A stretch of 52,251 nucleotides of DNA. Origin: Candidatus Delongbacteria bacterium (GTDB lineage: Bacteria; UBA4055). The notes beneath the pieces were generated by a model that was not told the DNA's origin, searched no databases, and saw only the letters and a list, made by a program, of their open reading frames with translations. This document shows positions 1-52,251 of this stretch, in pieces; within the stretch, counting starts at the first letter, position 1; the number at the start of each line of letters is the position of its first letter. The stretch spans positions 1-52,251 of the forward strand of contig JAFGVM010000008.1 of assembly GCA_016937995.1 (NCBI GenBank). The letters run 5' to 3'. Position numbers and translations under genes: made by a program.

Positions 1-2201
1 ACAGACCTCATCTTTTTACCGTGAGCTAAAACCCTGTGCCCTTTGATGATCAGTCCGTTGCAGCTGATACCGTCAATAATTGCGTCAGTGACCGAACCTG
101 TAAAGAAATTCTTTATGCCCCATTCTCCGCTGGCTCCTAGAATAACAAGATCATAACCTTTTGATTCTTTTATGACAGCCGAAACTATCGATCTGCTTTT
201 TGATATTTTTGCCTGACCCAGGATATCAAGATCGCTGATACCGTTTTCGAGAACGGTCATCATTTCTTTTACCTCTTCCGCCGTAGCATCCGTATCGGCA
301 ATTCTTAAAAATGTAACTTCAACTTCAGTATCTGCCGTGATCCGCTTAATTATCTCTATCGTTATCTGAGAATGGTAACCGCCTCCGTAGGGATACAGTA
401 TCCGTTTGATCTTTTTTTCATTTCTAAGCTTTAAAATCGCCACATTTCTCGGAATGATCTCGAGAGCTTTGCAGGCTATACCTCCGAGCATTTTTTTTGA
501 GAGCTGTGATCTGTTCCAGCCGAGTATTACAAGATCCGCATCAACTTCATCCGCAGCTGTTTTTATGGCATGTGCAATATCCCTTGATACAACGGCAACC
601 GGCTCAACAAGGCACTCACAGTTCTTGTTATATTTCTTCACCTCATTTATTACTTCCTCATATTTTGTCATTTCCGATTTTGACTGATCATACTGCGTAT
701 TTAATGGAATTATATCAGGCAGGTTGACAACATGAAGAGGAATAAGTTTTCCCTGTTTTGAAGCGGCAATCTTCCCGCCGAGCTCCAGCAGATATTTTGT
801 CGTTTTCGGACTGGCAATGGGAACAAGAACATTGTAGGTGTCTTCTGAAACAGTATCATCTACTTCTTTAAACTGAAAATCGGGTATGATCTGTGTGGTT
901 ATTCCCTGAGGAGCTTTTTTTAATACAGGCAGAACAACGAGATAATAAACTATCCCGCAAGCAATGAAGATCAAAGCAGCTATTAAGGCAGTTAAGTTTG
1001 TCTTTAGGAGGAGAGCTACTAGAAAGAGGTTTATTATTATTCCGAGAATAGGGGTTATCGGGTAAAATGGTGCCTTAAAAGCTCTTTTTTTATCAGGCAA
1101 TTTCTTTCTGAAAATGATAAGGGCAACATTGACAAGGCTGTATCCTGTTAAAGCAAAAATACTTGTCACAGTAGAAATATTTTCAAGATTTTTCAGAGCT
1201 GTAGCGATAACTACAATTCCTGCCACCGATAATATCGAAAATACAGGAGTTTTGGTTTTTTTATTTATGTTCTTGAACACTGATGGAAGTTTTCTGTCTC
1301 TCGCCATTGCGAACGATGTTCTTGAGCCGGCCATCATAGCTGTATTAATGGATGAAACGGTCGCAAGTATGCCTGCCGTTGCAAAAATATATCCGCCAGC
1401 TCTTCCGGCAATTTTTATCGAAGTATCGATCAGGGGGGTGCTTGTAACTGAAGGGATAAGGTCATTCCAGTTCATAACTGATGTGCCTATGAAAAACACA
1501 AGTGTTTTGATCACGATCACCAGTATAAGCGAAAACATTATTGCTCTCGGGATAGTTTTCTCAGAATTTATTACCTCTTCGCTGGCAGTCGTTATCAGAC
1601 CATAGCCTATGTATGTCATATACAAAAATCCCATGGCACCCAGCATTCCCGACATTTCTTTTGTAAAAAACGGCCGCTGATTTGACATTTCGGAGTAGAA
1701 AATTCCGTAGATTATGTATGAAATCAGGATTGCGAGAAGGATTGTAGTGATAATATTCTGAAGATTTCCTGAATGTTTCATTCCTTTTATGTTTGTATAG
1801 GTAATATATATTATAAGACCGTAAGCACCTACAGTCTGAGGTATGAACGGTATAATGTAATTAAGAAAAGTGCCGAATCCCAGAGCAAAAAGACCGCACG
1901 ACATTGAGTACCCGATCCAGAAACCCCAGCCCGTTACGAAAGCGAGAATTCCGTCGCCTGTAGCTTCTCTAACATAAGCATAACCGCCTCCTGCAGTAGG
2001 AATGATCGTAACAAGTTCTGCGAACGAAAATGCAGTAAGCATCGCCGCAATACCGGCAAGGAAGATCGCAAGAGAGGAACTCGGTCCTGCAGCCTCGAAA
2101 CTCGTTCCGGCAAGAACAAATATAGCGGAACCGATCATTGTTCCTGCACTTATGTTCACCGCTGAAAAGAAACCTAGTGTTCTGTCAAGTTTCTGCCTCA
2201 A
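1..2201 (-). CDS. APC-family amino-acid permease fused to universal-stress-protein domains (partial)
   Basis: The reverse strand is open from a TTG at 2201 to the window edge, 733 codons without a stop, so the C-terminus is missing. TTG is chosen because GAGGAG sits seven bases upstream and the next residues (LRQKLDRTLGFFSAVNISAG) start the typical APC fold. Residues 1 to about 420 hold roughly twelve hydrophobic segments, with the permease motif ISAGTMIGSAIFVLAG near the start. Two cytoplasmic UspA-like domains follow, about 450-590 and 600-730. The second has the nucleotide-loop pattern GASGEWGIKNFFTGS. The family imports or exchanges amino acids; USP domains bind ATP or AMP and probably regulate the carrier. 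Substrate cannot be read from the sequence. It is divergent from the sensor gene at 2421. Confidence 0.88.
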   Translation of the reverse strand, partial: MRQKLDRTLGFFSAVNISAGTMIGSAIFVLAGTSFEAAGPSSSLAIFLAGIAAMLTAFSFAELVTIIPTAGGGYAYVREATGDGILAFVTGWGFWIGYSMSCGLFALGFGTFLNYIIPFIPQTVGAYGLIIYITYTNIKGMKHSGNLQNIITTILLAILISYIIYGIFYSEMSNQRPFFTKEMSGMLGAMGFLYMTYIGYGLITTASEEVINSEKTIPRAIMFSLILVIVIKTLVFFIGTSVMNWNDLIPSVTSTPLIDTSIKIAGRAGGYIFATAGILATVSSINTAMMAGSRTSFAMARDRKLPSVFKNINKKTKTPVFSILSVAGIVVIATALKNLENISTVTSIFALTGYSLVNVALIIFRKKLPDKKRAFKAPFYPITPILGIIINLFLVALLLKTNLTALIAALIFIACGIVYYLVVLPVLKKAPQGITTQIIPDFQFKEVDDTVSEDTYNVLVPIASPKTTKYLLELGGKIAASKQGKLIPLHVVNLPDIIPLNTQYDQSKSEMTKYEEVINEVKKYNKNCECLVEPVAVVSRDIAHAIKTAADEVDADLVILGWNRSQLSKKMLGGIACKALEIIPRNVAILKLRNEKKIKRILYPYGGGYHSQITIEIIKRITADTEVEVTFLRIADTDATAEEVKEMMTVLENGISDLDILGQAKISKSRSIVSAVIKESKGYDLVILGASGEWGIKNFFTGSVTDAIIDGISCNGLIIKGHRVLAHGKKMRS

Positions 2202-2420
2202 AATCCGCTCCTCTTGTTAACAAAGAATTATAAGGATTGCGGTAATTTTTTTCAACTAAAAAAAAACAGGTCGGTTTTCCGATCAGACCAATCGCGAATT
2301 ATTGAAACAATTATTTCATTTTATGCATCCGGATATCAAATTGCACTTTCCTTTTGTTTTGTAAAACGAATATATAAGTATTATATTGCTTTTATTATTA
2401 ACGATCGCAGATAACACCAT

Positions 2421-5204
2421 ATGAAAACATCAGAACACGCAGACAGGACCGAGAAGCTGGTCGGTATCAGAGCTGAGGATATCCACAAATGGATAGACGG
2501 GTTCTTTGATTTTGACGGATTTGAAGATTTCCTTCGTTCAGAGAAACTTACCGGTTATGATCCATATGACCATAGAAAATTCAGGCATTGTATTGAAGCT
2601 TTGGATGAAGCATACCAAACTTTTGCGGATAAATACACCAAAGAGCAGATAAAAGCTGTCTTTGAATCACATATCAAGGATGATTACAACGGATATATTC
2701 CCCACAGAGAAGATTTTGAGAACGGTACTTTCACTGAGCATTACCATGAAAATGATGGCAGGGAAGAAAGTGAATCGATCCTGAGTGAAACTGAACTTTC
2801 GGATTATTTCAAAGGTAAATTCTATACTCAGAGTAAGAAAAAGAATAAAAAAATTACTACCGGTTTTCAGTTAAGGATCGTTCTACCGACAATTCTGGCT
2901 ATAATTTTATTCGTATCGTCAGTTTTTACAGTGATACTACCGGTTTTCAGAAGCAATATGCTCGAAAGAAAGAAAGAAATGATCAAAGAACTTACTGCAG
3001 CCGCTATAAGTGTCATTGAATTTAACATCGACTTGGAAAAGAAAGGAACTCTTACGAGAGAGGAAGCTCAGAATAAATCGATCATTGAAATAGAAGCCAT
3101 GAGATATGGTGATGAGAACAAAGATTATTTCTGGATCACTGATATGTACCCGAGAATGGTAATGCATCCCTATAGAACTGATTTGAAGGGACAGGATCTT
3201 TCAGATTTTAAAGATGTCATGAACAAGAGTGGAAAATATCTCTTTGTTGAGTTCGTAAAGATCGTAAAAGCTCAAAAAGAGGGATATGTAGAATATCTCT
3301 GGCAGTGGAAAGATGATGAGAGCAGGGTCGTTCCAAAGCTTTCTTTCGTTAAAGGTATTCCTGAATGGGAATGGATCATCGGTACAGGTGTATATATTAA
3401 TGATGTAGAAGATGAGATAGCACTTCTTTCAAAAAATATAACGATAATATTTTCATTCATTGCCGGACTTTTAATACTGATATTGACCTATGTGATCTTC
3501 CAGAGCAGGAGAATAAACAACGATCTTCTAAAAGCTGATGCGGGTCTTATTGAAGCTAAAGACAGGTATAAAGCATTAGTAGAAGCATCAAATGAAGGTC
3601 ATATACTTGAAGTCGAAGGTGAAAATGTCTATTCAAATTTCACTTTGCAGAAAATGCTCGGATACAGCGGAAAAGAGATATCCTCTATGAAAACAGTGGA
3701 TCTTTTAGTCCCGGATTCCAAAGTAAATGAAGAAGGTCTGAATCATCTGAAGAAACTTTCTTCAGGGAAAACTATGTCAGGTGAATTTGAAGCTCAGGTA
3801 TTAACAAAGACCGGAGAGATCCTGGATGTAGTCATCACAACTGCAAGGATATTCTTTCTGAAAAAGAAAGGTCATGTGATCTCAGTCAGAAAAATATTGA
3901 GAAAGAAATCCAATGATATGATGATCTCCTACAGTGGAAACCAATATAATCCCGGAAGTATTTTTGCAACAAAGAAGGTCAAAGATATCTGTAGAAAAAC
4001 CACCGAAGAAGACAAGTCTGACACAGAGAAGATTTCATCAGAAACACCGGTATTTGAAGCTCTCGAAGTAATGAAGAATTCTGAAAGAGACAATCTAAAT
4101 GTTATTGATGAAAACGGAAAGATCATCGGAATTGTAGGCTATTATGACATCGCAATGATGTACTCTGGATTGCCTACAGGAATGCTTTTTGAAATTGAGA
4201 ACAGTGAAAATGTAGGTCATGTTATAAGAACTCTCAATAGATTACCGGACCTTATCAAGGAAATGACAGCACAGGGGATAAGATCTGACACTCTCCGGGA
4301 AACTATAAGTAAGATGTATACTGCTGCAATTAAGTTATTTATAAAAATATCTTTAGAAGAATCAGGAGAACCTCCAGTTAAATTTGCATTTCTTTCTCTC
4401 GGAAGTACAGCAAGACAGGAAATGACAATGTTCTCCGATCAGGATAATGCACTGATATTTGAAGATACACAGGATATAGATAAAGCTAAAAAATATTTCA
4501 TCAGGTTTGCCGATAAAGTATGTACAAAGCTGAATAAAGCAGGTTACCCGTTCTGTCCGGGTGGAATTATGGCAGTAAACCCAAAATGGTGCCTGTCATT
4601 GACAGAATGGAAAGATAATTTCACCGAATGGATCGAAAATGCAACACCGGAATCGATCTTAGAGATCAATGTCTTCTTTGATATTCGTTGTGACTACGGA
4701 GAAGAAAAATTAGTTACGGATCTTCAGGATCATATCAAAGAAAAAACAGAGCAGAACCCGGCATTTTTCATAAATTTTGCCCAGAATTGTCTAAGATACA
4801 GAGAACCTTTGAATCTTCTCGGAAGGATCAAAGCCGAAAGCAAAGATGGAGCTAAAACTTTCAATATTAAGGATAATTTGATCCCGATAGTAAATTTTGG
4901 CAGATTATATGCGCTGAAGAACCATGTAACCGAACCGAGTACGGTCAAAAGATTACATGCTCTTTATGAAAAAGATATTCTAAAGGATAAGGAATATCAT
5001 GAAATAGTGTATGTATTCAATCATTTATGGCATTTAAGATTTTATAATCAGATAATATCTCATTCAGAGTTGAAAAAAGCAGATAACGAGCTTGATCTTG
5101 AGCAGTTAACAGATATTGAGAGATTGAATTTAAGGAATGTGCTGGCGGAGATATCGAATTTCCAGGCAAGGATCAGTAGCGATTTTCTGGATGGAACAAT
5201 GTAG
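2421..5204 (+). CDS. Membrane sensor: unknown N-terminal domain, Cache, PAS, CBS, DUF294 nucleotidyltransferase
   Basis: 927 residues. Residues 1-110 form a soluble conserved-looking module (EDIHKWIDGFFD, HIKDDYNGYIP) that I cannot name. TM1 is at about 150-176 and TM2 at about 338-360; between them is an extracytoplasmic single-Cache domain (DYFWITD, GTGVYINDV). A PAS-like domain covers about 380-490 and one CBS motif about 540-585. The C-terminal half is a DUF294 putative nucleotidyltransferase: GSTARQE (661-667) followed by D673 and D675 fits the GS-x-R-x-E/DxD pattern of GlnD-like enzymes, then a DUF294 C-terminal helical domain. It probably senses a periplasmic ligand and transmits the signal to nucleotidyl transfer, but the target is unknown. 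No clear Shine-Dalgarno is seen. The TAG stop lies at the start of a palindromic element (5206-5223). Confidence 0.85.
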   Translation: MKTSEHADRTEKLVGIRAEDIHKWIDGFFDFDGFEDFLRSEKLTGYDPYDHRKFRHCIEALDEAYQTFADKYTKEQIKAVFESHIKDDYNGYIPHREDFENGTFTEHYHENDGREESESILSETELSDYFKGKFYTQSKKKNKKITTGFQLRIVLPTILAIILFVSSVFTVILPVFRSNMLERKKEMIKELTAAAISVIEFNIDLEKKGTLTREEAQNKSIIEIEAMRYGDENKDYFWITDMYPRMVMHPYRTDLKGQDLSDFKDVMNKSGKYLFVEFVKIVKAQKEGYVEYLWQWKDDESRVVPKLSFVKGIPEWEWIIGTGVYINDVEDEIALLSKNITIIFSFIAGLLILILTYVIFQSRRINNDLLKADAGLIEAKDRYKALVEASNEGHILEVEGENVYSNFTLQKMLGYSGKEISSMKTVDLLVPDSKVNEEGLNHLKKLSSGKTMSGEFEAQVLTKTGEILDVVITTARIFFLKKKGHVISVRKILRKKSNDMMISYSGNQYNPGSIFATKKVKDICRKTTEEDKSDTEKISSETPVFEALEVMKNSERDNLNVIDENGKIIGIVGYYDIAMMYSGLPTGMLFEIENSENVGHVIRTLNRLPDLIKEMTAQGIRSDTLRETISKMYTAAIKLFIKISLEESGEPPVKFAFLSLGSTARQEMTMFSDQDNALIFEDTQDIDKAKKYFIRFADKVCTKLNKAGYPFCPGGIMAVNPKWCLSLTEWKDNFTEWIENATPESILEINVFFDIRCDYGEEKLVTDLQDHIKEKTEQNPAFFINFAQNCLRYREPLNLLGRIKAESKDGAKTFNIKDNLIPIVNFGRLYALKNHVTEPSTVKRLHALYEKDILKDKEYHEIVYVFNHLWHLRFYNQIISHSELKKADNELDLEQLTDIERLNLRNVLAEISNFQARISSDFLDGTM

Positions 5205-5205
5205 C

Positions 5206-5223
5206 GGCGTAATTTATTACGCC
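5206..5223. repeat. Palindromic intergenic element, GTAG-prefixed
   Basis: GGCGTAAT and ATTACGCC form an 8-bp stem around TT. The preceding GTAG (5201-5204) includes the stop codon of the sensor gene. Similar in design to the elements at 7099, 34405 and others. Confidence 0.7.
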
Positions 5224-5244
5224 TGGAACATCCAACATACAACA

Positions 5245-5260
5245 TCCCGATAAATCGGGA
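5245..5260. repeat. Palindrome TCCCGAT/ATCGGGA
   Basis: Perfect 7-bp arms around AA. A second copy with the same arms is at 12075-12092. The 347-base gap 5205-5551 holds this element, two other palindromes (5206, 5296), a candidate promoter (5420) and an operator-like inverted repeat (5496); I see no gene in it. Confidence 0.7.
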
Positions 5261-5295
5261 CAGGCAGGAATGTTCAATTTACAAGGATTCAGTAC

Positions 5296-5315
5296 AGACG
5301 CGATTTATCACGTCT
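5296..5315. repeat. Palindrome AGACGCGAT/ATCACGTCT
   Basis: Nine-base arms around TT with one mismatch. Nearly the same sequence occurs at 34409-34428, where the arms pair perfectly, so the two are copies of one element. Confidence 0.65.
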
Positions 5316-5419
5316 AACCACACACACGAAAAATTTTTTTTACAGGAAGATGGGAAGATAAGGAAGAATGTAGGGGTTTAAAATATGTAACACGACACCA
5401 TTTCCCCTACCTATTTTAT

Positions 5420-5448
5420 TTGTTAAAATCGTATTTTTATATTATATT
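5420..5448 (+). promoter_or_regulatory. Candidate sigma70-type promoter for the PqqD cluster
   Basis: TTGTTA, a 17-base spacer, then TATATT, in a very AT-rich stretch about 100 bases upstream of the first cluster gene. AT-rich background makes chance matches likely. Confidence 0.35.
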
Positions 5449-5495
5449 ATAATCCCTAAGCATATTTAAATTGGTCAATCAAAAAAAATAAATTG

Positions 5496-5519
5496 AACGA
5501 AAACAGCAAAATTTTCGTT
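5496..5519. promoter_or_regulatory. Operator-like inverted repeat upstream of PqqD gene
   Basis: AACGAAAA and TTTTCGTT are perfect 8-bp arms around an 8-base centre, 32 bases before the PqqD start codon. It is not of the GTAGGG palindrome type, so it may be a regulator site or a 5' leader hairpin for this cluster. Confidence 0.35.
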
Positions 5520-5551
5520 TACACTGAAATAAAAGAATACTTGGAGATAGT

Positions 5552-5794
5552 ATGGACAGAGATAAATTATCAGTACTAGCTATAAGTGACAGCGGATTCA
5601 TTTTTGATCCGGTGACAGGTCATTCATATACTGCAAATGCAACAGGATTAAGAATTTTTGAATTACTTAAAGAAGATAAGTCAGAAGATGAGATAAAAAG
5701 TATTCTGATGGAAGAATTTGAAACAACAGAAGATGAAGTCAGTGTAGATGTGGATGATTTTATTGAGAATTTGAAAAAATATTTTCTCGTGTAA
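5552..5794 (+). CDS. PqqD-like small protein
   Basis: 80 residues, the usual size of a free-standing PqqD. FIFDPVTGHSYTANATGLRI, then a helical region with a hydrophobic ELLKEDKSEDEIKSILMEEF and an acidic C-terminal helix (VDVDDFIENLKKYFLV), matches the PqqD winged-helix fold, in which the central 'N-x-T-G' turn is characteristic. PqqD proteins bind a peptide or substrate and hand it to a modifying enzyme (RiPP recognition element). GGAG stands five bases before the ATG. It leads a co-directional series with an ATP-grasp ligase and a decarboxylase. No radical-SAM enzyme and no obvious precursor peptide are next to it, so its partner is unknown; it may act with the ligase. Confidence 0.75.
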   Translation: MDRDKLSVLAISDSGFIFDPVTGHSYTANATGLRIFELLKEDKSEDEIKSILMEEFETTEDEVSVDVDDFIENLKKYFLV

Positions 5795-5836
5795 GAAAAT
5801 ATTTTTAGTGGTAAGTGATAAGTGGCAAGTGGTCAG

Positions 5837-5870
5837 TTCGTATGGGCACAATATATTGTGCCCATACGAA
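5837..5870. repeat. 34-nt perfect palindrome
   Basis: Two 17-base arms (left arm TTCGTATGGGCACAATA) are exact reverse complements with no loop. Just upstream, 5807-5836 is a run of imperfect AAGTGG-type direct repeats. It lies between the PqqD and ATP-grasp genes. Confidence 0.8.
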
Positions 5871-5887
5871 CCACAACAAACATGAAT

Positions 5888-5913
5888 GTAGGGAACGCCT
5901 AACAGCCGTTCCC
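5888..5913. repeat. GTAGGG-prefixed hairpin
   Basis: GTA followed by arms GGGAACG and CGTTCCC. Same design as the elements at 12110 and 34324. Confidence 0.65.
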
Positions 5914-5928
5914 ATAAATGCAAAAAAA

Positions 5929-5965
5929 GATTGCCACGGATTGTTCACCAATCCTCGCAATGACA
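5929..5965 (+). repeat. GATTGCCACGG...CGCAATGACA element, copy A
   Basis: Nested inverted repeat: outer TTGC/GCAA, inner GGATT/AATCC. It ends 11 bases before the ATP-grasp start codon. Other copies are at 7139, 12197 and 34444, all in the same orientation relative to the downstream gene. Confidence 0.8.
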
Positions 5966-5976
5966 TAGGAAAAAGT

Positions 5977-7014
5977 ATGAAAATAGTCGTAGCAGTCAGC
6001 GGTATTAACGCAGTGGACAACCCGGGTCCGGGAACAGGGATCTGCAAAGCATTGAAAGAAAGTGATCTTGATATAAGAACTATCGGATTGGCTTATGATG
6101 CTATGGAACCCGGCGTTTACATGGACAACATTATTGATAAAAGTTATATCATGCCATATCCATCCGGCAGTAGAGAAGCTTTTATCGAAAGGATCAAGCA
6201 TATACATTCAGTAGAAAAAATAGATGTTATAATATCAGCTTTAGACGCAGAATTACCAATCTATATGGATATAGAACCGGTCCTTCAGGAACTTGGAATA
6301 AAGATGCTGATCCCTACAAAGGAAATGTTCAAAACAAGGGATAAGCTGAGGCTGAAAGAATTGGCGGAAACGATCGGTGTAAAAGCTCCCGAATACAGAA
6401 GCTGTACTTCTATCAGAGATCTTCATGATTCAACAGAGAATGTCGGATTTCCATGCATGGTAAAAGGTCCGTTCTACGAAGCTTTCAAAGCAAATAATAT
6501 CTCTGAAGCGGAAGGTTACTTCCATAAGATAGCAATGGCATGGGGCTATCCGATCATCGTACAAAAATTCATTACAGGTGATGAGTATGATGTCATCGGT
6601 TGCGGAGACGGGAAAGGGAACGATATAGGTGTTTTTGCGATCAGGAAAATGACGATCACAAAACTCGGAAAGGTCTGGAATGCGGTTAGCATAAAGAATG
6701 AAAAGCTCATCGAAGCAACAAGGAAGGTAGTTAAAGGTCTTTCCTGGAGAGGTGGATTTGAGTTTGAAGTTCTGGTCGAAAGTTCATCGCAGGATATTTA
6801 TGTACTTGAGATTAATCCAAGATTTCCCGCATGGGTTTATTTTGCAGCGGGATGCGGTATAAATCTTCCAGAGAGAATGGTGAAACTTCTGCTGAATAAG
6901 GAGTATGAAACAAATTCAAATTACGACAGTGGAAAATTAATGATAAGATTCACAAATGAAATGATCAAAGATATAAAGGATTTTGAACAAATATCGACAA
7001 CAGGGGAAACATAA
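5977..7014 (+). CDS. ATP-grasp ligase (PylC/CarB-like)
   Basis: 345 residues from the ATG at 5977, chosen because AGGA lies six bases upstream and because earlier in-frame codons run through the palindromes and repeat A. Residues 1-115 are a pre-ATP-grasp Rossmann-like domain (NPGPGTG at 15-21). The ATP-grasp core follows, with KGPFYEA near 163, basic and acidic ATP and metal residues in GDEYDVIGCG (201-210) and the hallmark LEINPRFP (277-284), where Glu and Asn bind magnesium. Enzymes of this type join a carboxylate to an amine through an acyl phosphate. Between PqqD and a PLP decarboxylase it probably makes an amide or peptide-like bond in a small molecule; the substrate is not known. Confidence 0.85.
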   Translation: MKIVVAVSGINAVDNPGPGTGICKALKESDLDIRTIGLAYDAMEPGVYMDNIIDKSYIMPYPSGSREAFIERIKHIHSVEKIDVIISALDAELPIYMDIEPVLQELGIKMLIPTKEMFKTRDKLRLKELAETIGVKAPEYRSCTSIRDLHDSTENVGFPCMVKGPFYEAFKANNISEAEGYFHKIAMAWGYPIIVQKFITGDEYDVIGCGDGKGNDIGVFAIRKMTITKLGKVWNAVSIKNEKLIEATRKVVKGLSWRGGFEFEVLVESSSQDIYVLEINPRFPAWVYFAAGCGINLPERMVKLLLNKEYETNSNYDSGKLMIRFTNEMIKDIKDFEQISTTGET

Positions 7015-7019
7015 AGATA

Positions 7020-7044
7020 GGGGTTAGGGATTAGGGGTTAGGGG
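7020..7044 (+). repeat. TTAGGGG tandem, potential G-quadruplex
   Basis: Four G-tracts (4, 3, 4 and 4 G) separated by TTA or ATTA, beginning six bases after the ATP-grasp stop codon. It fits the G3+N1-7 quadruplex pattern on the coding strand. Confidence 0.75.
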
Positions 7045-7047
7045 TTC

Positions 7048-7073
7048 GTAGAGACGTTGCCCTGCAACGTCTC
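7048..7073. repeat. GTAGAGA-prefixed hairpin
   Basis: GAGACGTTGC and GCAACGTCTC pair perfectly over 10 bp around CCT. It could also terminate or attenuate transcription, though no T-run follows. Confidence 0.75.
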
Positions 7074-7098
7074 ACAACACACCACGACCAATAATCCC

Positions 7099-7122
7099 GT
7101 AGGGGCATTATTTATAACGCCC
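7099..7122. repeat. GTAGGGG-prefixed hairpin
   Basis: GGGCATTAT and ATAACGCCC around TT, one mismatch. Confidence 0.65.
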
Positions 7123-7138
7123 GAAAAACGAAAAAAAA

Positions 7139-7173
7139 GATTGCCACGGATTTTAAAAATCCTCGCAATGACA
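7139..7173 (+). repeat. GATTGCCACGG...CGCAATGACA element, copy B
   Basis: Same element as at 5929, with an A/T-rich centre. It ends 22 bases before the decarboxylase start codon. Confidence 0.8.
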
Positions 7174-7195
7174 AACATAAAACACAGGTGACATT

Positions 7196-8548
7196 ATGAA
7201 AAAAGAATATATTAAACCGTACATTAAGAAACAAACAGCCGGAATTATGAATAAATTCGGTGTTTCTTACAATAAAGGTCACAGAGAAGATATTTTAGGT
7301 ATTCCTATCGGGAATTTCACCGATAAATTCGGATCCCCCGTCTTCGTTCTCAGTGAAAAGCTGATCAGAGAAAGATATAGAAAAATATATTCGCACTTTT
7401 CAAGTAAATATCCCAAAGCAAAAATGTCATGGTCGTATAAGACCAATTATCTCGATGCCGTTTGTTCAATAATGCATCAGGAAGGGGAAACTGCAGAAGT
7501 AGTTTCAGACTTTGAATATCAGAAAGCGAGAAGACTGGGAGTTCCAGGGAATAAGATAATTTATAACGGTCCATATAAACCGATAGAATCTTTGAAAGTT
7601 GCTTTCCAAGAAGGAGCAATGGTCAACCTTGATAATTTTGATGAACTTATAAAAGCAGAAGATGCCGCAAAGAGTATTAATAAAAAAGTTCCCGTCGGTA
7701 TCAGAGTGAATATGGACACCGGAGTATATCCTCAGTGGTCAAGATTCGGATTCAATATAGAAAATAACAGTGCATTCAATGCCGTAAAAAGGATCCAGCA
7801 CAGTGAAAATCTTTACTTAGAAGGAATTCATTGTCATATCGGAACTTTCATGCTTGATCCGAATGCGTACAGGGAAGCTGTGAAAAAAGTCGTTGCTCTG
7901 ATGAGAAAGATCGAAATTATGTTCAAAATAAATATCAAATATCTTGATTTCGGTGGAGGTTTTCCTTCAATGAATAAACTGAAAGGAACATATTTACCTC
8001 CTGAAGTTTCAGTTCCACCTGTTGAAGAATTCATTGATGCAGTGGCAGATACCTTATTAGAGGAACTTAAACCGGATGAATATCCTGATGTTTATTTAGA
8101 AACCGGTAGATCTATCATTGATGAAGCAGGCTGGTTGATAACTTCAGTTGATGCAGTGAAAAGGCTTCCCGACGGAACAAAAAGTTATATAATTGATGCA
8201 GGTGTAAATTTATTATATACTTCGACCTGGTACAATTATAAGGTCGAAATTGACAGAGAGCTTCACGGAGCTTATGAAAATTCAGTGATCTACGGACCTC
8301 TCTGCATGAACATTGATGTCGTTGTTGAAAGTGCATTTTTACCACCTTTACCAATAGGTACAAGGCTGATTTTATCTCCAATGGGAGCTTACAATGTTAC
8401 TCAGTGGATGCAATTTATAAGATACAGACCTGCTGTTGCAATGATAATGGAGGATGGTTCACTTGAGGAAATCAGAAGACCTGAAACTCTTGATGATGTG
8501 GTCGGACCTGAAAGAATACCAGAAAAATTAAAGAAGTTTGAGCTATAG
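7196..8548 (+). CDS. Fold-III PLP-dependent decarboxylase (LysA/DapDC-ODC superfamily)
   Basis: 450 residues; AGGTG is five bases before the ATG. The alanine-racemase-like barrel carries the PLP lysine in SYKTN (K82), HCHIGT and GGGFP for phosphate and ring contacts, and ETGRSI. The C-terminal barrel has YGPLCMNIDV, the GPxCxxxD motif with the catalytic cysteine of this family, and GAYN. These features support an active decarboxylase of the diaminopimelate, carboxynorspermidine, ornithine or arginine type. About 35 extra N-terminal residues precede the domain. Lysine biosynthesis neighbours are absent, and a PqqD protein and ATP-grasp ligase lie upstream, so a role in a dedicated secondary pathway is more likely than LysA itself. 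The next gene's ATG follows its stop directly, implying translational coupling. Confidence 0.85.
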   Translation: MKKEYIKPYIKKQTAGIMNKFGVSYNKGHREDILGIPIGNFTDKFGSPVFVLSEKLIRERYRKIYSHFSSKYPKAKMSWSYKTNYLDAVCSIMHQEGETAEVVSDFEYQKARRLGVPGNKIIYNGPYKPIESLKVAFQEGAMVNLDNFDELIKAEDAAKSINKKVPVGIRVNMDTGVYPQWSRFGFNIENNSAFNAVKRIQHSENLYLEGIHCHIGTFMLDPNAYREAVKKVVALMRKIEIMFKINIKYLDFGGGFPSMNKLKGTYLPPEVSVPPVEEFIDAVADTLLEELKPDEYPDVYLETGRSIIDEAGWLITSVDAVKRLPDGTKSYIIDAGVNLLYTSTWYNYKVEIDRELHGAYENSVIYGPLCMNIDVVVESAFLPPLPIGTRLILSPMGAYNVTQWMQFIRYRPAVAMIMEDGSLEEIRRPETLDDVVGPERIPEKLKKFEL

Positions 8549-10624
8549 ATGCGAGAAAAAAATAAAATCATCGTACTATTTGAAGACCTTACGGGGTCAT
8601 TTTCGAATTTGATCTTCATCAAAAGTAAAATTGTCGGACTTTTGCTTTTTGTCTGTACACTTTTCAATCTGAATATTGCATCTCAGGGAATTATCTCTCT
8701 AGTTGTGGCTGTCCTGTTTGCAAGGTTCATCGGCATAAAAAAGGATGACCCGATAAATAAATTATACAGTTATAATGCTCTACTGACCGGTTTCGCAATA
8801 GGATTCTTATTTAAAGTGACTTATCTGTCTATTATTATGACAGTTGGAATGAGCATAATGACAGTTCTTCTAACCTACACATTGAGCTCGGTACTGTATA
8901 ATTTATTCAAGCTGCCGGTACTGAATATCCCATTCACGATCTCAGCAACAATAATTTATTTATCTTCAAGTAAGTACAGTAATTTGATCGTAGATTCGTT
9001 CTACAGGCAGGATCATTTTAATTTAGATTTTATTCCCGGATACATTCAGGGATTGCTCAGAGCAGCAGGAATACTGGTATTCATGCCTTACGATATTATC
9101 GGGATAGTCGTACTTCTGGCAATATTGTTCTATTCCCAGATAACTTTTTTTGTCACGATATTTTCATATTATACAGGGATATTATTTCTGGCATTATTGA
9201 AAGGGAGTCTTCCTTTAGCTTTTGCAGAGATATCTTCATTTAACTTTATACTGGTCGGTATTGCTCTCGGTGGAATGTTCCTTATTCCATCTAAAAGGAC
9301 CTATCTGCTTACTTTCACTGCAGTATTAGCTTCAGTGTTTATCATAGACGCAACTTCAGTATTCTGGGTATCTTTCGGAATACCAGTATTTACACTTCCG
9401 TTCAACCTTACGGTTCTGTTATACATCTATGTCCTGGGCAGTGTGAAATATCCAATGATGAACTATACTTCTCTGGATCAACCTGAAAGATCACTGGTAA
9501 ATTTCCTGAACTACAAAAACCGTTTCGACTGGATCACTCCGTCAATAAATCTTCCATTTATGGGTAGATGGACAGTATATCAAGGATTCAACGGGGAGTG
9601 GACACATAAAGGTGTGTGGAAATATGCCTATGATTTTGTCATTGAGGATGATGAAGGTAAAACTTACAAAGGTAACGGATCAGAAAAAGAGGATTTCTAC
9701 TGTTTCGGTAAACCGGTAATCTCTCCAATTGACGGAACTATTGTTGAGACATATGATGACCTGGAAGATAACGAACCAGAGCAGGTCGATAAGGACAACA
9801 ACTGGGGGAATTATGTAATGATCCATTCCCCGCTGGGATATTACATTGAAATATCTCACCTGAAAAAAGATTCGGTCAAGGTAAAAATAGGAGATTATGT
9901 CACAAAAGGAACACCATTAGCAGAATGTGGTAATTCCGGGTACTCACCTCAACCCCATTTGCATATTCAGCTGCAATATTCTCCATATATAGGTTATGCA
10001 GGATTTGAGTTTAAATTCAACAGTCTAAAGTTAGCTGACAGTGGTACAATAGATCCTGATTTATTAGTCAAGGGCAACAAGGTAATTCCGCTTACATCAT
10101 CCAAAACGATCAGCAGGAAATTTCAGTTCATTCTTGATGAGGAATTCAATTATGATATTTATGAAAATGATGTAAAAGCAGCTGAACTCAGTTTAGCAGT
10201 TAAAATGGAATCTGATGGAACTTATTATTTCTCTGATACTGATGGCAATAGACTTTATTTCGGCAAAGACAAAGACAGATTCGTATTCTTTAAATATTCA
10301 GGTGACAAAAGAACTTATCTCAGATATTTTATGATCGCGATGCCTTCTCTGTCACTAACAGATGAAAATAATTTCACATGGTCCGAATATTTATCTGATG
10401 ATCTTTTGTACTCGAAATTTCCTAAAATACTGAAATCATTCTATCATTCTTCTGATACGACCACTGGCAGGTATACAAAAGTTAAGGAAAATATTATTGA
10501 AGGTAAGATCATTAAGAATAAAACAGGTCTTTTTGATACTGAGATCACACTTTGCGACTTCAAAGGGTTTAAGGATATCATTATAAATGAGAGTGAAAAG
10601 AAGATCTGGATGACAAAAGTATGA
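8549..10624 (+). CDS. Urea-transporter-family channel fused to an M23 metallopeptidase domain
   Basis: 691 residues. Residues 10-300 are very hydrophobic, with two related halves. YNALLTGFAIG near 75-85 and GIPVFTLPFNLTV near 277-289 match the urea-transporter (UT) fold. Residues 335-500 form an M23 (LytM-like) domain with the zinc pattern H353, D362 and H470-L-H472 plus H437, so the ligands look intact. A further 190 C-terminal residues are beta-rich and unassigned. UT proteins are passive channels for urea or similar amides; M23 enzymes cut peptidoglycan cross-links or bind cell wall. The fusion may couple a cytoplasmic-membrane channel to periplasmic wall remodelling or anchoring. The start abuts the decarboxylase stop, and the stop overlaps the next start by four bases (ATGA). 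Confidence 0.85.
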   Translation: MREKNKIIVLFEDLTGSFSNLIFIKSKIVGLLLFVCTLFNLNIASQGIISLVVAVLFARFIGIKKDDPINKLYSYNALLTGFAIGFLFKVTYLSIIMTVGMSIMTVLLTYTLSSVLYNLFKLPVLNIPFTISATIIYLSSSKYSNLIVDSFYRQDHFNLDFIPGYIQGLLRAAGILVFMPYDIIGIVVLLAILFYSQITFFVTIFSYYTGILFLALLKGSLPLAFAEISSFNFILVGIALGGMFLIPSKRTYLLTFTAVLASVFIIDATSVFWVSFGIPVFTLPFNLTVLLYIYVLGSVKYPMMNYTSLDQPERSLVNFLNYKNRFDWITPSINLPFMGRWTVYQGFNGEWTHKGVWKYAYDFVIEDDEGKTYKGNGSEKEDFYCFGKPVISPIDGTIVETYDDLEDNEPEQVDKDNNWGNYVMIHSPLGYYIEISHLKKDSVKVKIGDYVTKGTPLAECGNSGYSPQPHLHIQLQYSPYIGYAGFEFKFNSLKLADSGTIDPDLLVKGNKVIPLTSSKTISRKFQFILDEEFNYDIYENDVKAAELSLAVKMESDGTYYFSDTDGNRLYFGKDKDRFVFFKYSGDKRTYLRYFMIAMPSLSLTDENNFTWSEYLSDDLLYSKFPKILKSFYHSSDTTTGRYTKVKENIIEGKIIKNKTGLFDTEITLCDFKGFKDIIINESEKKIWMTKV

Positions 10625-12045
10625 TACCAAGGTTAGTTTATTTATTTTTTGTTCTGATATTAAACAGTGTATTGCTTTCTTCTCAGATAGATGAGTTGAT
10701 AAATAGAGGCAACGAATTATACTTTAACGGTGATATTGAAAAAGCTCTGTATAAATTTTACGAAGCGGAAAAATTAAATCCTTTTGACCTAAGACCCAAG
10801 GAGGGTATTTACAACTCCTGTATCTATTTGGGTAAGTACAAAACTGCGAACAAATACGCAAAGAAGCTATTTTCTCAGTCAGCTTCAGATATAAATACCG
10901 ATCGTGTGATATATACTGATGCTTTACTGGGTAAAACAAATGAAGCTGATAAATTACTGGATTCAGATCAAAGTTATGAAAGAAAAAAATATCTATTGTC
11001 TTTGACGGGTTGGGGACTATACAACAGCGGACATTACATAGAAGCGTTAAAATGGTTTGAAAAAGTTAGGAACCATGGTTTTAGGAGTTCCGATTTTTCT
11101 GATGGTTATTCTTTATCCAGAGATAAACTGCGGTCAGAAAGGAAAGTTGCCGACATTTCAATTTCACCATTTATTTTTAACGGAAGTCAGAATTTTGATG
11201 GTGGATTAAACTTAAATTATAATTTCAATTACGGAAAGTATGACAAAAGGTATGACCTCGACCTGGTAATGCAGTACACAGTAATGGACCCCTCGAGAGT
11301 ATCGGAAAACCCCAATTTTTACGGAGATATAGGTCAGTACGAAATATTCTGGAGTTATGAGCGCTTAAATTCTTCCACAAATTCATTTTATAATGCAGGG
11401 AAATTGAGTTTTATAACAAATGACTATGTGAAATTTTCTCTTACGGGTCTAAGTGGTCTGAAATATAGAGTGAACGATCAATGGTTATTCGACTCTTACC
11501 TTTCAGGTTCGATAATAGGTTATGCATACTATGATATTTTAGATGTAAGTATTTTCACTGGAAAGCAACCACCTCCACCAAGAGCTAATTTCAATGAATA
11601 TTACAATACTTTGTTTTCAATGCAGTCAACCACAAATGCAACTTATTACACAGATTATTTTTATATCAATGGAGAAATATCTTTGATAAAATTATTGAAC
11701 TCATCTTATTTTTCTGATATGAGAATTTATGATGACAGAGATGATCTGCCTGATGAAGTGGTCGATTCAGATATAATTGAATATTTCTATACCGTAAGGG
11801 CGGGTATAACGACAAGAAATCTCGATATTTTCGGAAGTTTTTCAGAGGGGAATAATTTTTTATTGAACTCAGATGGCGGTAGGTTTTTGAATACAACAGA
11901 ATTCGGTTATGAAAATGGTTTTAGCGGCGGAATAACTTTTAATAAACTATTTCATAAATGGGTTGTATCATATATATTTTCACAGAGTAATTATGAGGAT
12001 TATAATATAATAACTAACACATTGGTCGCGAGTTACAGCTGGTAA
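10621..12045 (+). CDS. TPR protein with C-terminal outer-membrane beta-barrel (YaiO-like)
   Basis: 474 residues. A signal peptide (MIPRLVYLFFVLILNSVLLSSQ) is followed by two to three TPR-like helical pairs (INRGNELYFNGDIEKALYKF) to about residue 165. The rest is alternating beta strands rich in Tyr, Phe and Asn, ending in SYSW, a terminal aromatic typical of outer-membrane barrels. The layout resembles YaiO-type proteins, but I cannot confirm membership. It overlaps the UT-M23 gene by four bases, so it is translated with it. It could give the pathway an outer-membrane exit or a scaffold for the wall-associated fusion. Confidence 0.7.
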   Translation: MIPRLVYLFFVLILNSVLLSSQIDELINRGNELYFNGDIEKALYKFYEAEKLNPFDLRPKEGIYNSCIYLGKYKTANKYAKKLFSQSASDINTDRVIYTDALLGKTNEADKLLDSDQSYERKKYLLSLTGWGLYNSGHYIEALKWFEKVRNHGFRSSDFSDGYSLSRDKLRSERKVADISISPFIFNGSQNFDGGLNLNYNFNYGKYDKRYDLDLVMQYTVMDPSRVSENPNFYGDIGQYEIFWSYERLNSSTNSFYNAGKLSFITNDYVKFSLTGLSGLKYRVNDQWLFDSYLSGSIIGYAYYDILDVSIFTGKQPPPPRANFNEYYNTLFSMQSTTNATYYTDYFYINGEISLIKLLNSSYFSDMRIYDDRDDLPDEVVDSDIIEYFYTVRAGITTRNLDIFGSFSEGNNFLLNSDGGRFLNTTEFGYENGFSGGITFNKLFHKWVVSYIFSQSNYEDYNIITNTLVASYSW

Positions 12046-12074
12046 ATAAAGAATGAATATTCAATATCGAACAC

Positions 12075-12092
12075 GTCCCGATTGATCGGGAC
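12075..12092. repeat. Palindrome GTCCCGAT/ATCGGGAC
   Basis: Perfect 8-bp arms around TG; same arms as the element at 5245. Confidence 0.7.
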
Positions 12093-12109
12093 AATGTCCA
12101 AATAAAACC

Positions 12110-12135
12110 GTAGGGAACTGTTTCAAACTGTTCCC
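12110..12135. repeat. GTAGGGA-prefixed hairpin
   Basis: GGGAAC and GTTCCC outer arms with GTTT/AAAC inside and one mismatch. Confidence 0.65.
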
Positions 12136-12149
12136 GAATGTACACAGGG

Positions 12150-12167
12150 ACGAACCCATGTGTTCGT
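12150..12167. repeat. Hairpin ACGAAC/GTTCGT
   Basis: Six-bp arms around CCATGT. A related element with CGAACCCAT and TGTTCG is at 35537-35561. Confidence 0.6.
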
Positions 12168-12196
12168 TTGGAAGGGTTGCCGTTAATGCATAAATA

Positions 12197-12231
12197 GATT
12201 GCACGGATTTCATAAAATCCTCGCAATGACA
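12197..12231 (+). repeat. GATTGCCACGG...CGCAATGACA element, copy C
   Basis: One C shorter than the other copies (GATTGCACGG). It ends 24 bases before the start codon of the TPR gene. Confidence 0.75.
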
Positions 12232-12255
12232 AATAAAAAAATAGGAGAAAAATAG

Positions 12256-12864
12256 ATGAAGTACAAATTAATAACATTATTGATAATATCTGTAAGTTTA
12301 TTTGCTGAGTTAAGTTTCAAGGATATTCAAAATGCATACACGAGTTCATATTCTTACGAAACTGCCCAAAAGTACGATAAGGCCATTTCAAGCTTGAACA
12401 AGGTCATAACTGCTTATCCAAACGGATATACAGTTAATTATAGGCTAGGTTGGTTATATTATCTTGCAGGAAATTATGCTAATTCGGTTAAGCATTTGAA
12501 TGCTGCATTATTGATCTATCCATATTCTGTAGAAGCTTTGAATACTGTAAATTTAGTCAATGTTGCAAAATTGGACTGGGATAAAGTTGAAGCTCAATCA
12601 ATTAACATTTTCAAGATAGATTATTACAATTATTATGCAAATTACTGGTATTCTGTTGCTCTAATGAGGCAGAAAAAATACGATCAGTCCATAAAGATCG
12701 CAAATAAAATGCTTGGTGTTTTTCCTACTAATGTCACTTTTTTAAATATTTTAGCTGAAAGCACATATCTTTTGGGAAGTACTGAAGATGGATTGAAGAT
12801 ATTTGAGTCTGTGGTTATTCTGGATAAGGATAATGAGACAGCGAAATATTATCTGAATAAGTGA
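12256..12864 (+). CDS. Periplasmic TPR protein
   Basis: 202 residues with a signal peptide (MKYKLITLLIISVSLFAEL) and about four tetratricopeptide repeats, for example YDKAISSLNKVITAYPNGY and YDQSIKIANKMLGVFPTN. AGGAG lies seven bases upstream of the ATG. TPRs bind peptides or proteins. It closes the 5552-12864 series but is separated from it by a 210-base repeat island, so co-regulation is likely but not certain. The repeats resemble those in the N-terminus of the preceding barrel protein. It converges with the gene ending at 12870, with only five bases between them. Confidence 0.7.
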   Translation: MKYKLITLLIISVSLFAELSFKDIQNAYTSSYSYETAQKYDKAISSLNKVITAYPNGYTVNYRLGWLYYLAGNYANSVKHLNAALLIYPYSVEALNTVNLVNVAKLDWDKVEAQSINIFKIDYYNYYANYWYSVALMRQKKYDQSIKIANKMLGVFPTNVTFLNILAESTYLLGSTEDGLKIFESVVILDKDNETAKYYLNK

Positions 12865-12869
12865 TGAAA

Positions 12870-13328
12870 TCATTCTTCAGTTTTATCTATTGAATGATCA
12901 GAAGCTTCATCTAACGGCTCGATCTTACTTTTTAGAAAGTTATATACTTCATTTCTTTTATCGGAGGGGATCCTGAGCAAAATTCCTCTGAACGACTCCA
13001 TACGTGTGGAAATTCTGTAAGGAGATAAAAATACACCGTTCTTATCAAGGGAAACCTTCTTATAATAGTCATAGTCATGCCTGATCTTATAAAAAAATCT
13101 GTCGACGACCAGTCTATCATCATACAATATATATCTAAAAGAGAAAAATATCTCTGTAAGTGATAAAATCGTAAGGACCAGGGCAATAACTGCATAAGTT
13201 GGATTGAACATATAGTAGATCATGATATTGACGATGAATACAGCTAAAACACCTTTGAAAAAAGTCTTAGGATCGTCCTTCAAAGTATTTTGTACAAAAT
13301 GGTATACTGGTTCTTTTTTATCGGTCAT
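12870..13328 (-). CDS. Small two-helix membrane protein, PH-like domain
   Basis: 152 residues from ATG 13328, preferred over the TTG five codons earlier because GGAG lies nine bases before this ATG. Two hydrophobic segments (FKGVLAVFIVNIMIYYMF and YAVIALVLTILSLTEIFF) are followed by a beta-rich stretch (RYILYDDRLVVDRFFYKIRHDYDYYKKVSLDKN) like bacterial PH domains, then a helix. Function unknown. It follows the dUTPase gene closely and is probably the last gene of the purA-fur-dut operon. Confidence 0.6.
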   Translation of the reverse strand: MTDKKEPVYHFVQNTLKDDPKTFFKGVLAVFIVNIMIYYMFNPTYAVIALVLTILSLTEIFFSFRYILYDDRLVVDRFFYKIRHDYDYYKKVSLDKNGVFLSPYRISTRMESFRGILLRIPSDKRNEVYNFLKSKIEPLDEASDHSIDKTEE

Positions 13329-13345
13329 TTCGTTTATCTCCAAGT

Positions 13346-13777
13346 CTATATTCCAGTTGAACCAAAACCGCCTTCACCACGGCTTGTATCGCTCAGGTCC
13401 TGAACTTCACTAATATTAACACTGTAAGTTGGTTTAATGACCATCTGGGCAATTTTCATACCTTCAGTGACAGTAAAATTTTCCTTACCATGATTTATCA
13501 TAATAACTCCGATCTCACCTCTGTATCCTTCATCAATTGTTCCGGGAGTATTTGTTAATGAAATTGTGTGTTTAAGAGCTAATCCGCTGCGGGGTCTTAT
13601 CTGTGCTTCTGTATTTTTTGGAAGCTGTATGCTGATACCGGTCTTAACAAGAAATGACTTTCCCGGTTTAAGAACTTTATTTTCGATAGAAAAAAGATCA
13701 AGACCTGCATCTCCGGAGTGTGCAAAAGAAGGTAATATTGCTTTATCAGATAATTTTTTTACTTTAACTTCAAACAT
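13346..13777 (-). CDS. dut: dUTP diphosphatase
   Basis: 143 residues, normal for a trimeric dUTPase. All five motifs are visible: DAGLDL, PRSGLA, the Tyr-bearing [11 protein letters not shown] with catalytic Asp, GMKIAQMVI and the C-terminal P-loop-like [10 protein letters not shown]. It hydrolyses dUTP to dUMP and pyrophosphate, keeping uracil out of DNA and supplying thymidylate synthesis. The ATG overlaps the end of the fur-like gene by eight bases, with AAAGGA before it. Confidence 0.96.
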
Positions 13778-14258
13778 CCATATTCCTTTCGATAATTAAT
13801 TTACACTCGTTACAGATACCATAGATCTCAAATCTGTATTCAATATCTGAAAAATTATTATTTGATGCCGCTGAGTTTGCATGCCTTTTAATGGAAGGAC
13901 TTTTAAATTCCACAACTTTTCCGCATTTTTTACATACCAGATGGTGATGAAATTGGCTGACCTGACTGCACAACTCATAGTGAAAATGATTTTCACCGAA
14001 CTTCGATTTTCTAAGAATACCAGCATTAGTAAATAAAGTGAGATTTCTAAAAACAGAGGCTCTGGAAATTAAATAGTCACGTTTTTTCAATTCCCTATAT
14101 ATCTCTTCAGCTTCAAAATGAGATTTTAAGCCGTTTCTCCCTGTGCATAAAAATTTCAATAGCTCATCACGTGAATCAGAATTTCTTAACCCCAATTTTT
14201 GCAGGTGATCCTTCAAAATGTACTTGAAAAAATCGTATGGTTTTAAATTAGTAATCAT
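13770..14258 (-). CDS. fur: Fur-family metalloregulator
   Basis: About 162 residues. The N-terminal winged helix includes [27 protein letters not shown], matching the Fur recognition helix region. The dimer domain has [16 protein letters not shown] and a second CxxC (CNEC), giving structural zinc ligands and the regulatory-metal histidines. The family represses iron, zinc, manganese or peroxide genes when metal-bound; the subtype is not clear here. ATG 14258 is directly preceded by an in-frame GTG (14261), and neither has a strong Shine-Dalgarno. It lies 32-35 bases after purA and overlaps dut. Confidence 0.9.
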
Positions 14259-14292
14259 CACTCACTATTTTTTAGACAGGTCTCGTATATAT

Positions 14293-15570
14293 CTAATCTT
14301 TGAAAATAGACTGACTTCTTTCAGGACCGACAGAAACAATGCTAACCGGAACTTTAGTTACATTTTCTATGTATTCAATGTAACGTTTTGCATTTTCAGG
14401 AAGATCTTCATAATTTTTAATATTTGAAATATCTTCTGACCATCCATCAAATTCCTGGTATACAGGTTCGCTATTTTCAAGAACTCTGGCCACAGGTATA
14501 AAATCATGTAGTATTTTACCATTATAATTATAGGCAGTACAAACTTTGATTTTATCTAGGCTTCCAAGAACATCAAGCTTAGTTAATGCGATTGAGGAAA
14601 TGCCATTAATTCTTACAGCATATTTTGCGATTAGAGAATCAAAGTAACCGCATCTTCTCGGTCTTCCTGTGGTTGCTCCGACCTCACCGCCTTTTTCAGC
14701 CAAAAATTTCCCGACCTCATCATGCAGTTCCGTTACAAATGGACCATTTCCAACCCTGGTTGTATAAGCTTTCATAACTCCAAGAATTTCTGTTATCTTT
14801 GTTGGATTTATTCCTGCCCCAATACAGACACCGCCACTGATAGTGCTTGATGAAGTAACGTAAGGGAATGTTCCGTGATCAATATCTAAAAGAGTTCCCT
14901 GTGCTCCTTCAAAAAGGATATTTTTATTATGTTCAATAGCCTCATCCAGAAGAATTGAAACATCTTTAACATATTTTGCTATTATTTCAAATTTTGAAAA
15001 ACAGTCACTTAAAATATCATCATAATTAAATTTTTCACTTTCACCGTATAATCTTTCAAAAATAAAATTTTTCTCTTCAATATTTTCTTTTAATTTTTCA
15101 GCAAAAAATTCTTTATCCAAAATATCGATCACTCTAAAACCACATCTGCAAATTTTATCCTGATACGCAGGACCGATACCTTTAAAAGTTGTTCCGATTT
15201 TCGTGGTTCTTGCGGATTCTCTGGCTTTGTCAATTTCTTTGTGATATGGCATTACGACATGAGCGTAAGGGCTTATAAATAATTTCCCGTCGGGATCAAT
15301 TCCACCTTCTTTCAAAGTATTCAACTCCTGAATGAAAGAATCATAGTCAAATACGACACCGTTACCAATTGCAGATATAACATTATCATTCAGAACACCG
15401 GATGGTATCATGTGAAGAACGAATTTCCTGTCTTTGATCTTTACGGTATGACCTGCATTGGCACCACCTTGGTATCTTACGATAAAATCTGCCTGAGCTC
15501 CTAAAAGATCGATTATTTTTCCTTTACCTTCATCTCCCCATTGTGCTCCAACTGCTATTTTGACGCTCAT
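14293..15570 (-). CDS. purA: Adenylosuccinate synthetase
   Basis: 425 residues, full length. The N-terminus has the GTP loop GAQWGDEGKGK with catalytic Asp, then GGANAGHTV, GTTFKGIGPAY, the IMP-binding RVGNGPFVTEL, and GATTGRPRRCG. It condenses IMP with aspartate using GTP, the first committed step to AMP. AAGGAG lies six bases before the ATG. A strong hairpin terminator separates it from secF upstream, so purA either has its own promoter or depends on read-through. Confidence 0.98.
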   Translation of the reverse strand: MSVKIAVGAQWGDEGKGKIIDLLGAQADFIVRYQGGANAGHTVKIKDRKFVLHMIPSGVLNDNVISAIGNGVVFDYDSFIQELNTLKEGGIDPDGKLFISPYAHVVMPYHKEIDKARESARTTKIGTTFKGIGPAYQDKICRCGFRVIDILDKEFFAEKLKENIEEKNFIFERLYGESEKFNYDDILSDCFSKFEIIAKYVKDVSILLDEAIEHNKNILFEGAQGTLLDIDHGTFPYVTSSSTISGGVCIGAGINPTKITEILGVMKAYTTRVGNGPFVTELHDEVGKFLAEKGGEVGATTGRPRRCGYFDSLIAKYAVRINGISSIALTKLDVLGSLDKIKVCTAYNYNGKILHDFIPVARVLENSEPVYQEFDGWSEDISNIKNYEDLPENAKRYIEYIENVTKVPVSIVSVGPERSQSIFKD

Positions 15571-15590
15571 AATATCTCCTTAGAAAAACA

Positions 15591-15626
15591 AAACAAGTTT
15601 AGAGATCGAGATCTCTAAACTTGTTT
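15591..15626 (-). terminator. Intrinsic terminator after secF / before purA
   Basis: Perfect 16-bp stem (AAACAAGTTTAGAGAT and its complement) with a 4-base loop, followed on the minus strand by TGTTTTTC. The purA Shine-Dalgarno begins a few bases later, so attenuation of purA is possible. Confidence 0.75.
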
Positions 15627-15653
15627 CAGTGATTTATTTTATAATCCCAAACC

Positions 15654-16595
15654 TTAAGCTTTTTTTAACTTTTTCTTCTTCTTTGTCATGTTATTCCAGG
15701 CAATTACAACCGGGGATGCGACAAAGATAGATGAGTAAGTACCTACGATCACACCGATCAACAATGTTATTGAAAGTCCTCTAATAACTTCTCCACCGAA
15801 TAGAAAGAGCACGAACACAACGAAAAGAGTTGTCAAAGAGGTTAAAAGGGTTCTGGATAATGTTTCATTTATAGATACATTAACAAGTTTTTCGAAATCC
15901 ATACCTTCTAGAGTTTTAATATTTTCTCTTATTCTTGAAAAAACAACAATAGTATCGTTAAGTGAATAACCCACTATCGTCAAAAGTGCTGCAATTACCG
16001 ACAATGAAATCTCATAATCGAAAAAGTATCCAAGGATCGATAATACTCCGATAGTTATAGCGACATCGTGAAAAAGAGCTACAATAGCAGCAATTCCATA
16101 TCTGAATTGGAATTTGATAGTAATATAAATCAGAATAAAAAGTAAAGACCAGAATATTGCCTGCACTGCAGAATTTTTTAATTCCTCTCCTATTTTTGGA
16201 CCGATACTTGATGCTTGTCTGATCTCATATGTGTCTCTTCCGTATTTCTCATCTAAAGCAGCAATGATCTTAGACTCTATCTCTTTAACATTCTGTTCAT
16301 TCGTTTCAACTTTTATTACTACTTCAGTTTTATAATCGGCATTAGCTGTATTATCACTAAATTCCTGTAATTGGAATCCTTTTATATCATTTTTCTGAAT
16401 AGTGTTTCTAAGTTCTGCGATATCAATAGTTTTGTTAAAACCAGCATGCATCAAATATCCACCATTAAATTCGATATTATAATTCAAACCTTTTTGTATT
16501 ACTATGAATAATACACCTATCAAGATTACAGTAATTGATAAAATAGCCGCTAATTTACGCTTTCCAACAAAATCAATTTTTCTATTTTTTGACAT
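15654..16595 (-). CDS. secF: Protein translocase subunit SecF
   Basis: 313 residues with six membrane segments. The first periplasmic domain has YNIEFNGGYL (family FxGG). Transmembrane segments carry HDVAITIGVL and GYSLNDTIVVFSRIREN, the classic SecF TM4 motif. With SecD it uses the proton or sodium gradient to help pull secreted proteins across the inner membrane. AGGAG precedes the ATG and secD is 33 bases upstream, so they form one operon. Confidence 0.97.
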   Translation of the reverse strand: MSKNRKIDFVGKRKLAAILSITVILIGVLFIVIQKGLNYNIEFNGGYLMHAGFNKTIDIAELRNTIQKNDIKGFQLQEFSDNTANADYKTEVVIKVETNEQNVKEIESKIIAALDEKYGRDTYEIRQASSIGPKIGEELKNSAVQAIFWSLLFILIYITIKFQFRYGIAAIVALFHDVAITIGVLSILGYFFDYEISLSVIAALLTIVGYSLNDTIVVFSRIRENIKTLEGMDFEKLVNVSINETLSRTLLTSLTTLFVVFVLFLFGGEVIRGLSITLLIGVIVGTYSSIFVASPVVIAWNNMTKKKKKLKKA

Positions 16596-16628
16596 ATTTA
16601 AACTCCTAAATTTTTTCTGCCGTAGCTG

Positions 16629-18662
16629 TTATACACTAATTTTTGTTGAATTTTTGTTAATATACAGATCTGCCATCAACCTAGTCATTACAACAGCTGT
16701 AAACATACTCCACATGATCCCGATCATTAATGTTAATGCAAATCCTTTAATTGGACCCGTACCGAATTGATACAGAGTAATACCTGCTATAAAGGTTGTA
16801 ATGTTTGCATCAAATATAACTTTGAAAGCCTGCTCATATCCTGCATTAACTGCAGAAAGGACAGTTCTTTTTTCAAGTAATTCGTCTTTGATCCTTTCGA
16901 AGATAAGAACATTCGCATCAACTGACATACCGATAGTAAGAATTATACCTGCAATACCAGGTAAGGTCAAAGTTGCTCTGAAGTAGCTTAAAGTTGCAAT
17001 TGTAAAAATCAGATTCAGGATCAAAGCTATAGCGGCAAATACACCACTGAGCTTATACCAGATTATCATAAATAAAATCACAATCGCTACACCAACGATG
17101 GAAGCGGTAACACCACTTTTAATTGAATCTGTACCTAAAGAAGGTCCGATAACTCTTTTTTCCATTATTTCCAAAGGAGCTTCTAAAGCACCGGCCTTTA
17201 GAACGATCGCCATATCTCTTGCTTCAGTCGGTGTTGAATTCCCCAGAGTAATGACACCTCTGCCATTAGGTATTCTGACCTGAATATTTGGAGCCATGTA
17301 TAATTTACCGTCAAGAATTATTGCAAGTCTTCTTCCCACATTGTTTCCTGTAATGTCAGCAAATCTTCTACCACCCTGTTTATCCAGCTCAAAAGGAACT
17401 TCCCATCCACCCATTGCTGAATTTCCTGAAGCAACAGTCGCATTTGCCTCAATTATAGAAGTACCATCCAATTCAGCTTTTTTCAGAACAAGGAATAATT
17501 CATAGTACTTATCATCATTAAGGATCACCGGTTTGTTTTTCCATACAAATTCATATTTTCCTAAGATGCCTCGGACATTGTCTTTTTTAATGATCTCATC
17601 GATCTTAAGCTTATTACTTTCCTTTACTAAAATTTCACCGCCACGACCACCTACGAGTAACGCTTTGAAAGGGTGTTTTTTTATCATGTCGGAATCTGAT
17701 AAAGCCATATCTGTAGAATCTGATGTTGTGTCAGAAAGTAACTTTGTAGCATCTTCAGCAACAGAAGAATCTGTATTTGATATCTCTTTTTTATCAGGTT
17801 TTACTAATTCTTCAGTAGAATCGGTATCTTTCAAATCATCAGGCATGTTTGGGGAATCACTCAAAAGCGCATTGTCAATCTCGTCAAATTTCTTTTGAAT
17901 ATCCTCATTTTCAGCAACAAGTTTAAATTCCAGGAACGCTGCTCTATTGACAAGGTTTGCAGCTCTTTCCTCATCTTTAACACCCGGAAGCTCGACAATT
18001 ATTCTATGGTTCCCACGTTTCTGAATAGATGGTTCTGCTATTCCGAATTGATCGATCCTGTTTCTAAGTACTTCCAAGGTTGTTATTACTCCTTTTTTCG
18101 CAGCACTGTCTAGAGTGGCAATGATCTTTTCGTCAGAATCATTACTCTTGCCAAAATACAGGTTCATAGGAATATTCTTTGATGTGAAAGCCGATCTTAC
18201 CTGATTGAAGTATAGGGATTTATTATTCCCCGATTTACTTTTTGCAATAGCAAGTATATCGTCAAGCTGCTTGTCTTTAACTTTTGCTTTGTTCTTCAAC
18301 AGTTTGTCATAATCTATCTCAAGTACAAGATGCATGCCACCTTGAAGGTCAAGACCTAAAGCTAAACTTTTTTGGTTAAGTTTGTCAAATTCCGCGATCT
18401 TCTCGATTTCCTCTTCCGCTAAAGTAAGATATTCCGGATCATTTCCAAAATTCTCAAATAGATTATTCTCCAGAACAGTAAGTTTCTCACCCTGTTTTTT
18501 CTTCTGAATGATCTTGTCGACATCGACTTTTGTTTTGACTTTTTCGATCATATCTTTTTCTGATGAGAAATATACTTTATATGTCGGTACCAAAGAATAT
18601 AGAGCCCATGAAAATAATAGTGCGAAAACCACCCATCTCACAATGTTATTATGTTCGTTCAT
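16629..18662 (-). CDS. secD: Protein translocase subunit SecD
   Basis: 677 residues from ATG 18662. An in-frame TTG ten codons earlier is rejected because CGGAGGA lies between it and the ATG. DLQGGMHLVLEI (about 105), LRNRIDQFGIAEPSIQ and the C-terminal SIVGVAIVILFMIIWYKLSG and GMSVDANVLIFERIKDEL (TM4) are SecD motifs. A low-complexity insertion rich in Asp, Ser and Thr lies in the periplasmic P1 domain at about 265-330. It is longer than E. coli SecD by about 60 residues, mostly because of this insertion. It works with SecF. Confidence 0.96.
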   Translation of the reverse strand: MNEHNNIVRWVVFALLFSWALYSLVPTYKVYFSSEKDMIEKVKTKVDVDKIIQKKKQGEKLTVLENNLFENFGNDPEYLTLAEEEIEKIAEFDKLNQKSLALGLDLQGGMHLVLEIDYDKLLKNKAKVKDKQLDDILAIAKSKSGNNKSLYFNQVRSAFTSKNIPMNLYFGKSNDSDEKIIATLDSAAKKGVITTLEVLRNRIDQFGIAEPSIQKRGNHRIIVELPGVKDEERAANLVNRAAFLEFKLVAENEDIQKKFDEIDNALLSDSPNMPDDLKDTDSTEELVKPDKKEISNTDSSVAEDATKLLSDTTSDSTDMALSDSDMIKKHPFKALLVGGRGGEILVKESNKLKIDEIIKKDNVRGILGKYEFVWKNKPVILNDDKYYELFLVLKKAELDGTSIIEANATVASGNSAMGGWEVPFELDKQGGRRFADITGNNVGRRLAIILDGKLYMAPNIQVRIPNGRGVITLGNSTPTEARDMAIVLKAGALEAPLEIMEKRVIGPSLGTDSIKSGVTASIVGVAIVILFMIIWYKLSGVFAAIALILNLIFTIATLSYFRATLTLPGIAGIILTIGMSVDANVLIFERIKDELLEKRTVLSAVNAGYEQAFKVIFDANITTFIAGITLYQFGTGPIKGFALTLMIGIMWSMFTAVVMTRLMADLYINKNSTKISV

Positions 18663-18750
18663 AAATTTTAAATCCTCCGAGTAAGTAAGCAAATAATTTA
18701 ATATTCCCCAGGAAACAGCCTAGAACACAGGTGTCTTCCAAGAAGGTGAA

Positions 18751-18779
18751 AATATAATGTATATATAATATTTTGTCAA
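18751..18779 (-). promoter_or_regulatory. Sigma70-type promoter of secDF
   Basis: On the minus strand: TTGACA (18779-18774), a 17-base spacer, then TATATT (18756-18751), about 90 bases before the secD ATG. The gap 18663-18980 (318 bases) holds this and the rplU promoter and no gene that I can see. Confidence 0.7.
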
Positions 18780-18912
18780 TACAAATAATAAACCGGTAAA
18801 AGGATCGAACTATCTTAAAATACTGAAAGCGAATTTAATGCTACAGTATATCTGAAACAAGGTCATGAACTTGGTAAATATAAGGAATGGAATAAAATCT
18901 TAAGATAACATC

Positions 18913-18941
18913 TTGACTTTACTGTTTTATTACATTATATT
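18913..18941 (+). promoter_or_regulatory. Sigma70-type promoter of rplU-rpmA
   Basis: TTGACT, a 17-base spacer and TATATT, 40 bases before the rplU start, giving a short 5' leader. Confidence 0.65.
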
Positions 18942-18980
18942 TGCACTCTCGAAAAAATTAAACAACAAACGAGGCTTGGA

Positions 18981-19295
18981 ATGTACGCAGTGGTTGAGAT
19001 CTCAGGAAAACAACAGTTAGTTAAAGAGAATGAGATAATTAAAATTGACAGATTACCGTATAATGATGGTGATACTTTCGAAATTACCAATGTTTTGGCA
19101 ATTGGAGAAGGTGAATCAGCTAGTTTTGGTACACCATATATCGCAGGTGCTTCTGTAAAATTTTCAGTGGTTGAAAACAAGAAAGATAAAAAAGTTATTG
19201 TCTTCAAGAAGAAAAGAAGAAAGGGCTATGAAGTAAAGCGTGGTCACAGACAATATTTATCTGTTGTGAAAGTGGAAAAAATAGTAACAGCTTAG
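18981..19295 (+). CDS. rplU: 50S ribosomal protein L21
   Basis: 104 residues, the family length. MYAVVEISGKQQLVKENE, VIVFKKKRRKGYEVKRGHRQ and the C-terminal V-x-I end are signature L21 sequence. It binds 23S rRNA in the large subunit. Adjacent L27 26 bases downstream is the conserved order. Confidence 0.98.
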   Translation: MYAVVEISGKQQLVKENEIIKIDRLPYNDGDTFEITNVLAIGEGESASFGTPYIAGASVKFSVVENKKDKKVIVFKKKRRKGYEVKRGHRQYLSVVKVEKIVTA

Positions 19296-19321
19296 TTTAA
19301 TAAAATTATATAGAGGATATC

Positions 19322-19582
19322 ATGGCTCACAAGAAAGGTGTCGGTAGTTCTAAGAACGGAAGAGACAGCAATCCTAAGATGCTAGGAGTTAAATTATACG
19401 GTGGTCAGACTGCAAAAGCAGGAGCTATCATCGTTCGTCAAAGAGGAACTCAATTTCATCCGGGGAATAATGTAGGTATCGGCAACGACCATACTCTTTT
19501 CGCAAAAGCAGAAGGAATTGTTATATTTGCAAGAAAGGCAAAAGGTAAAAAATTTGTATCGGTAGTTCCAAGGGAACAATAG
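19322..19582 (+). CDS. rpmA: 50S ribosomal protein L27
   Basis: 86 residues. [41 protein letters not shown] and [12 protein letters not shown] are invariant L27 segments near the peptidyl-transferase centre. The N-terminus begins directly with AHKKG, so no Firmicutes-style cleaved leader is present. Confidence 0.98.
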
Positions 19583-19601
19583 TAGTATAAGTATAGAATT
19601 T

Positions 19602-19628
19602 AAAGGTCTTGTTTTAAGACCTTTTTTT
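19602..19628 (+). terminator. Intrinsic terminator after rpmA
   Basis: AAAGGTCTT and AAGACCTTT arms around GTTTT, followed by a T-run. Confidence 0.85.
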
Positions 19629-19647
19629 ATTTACAGGCGTTTTTAAT

Positions 19648-20124
19648 ATGAGTTATGGGCATTGGCTAAATATCGTTCTATTTGAACCCGAAATACCCGC
19701 TAATACAGGGAATATTGGAAGGCTTTGTGTTGGATTAAAAGCGAAACTTCATCTGATCGAGCCTTTAGGTTTCAGCCTGGAGCAGAAAGAGGTAAAAAGA
19801 GCAGGTCTGGATTATTGGAAAAATTTAAAATTGCAGGTTTACAGTTCACTGGAAGATTTCTTAAAAGTAAATAAAAATATCAGTTATTACTATGCTTCAA
19901 CTAAGGCATCCAAACCTTACACAGCTGTGAAGTACCAACTTAATGATTATATTTTCTTCGGGAAAGAAAGTGGAGGATTGCCTGAAATATTCCACAAATA
20001 CCATTCTGAAAAAGGTATAACATTACCGATGTCCGACCAGATAAGGTCCATAAACTTAAGTAATTCATGTGCTATCATATTGTATGAGGCATTCAGGCAG
20101 TTATCTTCCAATATAGACATATAG
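19648..20124 (+). CDS. trmL: tRNA (cytidine/uridine-2'-O-)-methyltransferase TrmL
   Basis: 158 residues, the TrmL size. LFEPEIPANTGNIGRLC (motif 1), FFGKESGGLPE (motif 2) and LPMSDQIRSINLSNSCAIILYEA (motif 3) give the trefoil knot of SpoU/SPOUT enzymes. The family methylates the 2'-OH of nucleotide 34 in certain leucine tRNAs using SAM. The start is 24 bases after the rpmA terminator; Shine-Dalgarno is weak (CAGG). Confidence 0.92.
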   Translation: MSYGHWLNIVLFEPEIPANTGNIGRLCVGLKAKLHLIEPLGFSLEQKEVKRAGLDYWKNLKLQVYSSLEDFLKVNKNISYYYASTKASKPYTAVKYQLNDYIFFGKESGGLPEIFHKYHSEKGITLPMSDQIRSINLSNSCAIILYEAFRQLSSNIDI

Positions 20125-20195
20125 TGTCAAAAGTTCCAGAATTTCAGGGTATGAGTTATATATTATCAGCGACTGTAAAATAAAAAAAAAAATCC

Positions 20196-20224
20196 TTGTC
20201 CAAGTTTATTTTAGTGTATATATT
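20196..20224 (+). promoter_or_regulatory. Sigma70-type promoter of the OmpA/TSP3 gene
   Basis: TTGTCC, 17 bases, TATATT. About 115 bases of leader follow before the start codon. Confidence 0.55.
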
Positions 20225-20233
20225 TACTCACTG

Positions 20234-20293
20234 ATACCTTATAGTCATAGCTATGTTTACACGTGAGCAGATGTGTAAATGAGTTTGTGGTAT
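20234..20293 (+). promoter_or_regulatory. Structured 5' leader of the OmpA/TSP3 mRNA
   Basis: ATACC (20234-20238) can pair with GGTAT (20289-20293), enclosing a second stem TTTACAC (20256-20262) with GTGTAAA (20273-20279). It lies between the candidate promoter and the Shine-Dalgarno and may protect or regulate an abundant mRNA. Confidence 0.4.
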
Positions 20294-20346
20294 TAAATTG
20301 TGTAAAAAAAAATAATATAAAAAATAGAATTTTAGGAGGAAAAGGA

Positions 20347-21798
20347 ATGAAAATTCTAAAAACAGTATTGATAGCTCTATTGTTTCTTGTAGGCTTGGTT
20401 AGTGCTCAGATCAAAGCTCATTCAATAGACATATCTCCATTAGTGGGTATTTATGTTTTCGAGCAGAATATGGACATTGACCTTGAAAACAAAGGTTATT
20501 TTGGAATGCGTTTCGGTTACAACATCACAAGCAATTGGGCGGTAGAAGCCACAGGAGCATATTCAAAAACTCAGACTTTAGAAAACTGGAGAACTCCGTA
20601 CGGAAGAACTTTACTAGCGGATACTGGAGTTGATTTTTATTTATTCCACATGGATTTCTTATACCATATAAGTCCACAGGATGTTGTGACTCCTTACGTT
20701 GCTTTCGGTGGTGGTGCATCAAATATAGATCCTGAAGGATTTGACAGTAACATAACACCTATGATCAACTACGGAGTTGGTTTTAAGTATTCGATAATAG
20801 AAGTATTGGCTTTTAGAGCTGACATGAGACATCTTTTAGCAATTGATACTTTTGAGGACTTTGACACAATGGGTAATGATTTTCATAACCAGTTATCTAT
20901 TGATGTGGGACTAACTTACGCTATAGGTGGAGAGAGTACTGATATAGACAAGGACGGTATTGTTAATAAAAAGGATAAATGTCCTACAGTTCCTGAAGAT
21001 AAGGATGGTTTTGAAGATGAGGACGGATGTCCGGATCTTGACAATGACAAGGATGGTATAGCGGATCTTAAGGATAAGTGTCCAAATACACCTGAAGATA
21101 AAGACGGATTTGAAGATGAGGACGGTTGTCCGGATCTTGATAACGATAAAGATGGTATCTTAGACGTTGACGATAAGTGTCCAAACGATCCTGAAGATTT
21201 TGACGGATTCCAGGATGAGGACGGTTGTCCGGATCTTGACAGAGACGGAGATGGTATCCAGGATGTTGATGATAAGTGTCCAGATGATCCTGAAGATTTT
21301 GACGGATTTGAAGATAAAGATGGATGTCCGGAACCTGACAATGATAAAGATGGTATACTTGATCCAGTTGACAAGTGTCCAAACGATGCTGAAACATTTA
21401 ACGGATTTGAAGATGAAGATGGTTGTCCGGATGCTATAATATTAAAGAAAGATGATACTATCAACCTTGACAATATTTACTTCAAAACAGGAAAAGCTGA
21501 ACTTACTGAAGCTTCATTCCCGACTTTAAATTCAGTGAAGAGAATATTTATTGATAACCCTGGAATCGTAATCCAGATAGAGGGTCATACTGACAGTCAA
21601 GGAAGTGCCGCTTACAACAAGAGCCTTTCAGGAAAAAGAGCTGAATCAGTTATGAATTATCTAACAACAAAGCTTAATATACCTCAAAGTCAATTAACAG
21701 CAGTAGGTTTTGGAGAAGATAAACCGATAGCTGATAACAAGACTAAAGAAGGAAGAGCTAAGAACAGAAGGATCGAATTCAGAGTAATGTCAAGATAA
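20347..21798 (+). CDS. OmpA-family outer-membrane protein with thrombospondin type 3 repeats
   Basis: 483 residues from ATG 20347, chosen because TTAGGAGG lies just before it and a signal peptide (MKILKTVLIALLFLVGLVSAQ) follows. Residues about 25-205 are an eight-strand beta-barrel. Residues about 210-365 hold five acidic repeats of the form DKDGI...DKCP...PEDKDGFEDEDGCPD, which bind calcium. The C-terminus is an OmpA peptidoglycan-binding domain (IEGHTDSQGSAAYNKSLSGK, GRAKNRRIEF) with the Asp and Arg that hold diaminopimelate. It links the outer membrane to the wall and is probably a major porin-like structural protein. Confidence 0.95.
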   Translation: MKILKTVLIALLFLVGLVSAQIKAHSIDISPLVGIYVFEQNMDIDLENKGYFGMRFGYNITSNWAVEATGAYSKTQTLENWRTPYGRTLLADTGVDFYLFHMDFLYHISPQDVVTPYVAFGGGASNIDPEGFDSNITPMINYGVGFKYSIIEVLAFRADMRHLLAIDTFEDFDTMGNDFHNQLSIDVGLTYAIGGESTDIDKDGIVNKKDKCPTVPEDKDGFEDEDGCPDLDNDKDGIADLKDKCPNTPEDKDGFEDEDGCPDLDNDKDGILDVDDKCPNDPEDFDGFQDEDGCPDLDRDGDGIQDVDDKCPDDPEDFDGFEDKDGCPEPDNDKDGILDPVDKCPNDAETFNGFEDEDGCPDAIILKKDDTINLDNIYFKTGKAELTEASFPTLNSVKRIFIDNPGIVIQIEGHTDSQGSAAYNKSLSGKRAESVMNYLTTKLNIPQSQLTAVGFGEDKPIADNKTKEGRAKNRRIEFRVMSR

Positions 21799-21821
21799 TC
21801 TGACAACTTTACGATAAAAAA

Positions 21822-21848
21822 GGGCTACAAAAATGTAGCCCTTTTTTT
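21822..21848 (+). terminator. Intrinsic terminator after the OmpA/TSP3 gene
   Basis: GGGCTACA and TGTAGCCC arms around AAAA, flanked by A-run and T-run. Confidence 0.9.
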
Positions 21849-21915
21849 TATCATTTAAGTTGATTTTTAGAAATAGTGTAATTACTTTTGGTTAAATTTT
21901 AGAGATGGAGTTCAT

Positions 21916-23289
21916 ATGAATTATGATGTATTAGTTTTAGGCGGTGGTCCCGGAGGTTACACAGCTGCAATCAGAGCAAATCAGTATGGATTAAAAACAG
22001 CAATCATAGAAAAAGATAAGCTGGGAGGTACATGCTTAAACAGAGGATGTATCCCTACGAAATCTATCTTATCTTCTACAGAATTACTGTCAAAGATAAA
22101 GAAAAGTGAAGAGTTCGGTATATCTGTTGAAAATGTAAAGGTCAGTATCGAAAAGATCATACAAAGAAAACAGGAAATAGTTGATAGTTTAGTTGGCGGG
22201 TTGGATAAAATATTTAAAATGAGAAAGATAGAGGTCTTTAACAGCTTTGGCAAACTTACAGGAAATAATGAGGTTACCTTGGATAATGGTGAAAAACTCA
22301 CTTCCAAAAATATTATTCTGGCAACAGGATCGGAACCATTAATAATTCCATTTTTCAATATTGACCATAAGAATGTAATATCAAGTGATGATGCATTACA
22401 AATGAAAGAGATACCTGAAAAGTTATTGATAATAGGTGGAGGTGTAGTAGGTTGTGAATTTGCTGGAATATATAACGATCTGGGTTCTGATGTAACAGTA
22501 GTTGAAATGCTTAAAACTCTTATTCCGACTGAAGATGTTCAGGTTTCAAGAACATTGCAAACTTCCTTCAAGAAAAAAGGTGTAATACTTAAGCTGCAGA
22601 CTAAAGTTGAGAAAATAGAGATCATTGAAGATAAAAAGATAAAAGTATATTTTAATGATTCCTCAGAGGAAGTATATACCAAAGTTCTGGCTGCCGGAGG
22701 CAGATCGATCAATATTAAGGGCAATGGAATTGACGAACAGAACATTATGATTAACGAGAAAAACTTTATTGAAATTAACAGTAAAATGCAAACATCAGTT
22801 TCAAATATATATGCGATAGGTGATATCACAGGAAAGTGGATGCTTGCTCATGTTGCTGCTACTCAGGGTCTGGTTGCTGCGGCAAATATTGCCGGAATCA
22901 AAAAGGAGATAAATTACAATAACGTTCCTTCTGCTGTATTTACCAACCCGGAAATTGCATCTATTGGTGAAAGGGAACAAGATCTGAAAGAAAAAGGGAT
23001 TGTTTATAGAACGGGAAGATTTTCATTTGCTGCTAATGGTAAAGCAAAAGGTTTGGGCGAAACGGATGGATTTGTAAAGATATTAACAGATATGTCGGGT
23101 GAAAAAGTATTAGGTGCTCATATTATAGGACCTCATGCTTCAGATCTTCTTCAGGAGCTGGTAATAATAAAGGAAAACGATCTTTCTCTGCATGATCTGA
23201 TAGATTCTATACATCCTCATCCTACGTTATGCGAATCTGTTCTTGAAGCAGCAGAAAGTGTATTTAAAATGGGAATTCACAGTATATAA
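21916..23289 (+). CDS. lpdA: Dihydrolipoyl dehydrogenase
   Basis: 457 residues. FAD loop VLGGGPGGYTAAIRA, redox-active disulfide GGTCLNRGCIPTK, NAD loop LIIGGGVVGCEFAGIY, the second FAD motif NIYAIGDITGKWMLAHVA and the C-terminal HPHPTLCE with active-site His and Glu are all present. It reoxidises lipoamide in 2-oxoacid dehydrogenases or the glycine cleavage system using NAD. No E1 or E2 gene is adjacent, so the complex it serves is not clear. GGAG is upstream of the ATG; it stands alone between two terminators. Confidence 0.95.
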   Translation: MNYDVLVLGGGPGGYTAAIRANQYGLKTAIIEKDKLGGTCLNRGCIPTKSILSSTELLSKIKKSEEFGISVENVKVSIEKIIQRKQEIVDSLVGGLDKIFKMRKIEVFNSFGKLTGNNEVTLDNGEKLTSKNIILATGSEPLIIPFFNIDHKNVISSDDALQMKEIPEKLLIIGGGVVGCEFAGIYNDLGSDVTVVEMLKTLIPTEDVQVSRTLQTSFKKKGVILKLQTKVEKIEIIEDKKIKVYFNDSSEEVYTKVLAAGGRSINIKGNGIDEQNIMINEKNFIEINSKMQTSVSNIYAIGDITGKWMLAHVAATQGLVAAANIAGIKKEINYNNVPSAVFTNPEIASIGEREQDLKEKGIVYRTGRFSFAANGKAKGLGETDGFVKILTDMSGEKVLGAHIIGPHASDLLQELVIIKENDLSLHDLIDSIHPHPTLCESVLEAAESVFKMGIHSI

Positions 23290-23290
23290 A

Positions 23291-23315
23291 AAAATGCCGG
23301 TTTTACCGGCATTTT
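23291..23315. terminator. Bidirectional terminator between lpdA and ptsI
   Basis: AAAATGCCGG and CCGGCATTTT arms around TTTTA, with T-runs on both strands; the two genes converge here. Confidence 0.9.
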
Positions 23316-23316
23316 T

Positions 23317-25086
23317 TTATTTTATCATTCTCTCCCCAATGGTATTGGTAAAAAAATCTGAAAGTATTTTATTTATTTTCCTTCCGCTTCCATTCTGCAA
23401 ACATTGTTCTGCCAATTTTTCACAGTCTGATACAAGTTCTCTACGAATGATCTTTTTTACCACAGGTACTAAAAACGGTGTTACACTAAAATTTCTAAGT
23501 CCAAGTCCTAGTAATAAAGGTATGGCTATTGGATAAGCTGCCATCTGACCGCAAAGACTTATATATTTATTGTGTTTATTCGCAGATTCAATGGATATTT
23601 TTATAAGTTGGATCACTGCGGGATGAAGTGAATCAAAAATATGACTTACTTTTTCATTTCCACGGTCAGCAGCAAGGGTATATTGAGTAAGATCATTTGT
23701 TCCGATACTGAAAAAATCCACCAAAGGAGCTATATGATCAACGATCATCACAACAGACGGTATCTCAAGCATAATTCCAATTTTGATCTTTTTATCAACA
23801 TTATAACCTTCTGATATCATTTCATTTTTTACCCGACCAATTATCCCTTTTATCCTTTTAACTTCATAAATATCTGTAACGAAAGGAATTATTATCCAAA
23901 TATTTTTTCTATGTGAAGCTCTTAAAATCGCTCTAAGGTGAGATCGAAGAATATCCGGATGATCAAATAACAGTCTTAAACCTCTTACTCCAAGGAAAGG
24001 ATTATCTTCTTTGAGCCTTAATTTATCCTGCAGTTTATCTCCCCCAATGTCAAGAAGTCTGATTATAACATTGTTCGGGAAGATATCTTTACTGACTTTA
24101 TCATATATACGATATTGTTCCTCTTCCGATAAAATGCTTAAACTGCTTTCAAACAGGAATTCCGTTCTAAATAAACCGATACCCTCACCGGACCATTTCA
24201 GAACACTTTCTACTTCATCATCAGTTTGAATATTACATGAAATACTAACCTTGTGCTTGTCCAGAGTTTCTGACTTTAGTTTTGCTATGTTCAGATCTTC
24301 AAGGTATTGTTTTTCTTCAGCATGCTGCATTTTTTTATATACTTCAAAGGTCGTAGGTGTAGGATTGATGATGACTTTGCCGGTATATCCGTCTACAATA
24401 ATTAAAGAAGTATCATCGATCCATTTTCCGATCCCCTGAACACCGACGATAGCAGGTACGGCCATACCTCTCGCCATAATGGCGGCATGACTTGTACTTC
24501 CCCCATATTCAGTTATGATACCCAGAATATGTTCTCTGTCGAAATTAAGCGTGTCTGAAGGAAAAAGTTTCTTTGTTATAATAATTTTTTTACCGTTCAG
24601 CACAGTTGTATCATGTACTTCGTTTTTTTCTTCCGCTATAATATTGCTGATGATCCTTCTGCAGACATCCTCAACATCGAATGCTCTCTGAGAAAAATAC
24701 TCATTCTGTAAATTTTCAAAAGCAGTCTGGTAATCTTTCATTACCTTACTTACTGCATAAGAAGCCTGTACGTTCTGATTTGAAATAATTGAAATAGCTT
24801 CATCGATCAAAACAACATCATCAAGTATAAGAAGATGTGCATCAAAAATTTTAGCAGCATCTGCACTGTTATTTTTTAATGCCTTTTTTTTGTCATCAAT
24901 AATTAATGCTCGGGATTTTTCAATAGATCTTCGGTACTTTTGTATTTCCTGCTCTATTTCATGATCCTCAATAACATTTCTGGAAACATTCAAAGTTTCA
25001 TGGACATAATGAAAGGGGGTGCCTATACTTATTCCAGGTGATGCAGGAACTCCTTTTAATATTTTTTCTTTTCTCAGTTTAGGCAT
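23317..25086 (-). CDS. ptsI: PTS enzyme I (phosphoenolpyruvate-protein phosphotransferase)
   Basis: 589 residues. GGSTSHAAIMARGMAVPAIV holds the phosphorylated histidine, GIGLFRTEFLF and the PEP-binding region LDIGGDK, and SLCGQMAAYP the catalytic cysteine. It moves phosphate from PEP to HPr. Its ATG overlaps the HPr stop codon by one base (TAATG), so translation is coupled. Confidence 0.97.
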   Translation of the reverse strand: MPKLRKEKILKGVPASPGISIGTPFHYVHETLNVSRNVIEDHEIEQEIQKYRRSIEKSRALIIDDKKKALKNNSADAAKIFDAHLLILDDVVLIDEAISIISNQNVQASYAVSKVMKDYQTAFENLQNEYFSQRAFDVEDVCRRIISNIIAEEKNEVHDTTVLNGKKIIITKKLFPSDTLNFDREHILGIITEYGGSTSHAAIMARGMAVPAIVGVQGIGKWIDDTSLIIVDGYTGKVIINPTPTTFEVYKKMQHAEEKQYLEDLNIAKLKSETLDKHKVSISCNIQTDDEVESVLKWSGEGIGLFRTEFLFESSLSILSEEEQYRIYDKVSKDIFPNNVIIRLLDIGGDKLQDKLRLKEDNPFLGVRGLRLLFDHPDILRSHLRAILRASHRKNIWIIIPFVTDIYEVKRIKGIIGRVKNEMISEGYNVDKKIKIGIMLEIPSVVMIVDHIAPLVDFFSIGTNDLTQYTLAADRGNEKVSHIFDSLHPAVIQLIKISIESANKHNKYISLCGQMAAYPIAIPLLLGLGLRNFSVTPFLVPVVKKIIRRELVSDCEKLAEQCLQNGSGRKINKILSDFFTNTIGERMIK

Positions 25087-25352
25087 TATTCTTCATGAAA
25101 TTTATTTTTTATAAGATTAACAATTTCTTCCATACACTCATCCTGATCATCCCCGTCACATTTTATAGTAATGTATGAGCCTTGTTCAGCTGCCAGCATC
25201 ATTACTCCCATTATCGATTTGGCATTTACTTCAAAACCATCTTTTTCTATGAAAACATCACAATCAAAACGTGTGGTAATTTTCACTAATTGAGCAGCGG
25301 GTCTTGCATGTAATCCAAGACTGTTAATTATTTCAACTTTCTTCTCGGTCAT
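25086..25352 (-). CDS. ptsH: PTS phosphocarrier protein HPr
   Basis: 88 residues. SLGLHARPAAQLV carries the phosphorylated His, and NAKSIMGVMMLAAEQG the Ser-46 region with the sequence recognised by HPr kinase. Both sites are intact, so it may serve both sugar phosphotransfer and regulation. Upstream are the EIID and EIIC genes on the same strand, about 100 bases away. Confidence 0.97.
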   Translation of the reverse strand: MTEKKVEIINSLGLHARPAAQLVKITTRFDCDVFIEKDGFEVNAKSIMGVMMLAAEQGSYITIKCDGDDQDECMEEIVNLIKNKFHEE

Positions 25353-25451
25353 TTGTTCAATTTCTTTACCTTAAATTTTTAGTTCTTCTTTTCTTTAATA
25401 ATGTAACGCCTTGAATTGAAAAAAACAATGATAATGCAAAAAATTATATTA

Positions 25452-26213
25452 TCACAAATAATAACTGAAAAAAATCAGATAGAAAACCAGAGTAATAACT
25501 GTGCTTACCTCTCTATAAATAACCGGTAGGAATTTAACAAAATAAAATATTAAGAAAGCACTGAATATCAAATTTAATAAATTCAAGCGGTTTTCTATAG
25601 GTTGATAAAGAAAAGACATCAAATTTACAATTAAGTATCCTGCTAAAATATCTCTTACATAAGATAATGTCTTGAGTATAGTTCTATACTTGTCACTTTT
25701 GAAAATACTTAGAGATTTATGTCCAAACTTATTACCGTGAGATATTCCGTAGAATCTTATTGAGAAATTGAATATATTAAAAAGCAAAAGGAGAAATAAT
25801 ACAAAAAACAAAGAAGATAAATCAAATGAGAGTCCGTTCATTATCATGATATTCAGTGATGCAAAAATAATTAACGGCATTATTGTTTTATTAATGAGAT
25901 TATCTCCCAATGCACCCAAAGTACCCGATAAAGTGTTTTTAATCCTTTCAAGATGTTCTAACGATTCTGATTGTTCCAATTTTATTATGATGCCAATTGC
26001 AAATCCGGATAAAAAGACATTTGTATTGAAAAAAGACATATGTCTCTGAAAAAAATCTTTATCATTCTGATCATTACAGAAAGACCTTTTGCCAACAGGT
26101 AATAGATTATAACAAATACCAACTCCGAACAAGTTCTTGTAATTATAAAATAATCTTATGAAAAAGGTCCTGAAAGTAAGTATTAATATTTCTTTTTTTG
26201 TCAGCACATCCAT
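25452..26213 (-). CDS. PTS mannose-type EIID component
   Basis: 253 residues. TKKEILILTFRTFFIRLFYNYKNLFGVGICY, HMSFFNTNVFLSGFAIG and GTLGALGDNLINKTIMPL match the EIID family; several hydrophobic segments follow. The channel partner is the EIIC encoded just upstream; the Shine-Dalgarno AGGA overlaps the EIIC stop. EIIA and EIIB, needed for phosphorylation, are not in this window. Confidence 0.88.
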   Translation of the reverse strand: MDVLTKKEILILTFRTFFIRLFYNYKNLFGVGICYNLLPVGKRSFCNDQNDKDFFQRHMSFFNTNVFLSGFAIGIIIKLEQSESLEHLERIKNTLSGTLGALGDNLINKTIMPLIIFASLNIMIMNGLSFDLSSLFFVLFLLLLFNIFNFSIRFYGISHGNKFGHKSLSIFKSDKYRTILKTLSYVRDILAGYLIVNLMSFLYQPIENRLNLLNLIFSAFLIFYFVKFLPVIYREVSTVITLVFYLIFFSYYL

Positions 26214-26222
26214 AGTAATTTC

Positions 26223-26873
26223 CTAAACCAATAATATAATGAGACCTATTATGATCCCGGTAAATGATGCTTTAAATTTTTTCTTTGAAAATAAATAGGG
26301 TGTGAACATTCCAAGGAGTATAAAAATAATAAGATCGTTCATAGCAAGTGAAAGTTCTGATGGGGCTAAGAACTTGAACAGCAGATTTTTAGATAAATAA
26401 ATCAAAATTAAAGCGAATGTAGTGAATGTAACTATTGAATATGTAATCCTGATTCCCAGAGACAGTCGAATACCCAGTTTTTTCTCATCCGTAATGAATT
26501 TTTCAATAAATTTCTCAATATACATTCTCTTGTAGTAAACGTATGTTGCAGTAAGTCTACTCACAATTATTATAAGTGCGAATGTAATAAGTGTTAATAA
26601 TCCGATATTTGGTTCGAACTGTGCAATAATCTCTTTTGTAGATGAAATAACGACAAAAAAGGAAAATGGATATTCCGGATATTTAGTTGCACCTGAAGGA
26701 ACGTAATGTATGTAAAAAAAATGGGTTAGTGCAGCGGTTATAAAAACAAAATAAGGATCAAATCCTAAGAAAACCAACAGAAAAGATACCATGAAAGGTT
26801 GTGACAACATGCTCTGACCAATCTCTCTGCTTTCGATCAGTATCAGAGAAGATATTAATGCTGAAAATATCAT
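26223..26873 (-). CDS. PTS mannose-type EIIC component
   Basis: 216 residues, shorter than a typical 250-270-residue EIIC. Begins SALISSLILIESREIGQSMLSQP, fitting the EIIC-man pattern (a transport-tilted pair of helices), and has about six hydrophobic segments. It pairs with EIID. Sequence is divergent, so the family call is from this start and the EIID neighbour. Confidence 0.78.
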   Translation of the reverse strand: MIFSALISSLILIESREIGQSMLSQPFMVSFLLVFLGFDPYFVFITAALTHFFYIHYVPSGATKYPEYPFSFFVVISSTKEIIAQFEPNIGLLTLITFALIIIVSRLTATYVYYKRMYIEKFIEKFITDEKKLGIRLSLGIRITYSIVTFTTFALILIYLSKNLLFKFLAPSELSLAMNDLIIFILLGMFTPYLFSKKKFKASFTGIIIGLIILLV

Positions 26874-26982
26874 TTATGCTCTAACTATAATTAGTTCAGC
26901 TATTATGAATATTGAATTGTTAATCAGATACGCAAAAACCGTGAACTTAAAAAAATCCACGGCTTCTAAATAATTTTAACCT

Positions 26983-26998
26983 GAAGCTGTAGAGCTTC
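26983..26998 (-). terminator. Weak hairpin after the gyrA operon
   Basis: GAAGCT and AGCTTC around GTAG; T-rich but interrupted on the minus strand. Confidence 0.4.
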
Positions 26999-27001
26999 TG
27001 T

Positions 27002-27499
27002 TTATTTGATATAATCGATCCAGTTGTCAAGTCTTGATGTTATCACAAGATCTCTGATGACCAGAAGGATGATAGTACCAATAAAAAACAGTCTCGACAT
27101 CTTAGATTCAAACGGTTTATCTTCTTCAAGATCGTTTGATTGAGAATGAAGTGTTTTTAAGGCAACAGCAGCCAAGATCAAAATAAGCCACCATGTAGTG
27201 TTTATCCAATCCCAACTGAATAATACAGCACATAGTAGAATCACTGATGAGATAATGCCGATTTTTGTCTCGGTTTCAAATCTTACAAATCTCTCAACGA
27301 TGTTTAAAGATTCACCTTCGCCGTTGAAATCATCATTGTCAACTACTTCTTCAGTGTGTTCGTTAACGATCTTCTCAACGATTATTTTCTCAGGTTCTTC
27401 ATCGATCATTCCAACTTTCTCGTCTTTTACTTCTTTGGGAGTAGCTTCCACAATATCTTTTTTCTCAGTCTTTTTTTTGGTTCCTTTCTTTGCAGGCAT
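27002..27499 (-). CDS. Small membrane protein with charged N-terminus
   Basis: 165 residues. Residues 1-65 are Lys/Glu-rich and probably disordered (MPAKKGTKKKTEKKD). Three hydrophobic segments follow (IGIISSVILLCAVLFSW, WWLILILAAVAL, LFFIGTIILLVI). GGAGG precedes the ATG, 28 bases after gyrA, so it is likely in the gyrA operon. No family recognised. Confidence 0.65.
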   Translation of the reverse strand: MPAKKGTKKKTEKKDIVEATPKEVKDEKVGMIDEEPEKIIVEKIVNEHTEEVVDNDDFNGEGESLNIVERFVRFETETKIGIISSVILLCAVLFSWDWINTTWWLILILAAVALKTLHSQSNDLEEDKPFESKMSRLFFIGTIILLVIRDLVITSRLDNWIDYIK

Positions 27500-27527
27500 A
27501 ATACCCTCCGAAATTTATTGAAATTAT

Positions 27528-30116
27528 TTAATCTGTTCCTTCATCGGTGTTGATCTCATCAGTATTTATCTCGGGAGATTCTTCAGAGCTTCCATCAGCT
27601 GCGGTAACGATTTCTTCTACGATTACTTCAGGTTCTTCGTACTCAGGAAGTATACAAACATCAGCGATATTATCACCTTCTCTGAGCTTTATCAATCTTA
27701 CACCCTGAGTGTTTCTGCCCATTACCCGAATATTTGACATGGACTGTCTTATAACAGTACCGTTCACTGTCATTATCATAAGGTCGTTATCATCATTTGC
27801 TTTTTCAAGATAGATCATTTTACCGGTCTTTTCAGTAACGTTCAAGGCTTTTACACCTTTTGAGCCTCTTTTTGTTTTCCTGAATGCTCCAACTTCTGAT
27901 CTTTTACCGTAACCATTTTCACTCATAACAAGGATTGATTCCTCTTCACTATCTGAAACGACCATACCTACAACTTTATCACCTTCTCTCAGGTTTATTC
28001 CTTTTACACCAATAGAGTTCCTTCCGACCTCTCGAACAAGACTTTCATGGAATCTGTTGGCATAACCAAAATATGTTCCTAAAAGTATCTCATTATTTCC
28101 ATTGGTGATCCTTACGTTCAGAAGTTCATCATCATCTCTCAGGTTTATAGCTATGATACCTCCGATGTTTGGTCTGGAGTATGCCATTAATTTTGTTTTT
28201 TTGATGATTCCGTTCCTTGTTGCCATAACAATAGATTCACCGTCTTTTTCAAAATCTTTAACAACAAGCGCTGCTTTTATCTTTTCACCCTGAACCCTTT
28301 CAAGGATATTAACGATCGGTCTTCCTTTTGATGCTTTTCCCATCTCAGGTATCTGCCATACTTTTTTCCAATAGCATTTACCTCTATCGGTAAAGAACAT
28401 TACATAGTTGTGATTGGATGCAGTGAACATAAACTCGATCTCATCATCATCCTTACTGTCAGCACCTTTTGCTCCAACACCACCTCGACCCTGCTGTTTA
28501 AATTCAGCAGCATTTATCCTTTTTATGTATCCTGAGTATGAAAGTGTTACAATAACATCATCATCAGGTATCATATCCTCAACTGTCAGGTCATCGGCAA
28601 AGTAAACAATTTCAGACTCCCTCTTATCTCCGTATTTGTCAAGGATCTCCTGAACTTCATCTTTTATTATTTGAATTCTTCGGTCTCTGCTTCCAAGAAT
28701 CTCTTTGAGGTCTTCTATCTTTAATTTTAGTTCTTCGATCTCATTTAATAATTTTTCTCTTTCAAGAGCTGTAAGTTGGGATAATCTCATTGCCAGTATA
28801 GATGTAGCCTGTATTTGCGAAAGACTGAATTCTTCCATAAGGGCTGTTTTAGCAAGATCAGCGTTTGAGCTTCCCCTTATTATTTCTATCACTCGGTCAA
28901 TATTGTCAAGGGCTATATTCAAGCCGAGAAGAATATGTATCCTATCCTCTGCTTTTTGAAGATCAAATTTACTTCTTCTAACAATTATTTCTTCTCTGTG
29001 GAGAATGAATTGCTCCAGAAATTGTTTTAAGTTCAACTGCGTTGGTTTTCCGTTAACCAGAGCGATCATATTACCACTGATAGAAGTTTGTAGTGGTGTA
29101 TATTTGTAAAGTAAATTGATTATTACATCTTCATTCGCATCTTTTTTCAGTTCAATGACTATTCTTGTATCCTTGCTGGATTCATCATTAACATCAAAAA
29201 CACCATCGATCCTTTTATCTTTTACCAGCTCGATTATCTTTTCGATCAAACCCTTACGGCTCACCTGATAAGGTATTTCAGTGATAACAAGCCTGCTCCG
29301 TTCACCCTTCTTCTCAGTAATTATCTTTTCGATCCTGCCTCTTAGAACAACCCTTCCTCTACCTGTCAGATACATCTCCTTGATACCGGAATAACCGTAA
29401 ATGATACCCTTGCTTGGAAAATCAGGAGCCTTGATATAGTGCATCAATCCCAACTTTTCTTCAATACCGAGCTCTTCATCAGCTTTTACATTGTCAATAG
29501 GTATTTCAGGATCATCTAAAAGTGCCAGTGTTCCCTGGAGGATCTCAGTTAAATTATGAGGAGGGATGGATGTTGCCATACCCACTGCAATACCCTGTGC
29601 ACCGTTGATCAATAGATTGGGTACTCTGGTCGGCAGTACTGAAGGTTCCATAAAAGCATCGTCATAATTTGGTACAAAATCAACTGTTTCCTTGTTTATA
29701 TCAGCAAGCATTTCATCTGATAATCTATTAAGTTTGGCCTCTGTGTAACGAGGAGCAGCTGCAGGAAGGTCGACGTTACCAAAGTTTCCCTGTCCGCTCA
29801 CTAACGGATATCTGTATGTAAAAGGTTGTGCCATTCTTACTAAAGCTGAATAAATCGCCTGGTCGCCGTGAGGATGATACTTACCCATAACCTCACCGAC
29901 AATTCTGGCACATTTGTTCTCTTTCTTGTTGTAATGCAGTCCAAGTTCATTCATTCCGTAAAGGATCCTTCTCTGAACTGGTTTTAAACCGTCTCTAACA
30001 TCTGGTAAAGCACGGGAAACAATTACCGACATTGAATATTCAATATATGACCTTTGCATCTCGTCTTCGATAAATGCTTCAATGATATTTTGATCTACAG
30101 GTACTTCGAAACTCAT
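27528..30116 (-). CDS. gyrA: DNA gyrase subunit A
   Basis: 862 residues. Winged-helix DNA-binding domain, active-site tyrosine in PRYTEAKL (Y124), tower and coiled-coil, and a C-terminal beta-pinwheel with six blades. The GyrA box is degenerate ([11 protein letters not shown]). Residues at the quinolone site differ from most Gyr[15 protein letters not shown] has Gln86 and Ser90 where E. coli has Ser83 and Asp87. The loop before the tyrosine ([15 protein letters not shown]) is one residue shorter and lacks the usual GDSAAAMRY. The tail is acidic. GyrB is not here. CGGAG precedes the ATG. Confidence 0.95.
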
Positions 30117-30332
30117 TAATTTCTCCGATATGTTAATTTATTTATAGTGGTTCATTTAGTAGCTAACAATAAAAGCAAAATTAACCAATAAAGCAACAGA
30201 AATATAATTAATTATTATAGTTATTTATAAGAGTATTGGAGTCGAAGAAAACTGATCGATTATTTGGTGTTGATATATTTGCATTGAATCGTTAAATTGC
30301 ATACGGACATTAATATTTTAGAAGTTGTGATC

Positions 30333-32459
30333 ATGAATAAGACCAAAATAAAAATACTGGCTCTAAGTATACTGATATCAATGCTTTCCCTGATCACGGT
30401 AACAAATTTTTTTGACAGGTTCGAAAATCAGTTCACTGATCTGAAGTTCAAAGAAAGATATTACGACAAGGTCAGAGAGAATTCGATCGACGATATAGTT
30501 ATTACAGATATTGATAGCAGATCTGTTGATAAACTGGGGAAATATTTTGAGTGGCCGAGAACTTATTTGGCTGAAACAGTGAAAAATCTTGCAAAGGGAA
30601 AATCAAAAGTCGTAGGTTTCGACCTTTTATTTGATCGAAGTAGATTTACTGAAGATGATTCCATACTGTGTGAAACAATTTCAAATGCAGATAATGTTGT
30701 TGCAGGTTACAATTTTCAGATGGAAGATAAATACGATTTTATCTATGCAGATACTGTTGAAACAGGGATACCGTCAATTATAAATTTTGAAGATCCGGGA
30801 TTCTTTTCGGAATCGAAGGATATTTTGGATTATGGATCAAAGGATATTATAAGTTCAGCAACTTCAAGCGGCTTTCTTGGAATTACAAGTGATGAAGACG
30901 GAGTTTTCAGAAGAACACCTCTGATCAGAAAGTACCTGGGCAAACTGTATCCTGCCCTGTCTCTTGTAGTATGTATGAAATATCTCGGAGTTTCTGAGAG
31001 TGATATTGTTTTCAATGACAAAAAAAGTATAGTTCTGAAGAATGCAACTATCGACAGCGTTAAAAAGGATATTACAATTCCACTTGATAATGAGAACAGG
31101 ATGCTGATCCACTACAAGGGTACCTGGAAGACCTATAGAACCGTATCTTTCTACGATGTAATGAAAAATCGAGTAGGAAGAAAGACTTTTAAGAACAATA
31201 TCATTCTCCTGGGATCTTCACTGAGAGGCTTAATGGATCTGAGATCGACTCCAATTCAAAAAGACTTTCCCGGTGTTGAAGTTCATGCTAACATTATCAA
31301 TACGATCATAAAAAATGATTTTATTTCAGAAGTGGACCTGATCTATATAATTTTGATCATGCTTCTTCTATCTCTGATAGTGAACCTATTAGTGACAAGC
31401 AGACTCCATATGTTCTTCTCAACTATGTTCGTTATTATTTCTTCTATCACGTACTATAAGTTATCATTCTATTTGTTCAACACTGAAAATATTCTTCTCG
31501 ATATTACAAGACCAATATATTCTATCGTATTCTCATTTCTTGTAACCTATACGATAAGTTATTATAATGAGAACAAATCTAAAAAATTCATCAAAAGTAC
31601 ACTGGGCAGATATGTACCTGAGGTAGTTTCAAAGGAAATGCTAAAGAATCCTGATCTTTTAAAAGTTGGAGGGGTTAAGAAAGAAATTACAATGATGTTC
31701 TCTGATATTCGTGGCTTTACTTCTTACAGTGAAAAAACAGATCCAAAGACTTTGGTAGAATTTTTAAACCATTATCTGAAAGAAATGACTAAAGTTATTA
31801 AGCTTAATCAGGGAACTTTGGATAAGTACATGGGTGATGCTGTTATTTGTTTCTTCGGAGCACCTCTTGATTGTGATCATCCACATTTAGCATGTAGATC
31901 CGCATTGAATATGCTGGAGAACCTTGACGAAATGCGCCCTCACATAAAAGATGAAATATTCAGAGATATCGAGATAGGACTAGGTATCAATACCGACGTA
32001 GTGACCGTTGGAAACATTGGTAGTGATGAGCTTTTCGACTATACCGCGATAGGTGATGGAATGAACCTCGCATCAAGATTGGAGGGATTGAATAAATACT
32101 ATGGAACAAAAATTCTGACAAGTGGTACGACTTATGAATATGTAAAAGATGATTTTATTTTCAGAGAAATAGATCTAGTATCGGTCAAAGGTAAAAATAA
32201 ACCGGTCAGAATTTATGAGTTGATAGATTTTAAGGACGGTAAACTTTTCACTGTTGAAGTTAAGGAGAAGCTGAATATTTATAACAGAGGTCTGAATCTG
32301 TACAGAGAGGGTGATTTCAAGCAGGCGCGAATGGTATTTGCTGAAGTAGCTGAGAAATATAAGGATAAAACTTCAGAGATGCTGGTTTACAGATGTGAGC
32401 AGATGATTGCCGATCCACCGGTTGACTGGAAAGGTGTTTGGAAAATGGAAGGGAAATAA
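30333..32459 (+). CDS. CHASE2-type class III adenylate/guanylate cyclase
   Basis: 708 residues from ATG 30333; a TTG at 30297 is in frame but adds a poor N-terminus. TM1 is near residues 7-27. An extracytoplasmic CHASE2 domain follows (IVITDIDSRSVDKLGKYFEWPR to GVEVHANIINTI), then three helices around 350-425. The cyclase domain has metal residues in FSDIRGFTSYSE and LDKYMGDAVICFFGAP, and TAIGDGMNLASRLEG with the Asn and Arg for catalysis. It makes cAMP or cGMP in response to an external signal. The stop directly abuts the mnmG start (TAAATG). Confidence 0.92.
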   Translation: MNKTKIKILALSILISMLSLITVTNFFDRFENQFTDLKFKERYYDKVRENSIDDIVITDIDSRSVDKLGKYFEWPRTYLAETVKNLAKGKSKVVGFDLLFDRSRFTEDDSILCETISNADNVVAGYNFQMEDKYDFIYADTVETGIPSIINFEDPGFFSESKDILDYGSKDIISSATSSGFLGITSDEDGVFRRTPLIRKYLGKLYPALSLVVCMKYLGVSESDIVFNDKKSIVLKNATIDSVKKDITIPLDNENRMLIHYKGTWKTYRTVSFYDVMKNRVGRKTFKNNIILLGSSLRGLMDLRSTPIQKDFPGVEVHANIINTIIKNDFISEVDLIYIILIMLLLSLIVNLLVTSRLHMFFSTMFVIISSITYYKLSFYLFNTENILLDITRPIYSIVFSFLVTYTISYYNENKSKKFIKSTLGRYVPEVVSKEMLKNPDLLKVGGVKKEITMMFSDIRGFTSYSEKTDPKTLVEFLNHYLKEMTKVIKLNQGTLDKYMGDAVICFFGAPLDCDHPHLACRSALNMLENLDEMRPHIKDEIFRDIEIGLGINTDVVTVGNIGSDELFDYTAIGDGMNLASRLEGLNKYYGTKILTSGTTYEYVKDDFIFREIDLVSVKGKNKPVRIYELIDFKDGKLFTVEVKEKLNIYNRGLNLYREGDFKQARMVFAEVAEKYKDKTSEMLVYRCEQMIADPPVDWKGVWKMEGK

Positions 32460-34328
32460 ATGAAAAAAGATTTTGATATAATTGTTGTCGGGGCGGGTCA
32501 TGCAGGTGTTGAAGCGGCATGGATATCGGCTCAGATGAAGAAAAAAGTTCTGCTGATAACTCAAACTGTGGATCAGATCGCCCAGATGTCATGTAACCCT
32601 GCAATTGGTGGTCTTGCAAAGAGTCATTTGGTCAAAGAGATCGACATTCTCGGTGGTTTAATGGGTGTAGCGGCAGACAGAACGGGTATTCAGTTCAAGA
32701 CATTGAATTTGTCGAAAGGACCGGCTGTATGGGCTCTCAGAGTCCAGTCAGATAAGAAAAGATACTCCGCGTTTGTCAGGTCTAAACTGGAAAATCATAA
32801 GAATATTGATATTCTTCAGGATGAAGTTCTTGATCTTGTAATAAAGGACAATGAGTGTAAAGGCGTAAAAACAGAGATAAACGGTATCGTTCACTGTAAA
32901 AAAGTGATCATCTGCTCAGGAACGTTTTTAAAAGCTGTAATTCACATCGGAAAAAAACAGATCCCTTCAGGAAGGTTAGGGGAAAAATCCTCTTATGCTC
33001 TTTCTAAGCATATGCAGAAGCATGGATTTGAAGTCGGTAGACTAAAGACCGGTACTCCTCCGAGAATTGCAGGTTATTCTATAAATTTTGAAGGTATGGA
33101 TATTCACGGTTCAGATAAACATATTATTCCATTCTCATTCCGGCACAACAAAGCCTTTTTGAAACAAACTCCATGCTATGTGACGAATACTACGAAAGAA
33201 ACACATTCTATTATTGGAAGTAATTTAGATAAAACCGCTTTATTTTCAGGACAGATAAAAGGTACAGGACCAAGATACTGTCCCTCAATTGAAGATAAGG
33301 TTTTCAGATTCAAAGAAAAAATATCCCATAGATTATTCCTTGAACCGGAAGGTCTGGATACAAATGAATTCTATATAAATGGATTTTCATCAAGTTTACC
33401 TGTGAATATTCAGAAGAAAGCCCTCCACACGGTTCCCGGAATGGAAAATGCTCATTTCGTAAGACCGGCCTATGCTATTGAATATGATTATTTTCCTGCT
33501 TATCAGATCAAACTTGACCTTGAGACAAGAAAGATAAAAAGTTTATATTTCGCAGGTCAGATCAATGGAACGTCAGGATACGAGGAAGCTGCGGCACAGG
33601 GTTTGATGGCGGCAATAAACGCAGTATTGAAAATTGACGGCAAAGAAAGTTTTATTCTTCAGAGAAATGAAGCCTATATAGGAGTTCTGATTGATGATCT
33701 AATTACAAAAGATATCAGAGAACCGTACAGAATGTTCACATCATTGGCAGAATACAGGCTTGAACTACGTCATGATAATGCGGACTCAAGATTATTAAGA
33801 TTCGCAAAAAAATATAAACTTCTAAAGAGAAGTGAAATAAAATACCTGGAAAGCAGATTGAAAAATATAGATGAGTTACTAGAATTTTGCGGTAAGAAGA
33901 AGATAAAAATGAGTGACCTTAATGCTATGCTGAAAGGTCTCGGGGAAAAATTGTCCGGTGAGGGTCTGAAGATAGAAAAATTCTTAAAAAGACCCGAGGT
34001 GTCAATTGATATGTTGCTTAATAATTCTGTAATGAACTTTCCTGAGAAATATTCTTATTATGAACTAAAGCAGGCTGAGACACTGATAAAATATGAGGGA
34101 TATATTGCCAGACAACAGGATATGATAGATAGATTTAAGAAGAATGAGAAAATAAAATTATCACAGGACCTTGATTATTCGGAGTTCAAAGGTTTAAAGA
34201 ATGAGGCAGTGGAGAAATTGAACAGGATAAAGCCTGTCTCGATCGGTCAAGCGAGTAGAATTGCAGGAATTTCACCGGCAGATATTTCTGTGATATTGGT
34301 CAATATGAAAAGCAAGGGACTACTGTAG
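32460..34328 (+). CDS. mnmG: tRNA uridine-5-carboxymethylaminomethyl modification enzyme MnmG
   Basis: 622 residues. FAD loop VGAGHAGVEAAWI, SCNPAIGGLAKSHLVKEID, RLKTGTPPRI, YCPSIEDKV and SGYEEAAAQGLMAAINA are MnmG/GidA signatures, with the helical C-terminal MnmE/tRNA-binding domain at about 570-615. With MnmE it modifies U34 of several tRNAs. Its TAG stop lies inside the left arm of a palindrome (34324-34344). RsmG follows 163 bases later. Confidence 0.97.
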   Translation: MKKDFDIIVVGAGHAGVEAAWISAQMKKKVLLITQTVDQIAQMSCNPAIGGLAKSHLVKEIDILGGLMGVAADRTGIQFKTLNLSKGPAVWALRVQSDKKRYSAFVRSKLENHKNIDILQDEVLDLVIKDNECKGVKTEINGIVHCKKVIICSGTFLKAVIHIGKKQIPSGRLGEKSSYALSKHMQKHGFEVGRLKTGTPPRIAGYSINFEGMDIHGSDKHIIPFSFRHNKAFLKQTPCYVTNTTKETHSIIGSNLDKTALFSGQIKGTGPRYCPSIEDKVFRFKEKISHRLFLEPEGLDTNEFYINGFSSSLPVNIQKKALHTVPGMENAHFVRPAYAIEYDYFPAYQIKLDLETRKIKSLYFAGQINGTSGYEEAAAQGLMAAINAVLKIDGKESFILQRNEAYIGVLIDDLITKDIREPYRMFTSLAEYRLELRHDNADSRLLRFAKKYKLLKRSEIKYLESRLKNIDELLEFCGKKKIKMSDLNAMLKGLGEKLSGEGLKIEKFLKRPEVSIDMLLNNSVMNFPEKYSYYELKQAETLIKYEGYIARQQDMIDRFKKNEKIKLSQDLDYSEFKGLKNEAVEKLNRIKPVSIGQASRIAGISPADISVILVNMKSKGLL

Positions 34329-34344
34329 GGAACTGTTCCCTACA
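34324..34344. repeat. Palindrome TGTAGGGAAC/GTTCCCTACA
   Basis: Perfect 10-bp arms around one T. The mnmG stop codon (34326-34328) is part of the left arm. Could also act as a weak terminator. Confidence 0.75.
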
Positions 34345-34369
34345 AAATGTCCAATATCCAAGGGAAACT

Positions 34370-34395
34370 GTAGGGGACGATTTCTTTTCGTCCCC
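34370..34395. repeat. GTAGGGG-prefixed hairpin
   Basis: GGGGACGA and TCGTCCCC pair perfectly over 8 bp around a 7-base loop. Confidence 0.75.
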
Positions 34396-34404
34396 AAACA
34401 TCCC

Positions 34405-34428
34405 GTAAAGACGTGATTTATCACGTCT
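34405..34428. repeat. GTAAAGA-prefixed hairpin
   Basis: AGACGTGAT and ATCACGTCT pair perfectly around TT; related copy at 5296. Confidence 0.75.
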
Positions 34429-34443
34429 CGTATAAAATAAATA

Positions 34444-34479
34444 GATTGTCACGGATTTGTATAAATCCTCGCAATGACA
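34444..34479 (+). repeat. GATTGCCACGG...CGCAATGACA element, copy D
   Basis: Variant with GATTGTCACGG. Ends 12 bases before the rsmG start; an ATG within its tail (34474) makes a false upstream start. Confidence 0.8.
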
Positions 34480-34491
34480 CAGGAAAAATAT

Positions 34492-35103
34492 ATGAACCAC
34501 GGAATAACGAATTTGATTCATGAATGTGAAGATATCTTAGGTATAAAATTTACGGAAGAACATTTTAATAATATTGAAAAATATTACAATTTCCTATCAG
34601 AATGGAATAAAAAGATCAATCTTATATCACGTAAAAGTGAAATTCCTGTTCTAAAAAATTCATTGCTGGAAGCTTATTCATTGTACGAAGTACTGCAATA
34701 CGAAGAAGGGGTTTTCCTGGATGTCGGGACAGGAGGAGGACTGCCCGGTATGTTAATAGCATGCTTAATGCCTGATGTTAAGATCGATTTGCTTGATGCT
34801 ACAAGAAAAAAGACGGTATTTCTACAACTGGCAATAGATGAGCTTAATTTTGAAAATGTGTCTGTGATCAATGGTAGACTTGAGGAACTCAGTAAAAAAG
34901 ATTATGATGATAAATATGACATTGTTTTTACAAGAGGGGTTGGGAATTTTAAAGTAATTACTCCTCATTTATTAAGGGTCATAAACGAAACAGGAAGTGT
35001 TTATATCCTGACCGGGGAGGATAATGGAGAATTTTTCAAAAATTATCAGATCTTCGAAAATCCCTACTTGGATACAAGAATTATTGTTCACCTGGAAAAG
35101 TAA
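34492..35103 (+). CDS. rsmG: 16S rRNA (guanine527-N7)-methyltransferase RsmG
   Basis: 203 residues from ATG 34492, chosen over the in-frame ATG at 34474 because AGGA lies seven bases before it and the earlier ATG is within repeat D. LSEWNKKINLISRKS, the SAM-binding DVGTGGGLPGMLIA and FTRGVGNF are typical. It methylates G527 of 16S rRNA. MnmG-RsmG adjacency is the common gidA-gidB arrangement. The next gene's ATG follows its stop directly. Confidence 0.95.
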   Translation: MNHGITNLIHECEDILGIKFTEEHFNNIEKYYNFLSEWNKKINLISRKSEIPVLKNSLLEAYSLYEVLQYEEGVFLDVGTGGGLPGMLIACLMPDVKIDLLDATRKKTVFLQLAIDELNFENVSVINGRLEELSKKDYDDKYDIVFTRGVGNFKVITPHLLRVINETGSVYILTGEDNGEFFKNYQIFENPYLDTRIIVHLEK

Positions 35104-35466
35104 ATGTTCCGAATATTAGACATATTATTCTACATCCTGATCGTTATTGCAATAGTTTTACCATTTCTAAGAAACCAAGAACTAGAAAATCCACAAATAT
35201 TTGTCACGGCAGGAGATAATTTCTCTAAATCTCTGGATCCAGGAATAGATTCAACATATCATTTTCATAATGAGAAACTTGATATTGAGGTTCAGGTCAA
35301 AGATGGAAAGGTCAGAATGACAGACTCTCATTGCAAGACTAAATATTGCGTAAAATATGGTTGGTTAGGTAAAGATGACAATGGAAAGATCGTTTGTATG
35401 CCGCAGAAAGTGATAATAAAGTTCACAGGGGAAAAAGAAAGTAAAATAGATGCTGTTGTAGGGTAA
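35104..35466 (+). CDS. NusG domain II-like exported or membrane-anchored protein
   Basis: 120 residues. One N-terminal hydrophobic segment (LDILFYILIVIAIVLPFL) then a beta-rich domain with SHCKTKYCVKYGWLG and IVCMPQKVIIKF, matching the CxxKxC...C motif of the NusG-II family found outside NusG. The three cysteines and the Trp are kept. Function is unknown; the family often lies beside a Gx-type transporter, as here. It is directly joined to rsmG (no gap). Confidence 0.8.
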   Translation: MFRILDILFYILIVIAIVLPFLRNQELENPQIFVTAGDNFSKSLDPGIDSTYHFHNEKLDIEVQVKDGKVRMTDSHCKTKYCVKYGWLGKDDNGKIVCMPQKVIIKFTGEKESKIDAVVG

Positions 35467-35536
35467 AAATAGGTATGAGTTATAAGTTATGAGTGATGAG
35501 TTCGCAATAGTATCTCTAAGTTTTACATCTAATATT

Positions 35537-35561
35537 GTAGGGTCGAACCCATATGTTCGAC
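35537..35561. repeat. GTAGG-prefixed hairpin
   Basis: GTCGAAC and GTTCGAC pair perfectly over 7 bp around CCATAT; relates to 12150-12167. Upstream 35473-35500 has imperfect GAGTTAT/GAGTGAT direct repeats. Confidence 0.7.
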
Positions 35562-35577
35562 TGGATGGGTTTTATAT

Positions 35578-36105
35578 ATGAAATTTACATATTCATCACG
35601 TGTTTATATTATTGCAGTGTTCTCAGCCTTAGCATCCATGCTTCAGTTGCTGGAGATATTTATAATTCTCCCAATTCCATTTATTAAGATCGGTCTGGCA
35701 AATTCAATTACATTATATTTTCTAAAGAAACGCGAATATTTATCCGCTTTTTTCATTAATATGATAAGAATATTCGTTGGAGGGTTTTTCAGTGCTAAAC
35801 TTTTCTCTCTGCCCTTCTTATTTTCTCTGAGTGGAGGAATTATTTCTTTTTCAGTAATGTATTTTTTAATAGTTTTTTTCAGAGATAAAATCTCGATAAC
35901 TGTAGTAAGTATTTTTAGTGCTGTAGCTTTTAACCTGACCCAGTATTTTTTATTTTCAAAGATCTTCGGAGGAGTGATGGAATATGATACTACTGTTTCG
36001 GTTATTATTCTACTGAGTATCCCAGCCGGGATCATAACAGCGATCGTTGCGAACGGGATATTGAATCTGAATGTTGATATTGTTATAACGAAAAAAGGCT
36101 CGTAA
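35578..36105 (+). CDS. Gx transporter family protein (heptaprenyl diphosphate synthase component I-like)
   Basis: 175 residues with five to six hydrophobic segments. PFIKIGLANSITLYFL and MIRIFVGGFFSAKLFSLPFL match the Gx_transp family, an ECF-S-like membrane fold often mis-named heptaprenyl diphosphate synthase component I. It probably imports a small cofactor or precursor. The NusG-II gene 112 bases upstream is the usual companion; in some genomes the pair sits by flavin-transfer (ApbE) genes, but none is in this window. Its TAA stop lies in the loop of the terminator. Confidence 0.85.
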   Translation: MKFTYSSRVYIIAVFSALASMLQLLEIFIILPIPFIKIGLANSITLYFLKKREYLSAFFINMIRIFVGGFFSAKLFSLPFLFSLSGGIISFSVMYFLIVFFRDKISITVVSIFSAVAFNLTQYFLFSKIFGGVMEYDTTVSVIILLSIPAGIITAIVANGILNLNVDIVITKKGS

Positions 36106-36122
36106 TCAAACGAGCCTTTTTT
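36091..36122. terminator. Bidirectional terminator between Gx transporter and dnaK
   Basis: AAAAAAGGCTCG and CGAGCCTTTTTT 12-bp arms around an 8-base loop; T-runs both ways. Confidence 0.9.
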
Positions 36123-36177
36123 CTGGGAGGATTTCTGTCTAAGACCCTACCCCGATAGAGCGGGAGGAGTATATTAT

Positions 36178-38106
36178 TTATTTGTCATCGTCAACTACTT
36201 CAAAGTCAGCATTCTCAACATCTTCCTTACTGTCAGCTTTAGAATCACCTTTTGGCTGGTGCTGAGAAGGATCGAAATCAGTCGGGCCACCCTGTCCAGG
36301 TTGTGCACCTGCAGCCTGTTGCATTTTCTGACTAATTTCGTGCCATACCTTATTATGCTCTTCGGTAGCCATTTTGATAGTTTCGATATCATTACCTTTA
36401 AGAAGTTCTTTCAATTTTTCAACACCTGTCTGTAATTTTTCTTTATCAGCGGCATCGATCTTACCTTCAAGGTCTTTCAAAAGTTTTTCAGTCTGGAAAA
36501 CTGACTGATCTGCAGTATTTCTAACATCTGCAATTTCTTTTTTCTTCTTGTCTTCTGCTTCATGAGCTTTTGCATCAGCTTTCATTTTCTCTATCTCGTC
36601 ATCAGTAAGACCGGAAGAGAACTCGATCTTGATATTCTGAGTTTTGCCTGTTGCTTTATCTTTTGCGGAAACACTCAATATACCGTTCGCATCAATATCA
36701 AATGTAACTTCGATCTGAGGAACACCTCTTGGAGCAGGTGCGATACCGTCCAGTTGGAATCTGCCGATAGTCTTATTATCCGGTGCCATTGGTCTTTCAC
36801 CCTGAAGAACATGGATATCAACAGCAGGCTGGTTGTCAGCAGCGGTTGAGAATGTCTCAGTTTTCTTAGTCGGAATAGTAGTGTTTGCATCAATAAGCTT
36901 TGTCATTACACTTCCCAGAGTCTCAATACCAAGTGATAGCGGAGTAACATCCAATAAAAGAACATCATGAACATCACCTGCTAAAATACCTGCCTGTATT
37001 GCAGCTCCCAAAGCAACGACCTCATCAGGATTTACGCTTTTATTAGGTTCTTTGCCGAAGAAATTTTTCACAGCTTCCTGAACTGCAGGAATTCTTGTTG
37101 ATCCACCAACAAGTATAACTTCTTTGATCTCACTCAACTCTATACCTGCATCTTTTAGAGCAATTTTACAAGGTTCAATAGATGCTTGAACCAGGTCACT
37201 TGTAAGGTCATTGAATTTAGCTCTTGTAAGTGATATATCCAAATGCTTTGGACCATCTTGAGTTGCAGTAATGAACGGCAGGTTGATCTGAGTCTGAGTT
37301 CCGGATGAAAGTTCCATTTTAGCTTTTTCAGCAGCTTCTTTAAGTCTCTGAAGAGCCATTGGATCTTTCTTAAGATCAATGCCATCTGATTTTTTAAATT
37401 CATCTGCCAGATAATTTATAAGTCTCTGGTCAAAATCATCACCACCAAGATGAGTATTACCGTTAGTGGATTTTACTTCAAATACTCCGTCCCCGATTTC
37501 AAGGATAGATATATCAAAAGTACCACCACCAAGGTCATAAACAGCTATAATTCCTTCAGTTTTCTTGTCCAGACCATAAGACAAAGCAGCAGCTGTAGGT
37601 TCATTTACGATCCTTTTTACATCCAGACCAGCGATAACTCCTGCATCTTTTGTTGCCTGTCTCTGTGCATCATTAAAGTAAGCAGGTACTGTAATGACAG
37701 CTTCTGTTACTTTTGTTCCAAGATAATCTTCAGCAGCCTGTTTTAGTTTCTGTAAAATAATAGCGGATATCTCAGGTGGAGTAAATTCTTTGTCATCGAT
37801 CTTTACCTGTACGACACCATTTGCATTCTTTGTTACTTCATAAGGTACTTCCTTTATTTCCTGTCCCACCTCGTCAAATTTTCTTCCCATAAATCTTTTT
37901 ATTGAAGAAATAGTTTTATGAGAATTTGTGACGGCCTGTCTTTTCGCAGGTCCACCAACTAATCTTTCACCATTCTTAGAAAAAGCAACAACGGATGGAG
38001 TTGTTCTTCCACCTTCTGCATTAGTTATTACTACCGGTTCATTTCCCTCCATAACTGCGACACAACTATTAGTTGTTCCCAGGTCAATACCAATTATCTT
38101 TCCCAT
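36178..38106 (-). CDS. dnaK: Chaperone protein DnaK (Hsp70)
   Basis: 642 residues. [57 protein letters not shown] and [10 protein letters not shown] give the ATPase domain; the substrate domain has [11 protein letters not shown] and [12 protein letters not shown]. The C-terminal tail is Gln/Gly-rich and then acidic (EVVDDDK). It folds nascent and stressed proteins with ATP. AAGGAG is upstream. No grpE or dnaJ neighbour and no CIRCE element is visible in the 234 bases before it. Confidence 0.98.
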
Positions 38107-38370
38107 TTTGTGCTCCTTATATTAATTTTATTGTATCACTCTCATCATACGACAAATATCAATACAAATAACGTGCCAAATACCTCAGAGAATCAAAATA
38201 GCTACAAATATGTAATTTACGATCTTAGAATATTCCTAAAATTCATCAAAAAAACAGGTCATGTCATGATTTTGTCAGTAAAGCTATGTGTCATCATAGG
38301 CGAAATTAATTGCATAACAGAAGTAATATGATTAAATTAGATGAACCTGTTAAAAAACCGGAAAATTTAT

Positions 38371-39219
38371 ATGGAAAGTTTTCAATCATGGTGGCAAACA
38401 ATACCTTACAGGATCGATCCTACAATTTTTTCAGTGGGAAGTTTTCAGATAAAATATTACGGTCTAATGTATATACTGGCATTTTCTTCAGTTTATCTGA
38501 TCTTAGGTCACAGGATCAAGAAGGAAAAACTCAGCTACACGAAAGATATCGTAGAGAACTATATCTTCATAATAATAATATTTGTACTTATTGGTGGAAG
38601 ATTAGGTTACGTACTATTTTATAACCTGAATTATTTCATTCAAAATCCACTGGAGATATTTCTTCCGTTCAGGTTCAAAGGAGGTTTTAAATTTACCGGT
38701 ATCGCAGGTATGTCATATCACGGGGCTACAATAAGTGCATTTATCGGAACCTATTATTTTACCAAGAAAAATAAATTAAATTTTTTTGAATTTTCAGATT
38801 TTGTAATACCTGCGGTTCCTCTTGGATATACTTTTGGCAGATTGGGAAATTTTATAAACGGGGAATTATACGGCAGGATTACTGATAGCTGGATTGGTAT
38901 GTATTTCCCTATGGCGGGGGATGATACTTTAAGACATCCATCTCAGCTGTATGAAGCTTTTTTTGAAGGTATATTTTTATTTTTTGTTCTTTGGTTTTTG
39001 AGAAAAAAAGAAATTGTAAAAGGTAAATTATTAGCCCTTTATCTCATCTTTTACGGACTGATAAGATTTTTGATCGAGTTTGTTAGAGAACCGGATGAAC
39101 AGCTTGGATTTGTCCTGTTCTCTTTTTCTATGGGCCAGATACTCTGTTTTATCATGGTCATATCCGGAATAGTACAAATTATGATAAATAATCTTGACAA
39201 GAGAAAACAGATTTTTTAA
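38371..39219 (+). CDS. lgt: Prolipoprotein diacylglyceryl transferase Lgt
   Basis: 282 residues from ATG 38371, preferred because GGAA lies upstream and IDPTIFSVGSFQIKYYGLMY then begins at the family's usual distance; an in-frame ATG at 38341 would add ten residues. YHGATISAFIG, the signature GRLGNFINGELYGR, HPSQLYEA and RFLIEFVREPDEQLG are all present, and about seven membrane segments. It transfers diacylglycerol from phosphatidylglycerol to lipobox cysteines. Confidence 0.95.
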   Translation: MESFQSWWQTIPYRIDPTIFSVGSFQIKYYGLMYILAFSSVYLILGHRIKKEKLSYTKDIVENYIFIIIIFVLIGGRLGYVLFYNLNYFIQNPLEIFLPFRFKGGFKFTGIAGMSYHGATISAFIGTYYFTKKNKLNFFEFSDFVIPAVPLGYTFGRLGNFINGELYGRITDSWIGMYFPMAGDDTLRHPSQLYEAFFEGIFLFFVLWFLRKKEIVKGKLLALYLIFYGLIRFLIEFVREPDEQLGFVLFSFSMGQILCFIMVISGIVQIMINNLDKRKQIF

Positions 39220-39258
39220 AATTGTATACCGAAATTAGAAAACTAAGGAGTTATACTG

Positions 39259-41172
39259 ATGAAAAAATATTTTAAATTGATAGGAATCCTGTTAATTCTG
39301 ATCATCAACACCACATTATTTTCTGTTGACCGTACAATGGGTGTACTTAAAAACCTTGATGGTGTTTATGAAGGTTATACCTTATTCAATCCGGCTTCAA
39401 CAGGTAATACTTATCTTATAGACAATTATGGAAGAATAGTCCACCAGTGGGAAAGTTTATATGCTCCTAATCTCAGTATATATTTACTTGAGAATGGAAA
39501 TCTTTTAAGATCTTTTTATACTGCTGATTCAGATTACGGTGTTGAGTTAATTACATGGGATGGGGATGTTATATGGGAATACTACTATCCGGATGCTTTA
39601 GATTATCAGCATCATGATATAGAACCAATGCCTAATGGTAATGTTCTTTTGCTGATAAGGGATATTAGGCTAAGAGCTGATCTTGAAGATGCTGGTAGAG
39701 ATCCATCTTCGATATCTACTCTTAGATTATGGATAGAAAAGATCGTTGAAATAGAACCAACAGGATTAAATACTGGGAATGTTGTATGGGAGTGGCAGAT
39801 ATACGACCATCTGATACAGGATTTTGATCCTGCAAAGGATAATTACGGAGTAGTAGAAGATCATCCGGAGCTAATGGATGTGAATTACACTCCAACAACA
39901 TTAAGGGAATGGCTTCACGCAAATGGTATTGACTACAACAGTGAACTGGATCAGATATCCATAAGTTTGAGAAATATTAATGAATTCTGGATAATTGATC
40001 ACAGTACAACAACAGCAGAAGCAGCCGGTCATACAGGCGGGAACTCAGGAAAAGGAGGAGATATACTCTACCGTTGGGGCAATCCTGAAACATACAGAGC
40101 TCAAACGAATAATGAACAAAAATTCTTTGAACAGCACGATGCCAGATGGATCCAGAGCGGGTATCCGGGCGAGGGGAATATTACTGTTTTCAATAACGGA
40201 ACCATAAGACCTGAGGGACTATATTCTAGCGTTGATGAAATAATTCTACCTGTTGATGAATACGGGAATTACACAGTACCTTCTACCGGGAACTCATTTG
40301 AACCAGTAGATCAAACATGGGTATATACTGACTCTAATCCTGAAGATATGTTCTCTCCGCACATATCCGGAGCTCACAGATTGCAGAATGGAAATACAGT
40401 AATCTGTCAGGGAGATGACGCACATTTTTATGAAGTTAAACCAGATAAGACCATTGTATGGGAATATATAAGCCCCATAGATGTAAACGGAGCTGCAACT
40501 CAGGGAGATGTAGTAAATCCGTTAACTTCATTCAGATGTCATAAACATTCATTGGATTATCCTGCTTTTACCGGGAAAGACCTTACTCCTAAGGGATACT
40601 TAGAAATAAATCCGATCACTTTTGAAAGTACACAGAATTTGCCAATTAAACCCTCAGAGTTGGACGAAGTGGTTATTACATCAAAAATATACGATGATGC
40701 CGGTATTTCCCTGGCGGAACTTCATGTGTATTTTGATTCCGATTCCTTGATCATACCAATGAATGATAGTGGGACAGAATATGATTCATCTGCAGGAGAC
40801 TCGATCTTCACAGCTGTTGTTCCTGCCTTACCGGGTGTAAGTTCGGTAGGTTATTACATAAAAGCAGTAAAAATGGTCGGAGAAACTGTTACTGTGTTCA
40901 ATGATCCTCCTTTTGCTTCACAGGATTATTCTTTCAGTTATGAACTATTGTCAGCTACACCTGTAAACATTTCAATAACAAAAACTTCAAGTACTACATT
41001 GATCGAATGGGACCCGGTAGATGGAATAACAGCTTATACAGTTTACTCTTCAATAGATCCTTATAGCGGATTTCAGCCGGATAATTCAGGAAGTTTTAAT
41101 GGAGAAAGCTGGACAACCGATACTGATGAAACAAAAAAGTTTTATTACGTGAAAGCAGTCAGTTCAAAGTAA
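39259..41172 (+). CDS. Secreted arylsulfotransferase-like beta-propeller protein
   Basis: 637 residues; signal peptide about 1-22, with AAGGAG 10 bases before the ATG. Repeated strands with NGN and YLIDNYGRIVHQW, the HHDIEPMPNGNVLLL segment and SGAHRLQNGNTVICQ match the Arylsulfotran_2 type propeller; the conserved histidines are kept. Family members move sulfate between phenols, but many homologues are untested. Residues about 455-560 form a beta-sandwich, and the last 70 residues are a fibronectin-like module (YTVYSSIDPYSGF...KKFYYVKAV) shared with the C10 peptidases downstream. Monocistronic, with a terminator shared with glnA. Confidence 0.8.
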   Translation: MKKYFKLIGILLILIINTTLFSVDRTMGVLKNLDGVYEGYTLFNPASTGNTYLIDNYGRIVHQWESLYAPNLSIYLLENGNLLRSFYTADSDYGVELITWDGDVIWEYYYPDALDYQHHDIEPMPNGNVLLLIRDIRLRADLEDAGRDPSSISTLRLWIEKIVEIEPTGLNTGNVVWEWQIYDHLIQDFDPAKDNYGVVEDHPELMDVNYTPTTLREWLHANGIDYNSELDQISISLRNINEFWIIDHSTTTAEAAGHTGGNSGKGGDILYRWGNPETYRAQTNNEQKFFEQHDARWIQSGYPGEGNITVFNNGTIRPEGLYSSVDEIILPVDEYGNYTVPSTGNSFEPVDQTWVYTDSNPEDMFSPHISGAHRLQNGNTVICQGDDAHFYEVKPDKTIVWEYISPIDVNGAATQGDVVNPLTSFRCHKHSLDYPAFTGKDLTPKGYLEINPITFESTQNLPIKPSELDEVVITSKIYDDAGISLAELHVYFDSDSLIIPMNDSGTEYDSSAGDSIFTAVVPALPGVSSVGYYIKAVKMVGETVTVFNDPPFASQDYSFSYELLSATPVNISITKTSSTTLIEWDPVDGITAYTVYSSIDPYSGFQPDNSGSFNGESWTTDTDETKKFYYVKAVSSK

Positions 41173-41193
41173 TTTTTTATATATTGTAAAAAA

Positions 41194-41221
41194 GGGCAGA
41201 TAAAGTTATCTGCCCTTTTTT
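41194..41221. terminator. Bidirectional terminator (sulfotransferase-like gene / glutamine synthetase)
   Basis: GGGCAGATAA and TTATCTGCCC 10-bp arms around AG with A-run and T-run. Confidence 0.9.
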
Positions 41222-41224
41222 AAA

Positions 41225-42712
41225 TTATCCGCAATGTAAATATTTTGCGACGAGTTCCTGAAGCATAACAGTATTACCTTCCATCATCTCACTAAGACCA
41301 AAGTCGTTATAGGATTTCAGATCTTTTATTATTCTGGATATCATACCTTTAGGGAATATTCCATCTTTCTGATATATTTCTCTGTCTTTTTCAAGAATAT
41401 CTGCTGATTCAGAGCATGATAGAGGTAAATGAGCAAGTTCTTCCATTTCGCTTGCGTTAACAGTCACATACAAAGAATTTGCAGCTTCTTCGCCATTTTC
41501 CATTTCAAGACCATGTATCACAGCAACTGTTATTCCTGCAAGTAATTGATGAACATTCGCACTTCCGTCCGGATTCCTGAGCTCTACCGTTTGATTATTA
41601 ACAAAAGTTTTTCCGTCATTTACCTCTAAAGGGTTCGCATCGAGAATGATCTCCTCAGCTCCCTGCCACCCCAAAGGAACTCTGACAAGAACAGATCTGT
41701 TCCTGTCTCCCCAGCAGATTTTAGTCGGAGCTTCCTGGTGAGGAACTAACCTTAGGAAAGATGTTGGTACTGTGTTGGCGAAAGCCGTTAATGACGGTGC
41801 CAGAGCGAGAAGACCTGCAATAAGTTTCTTTGCCACAGGTGTTAAGCCTTTATCTCCAGCTTTTTTCATGGCGTTTTCACCGTCTTTTAAAAGTCTCATA
41901 TGAATATGCAGACCACTTCCTGCCTGTCCTACCATTATCTTTGGTGCAAAACTTACTTCAAGACCGTATTTATATGCTGTCTCTCTAACAGCCCATTTTG
42001 CCAGAGCGAGCTGATCAGCTGCATCCTCTATGGGTACCGGTAAAAATTCTATTTCATGCTGAACCATTTCAAGATCACCGTTGATAATATTACCTACCTC
42101 TGCATGACCGTATTTAATATTTCCACCGATCTCACTGATAACTTTCATTGCTTCGATACGGATAAATCCCCATTTTGCAAAAGGGTGTGATTCATGGTAA
42201 CCTTTTTGTTCAATTATAGGATAAATAGAATCTATTTCAGAGAATAAATAATATTCTAATTCTCCCAAAGCTTCCAATGAGTAGCCGGTTTTCTCTTTAA
42301 GTATCTTATGAGCCTTCTTTACAATATGTCCAGGTGATCCTTCCAGCGGTTTTCCGTCAGCTGTATAAAAAGAACAGAGAATATCGACAGTAGGAATGTC
42401 TGTAAAAGGATTTACAAAAGCGGTCTTGTACCGTGGAACAACGTAAAGATCACTTGAAACCGCATCTATGAAAGTAAACAAGCTTGAACCGTCAACTCTT
42501 TCTCCCACTGTAAGTACTTCTTCAAGATGTGATAATCCGTTGATAACAAAATTCAAAGTTTTTAGTCTTCCATCGCCACCAACATACCTGAAGTTCAACA
42601 TTTTAATCTCATTCTCAATTATAAATCTGATTATATCAGCTTTAGTGAACTCCTGAGGTAACTTATTAAGGTATTTAGCAATTTTGTTAGGGCATAATGT
42701 CAAATCGCTCAT
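41225..42712 (-). CDS. glnA: Glutamine synthetase family protein, divergent
   Basis: 495 residues, close to GSI length. LGELEYYLFSE, GQAGSGLHIHMRL, EAPTKICWGDRNRSVLVRVPL and VELRNPDGSANVHQLLAG keep the Glu metal, His, ATP/Arg and substrate motifs. Departures: WGDRNRS in place of the common W(S)xRNRS, VHQ for PYL, and no NLYDLP adenylylation loop with its Tyr. It most likely makes glutamine from glutamate and ammonia, or a gamma-glutamyl amine as in some GS-like enzymes. GGAG is upstream. Alone in its operon with a terminator shared with the gene at 39259. Confidence 0.85.
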   Translation of the reverse strand: MSDLTLCPNKIAKYLNKLPQEFTKADIIRFIIENEIKMLNFRYVGGDGRLKTLNFVINGLSHLEEVLTVGERVDGSSLFTFIDAVSSDLYVVPRYKTAFVNPFTDIPTVDILCSFYTADGKPLEGSPGHIVKKAHKILKEKTGYSLEALGELEYYLFSEIDSIYPIIEQKGYHESHPFAKWGFIRIEAMKVISEIGGNIKYGHAEVGNIINGDLEMVQHEIEFLPVPIEDAADQLALAKWAVRETAYKYGLEVSFAPKIMVGQAGSGLHIHMRLLKDGENAMKKAGDKGLTPVAKKLIAGLLALAPSLTAFANTVPTSFLRLVPHQEAPTKICWGDRNRSVLVRVPLGWQGAEEIILDANPLEVNDGKTFVNNQTVELRNPDGSANVHQLLAGITVAVIHGLEMENGEEAANSLYVTVNASEMEELAHLPLSCSESADILEKDREIYQKDGIFPKGMISRIIKDLKSYNDFGLSEMMEGNTVMLQELVAKYLHCG

Positions 42713-42746
42713 CGGAACTCCTGTGATAATAGTATTATTTTTAGGT

Positions 42747-43181
42747 TTAAAAGATATATCTGAAACTTATCCCGCCAAGAAGATCGAATTCCATCTCGCT
42801 TCCTATATTTAATCCAGGGGCTAACTCACCTGAAAGAGAGAAAGGAATAGATTTGAACTTATAGTACAGTCCGAAAGGAAATTTAAAGCCAAGAATAAAT
42901 TCGTTACCGGAAGCTTTTAATCTTCCTCCGGGACCATAGAAAAAAGTTAAAGGTCTGCTTTCAATTCTTGTACTTGTCTGATTATGGAATAAGTATGCGC
43001 CATGAATATCAAAATTCTCATTTCTAGTACTCCAGCCCAGTTGAAAATCCATTGCAAGAGATTTGCCATGCCATTGTCTGAAGCTGACCCCTGTAGGTTC
43101 ACCTAAAATAATTCCAAGCTCTATGGCGTAACTCATCGATAAACTGATAGTTAATAGAGTTAAAATAATAATTTTTTTCAC
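42747..43181 (-). CDS. Small outer-membrane beta-barrel-like protein
   Basis: 144 residues. GTG start with AAGGAGG six bases upstream. A signal peptide (MKKIIILTLLTISLSMSYA) is followed by alternating hydrophobic strands with GEPTGVSFRQWHGKSLAMDFQ and ending in ISFRYIF, a terminal aromatic typical of outer-membrane barrels. About six to eight strands can be drawn. No family recognised. It lies 34 bases upstream of glutamine synthetase on the same strand and may be co-transcribed. Confidence 0.65.
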   Translation of the reverse strand: MKKIIILTLLTISLSMSYAIELGIILGEPTGVSFRQWHGKSLAMDFQLGWSTRNENFDIHGAYLFHNQTSTRIESRPLTFFYGPGGRLKASGNEFILGFKFPFGLYYKFKSIPFSLSGELAPGLNIGSEMEFDLLGGISFRYIF

Positions 43182-43228
43182 GATATCCTCCTTAAAATAA
43201 TGTAATACAATAAAATTATCACACGTTC

Positions 43229-44533
43229 TTAATTTTTATAGGCATTAATTTCATTAGAAATGTTTTTAATGTCAAGCATTACTTTTTCTAAATCTAATTT
43301 CAGGAATTTACGTTTTTTCAGAATTAACTTACCGTTAATGATCACCGTATCCACATCACTACCCTTTGCACAATAAGTTAAATGCGAGTACGGGTCATAC
43401 ATAGGTGTTAAATGAGGTTTTTTCACATCTATCATTATAAGGTCTGCTTTTTTTCCTACTTCCAAAGATCCGGTCAAATTATTTATACCAAGTACCTTTG
43501 CTCCGTTAATAGTTCCCATTTTCAATACTTCCCTGGCATTCATAACAGTTGAATCGTTGTAAAGCGCTTTATGGATCTTCACCGTTATACTCATCTCTTC
43601 GAACATATCCAGATTGTTATTGCTTGCAGGTCCATCAGTTCCGAGAGAAACAGTTAAACCGCTTTTTATCATTTTTGGTACTTCAGCTATCCCGCTTGCC
43701 AATTTTAAATTACTTTCAGGTGAATTCACTATCCCAACATTTCGTATTTTTAGGATATTTATATCATTATCAGTCAAATGAACACAATGAACAGCAATTG
43801 TTCTATGGTTCAGAAAATCAATACTGTCAAGATATTCAACAGGTGTCATTCCCGTCCGGTCTTTTATCAAATTTACTTCATCCAGTGTTTCAGAAATATG
43901 AATATGAACCGGTAAATTATTTTCATCAGATAATAATTTTATTCTTTGAAGCAGCTCTTTACTGCATGAATATGGAGAATGTGGAACAATAGAAGGTATA
44001 ATCAGATCATCATTTGAGTATTTCTCGATGAACTCAATAAAATATTTTTCGGATGTTTTTTTTACAGATGCCGGAAAATCTATGACAGCCTCTCCAAGAA
44101 CAGCCCTCATTCCAATTTCTTTACAGTTCTCTGCAGTTGTACCGGTAAAGAAGTACATGTCATTGAAAGTTGTAGTTCCAGACAATATCATTTCAGCTAT
44201 TGCAAGCTTTGAAGCTATTCTGACATTTTTCTCTGTCACGAATTTATCCTCGAGTGGCCAGATATAATTATTCAACCAATTCATCAAAGAAAGATCATCT
44301 GCTACACCCCTGAACATGGTCATACCTGAATGAGTATGTGAGTTGATCAAACCGGGCATAATGATATTATTTTCCGCATCAATGATCTCTTCGGCACTAC
44401 AGTTAGGTTTAGTTGCACCTAAGTAAGTTATTATATCATTTTGGATCCCGATAAATCCATTATCGAATAAAGTCATTTTACTATCCATCGTCAGTATGAC
44501 GGCGTTCTTTATCAAAATGTCAAATTTTATCAT
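43229..44533 (-). CDS. Amidohydrolase, MTA/SAH deaminase (MtaD) type
   Basis: 434 residues from ATG 44533, preferred over an in-frame start 29 codons earlier because AAGG is near and MIKFDILIKNAVILTMD is the family N-terminus. Metal ligands are visible in NSHTHSGMTMFRG, HIHISET, HCVHL and LGTDGPASNNNLDM. It resembles 5'-methylthioadenosine/S-adenosylhomocysteine deaminases, which release ammonia and give inosyl products; guanine or cytosine deaminase relatives are possible. Monocistronic; the next gene downstream is the small beta-barrel. Confidence 0.88.
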   Translation of the reverse strand: MIKFDILIKNAVILTMDSKMTLFDNGFIGIQNDIITYLGATKPNCSAEEIIDAENNIIMPGLINSHTHSGMTMFRGVADDLSLMNWLNNYIWPLEDKFVTEKNVRIASKLAIAEMILSGTTTFNDMYFFTGTTAENCKEIGMRAVLGEAVIDFPASVKKTSEKYFIEFIEKYSNDDLIIPSIVPHSPYSCSKELLQRIKLLSDENNLPVHIHISETLDEVNLIKDRTGMTPVEYLDSIDFLNHRTIAVHCVHLTDNDINILKIRNVGIVNSPESNLKLASGIAEVPKMIKSGLTVSLGTDGPASNNNLDMFEEMSITVKIHKALYNDSTVMNAREVLKMGTINGAKVLGINNLTGSLEVGKKADLIMIDVKKPHLTPMYDPYSHLTYCAKGSDVDTVIINGKLILKKRKFLKLDLEKVMLDIKNISNEINAYKN

Positions 44534-44707
44534 TTTACAGTAACCTTTTTTATTCTTGAGTCCTTTCATTATAATAAGAATACGATACAAAAGCAAAATA
44601 TTATTATCATTTCTGAACACTGTTGGATCACAACAAAATATCGATCAAGTTCGTGTGAAGCTATCATTAATCATACTGTAAGGGATCAAGTGTACTTATT
44701 TTACATT

Positions 44708-44804
44708 TGCCTATTAAACCAAGAACATAACAATCTGTTCACGCTAGTTGTTATGGCGCAACGCCAAATTGAAGTAAAAAACTAATTAATCATGAGGAGG
44801 ATTC
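44708..44804 (+). promoter_or_regulatory. Structured 5' leader RNA of the first C10 peptidase
   Basis: Matches the leader of the second peptidase (48488). CATAACAA (44726-44733) pairs with TTGTTATG (44748-44755) over 8 bp; a GCG/CGC mini-hairpin follows directly (44756-44764). Conserved single-stranded parts are CCTATTAAACCAAGAA before the stem, and GAAGTAAAAAA and AATCATGAGGAGGATTCATG after it. AGGAGG stands 4 bases before the start codon. A TATTTT -10-like box (44697-44702) is just upstream of the block. Confidence 0.6.
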
Positions 44805-47800
44805 ATGAAAAAATTCCTTGTTGCAGTTTTAGTTATTTCAGCCATGCTGTCTGCCGCTTTTGTAGATCAGACCAGAGCTAAAAAAGTAGCTGAAAATTAT
44901 TACAAGAACTACGCACCGGCTTCCGCTAAAGGTAACACAGTGCAAAAAGTAGCTGAAAAGTTATATAATGGTCAGGTAACATGGTATGCAGTATCGTTCG
45001 ATCAGGGATTTGTTATCGTTTCAGCTGATGATGCAGTGAGATCGATACTGGGATATTCGTATGATGGTGAGATCACAGAAGATCTTTACAACATGCAAAA
45101 TCCATTCATTAACAGATTTGACGCATATGACAAGCAGATCGTAGAGGTTAGAGAAACAGGTTATGTGGACAATGATGCACAAACTGAGTGGAAAAATATC
45201 GAAAATAATATTTTTCCAAAAGCATCAAAAGCAATTGTTGTTGATGCTTTGGTAGAATCAAGATGGGGTCAGGGATGGCCGATGAACACATTATGTCCTC
45301 TTGACGGTGGTGTTGAAACAGCTGTTGGTTGTGTTGCAACTGCTATGCATCAGATCATGAGATTCCACAGAGCTCCATTGAATGGTATTAGTTCACATTC
45401 ATATTTCTGGACAGGTTCATCAAGTTCAGGAACTTTGGCGGTAACATTCTCTGATTATAGCTATGATTATGATCTTATGCCATTAACAACTTCAAGTGTA
45501 ACACAGGCAGAGCTGGATGAACTTTCAAAATTATCTTATCACTGTGGTGTTTCTGTTGATATGGATTATGATATTTTTGCGAACGGTGGATCCGGTGCAT
45601 ATTCTACAGATGTTGTTTATGCTTTAGAAACTTATTTTGGTTTCTCAACAGATGCGACATATATATCTGTAAATACGCCAACCGACCCTACAGTTCAGGC
45701 AACAAACATACAGACTGATCTTGACAACAGTCGACCAATATATTGGTCAGGCTCAGGTGTCGATGGTGGTCATGCTTTTATTCTTGACGGCTATACAAAT
45801 GACTACTGGTATCATTTTAACTGGGGTTGGAATGGTTCTTCAGATGGTTGGTTCCAGCTTACTTCATTAAATCCAAATAGTGACTTCACATCAAGTCAGG
45901 CAGCAGTATTCCACATATGGAGTAATGAATCCGAATATGCAGAATGGCCGGCACCTTCAAATTTGGGTGGTTCTATTGCCAACGGAGAAGATGTAACATT
46001 AACATGGACAGCTCCAGCTGGTACAAAGTTAGCTACATTGACAGGTTATAAGATATTTAGAGGTGGTGTTCAAATAGCTACTACTAATGCCTCAACAACT
46101 ACTTATCTTGATGCTGACCTTTCAGCCGGATACTATAATTATTTAGTCAAGGCAACTTATTCAGGTCCGGATGGAGAATCCCATATTTCAAATAACTACT
46201 ATGCAGCAATCGTACCTGATGAAAATTACCCAATTCCTTTGTACGTTGAAGCTACAGTAGCACCTTTTACAAGACAGGATGTAGATCTTGTTTGGACAAA
46301 GCCGTTTACACTTCCAGTATATTTCACAGAAGATTGGGAAACAACATCTTTCGAAACAGACTGGCTGACCAGAAGAACAACCAGTGTTTATGGCGGGAAT
46401 AATGATAATTTCCAAGATGGCACTCCAGCTGATCCAAACTGGTTCCATGAAGATGGCTCAGGTTTAGGTGTAGAGTATATTCATTCAGGATCATGGTCTG
46501 CGGCAATTGGTTATACAGCCCCGGATTTTACATGGTTGTTTTCACCGTTTATTGATATAGGTGCAAACTCAGAATTAAGATATTGGGTATGGTGTACAGG
46601 TAATGCTGGAAGTGGTTGGTTGACCAACTACTACATTAACCTTTATAACGGAGATATGACAGAAAGAAACCCTTCAGGTAACGTATACAATGTTGCTCAA
46701 TACATAGGTATAGATGAAGTTTCCGGACAGCAGTATGAAACTGAAGTTGTAGTTGATCTTTCAGCTTACACAGGTAGTTATCGAATTGCCTTTGTTTATG
46801 ATTACACTGACGGATTTCAAATGGCTATAGATGACATTATGGTTGCTGCTGCTTCAAAGCGTGCTCCTGCTGTAAATCCGAATGCGTCACACGAAGTACC
46901 GGAAAGAATTGCAGTTTCTTCGATTTCACCGGATACTTCAGATTTACCGGCAATGAAAGTAACAAAAGCTGCAAAAGGTGACGAACCTACTTCTTATGAC
47001 ATTTATAGGAATGGTTCGTTCGTAGAGAATGTTGCTGTTACCGGTGCTTCGGAAGTTTATTCTGATATTGGTTTCGTTGACGGTAATAACGAATATTTCG
47101 TTAAAGCTCTATATCCTACCGGAACATCTATTGCTTCCGCAAGATCTACAGCTTTCATGGATGCAAATCCAAAACCAGATTATCTTACCGGAATTTTGAA
47201 TGGTTCCAACGATGTGGATCTAAGCTGGTACAAACCTTATTCAAATCCACCGATGTGGTACACATATGCACCAGAATTTGACAGTGCATGGGATTTTATT
47301 GATGGATATGAGACACGTTTGAACAGAACAAGATTCCTAAGTGACCTTGGTTATTTCTATCCTTGTACTGTAGACTCTATAGCAGCAGCATTCTATGAAT
47401 ATACAGATGATCCTTGGCTAAGTGACCAATTCACATTCAAAGTTTACACAACTGATGGTGCCGGAGCGGATTCACTTATCTGGGGTCCAAGTCCTGCTCA
47501 AACAGCTACAAGTGGTTTTTTTAACACATTGGTAGTACCTTCATTATATATGGTCAAAGGATGGTGGGTTGAAATCGATCCTGCTGATAATACAAAAGGA
47601 CATCCTGCTATCATGGTAGACATTCATGATGAAGCAGGTGCAAGTACCAGTTCTTCGACTTACTTAAATGACGGAGCAACAGTTGATGGTTGGTATTCGA
47701 TCAGCTTTGGTGATGAAGGGTATCCTGGAGACTGGATGATCATGAGTTACATTACTTCAGCAACAGCACCTGACGTAACTAAGAGTGGATGGGTCGGTAT

Positions 47801-48308
47801 CACTGAAAGCATGAAATCAACTTCATCTGAGATATTAAATGCGAAAGCGAAGGTTAAAGAAGTTTACGGAAGTGTTGAAAGTAAAATTGATACCAAAGGA
47901 ATGACAAACTATAACATCTACAGGAACGGATCATTACTGGGTACTTCAGCACTTACGACTTATACTGACCTTAATCCAGTTGCGGGTGACAACACTTACT
48001 ACGTAACAGCAGCTTACACTAACCCTGTTGGGGAATCAGCTGGAACTAACTCTGTTGTCATTAATGTAACCGGTGGACCTGTAATTCCGGAAGTTCCTGC
48101 AAATGTCGTTACAAGTATTGTAGGTTCTAACTTGGTAATAGATTGGGATGTATCCGCTGATGCAACAGGATATGATGTTTACTCATCAGATGATCCTTAC
48201 GGAACATTTACATTTACTGCTTCTGTAGGTACAAATCAGTATACCGTTGCAGCAAGCCAGGCGAAACTGTTCTATTACATTATTGCAACAAACACCACAA
48301 AGAAATAG
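44805..48308 (+). CDS. Giant secreted C10-family (streptopain-like) cysteine peptidase
   Basis: 1167 residues. Signal peptide MKKFLVAVLVISAMLSAAF; C10 propeptide about 20-140; catalytic domain about 145-370 with C176 in AVGCVATAMHQIMRFH and H323 in GGHAFILDGY, plus NWGWNGSSDGWF. Then FN3 (383-470), a jelly-roll/MAM-like domain (505-683), FN3 (725-783), a beta domain of unknown type (790-1010), FN3 (near 1045-1100) and a last FN3-like module with SSDDPYGTF and KLFYYIIATN. Streptopain is autocatalytic and cuts proteins; the C-terminal modules probably bind cell surface or substrate. Preceded by the leader at 44708 and followed by a 13-bp terminator. Confidence 0.9.
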   Translation: MKKFLVAVLVISAMLSAAFVDQTRAKKVAENYYKNYAPASAKGNTVQKVAEKLYNGQVTWYAVSFDQGFVIVSADDAVRSILGYSYDGEITEDLYNMQNPFINRFDAYDKQIVEVRETGYVDNDAQTEWKNIENNIFPKASKAIVVDALVESRWGQGWPMNTLCPLDGGVETAVGCVATAMHQIMRFHRAPLNGISSHSYFWTGSSSSGTLAVTFSDYSYDYDLMPLTTSSVTQAELDELSKLSYHCGVSVDMDYDIFANGGSGAYSTDVVYALETYFGFSTDATYISVNTPTDPTVQATNIQTDLDNSRPIYWSGSGVDGGHAFILDGYTNDYWYHFNWGWNGSSDGWFQLTSLNPNSDFTSSQAAVFHIWSNESEYAEWPAPSNLGGSIANGEDVTLTWTAPAGTKLATLTGYKIFRGGVQIATTNASTTTYLDADLSAGYYNYLVKATYSGPDGESHISNNYYAAIVPDENYPIPLYVEATVAPFTRQDVDLVWTKPFTLPVYFTEDWETTSFETDWLTRRTTSVYGGNNDNFQDGTPADPNWFHEDGSGLGVEYIHSGSWSAAIGYTAPDFTWLFSPFIDIGANSELRYWVWCTGNAGSGWLTNYYINLYNGDMTERNPSGNVYNVAQYIGIDEVSGQQYETEVVVDLSAYTGSYRIAFVYDYTDGFQMAIDDIMVAAASKRAPAVNPNASHEVPERIAVSSISPDTSDLPAMKVTKAAKGDEPTSYDIYRNGSFVENVAVTGASEVYSDIGFVDGNNEYFVKALYPTGTSIASARSTAFMDANPKPDYLTGILNGSNDVDLSWYKPYSNPPMWYTYAPEFDSAWDFIDGYETRLNRTRFLSDLGYFYPCTVDSIAAAFYEYTDDPWLSDQFTFKVYTTDGAGADSLIWGPSPAQTATSGFFNTLVVPSLYMVKGWWVEIDPADNTKGHPAIMVDIHDEAGASTSSSTYLNDGATVDGWYSISFGDEGYPGDWMIMSYITSATAPDVTKSGWVGITESMKSTSSEILNAKAKVKEVYGSVESKIDTKGMTNYNIYRNGSLLGTSALTTYTDLNPVAGDNTYYVTAAYTNPVGESAGTNSVVINVTGGPVIPEVPANVVTSIVGSNLVIDWDVSADATGYDVYSSDDPYGTFTFTASVGTNQYTVAASQAKLFYYIIATNTTKK

Positions 48309-48379
48309 CTAAGACCTAACATGATTGTGATGCAATTATGAAGACGATAACTTTATCTTGGTAGTGCAATCATATCTCA

Positions 48380-48416
48380 CATGCAAGAACCCTGTTCTGG
48401 GGTTCTTGCATGATTT
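48380..48416 (+). terminator. Intrinsic terminator after first C10 peptidase
   Basis: CATGCAAGAACCC and GGGTTCTTGCATG 13-bp arms around a 7-base loop, then ATTTTATTTT. Confidence 0.9.
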
Positions 48417-48452
48417 TATTTTGAAAAAATCACCTTCAATTAAATTTAAAAC

Positions 48453-48482
48453 TTGACAACACCTCATTTTATTTTGTATTTT
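48453..48482 (+). promoter_or_regulatory. Promoter of the second C10 peptidase
   Basis: TTGACA, 18 bases, TATTTT, right before the conserved leader block, so transcription should start close to its first bases. Confidence 0.55.
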
Positions 48483-48487
48483 TACTT

Positions 48488-48585
48488 CGCCTATTAAACC
48501 AAGAACATGGTAGATCTGCAAGGAATTATCATGGCGTATCGCATACTGGAAGTAAAAAAACTTAAACTAATCATGAGGAGGATTC
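48488..48585 (+). promoter_or_regulatory. Structured 5' leader RNA of the second C10 peptidase
   Basis: Homologue of 44708-44804. CATGGTAG (48506-48513) pairs with TTATCATG (48526-48533), the GCG/CGC mini-hairpin is at 48534-48542, and the same flanking conserved blocks occur. Arm sequences differ from the first copy at four positions yet stay paired: two full compensations and two changes to G-U. Confidence 0.6.
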
Positions 48586-51500
48586 ATGAAAAGATTCCTT
48601 ATTGTAGTGCTAGTAATTTCTGCAATGTTGTCAGCTGCATTCGTTGATCAAGACGGTGCAAAACAAGTGGCAGAGAATTACTATAAAAATTATGCACCGG
48701 TTTCTGCTAAAGGAAACGAGGTGAAAGATATATTTGCTCATAAGTACGAAGGGCAAATAACATGGTACGGTGTTTCATTTGATCAGGGATTCGTTATTGT
48801 AACTGCTGATGATGCATTAAAGCCGATCTTAGGTTATTCATTCGACGGTAAACTTGTAGATCCTGAAGTAAGGGACGGCGGATTTGCTTTCAAAGAGTGG
48901 TTTGGCTATATGGACAAACAAGTTTTAGTAGCAAGAAAATATAACTATGTTGATGCTAAGGCTCAAACTGACTGGAAAGACATTAGAAATAACATCTTCC
49001 CAAGCTCATCAAAACTTACTTATGTTGATGCATTGGTAAAATCACACTGGGATCAGGTCTATCCTTGGAACGACTTATGTCCTGAAAAATCTATCGGTAC
49101 ATGGACTTATGTTGGTTGTGTTGCTACAGCAGCTTCAATGATCATGAGATATCATGAGTGGCCTCCTACAGGAGATGGATCAAATTCTTACTCTTGGGAT
49201 GGTCGTACTCTTTCTGAAACATTCTCAAATTATACATTCGATTACACAGTGATGAACCACGATGTAAACATAGAGTGGGGACTTTATCCTGAGTACTGGG
49301 AAACTATTGATATGGATGCGGCAGCTATTCAAAACCTGGCAGAATTGAACTATCTTGTAGGTCAGTCTTTTGACATGAACTATGGTGATACTGCTGATGG
49401 TGGATCCGGTGCTAATATGAGCACTGCTTCTACTGCGATGAACACTAACTGGAGATATGTATCTACATACAATACTGTTGGAACACCGACAGATCCATCT
49501 TACATTGCTTCAACTATCCAGGCAGAGCTTGATGCTAAGAGACCTTGGTGGTGGGCAGGTGGAGTTCACTCGTTCATCCTTGACGGATATGCAGATGATT
49601 ACTGGTATCACTTCAACTGGGGTTGGGGTGGTTATCAAGATGGTTGGTTCCAGATCACATTCCTAGTTCCTGACGGTGTTGGATCAGGTGGAGGTGACGG
49701 AGACTATACAGCAAGTCAGATAAGAATATCTTTAGTTCCTGATACAAATCCTTTCACTGCTTGGCCGGCACCAACCGGATTCAACGGAACTTTAGTTAAC
49801 GGTGAAGACGTTCAGTTATCATGGAACGCAGCATCAGGTGCTCAAAGCTATAATGTATGGAAAGCAACTGATATGGCCGGAGCAGTACTTCTTGCGAACA
49901 CTGCAAGTACTTCTTACAATGATAACGATCAAGTGACTGGAGAATACTCTTACTTTGTATCTGCAGTTTACAGCGATGGTGAATCTCACCACACAGACTC
50001 ATACTCAGTTCTTATTGAACCATCGGTTAATTTCCCAACAACAAGATCTTTTGCAGCGGTAGCAGATGGAAGAACAAGTGTTGATCTTACCTGGTTAGAA
50101 CCGTTTACTGGATTTACAAATTTCTTAAATGATTTTGAAGGCGGTGTTATACCTGCAGATTGGTTCCAAAAAACAACAACTGCGCTACCTCCTGATTATA
50201 AAGGCAGTTCAGACAATGTAAGTGATCCAAAACCTCCGGATCGTAGCTGGTTTAAAGACGATTTACTTGATGAGATCAGATTGTTAGATGCTACAACTGC
50301 ACCTCATATTGTATTCAGAGGTGAATATGCATGTATCTTTGCTACTTCAGCGACTACTCATCTATGGCTGATGTCTCCTAACTATACTTTCAATTCAGAG
50401 CATTTCTTCAAATTCTGGACAAGATTCAAGTATGGTGATGGTGCAAGTGGAACTCAGCACCAGATATTCAGTGTGGTTTCTTACGCCGGTGATTTTACTG
50501 ACCAGGCAACTCCAACTACTATCACTACGATAGGTACTTGGGACAGTGCAATTGACCCGACCAACGAATGGGAAAGTGAGTGGAATGTAAGTTTAGCTTC
50601 TCTTGCAGGCCAAACAAAGCACGTTGGTATCATGGTTGAGGCAAATGACAATGATTACTATACTTTCACAATTGACGATATTCTTATCGGTTCTAATTCC
50701 GGTGGAATTGCAGATGATCCAACAGGAATAGCGATCTACAGAAACGGTTCTTTAGTGACTACTGAAACCGGAACTGCTACAAGCTGGACCGATACTAACT
50801 TTGTTGATGGTGATAACACTTACTATCTAAGAGCACTTTACCCAACAGGTGAGTCTTTAGCTTCTAAGTGGATCACAGTGAATATGGATGCAAATCCAAA
50901 ACCTGATTATCTTACAGGCGTTCTTAATGGTTCTGATGATGTTGATCTTGCATGGTATATGCCATACGGAACTCCATCACACTGGGCAACATTGATCGCT
51001 CCTGAGAACTGTACAACTACAGTAGATTACCTTGAAGATACTGATTGTGCTAAAAGAAGAGCTGAAATGAAAGCTGAAAACCTAGGTCTTTATTACCCTG
51101 TAACAATTGATTCTATTGCCGGTGGATTCTTTGAGTGGGATGATGATCTATGGGGATCAAACACTACATTTGTTATCAGACTTTGGGATGGACATCCTCT
51201 TACTGGTTATACTACAACTGTAGGTGATAACTTATTGTATGAAAGTGGTGTATTAACCGCGACACCTGGTGAAGTATACGCAGTTGACTGTGGAACTCAT
51301 GTGTTAAATGGAACTTGGAACGTTGAAGTTGAAACATTTGATACAGCAACAGGTCACCCATCCACTTTAGCAGGTCCTTCAACAGGTGGAATTAACTGTT
51401 ACTTCTTCTACACATTAGAAGATTCATATAACTACTATATTTCTTCAGGTCCAGATCCGTTATCTTACTGTTTAATGGCTTACTGTACAGGTGCGGATCC

Positions 51501-52014
51501 AACAGATCCGTTCAAGTCAGCATGGTCATCATCAGATGCAACATATGAGAAGAAACCTGTTATTGACAATTCAGGAAGATTAGTTGGTGATGCAGTTACT
51601 AGCCCTAAAGCAATCGCTCAGTACAACATTTACAGAGAAGGTGTCCAGATTGGTACTTCTGCTACAACCAGTTATACTGATACAAACCCTGTTGCTAACG
51701 TTGACAATACTTACTACGTTAAAGCTGCTTACACTAACCCTGTTGGTGAATCTGCTGCTTCTAACTCTGTAGTAGTTGCCGGCCCTACAGGCGGTTCACC
51801 TGATCCAGATGTTCCTGCTAATGTAGTTACAAGTATAGCAGGTGCTAACTTGGTTATCGACTGGGATGTTTCAGCAAACGCTACAGGATATGATGTTTAT
51901 TCATCAGATGATCCTTATGGAACGTTCACACTAGCAGCTTCTGTTGGTACAAATCAGTATACTGTACCTGCAGCATCAGCTAAGTTATTCTACTACATTG
52001 TTGCAACTAACTAA
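48586..52014 (+). CDS. Giant secreted C10-family cysteine peptidase, paralogue
   Basis: 1142 residues, tandem paralogue of the preceding gene. Signal peptide MKRFLIVVLVISAMLSAAF, propeptide, catalytic C178 (TYVGCVATAASMIMRYH) and H328 (GVHSFILDGY), NWGWGGYQDGWF. Then FN3 (about 385-475), jelly-roll-type domain (about 495-690), FN3 and beta domains, and a terminal module with SSDDPYGTF and KLFYYIVATN. Catalytic residues are intact, so it is expected to be active. It diverges from the first copy mainly in the propeptide edge and the central beta domains. Confidence 0.9.
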   Translation: MKRFLIVVLVISAMLSAAFVDQDGAKQVAENYYKNYAPVSAKGNEVKDIFAHKYEGQITWYGVSFDQGFVIVTADDALKPILGYSFDGKLVDPEVRDGGFAFKEWFGYMDKQVLVARKYNYVDAKAQTDWKDIRNNIFPSSSKLTYVDALVKSHWDQVYPWNDLCPEKSIGTWTYVGCVATAASMIMRYHEWPPTGDGSNSYSWDGRTLSETFSNYTFDYTVMNHDVNIEWGLYPEYWETIDMDAAAIQNLAELNYLVGQSFDMNYGDTADGGSGANMSTASTAMNTNWRYVSTYNTVGTPTDPSYIASTIQAELDAKRPWWWAGGVHSFILDGYADDYWYHFNWGWGGYQDGWFQITFLVPDGVGSGGGDGDYTASQIRISLVPDTNPFTAWPAPTGFNGTLVNGEDVQLSWNAASGAQSYNVWKATDMAGAVLLANTASTSYNDNDQVTGEYSYFVSAVYSDGESHHTDSYSVLIEPSVNFPTTRSFAAVADGRTSVDLTWLEPFTGFTNFLNDFEGGVIPADWFQKTTTALPPDYKGSSDNVSDPKPPDRSWFKDDLLDEIRLLDATTAPHIVFRGEYACIFATSATTHLWLMSPNYTFNSEHFFKFWTRFKYGDGASGTQHQIFSVVSYAGDFTDQATPTTITTIGTWDSAIDPTNEWESEWNVSLASLAGQTKHVGIMVEANDNDYYTFTIDDILIGSNSGGIADDPTGIAIYRNGSLVTTETGTATSWTDTNFVDGDNTYYLRALYPTGESLASKWITVNMDANPKPDYLTGVLNGSDDVDLAWYMPYGTPSHWATLIAPENCTTTVDYLEDTDCAKRRAEMKAENLGLYYPVTIDSIAGGFFEWDDDLWGSNTTFVIRLWDGHPLTGYTTTVGDNLLYESGVLTATPGEVYAVDCGTHVLNGTWNVEVETFDTATGHPSTLAGPSTGGINCYFFYTLEDSYNYYISSGPDPLSYCLMAYCTGADPTDPFKSAWSSSDATYEKKPVIDNSGRLVGDAVTSPKAIAQYNIYREGVQIGTSATTSYTDTNPVANVDNTYYVKAAYTNPVGESAASNSVVVAGPTGGSPDPDVPANVVTSIAGANLVIDWDVSANATGYDVYSSDDPYGTFTLAASVGTNQYTVPAASAKLFYYIVATN

Positions 52015-52040
52015 TTTTCAGTGACAACGTAGAGTTATTA

Positions 52041-52067
52041 AAAGACCCCGATCCGGGGTCTTTTTTT
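52041..52067 (+). terminator. Intrinsic terminator after second C10 peptidase
   Basis: AAAGACCCCG and CGGGGTCTTT arms around ATC, then a T-run. Confidence 0.92.
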
Positions 52068-52100
52068 ATTCATATTTTACAGTTATTTTTTATTTTACAC

Positions 52101-52130
52101 TTGACAAATTTCAACAAAAAACACTTATTT
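52101..52130 (+). promoter_or_regulatory. Candidate promoter of the third secreted gene
   Basis: TTGACA, 18 bases, TTATTT. About 50 bases of leader follow and the peptidase leader block is absent. Confidence 0.45.
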
Positions 52131-52177
52131 TTCATAATCAAAAAATACTCATGTGTAAAAAATAATCAGGAGGAGAG

Positions 52178-52251
52178 ATGAAAAAAATTATCGTAACTCT
52201 TTTAGTACTCGTAACAATTCTTTCTGCTGCATTCGTTCCACAGGATGTTGC
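52178..52251 (+). CDS. Third secreted paralogue, 5' end only
   Basis: The window stops 24 codons in. MKKIIVTLLVLVTILSAAFV is a signal peptide with the same ILSAAFV-Q-x-x-A junction as the two C10 peptidases (MLSAAFVDQ), so it is probably another member of the tandem family. CAGGAGG is upstream of the ATG. Catalytic regions are outside the window. Confidence 0.6.
   Translation, partial: MKKIIVTLLVLVTILSAAFVPQDV

Follow-up and report, generated by a model that had tools for sequence, protein, structure and literature searches.

An apparently undescribed six-gene unit, found in about 20 bacterial phyla, may make and release a small amide-type compound

What brings a PqqD-like protein, an ATP-grasp ligase, a pyridoxal phosphate (PLP) decarboxylase, a urea-channel–peptidase fusion and two TPR proteins together in a Delongbacteria genome, and do these genes serve a common product? 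The stretch of DNA that was analyzed (the window, 52,251 nucleotides) is contig C14 of this 2.75 Mb genome. Domain profile searches and the reading of open reading frames place six genes on the + strand at 5552-12864 of the window, in the 5' to 3' order PqqD-like protein, ATP-grasp ligase, alanine-racemase (AR)-fold PLP decarboxylase, urea-channel–M23 fusion (UT-M23), TPR-barrel protein and TPR protein. A sequence-only reading had proposed a new biosynthesis and envelope system from these co-directional genes, and all of them are located where it had placed them, six on one strand:

5552..5794, + strand: PqqD-like (RRE-fold) protein, 80 aa (PF05402, E 1.7e-12)
5795..5976, no strand: intergenic dispersed repeats, outside the conserved unit (30 partial matches in the same genome)
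5977..7014, + strand: ATP-grasp ligase, carbamoyl-phosphate-synthase-like, PRK12767 type (NCBIfam NF009404, E 8.2e-25, below the cut-off of that family)
7196..8548, + strand: AR-fold PLP decarboxylase (PF02784, E 4.9e-34; nearest structure 7kh2)
8549..10624, + strand: UT-M23 (PF03253, E 4.8e-50; PF01551, E 1.4e-12)
10621..12045, + strand: secreted TPR and predicted outer-membrane barrel protein (TPR profile match; position and architecture)
12256..12864, + strand: periplasmic TPR protein with a signal-peptide-like N-terminus, last gene (PF07719, E 3.5e-13)

The junctions 8548/8549 and 10621/10624, on which that reading had also relied, proved exact: the decarboxylase stop codon (TAG, 8546-8548) is directly followed by the ATG of UT-M23 at 8549, and the ATG of the TPR-barrel gene at 10621 overlaps the UT-M23 stop codon (TGA, 10622-10624). 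The ATP-grasp gene starts with an ATG at 5977, as read directly from the codon. In the Delongbacteria genome the gaps between pqqD and the ATP-grasp gene and between the ATP-grasp and decarboxylase genes are wide and filled with dispersed genomic repeats, whereas elsewhere the same gene pairs abut or overlap (median gaps of 2 bp and 1 bp, respectively). The decarboxylase and UT genes are separated by a median of 11.5 bp in the loci of other genomes.

When 84,980 species genomes were scanned for the decarboxylase, 221 relatives emerged, and the best 80 loci of the 221 were kept. These 80 loci represent 19 named phyla, some of which rest on single metagenome bins with possibly wrong labels, and carriers include Aquificota, Thermodesulfobacteriota, giant sulphur bacteria of the Beggiatoa type, Campylobacterota and Bacteroidota. 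Profiles for the ATP-grasp ligase, UT, PqqD, TPR and barrel families match in 75, 73, 65, 63 and 51 of the 80 loci, respectively, the TPR matches being relatives of the last gene. All six families are found together in 41/80, with contig ends accounting for many of the misses, and gene order is retained with median gaps of 1-12 bp. The co-occurrence elsewhere, on which the sequence-only reading had made its proposal depend, is thus found, with the same order recurring in 19 named phyla.

Since the 80 loci had been chosen via the decarboxylase, a separate survey was performed on 386 genomes, in which profiles for the decarboxylase, ATP-grasp ligase and UT-M23 were each searched on their own. 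Decarboxylase and ATP-grasp ligase were each detected in 27 genomes, 26 of them common to both, where approximately 1.9 would be expected by chance; in the two non-shared genomes (G001 and G009) the matches are partial and cut off. Beyond the family of the window itself, the pair occurs in 18 genomes from 12 families. A complete UT-M23 is present in 25/27 decarboxylase genomes; in one of the remaining two the contig ends at this point (G003), and the other encodes a UT domain without M23 (G180). The association of these genes is far above chance. In four genomes (G007, G019, G154 and G345) the module of PqqD, ATP-grasp ligase and decarboxylase is carried on a different contig from the UT module, so that the link between them is functional and more than adjacency. 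An apparent giant UT-M23 fusion in another genome (G145) was left out, as its reading frame spans a stretch of N bases.

The distribution of the unit is patchy within one other phylum, where 5/39 genomes carry it. The decarboxylase tree mostly follows the phyla, although some crossings occur (28 changes of label against a minimum of 19), and the families co-diverge, with pairwise-distance correlations of r 0.82-0.92. Clustering of the neighborhoods did not reveal any other conserved enzyme family near the unit, and the conserved set holds no catabolic enzymes. An anti-phage defense role was considered and dropped, as PADLOC matched 0/6 proteins. Our full-text literature search, with many subscription journals outside its scope, returned no publication on the six-gene set, and the system is absent from PMC8939145 and PMC7794033. 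An earlier mention elsewhere, for example in surveys of ATP-grasp gene neighborhoods, is possible. What the sequence-only reading took for a new system is, on these results, a conserved multi-gene unit that is apparently undescribed and combines enzymes of biosynthesis with proteins of the envelope.

In the decarboxylase, the PLP lysine K82, the motif E302xGR305, C370 and Y399 are invariant in 81 sequences, and the nearest solved relative is the N-citrylornithine decarboxylase FigC (7kh2, profile E 3.2e-84), followed by archaeal LysA (5.3e-66); BtrK is also among the solved relatives. The score with the LysA family TIGR01048 (198.3 bits, 197.4 in the genome search) does not reach the cut-off of 297.9, and that with the NCBIfam family for N-citrylornithine decarboxylase is far below its cut-off (212 against 500 bits). 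In LysA, the Arg of the IRPxxY motif and the Glu of the GPxCE motif contact the distal end of diaminopimelate (DAP); the corresponding positions are T342 and M371 here, conserved in the 81 sequences. According to docking, T327, Y331, M355 and R290 of FigC line the amide and aliphatic portion of its substrate, and the citrate lies at H357 and R387 (PMC7857480). The first four residues align with T342, Y346, M371 and R305, all conserved, whereas the two at the citrate are replaced by I373 and Q403, of which Q403 is invariant. With the LysA residues and the FigC citrate residues both changed, the enzyme is neither LysA nor FigC, and the retention of the amide-lining residues together with the loss of those for citrate points to an amide conjugate as substrate, its acyl part being other than citrate. 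Several AR-fold decarboxylases of natural-product pathways act on conjugates, an established pattern (PMC8503589).

An assignment to ordinary lysine or polyamine metabolism, which would have undone the sequence-only reading, was therefore rejected on the sub-cut-off score and the replaced LysA residues, as well as on the coexistence of this enzyme with a LysA above cut-off in one genome (G007) and the presence, on contig C65 of the Delongbacteria genome, of a separate cluster for arginine decarboxylase, agmatinase and a deoxyhypusine-synthase-like protein.

The conjugate would be supplied by the ATP-grasp ligase, the amide product of which the decarboxylase may then act on. The ligase carries the ATP-grasp fold signature, with matches above cut-off to PF02655 (E 3.3e-08) and PF15632 (E 8.2e-08), and the residues K124, K164, E279, N281 and R283, typical of ATP-grasp catalysis, are invariant in the alignment of its members (residue 1 being the codon at 5974, one ahead of the ATG). 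The family is too distant from characterized ligases for its acid or amine to be named. The rhizoferrin pathway FigA/FigC (FslA/FslC) shows the same succession of a ligase and an AR-fold decarboxylase acting on an amide conjugate, with FigC as the closest solved relative of the decarboxylase and the amide-lining residues common to both; in contrast to the ATP-grasp enzyme of the unit, the ligase FigA is a NIS synthetase.

The PqqD-like protein belongs to the PqqD/RRE family (PF05402, 47.9 bits against a cut-off of 23.4), and its fold is that of a classic RRE (PMC12710340). Alignment of 66 sequences shows G15, F18, G23 and F70 to be invariant; none of the Ser, Cys or Lys positions is invariant and the C-terminus is variable, so that no attachment site is obvious. 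Because of this variable tail, a role of the C-terminus as a LysW-like carrier was rejected. As in PqqD/RRE-dependent RiPP pathways, the RRE-fold protein is small, discrete and encoded first in the unit, but in contrast to those pathways neither a precursor peptide nor a peptide-crosslinking enzyme was found nearby. Clustering of 1122 small ORFs within 900 bp up- or downstream of the unit gave only small groups restricted to close relatives; on neither flank, ahead of pqqD or beyond the TPR gene, was an ORF conserved across phyla. With gaps of about 1-12 bp, the genes themselves are too closely packed for one to fit between them. The suggestion of the sequence-only reading that PqqD presents a peptide is weakened by this lack of a conserved nearby precursor, though a distantly encoded one would be compatible with it. 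No PqqD–ATP-grasp fusion proteins, which would have demonstrated contact between the two, were seen among the best 80 loci of the 221. The role that we favor for PqqD, as an inference, is that of an adaptor for the ATP-grasp ligase.

The fourth gene joins three domains, as delimited by profiles and an AlphaFold2 model (pLDDT 89.7):

about 8549-9448, + strand: urea-channel-fold membrane domain (PF03253, AlphaFold2 model)
about 9536-10033, + strand: M23 metallopeptidase domain (PF01551, AlphaFold2 model, Foldseek to M23 enzymes)
about 10061-10621, + strand: beta-rich C-terminal domain (AlphaFold2 model)

The membrane domain is modeled as a complete 10-helix urea-channel fold that matches dvUT (3me1, TMt 0.82 in Foldseek), with which it shares two pore motifs and flanking Phe residues. 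In contrast to channels of the dvUT type it is fused to the M23 and beta-rich domains, and it differs at positions that include Q24 and E187, urea-site residues of dvUT: across 69 sequences the E187 position is Ala, Thr, Ser or Ile, the Q24 position is variable and the T130 position is Ser or Asn. As the Q24 and E187 positions are not conserved, urea need not be the substrate. The zinc and catalytic residues of the M23 domain (H353, D362, H437, H470 and H472) are all invariant. Loops that face the same side as the N- and C-termini have a Lys+Arg density of 0.135, three times the 0.045 of the opposite side, and 68/69 sequences have more Lys+Arg on the side of the termini and M23. This positive-inside bias predicts a cytoplasmic M23 domain on a normally folded 10-helix UT domain and speaks against a role at the cell wall, where the sequence-only reading had placed the peptidase. 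The cytoplasm would be an unusual place for an M23 domain that looks active, and some stand-alone relatives of the domain carry signal peptides or lipoprotein signals; were M23 periplasmic after all, neither the topology argument nor the release step proposed below would stand. In G180, the lone UT domain lies beside two tandem ATP-grasp proteins, a Sir2 and an HGSNAT-like protein.

At the outer membrane, the barrel family common to most loci has no Pfam or NCBIfam name. A relative from one locus (L022, Thermodesulfatator autotrophicus; model pLDDT 91.7) has a signal peptide and 14 strands, and in Foldseek it matches best to OmpG and CymA, both monomeric porins. The family barrel resembles these in predicted strand number and fold, and is distinguished by a sequence identity of about 12% and by the conserved loop FAVxNxGFVVYNL of its own. 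Sequence homology between the barrel of the window and this family was not significant (hhalign probability 1.8%) and was not retained. Position and the TPR-barrel architecture, which is found as TPR-barrel fusions in six other loci (L072, L079, L082, L083, L085 and L086), support the divergent barrel of the window as the equivalent of the 14-strand OmpG/CymA-like barrel.

A passive channel in each membrane, encoded beside a ligase and a decarboxylase, suggests a weakly charged small compound made inside the cell and leaving down its gradient. Our working model, to which we give an even chance, is a unit dedicated to both the biosynthesis and the passage of a small molecule. The product would probably be a small compound of the amide type, assembled in the cell and released across the two membranes. 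The ATP-grasp ligase would join an acid to an amino acid or diamino acid to form an amide, with PqqD as its adaptor or scaffold; the decarboxylase would strip the alpha-carboxylate from the conjugate, as FigC does with N-citrylornithine, to leave a small, weakly charged amide or amine. This compound would exit down its gradient, first by way of the urea-channel-type domain and next by the 14-strand OmpG-like porin, with the TPR proteins in the periplasm, and M23 at the cytoplasmic mouth of the channel may trim or release the product. The gene set with its order and co-inheritance, the intact catalytic residues, the loss of LysA, FigC-citrate and urea-site residues and the modeled folds are what we observed; the substrates, reaction order, direction of flux, PqqD function and peptidase substrate in this scheme are our deductions. 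More tentatively, and at this stage rather doubtfully, the cytoplasmic M23 domain on its urea-channel-type pore could free a peptide-templated or carrier-bound product of the ATP-grasp ligase and decarboxylase, which would leave passively via the paired channels in some 20 diderm phyla; if true, this would be a new class of small-molecule pathway, with a natural-product exporter other than an ABC, MFS or RND pump.

Several other readings share parts of this anatomy. PqqD might be a true RRE for a peptide encoded elsewhere, which the ATP-grasp ligase and decarboxylase modify or extend, with M23 as the leader or scaffold peptidase on an exit channel. The classic RRE fold fits this, as does a peptidase that is predicted to lie in the cytoplasm and is joined to a channel, in parallel with peptidase-containing ABC transporters, in which a C39 cysteine peptidase is fused to the transporter; UT-M23 likewise combines transport domain and peptidase, but with a passive channel and an M23 metallopeptidase. 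In PQQ biosynthesis, a peptide is processed into what is finally a small molecule. We nevertheless consider such a peptide pathway unlikely, given that no small ORF is conserved across phyla beside the unit or has room within it, that the UT domain of G180 occurs without M23, and that no further conserved enzyme family emerged from the neighborhoods. Butirosin biosynthesis uses a similar trio (BtrI/BtrJ/BtrK) of a small protein, an ATP-grasp enzyme and an AR-fold decarboxylase. By analogy, and with BtrK among the solved relatives, the ATP-grasp ligase could load PqqD covalently with an amino acid, on which the decarboxylase would then act and which M23 would release. The butirosin carrier, however, is an acyl carrier protein, and the 66 PqqD sequences hold no comparable attachment residue and vary at the C-terminus, which makes loading of PqqD very unlikely.

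As OmpG-like and UT-like proteins are passive, two-way channels, the same anatomy could also serve uptake, with a small amide entering via the porin and the UT channel, being cleaved inside by M23 or another enzyme and processed by the remaining enzymes. The presence of a ligase that consumes ATP and of a natural-product type of decarboxylase suggests making over using, and catabolic enzymes are missing from the conserved set; we therefore regard uptake as improbable. The lowest probability of all goes to cell-wall remodeling, in which a LysA-like DAP/lysine decarboxylase would operate alongside M23, barrel and TPR proteins acting on peptidoglycan and the outer membrane. Intact M23 catalytic residues and the 198 bits with TIGR01048 are in its favor, but the score stays under the LysA cut-off, T342 and M371 replace the LysA Arg and Glu, G007 has LysA in addition to this enzyme, and M23 is predicted to be cytoplasmic.

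The biosynthesis-and-passage model thus remains the one that we prefer. A six-gene order maintained over distant phyla must serve something useful and general, and the unit, apparently undescribed, recurs almost unchanged in about 20 bacterial phyla. In family libraries its genes resemble LysA, carbamoyl-phosphate synthase, a urea transporter and a peptidase. If confirmed, the model would correct a probable mis-annotation (as LysA and urea transporter) in many genomes, and would add a new class of metabolite, a function other than urea passage for the urea-channel fold and possibly a means of passive export that is linked to a peptidase.

Further features were noted in the window that holds the six-gene operon, elsewhere in the same Delongbacteria genome (G000) and at a locus of genome G180:

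Window 2421-5204, sensor-like protein of 927 aa, directly upstream of the operon
Window 5795-5976, 7015-7195 and 12176-12239, dispersed repeats in inter-gene gaps
Window 10061-10621, beta-rich C-terminal domain of UT-M23 (residues 505-691)
Window 44805-52014, two large secreted proteins in tandem (1167 and 1142 aa)
L106 3427-8556 (G000, contig C65), gene cluster in the same genome as the window
L131 3952-10835 (G180, contig C6), variant operon

The sensor-like protein combines Cache, PAS, CBS and DUF294 nucleotidyltransferase-like domains; a close relative is found near the operon at locus L015, but at the opposite side. At L104 (10187-12312) and related Desulfurobacteriaceae/Thermodesulfobacteriota loci, DUF4405 and DUF2202 proteins are encoded near the operon, as are a histidine kinase in 14 loci and a response regulator in 14. 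At L105 a two-component pair is also present, after the decarboxylase gene. These neighbours suggest that expression of the operon is regulated.

The C-terminal domain of UT-M23, the fusion of a urea-channel-fold domain to an M23 metallopeptidase, comprises ~190 residues without an assigned family, and its predicted beta-rich structure is modelled confidently. In other genomes (L141, L142, L143) relatives of the M23 domain occur as stand-alone proteins whose N-terminal part carries several membrane helices. In the Delongbacteria genome, dispersed palindromic or short repeats, with about 30 partial copies genome-wide, occupy gaps within the operon. The tandem secreted proteins have similar N-termini and, judged by reading the sequence alone, resemble streptopain-like C10 peptidases in appearance.

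The L106 cluster encodes a histone-deacetylase-like amidohydrolase, a short arginine-decarboxylase-like protein and agmatinase-like, deoxyhypusine-synthase-like and arginine-deiminase-superfamily proteins (all names except that of the decarboxylase were assigned by reading the sequence), and is probably a polyamine route.

In the variant operon, PqqD is followed by two tandem ATP-grasps, the decarboxylase, a UT domain without M23, a Sir2 protein and an HGSNAT-like membrane acyltransferase; this gene set could mean that the product is acylated or deacylated.
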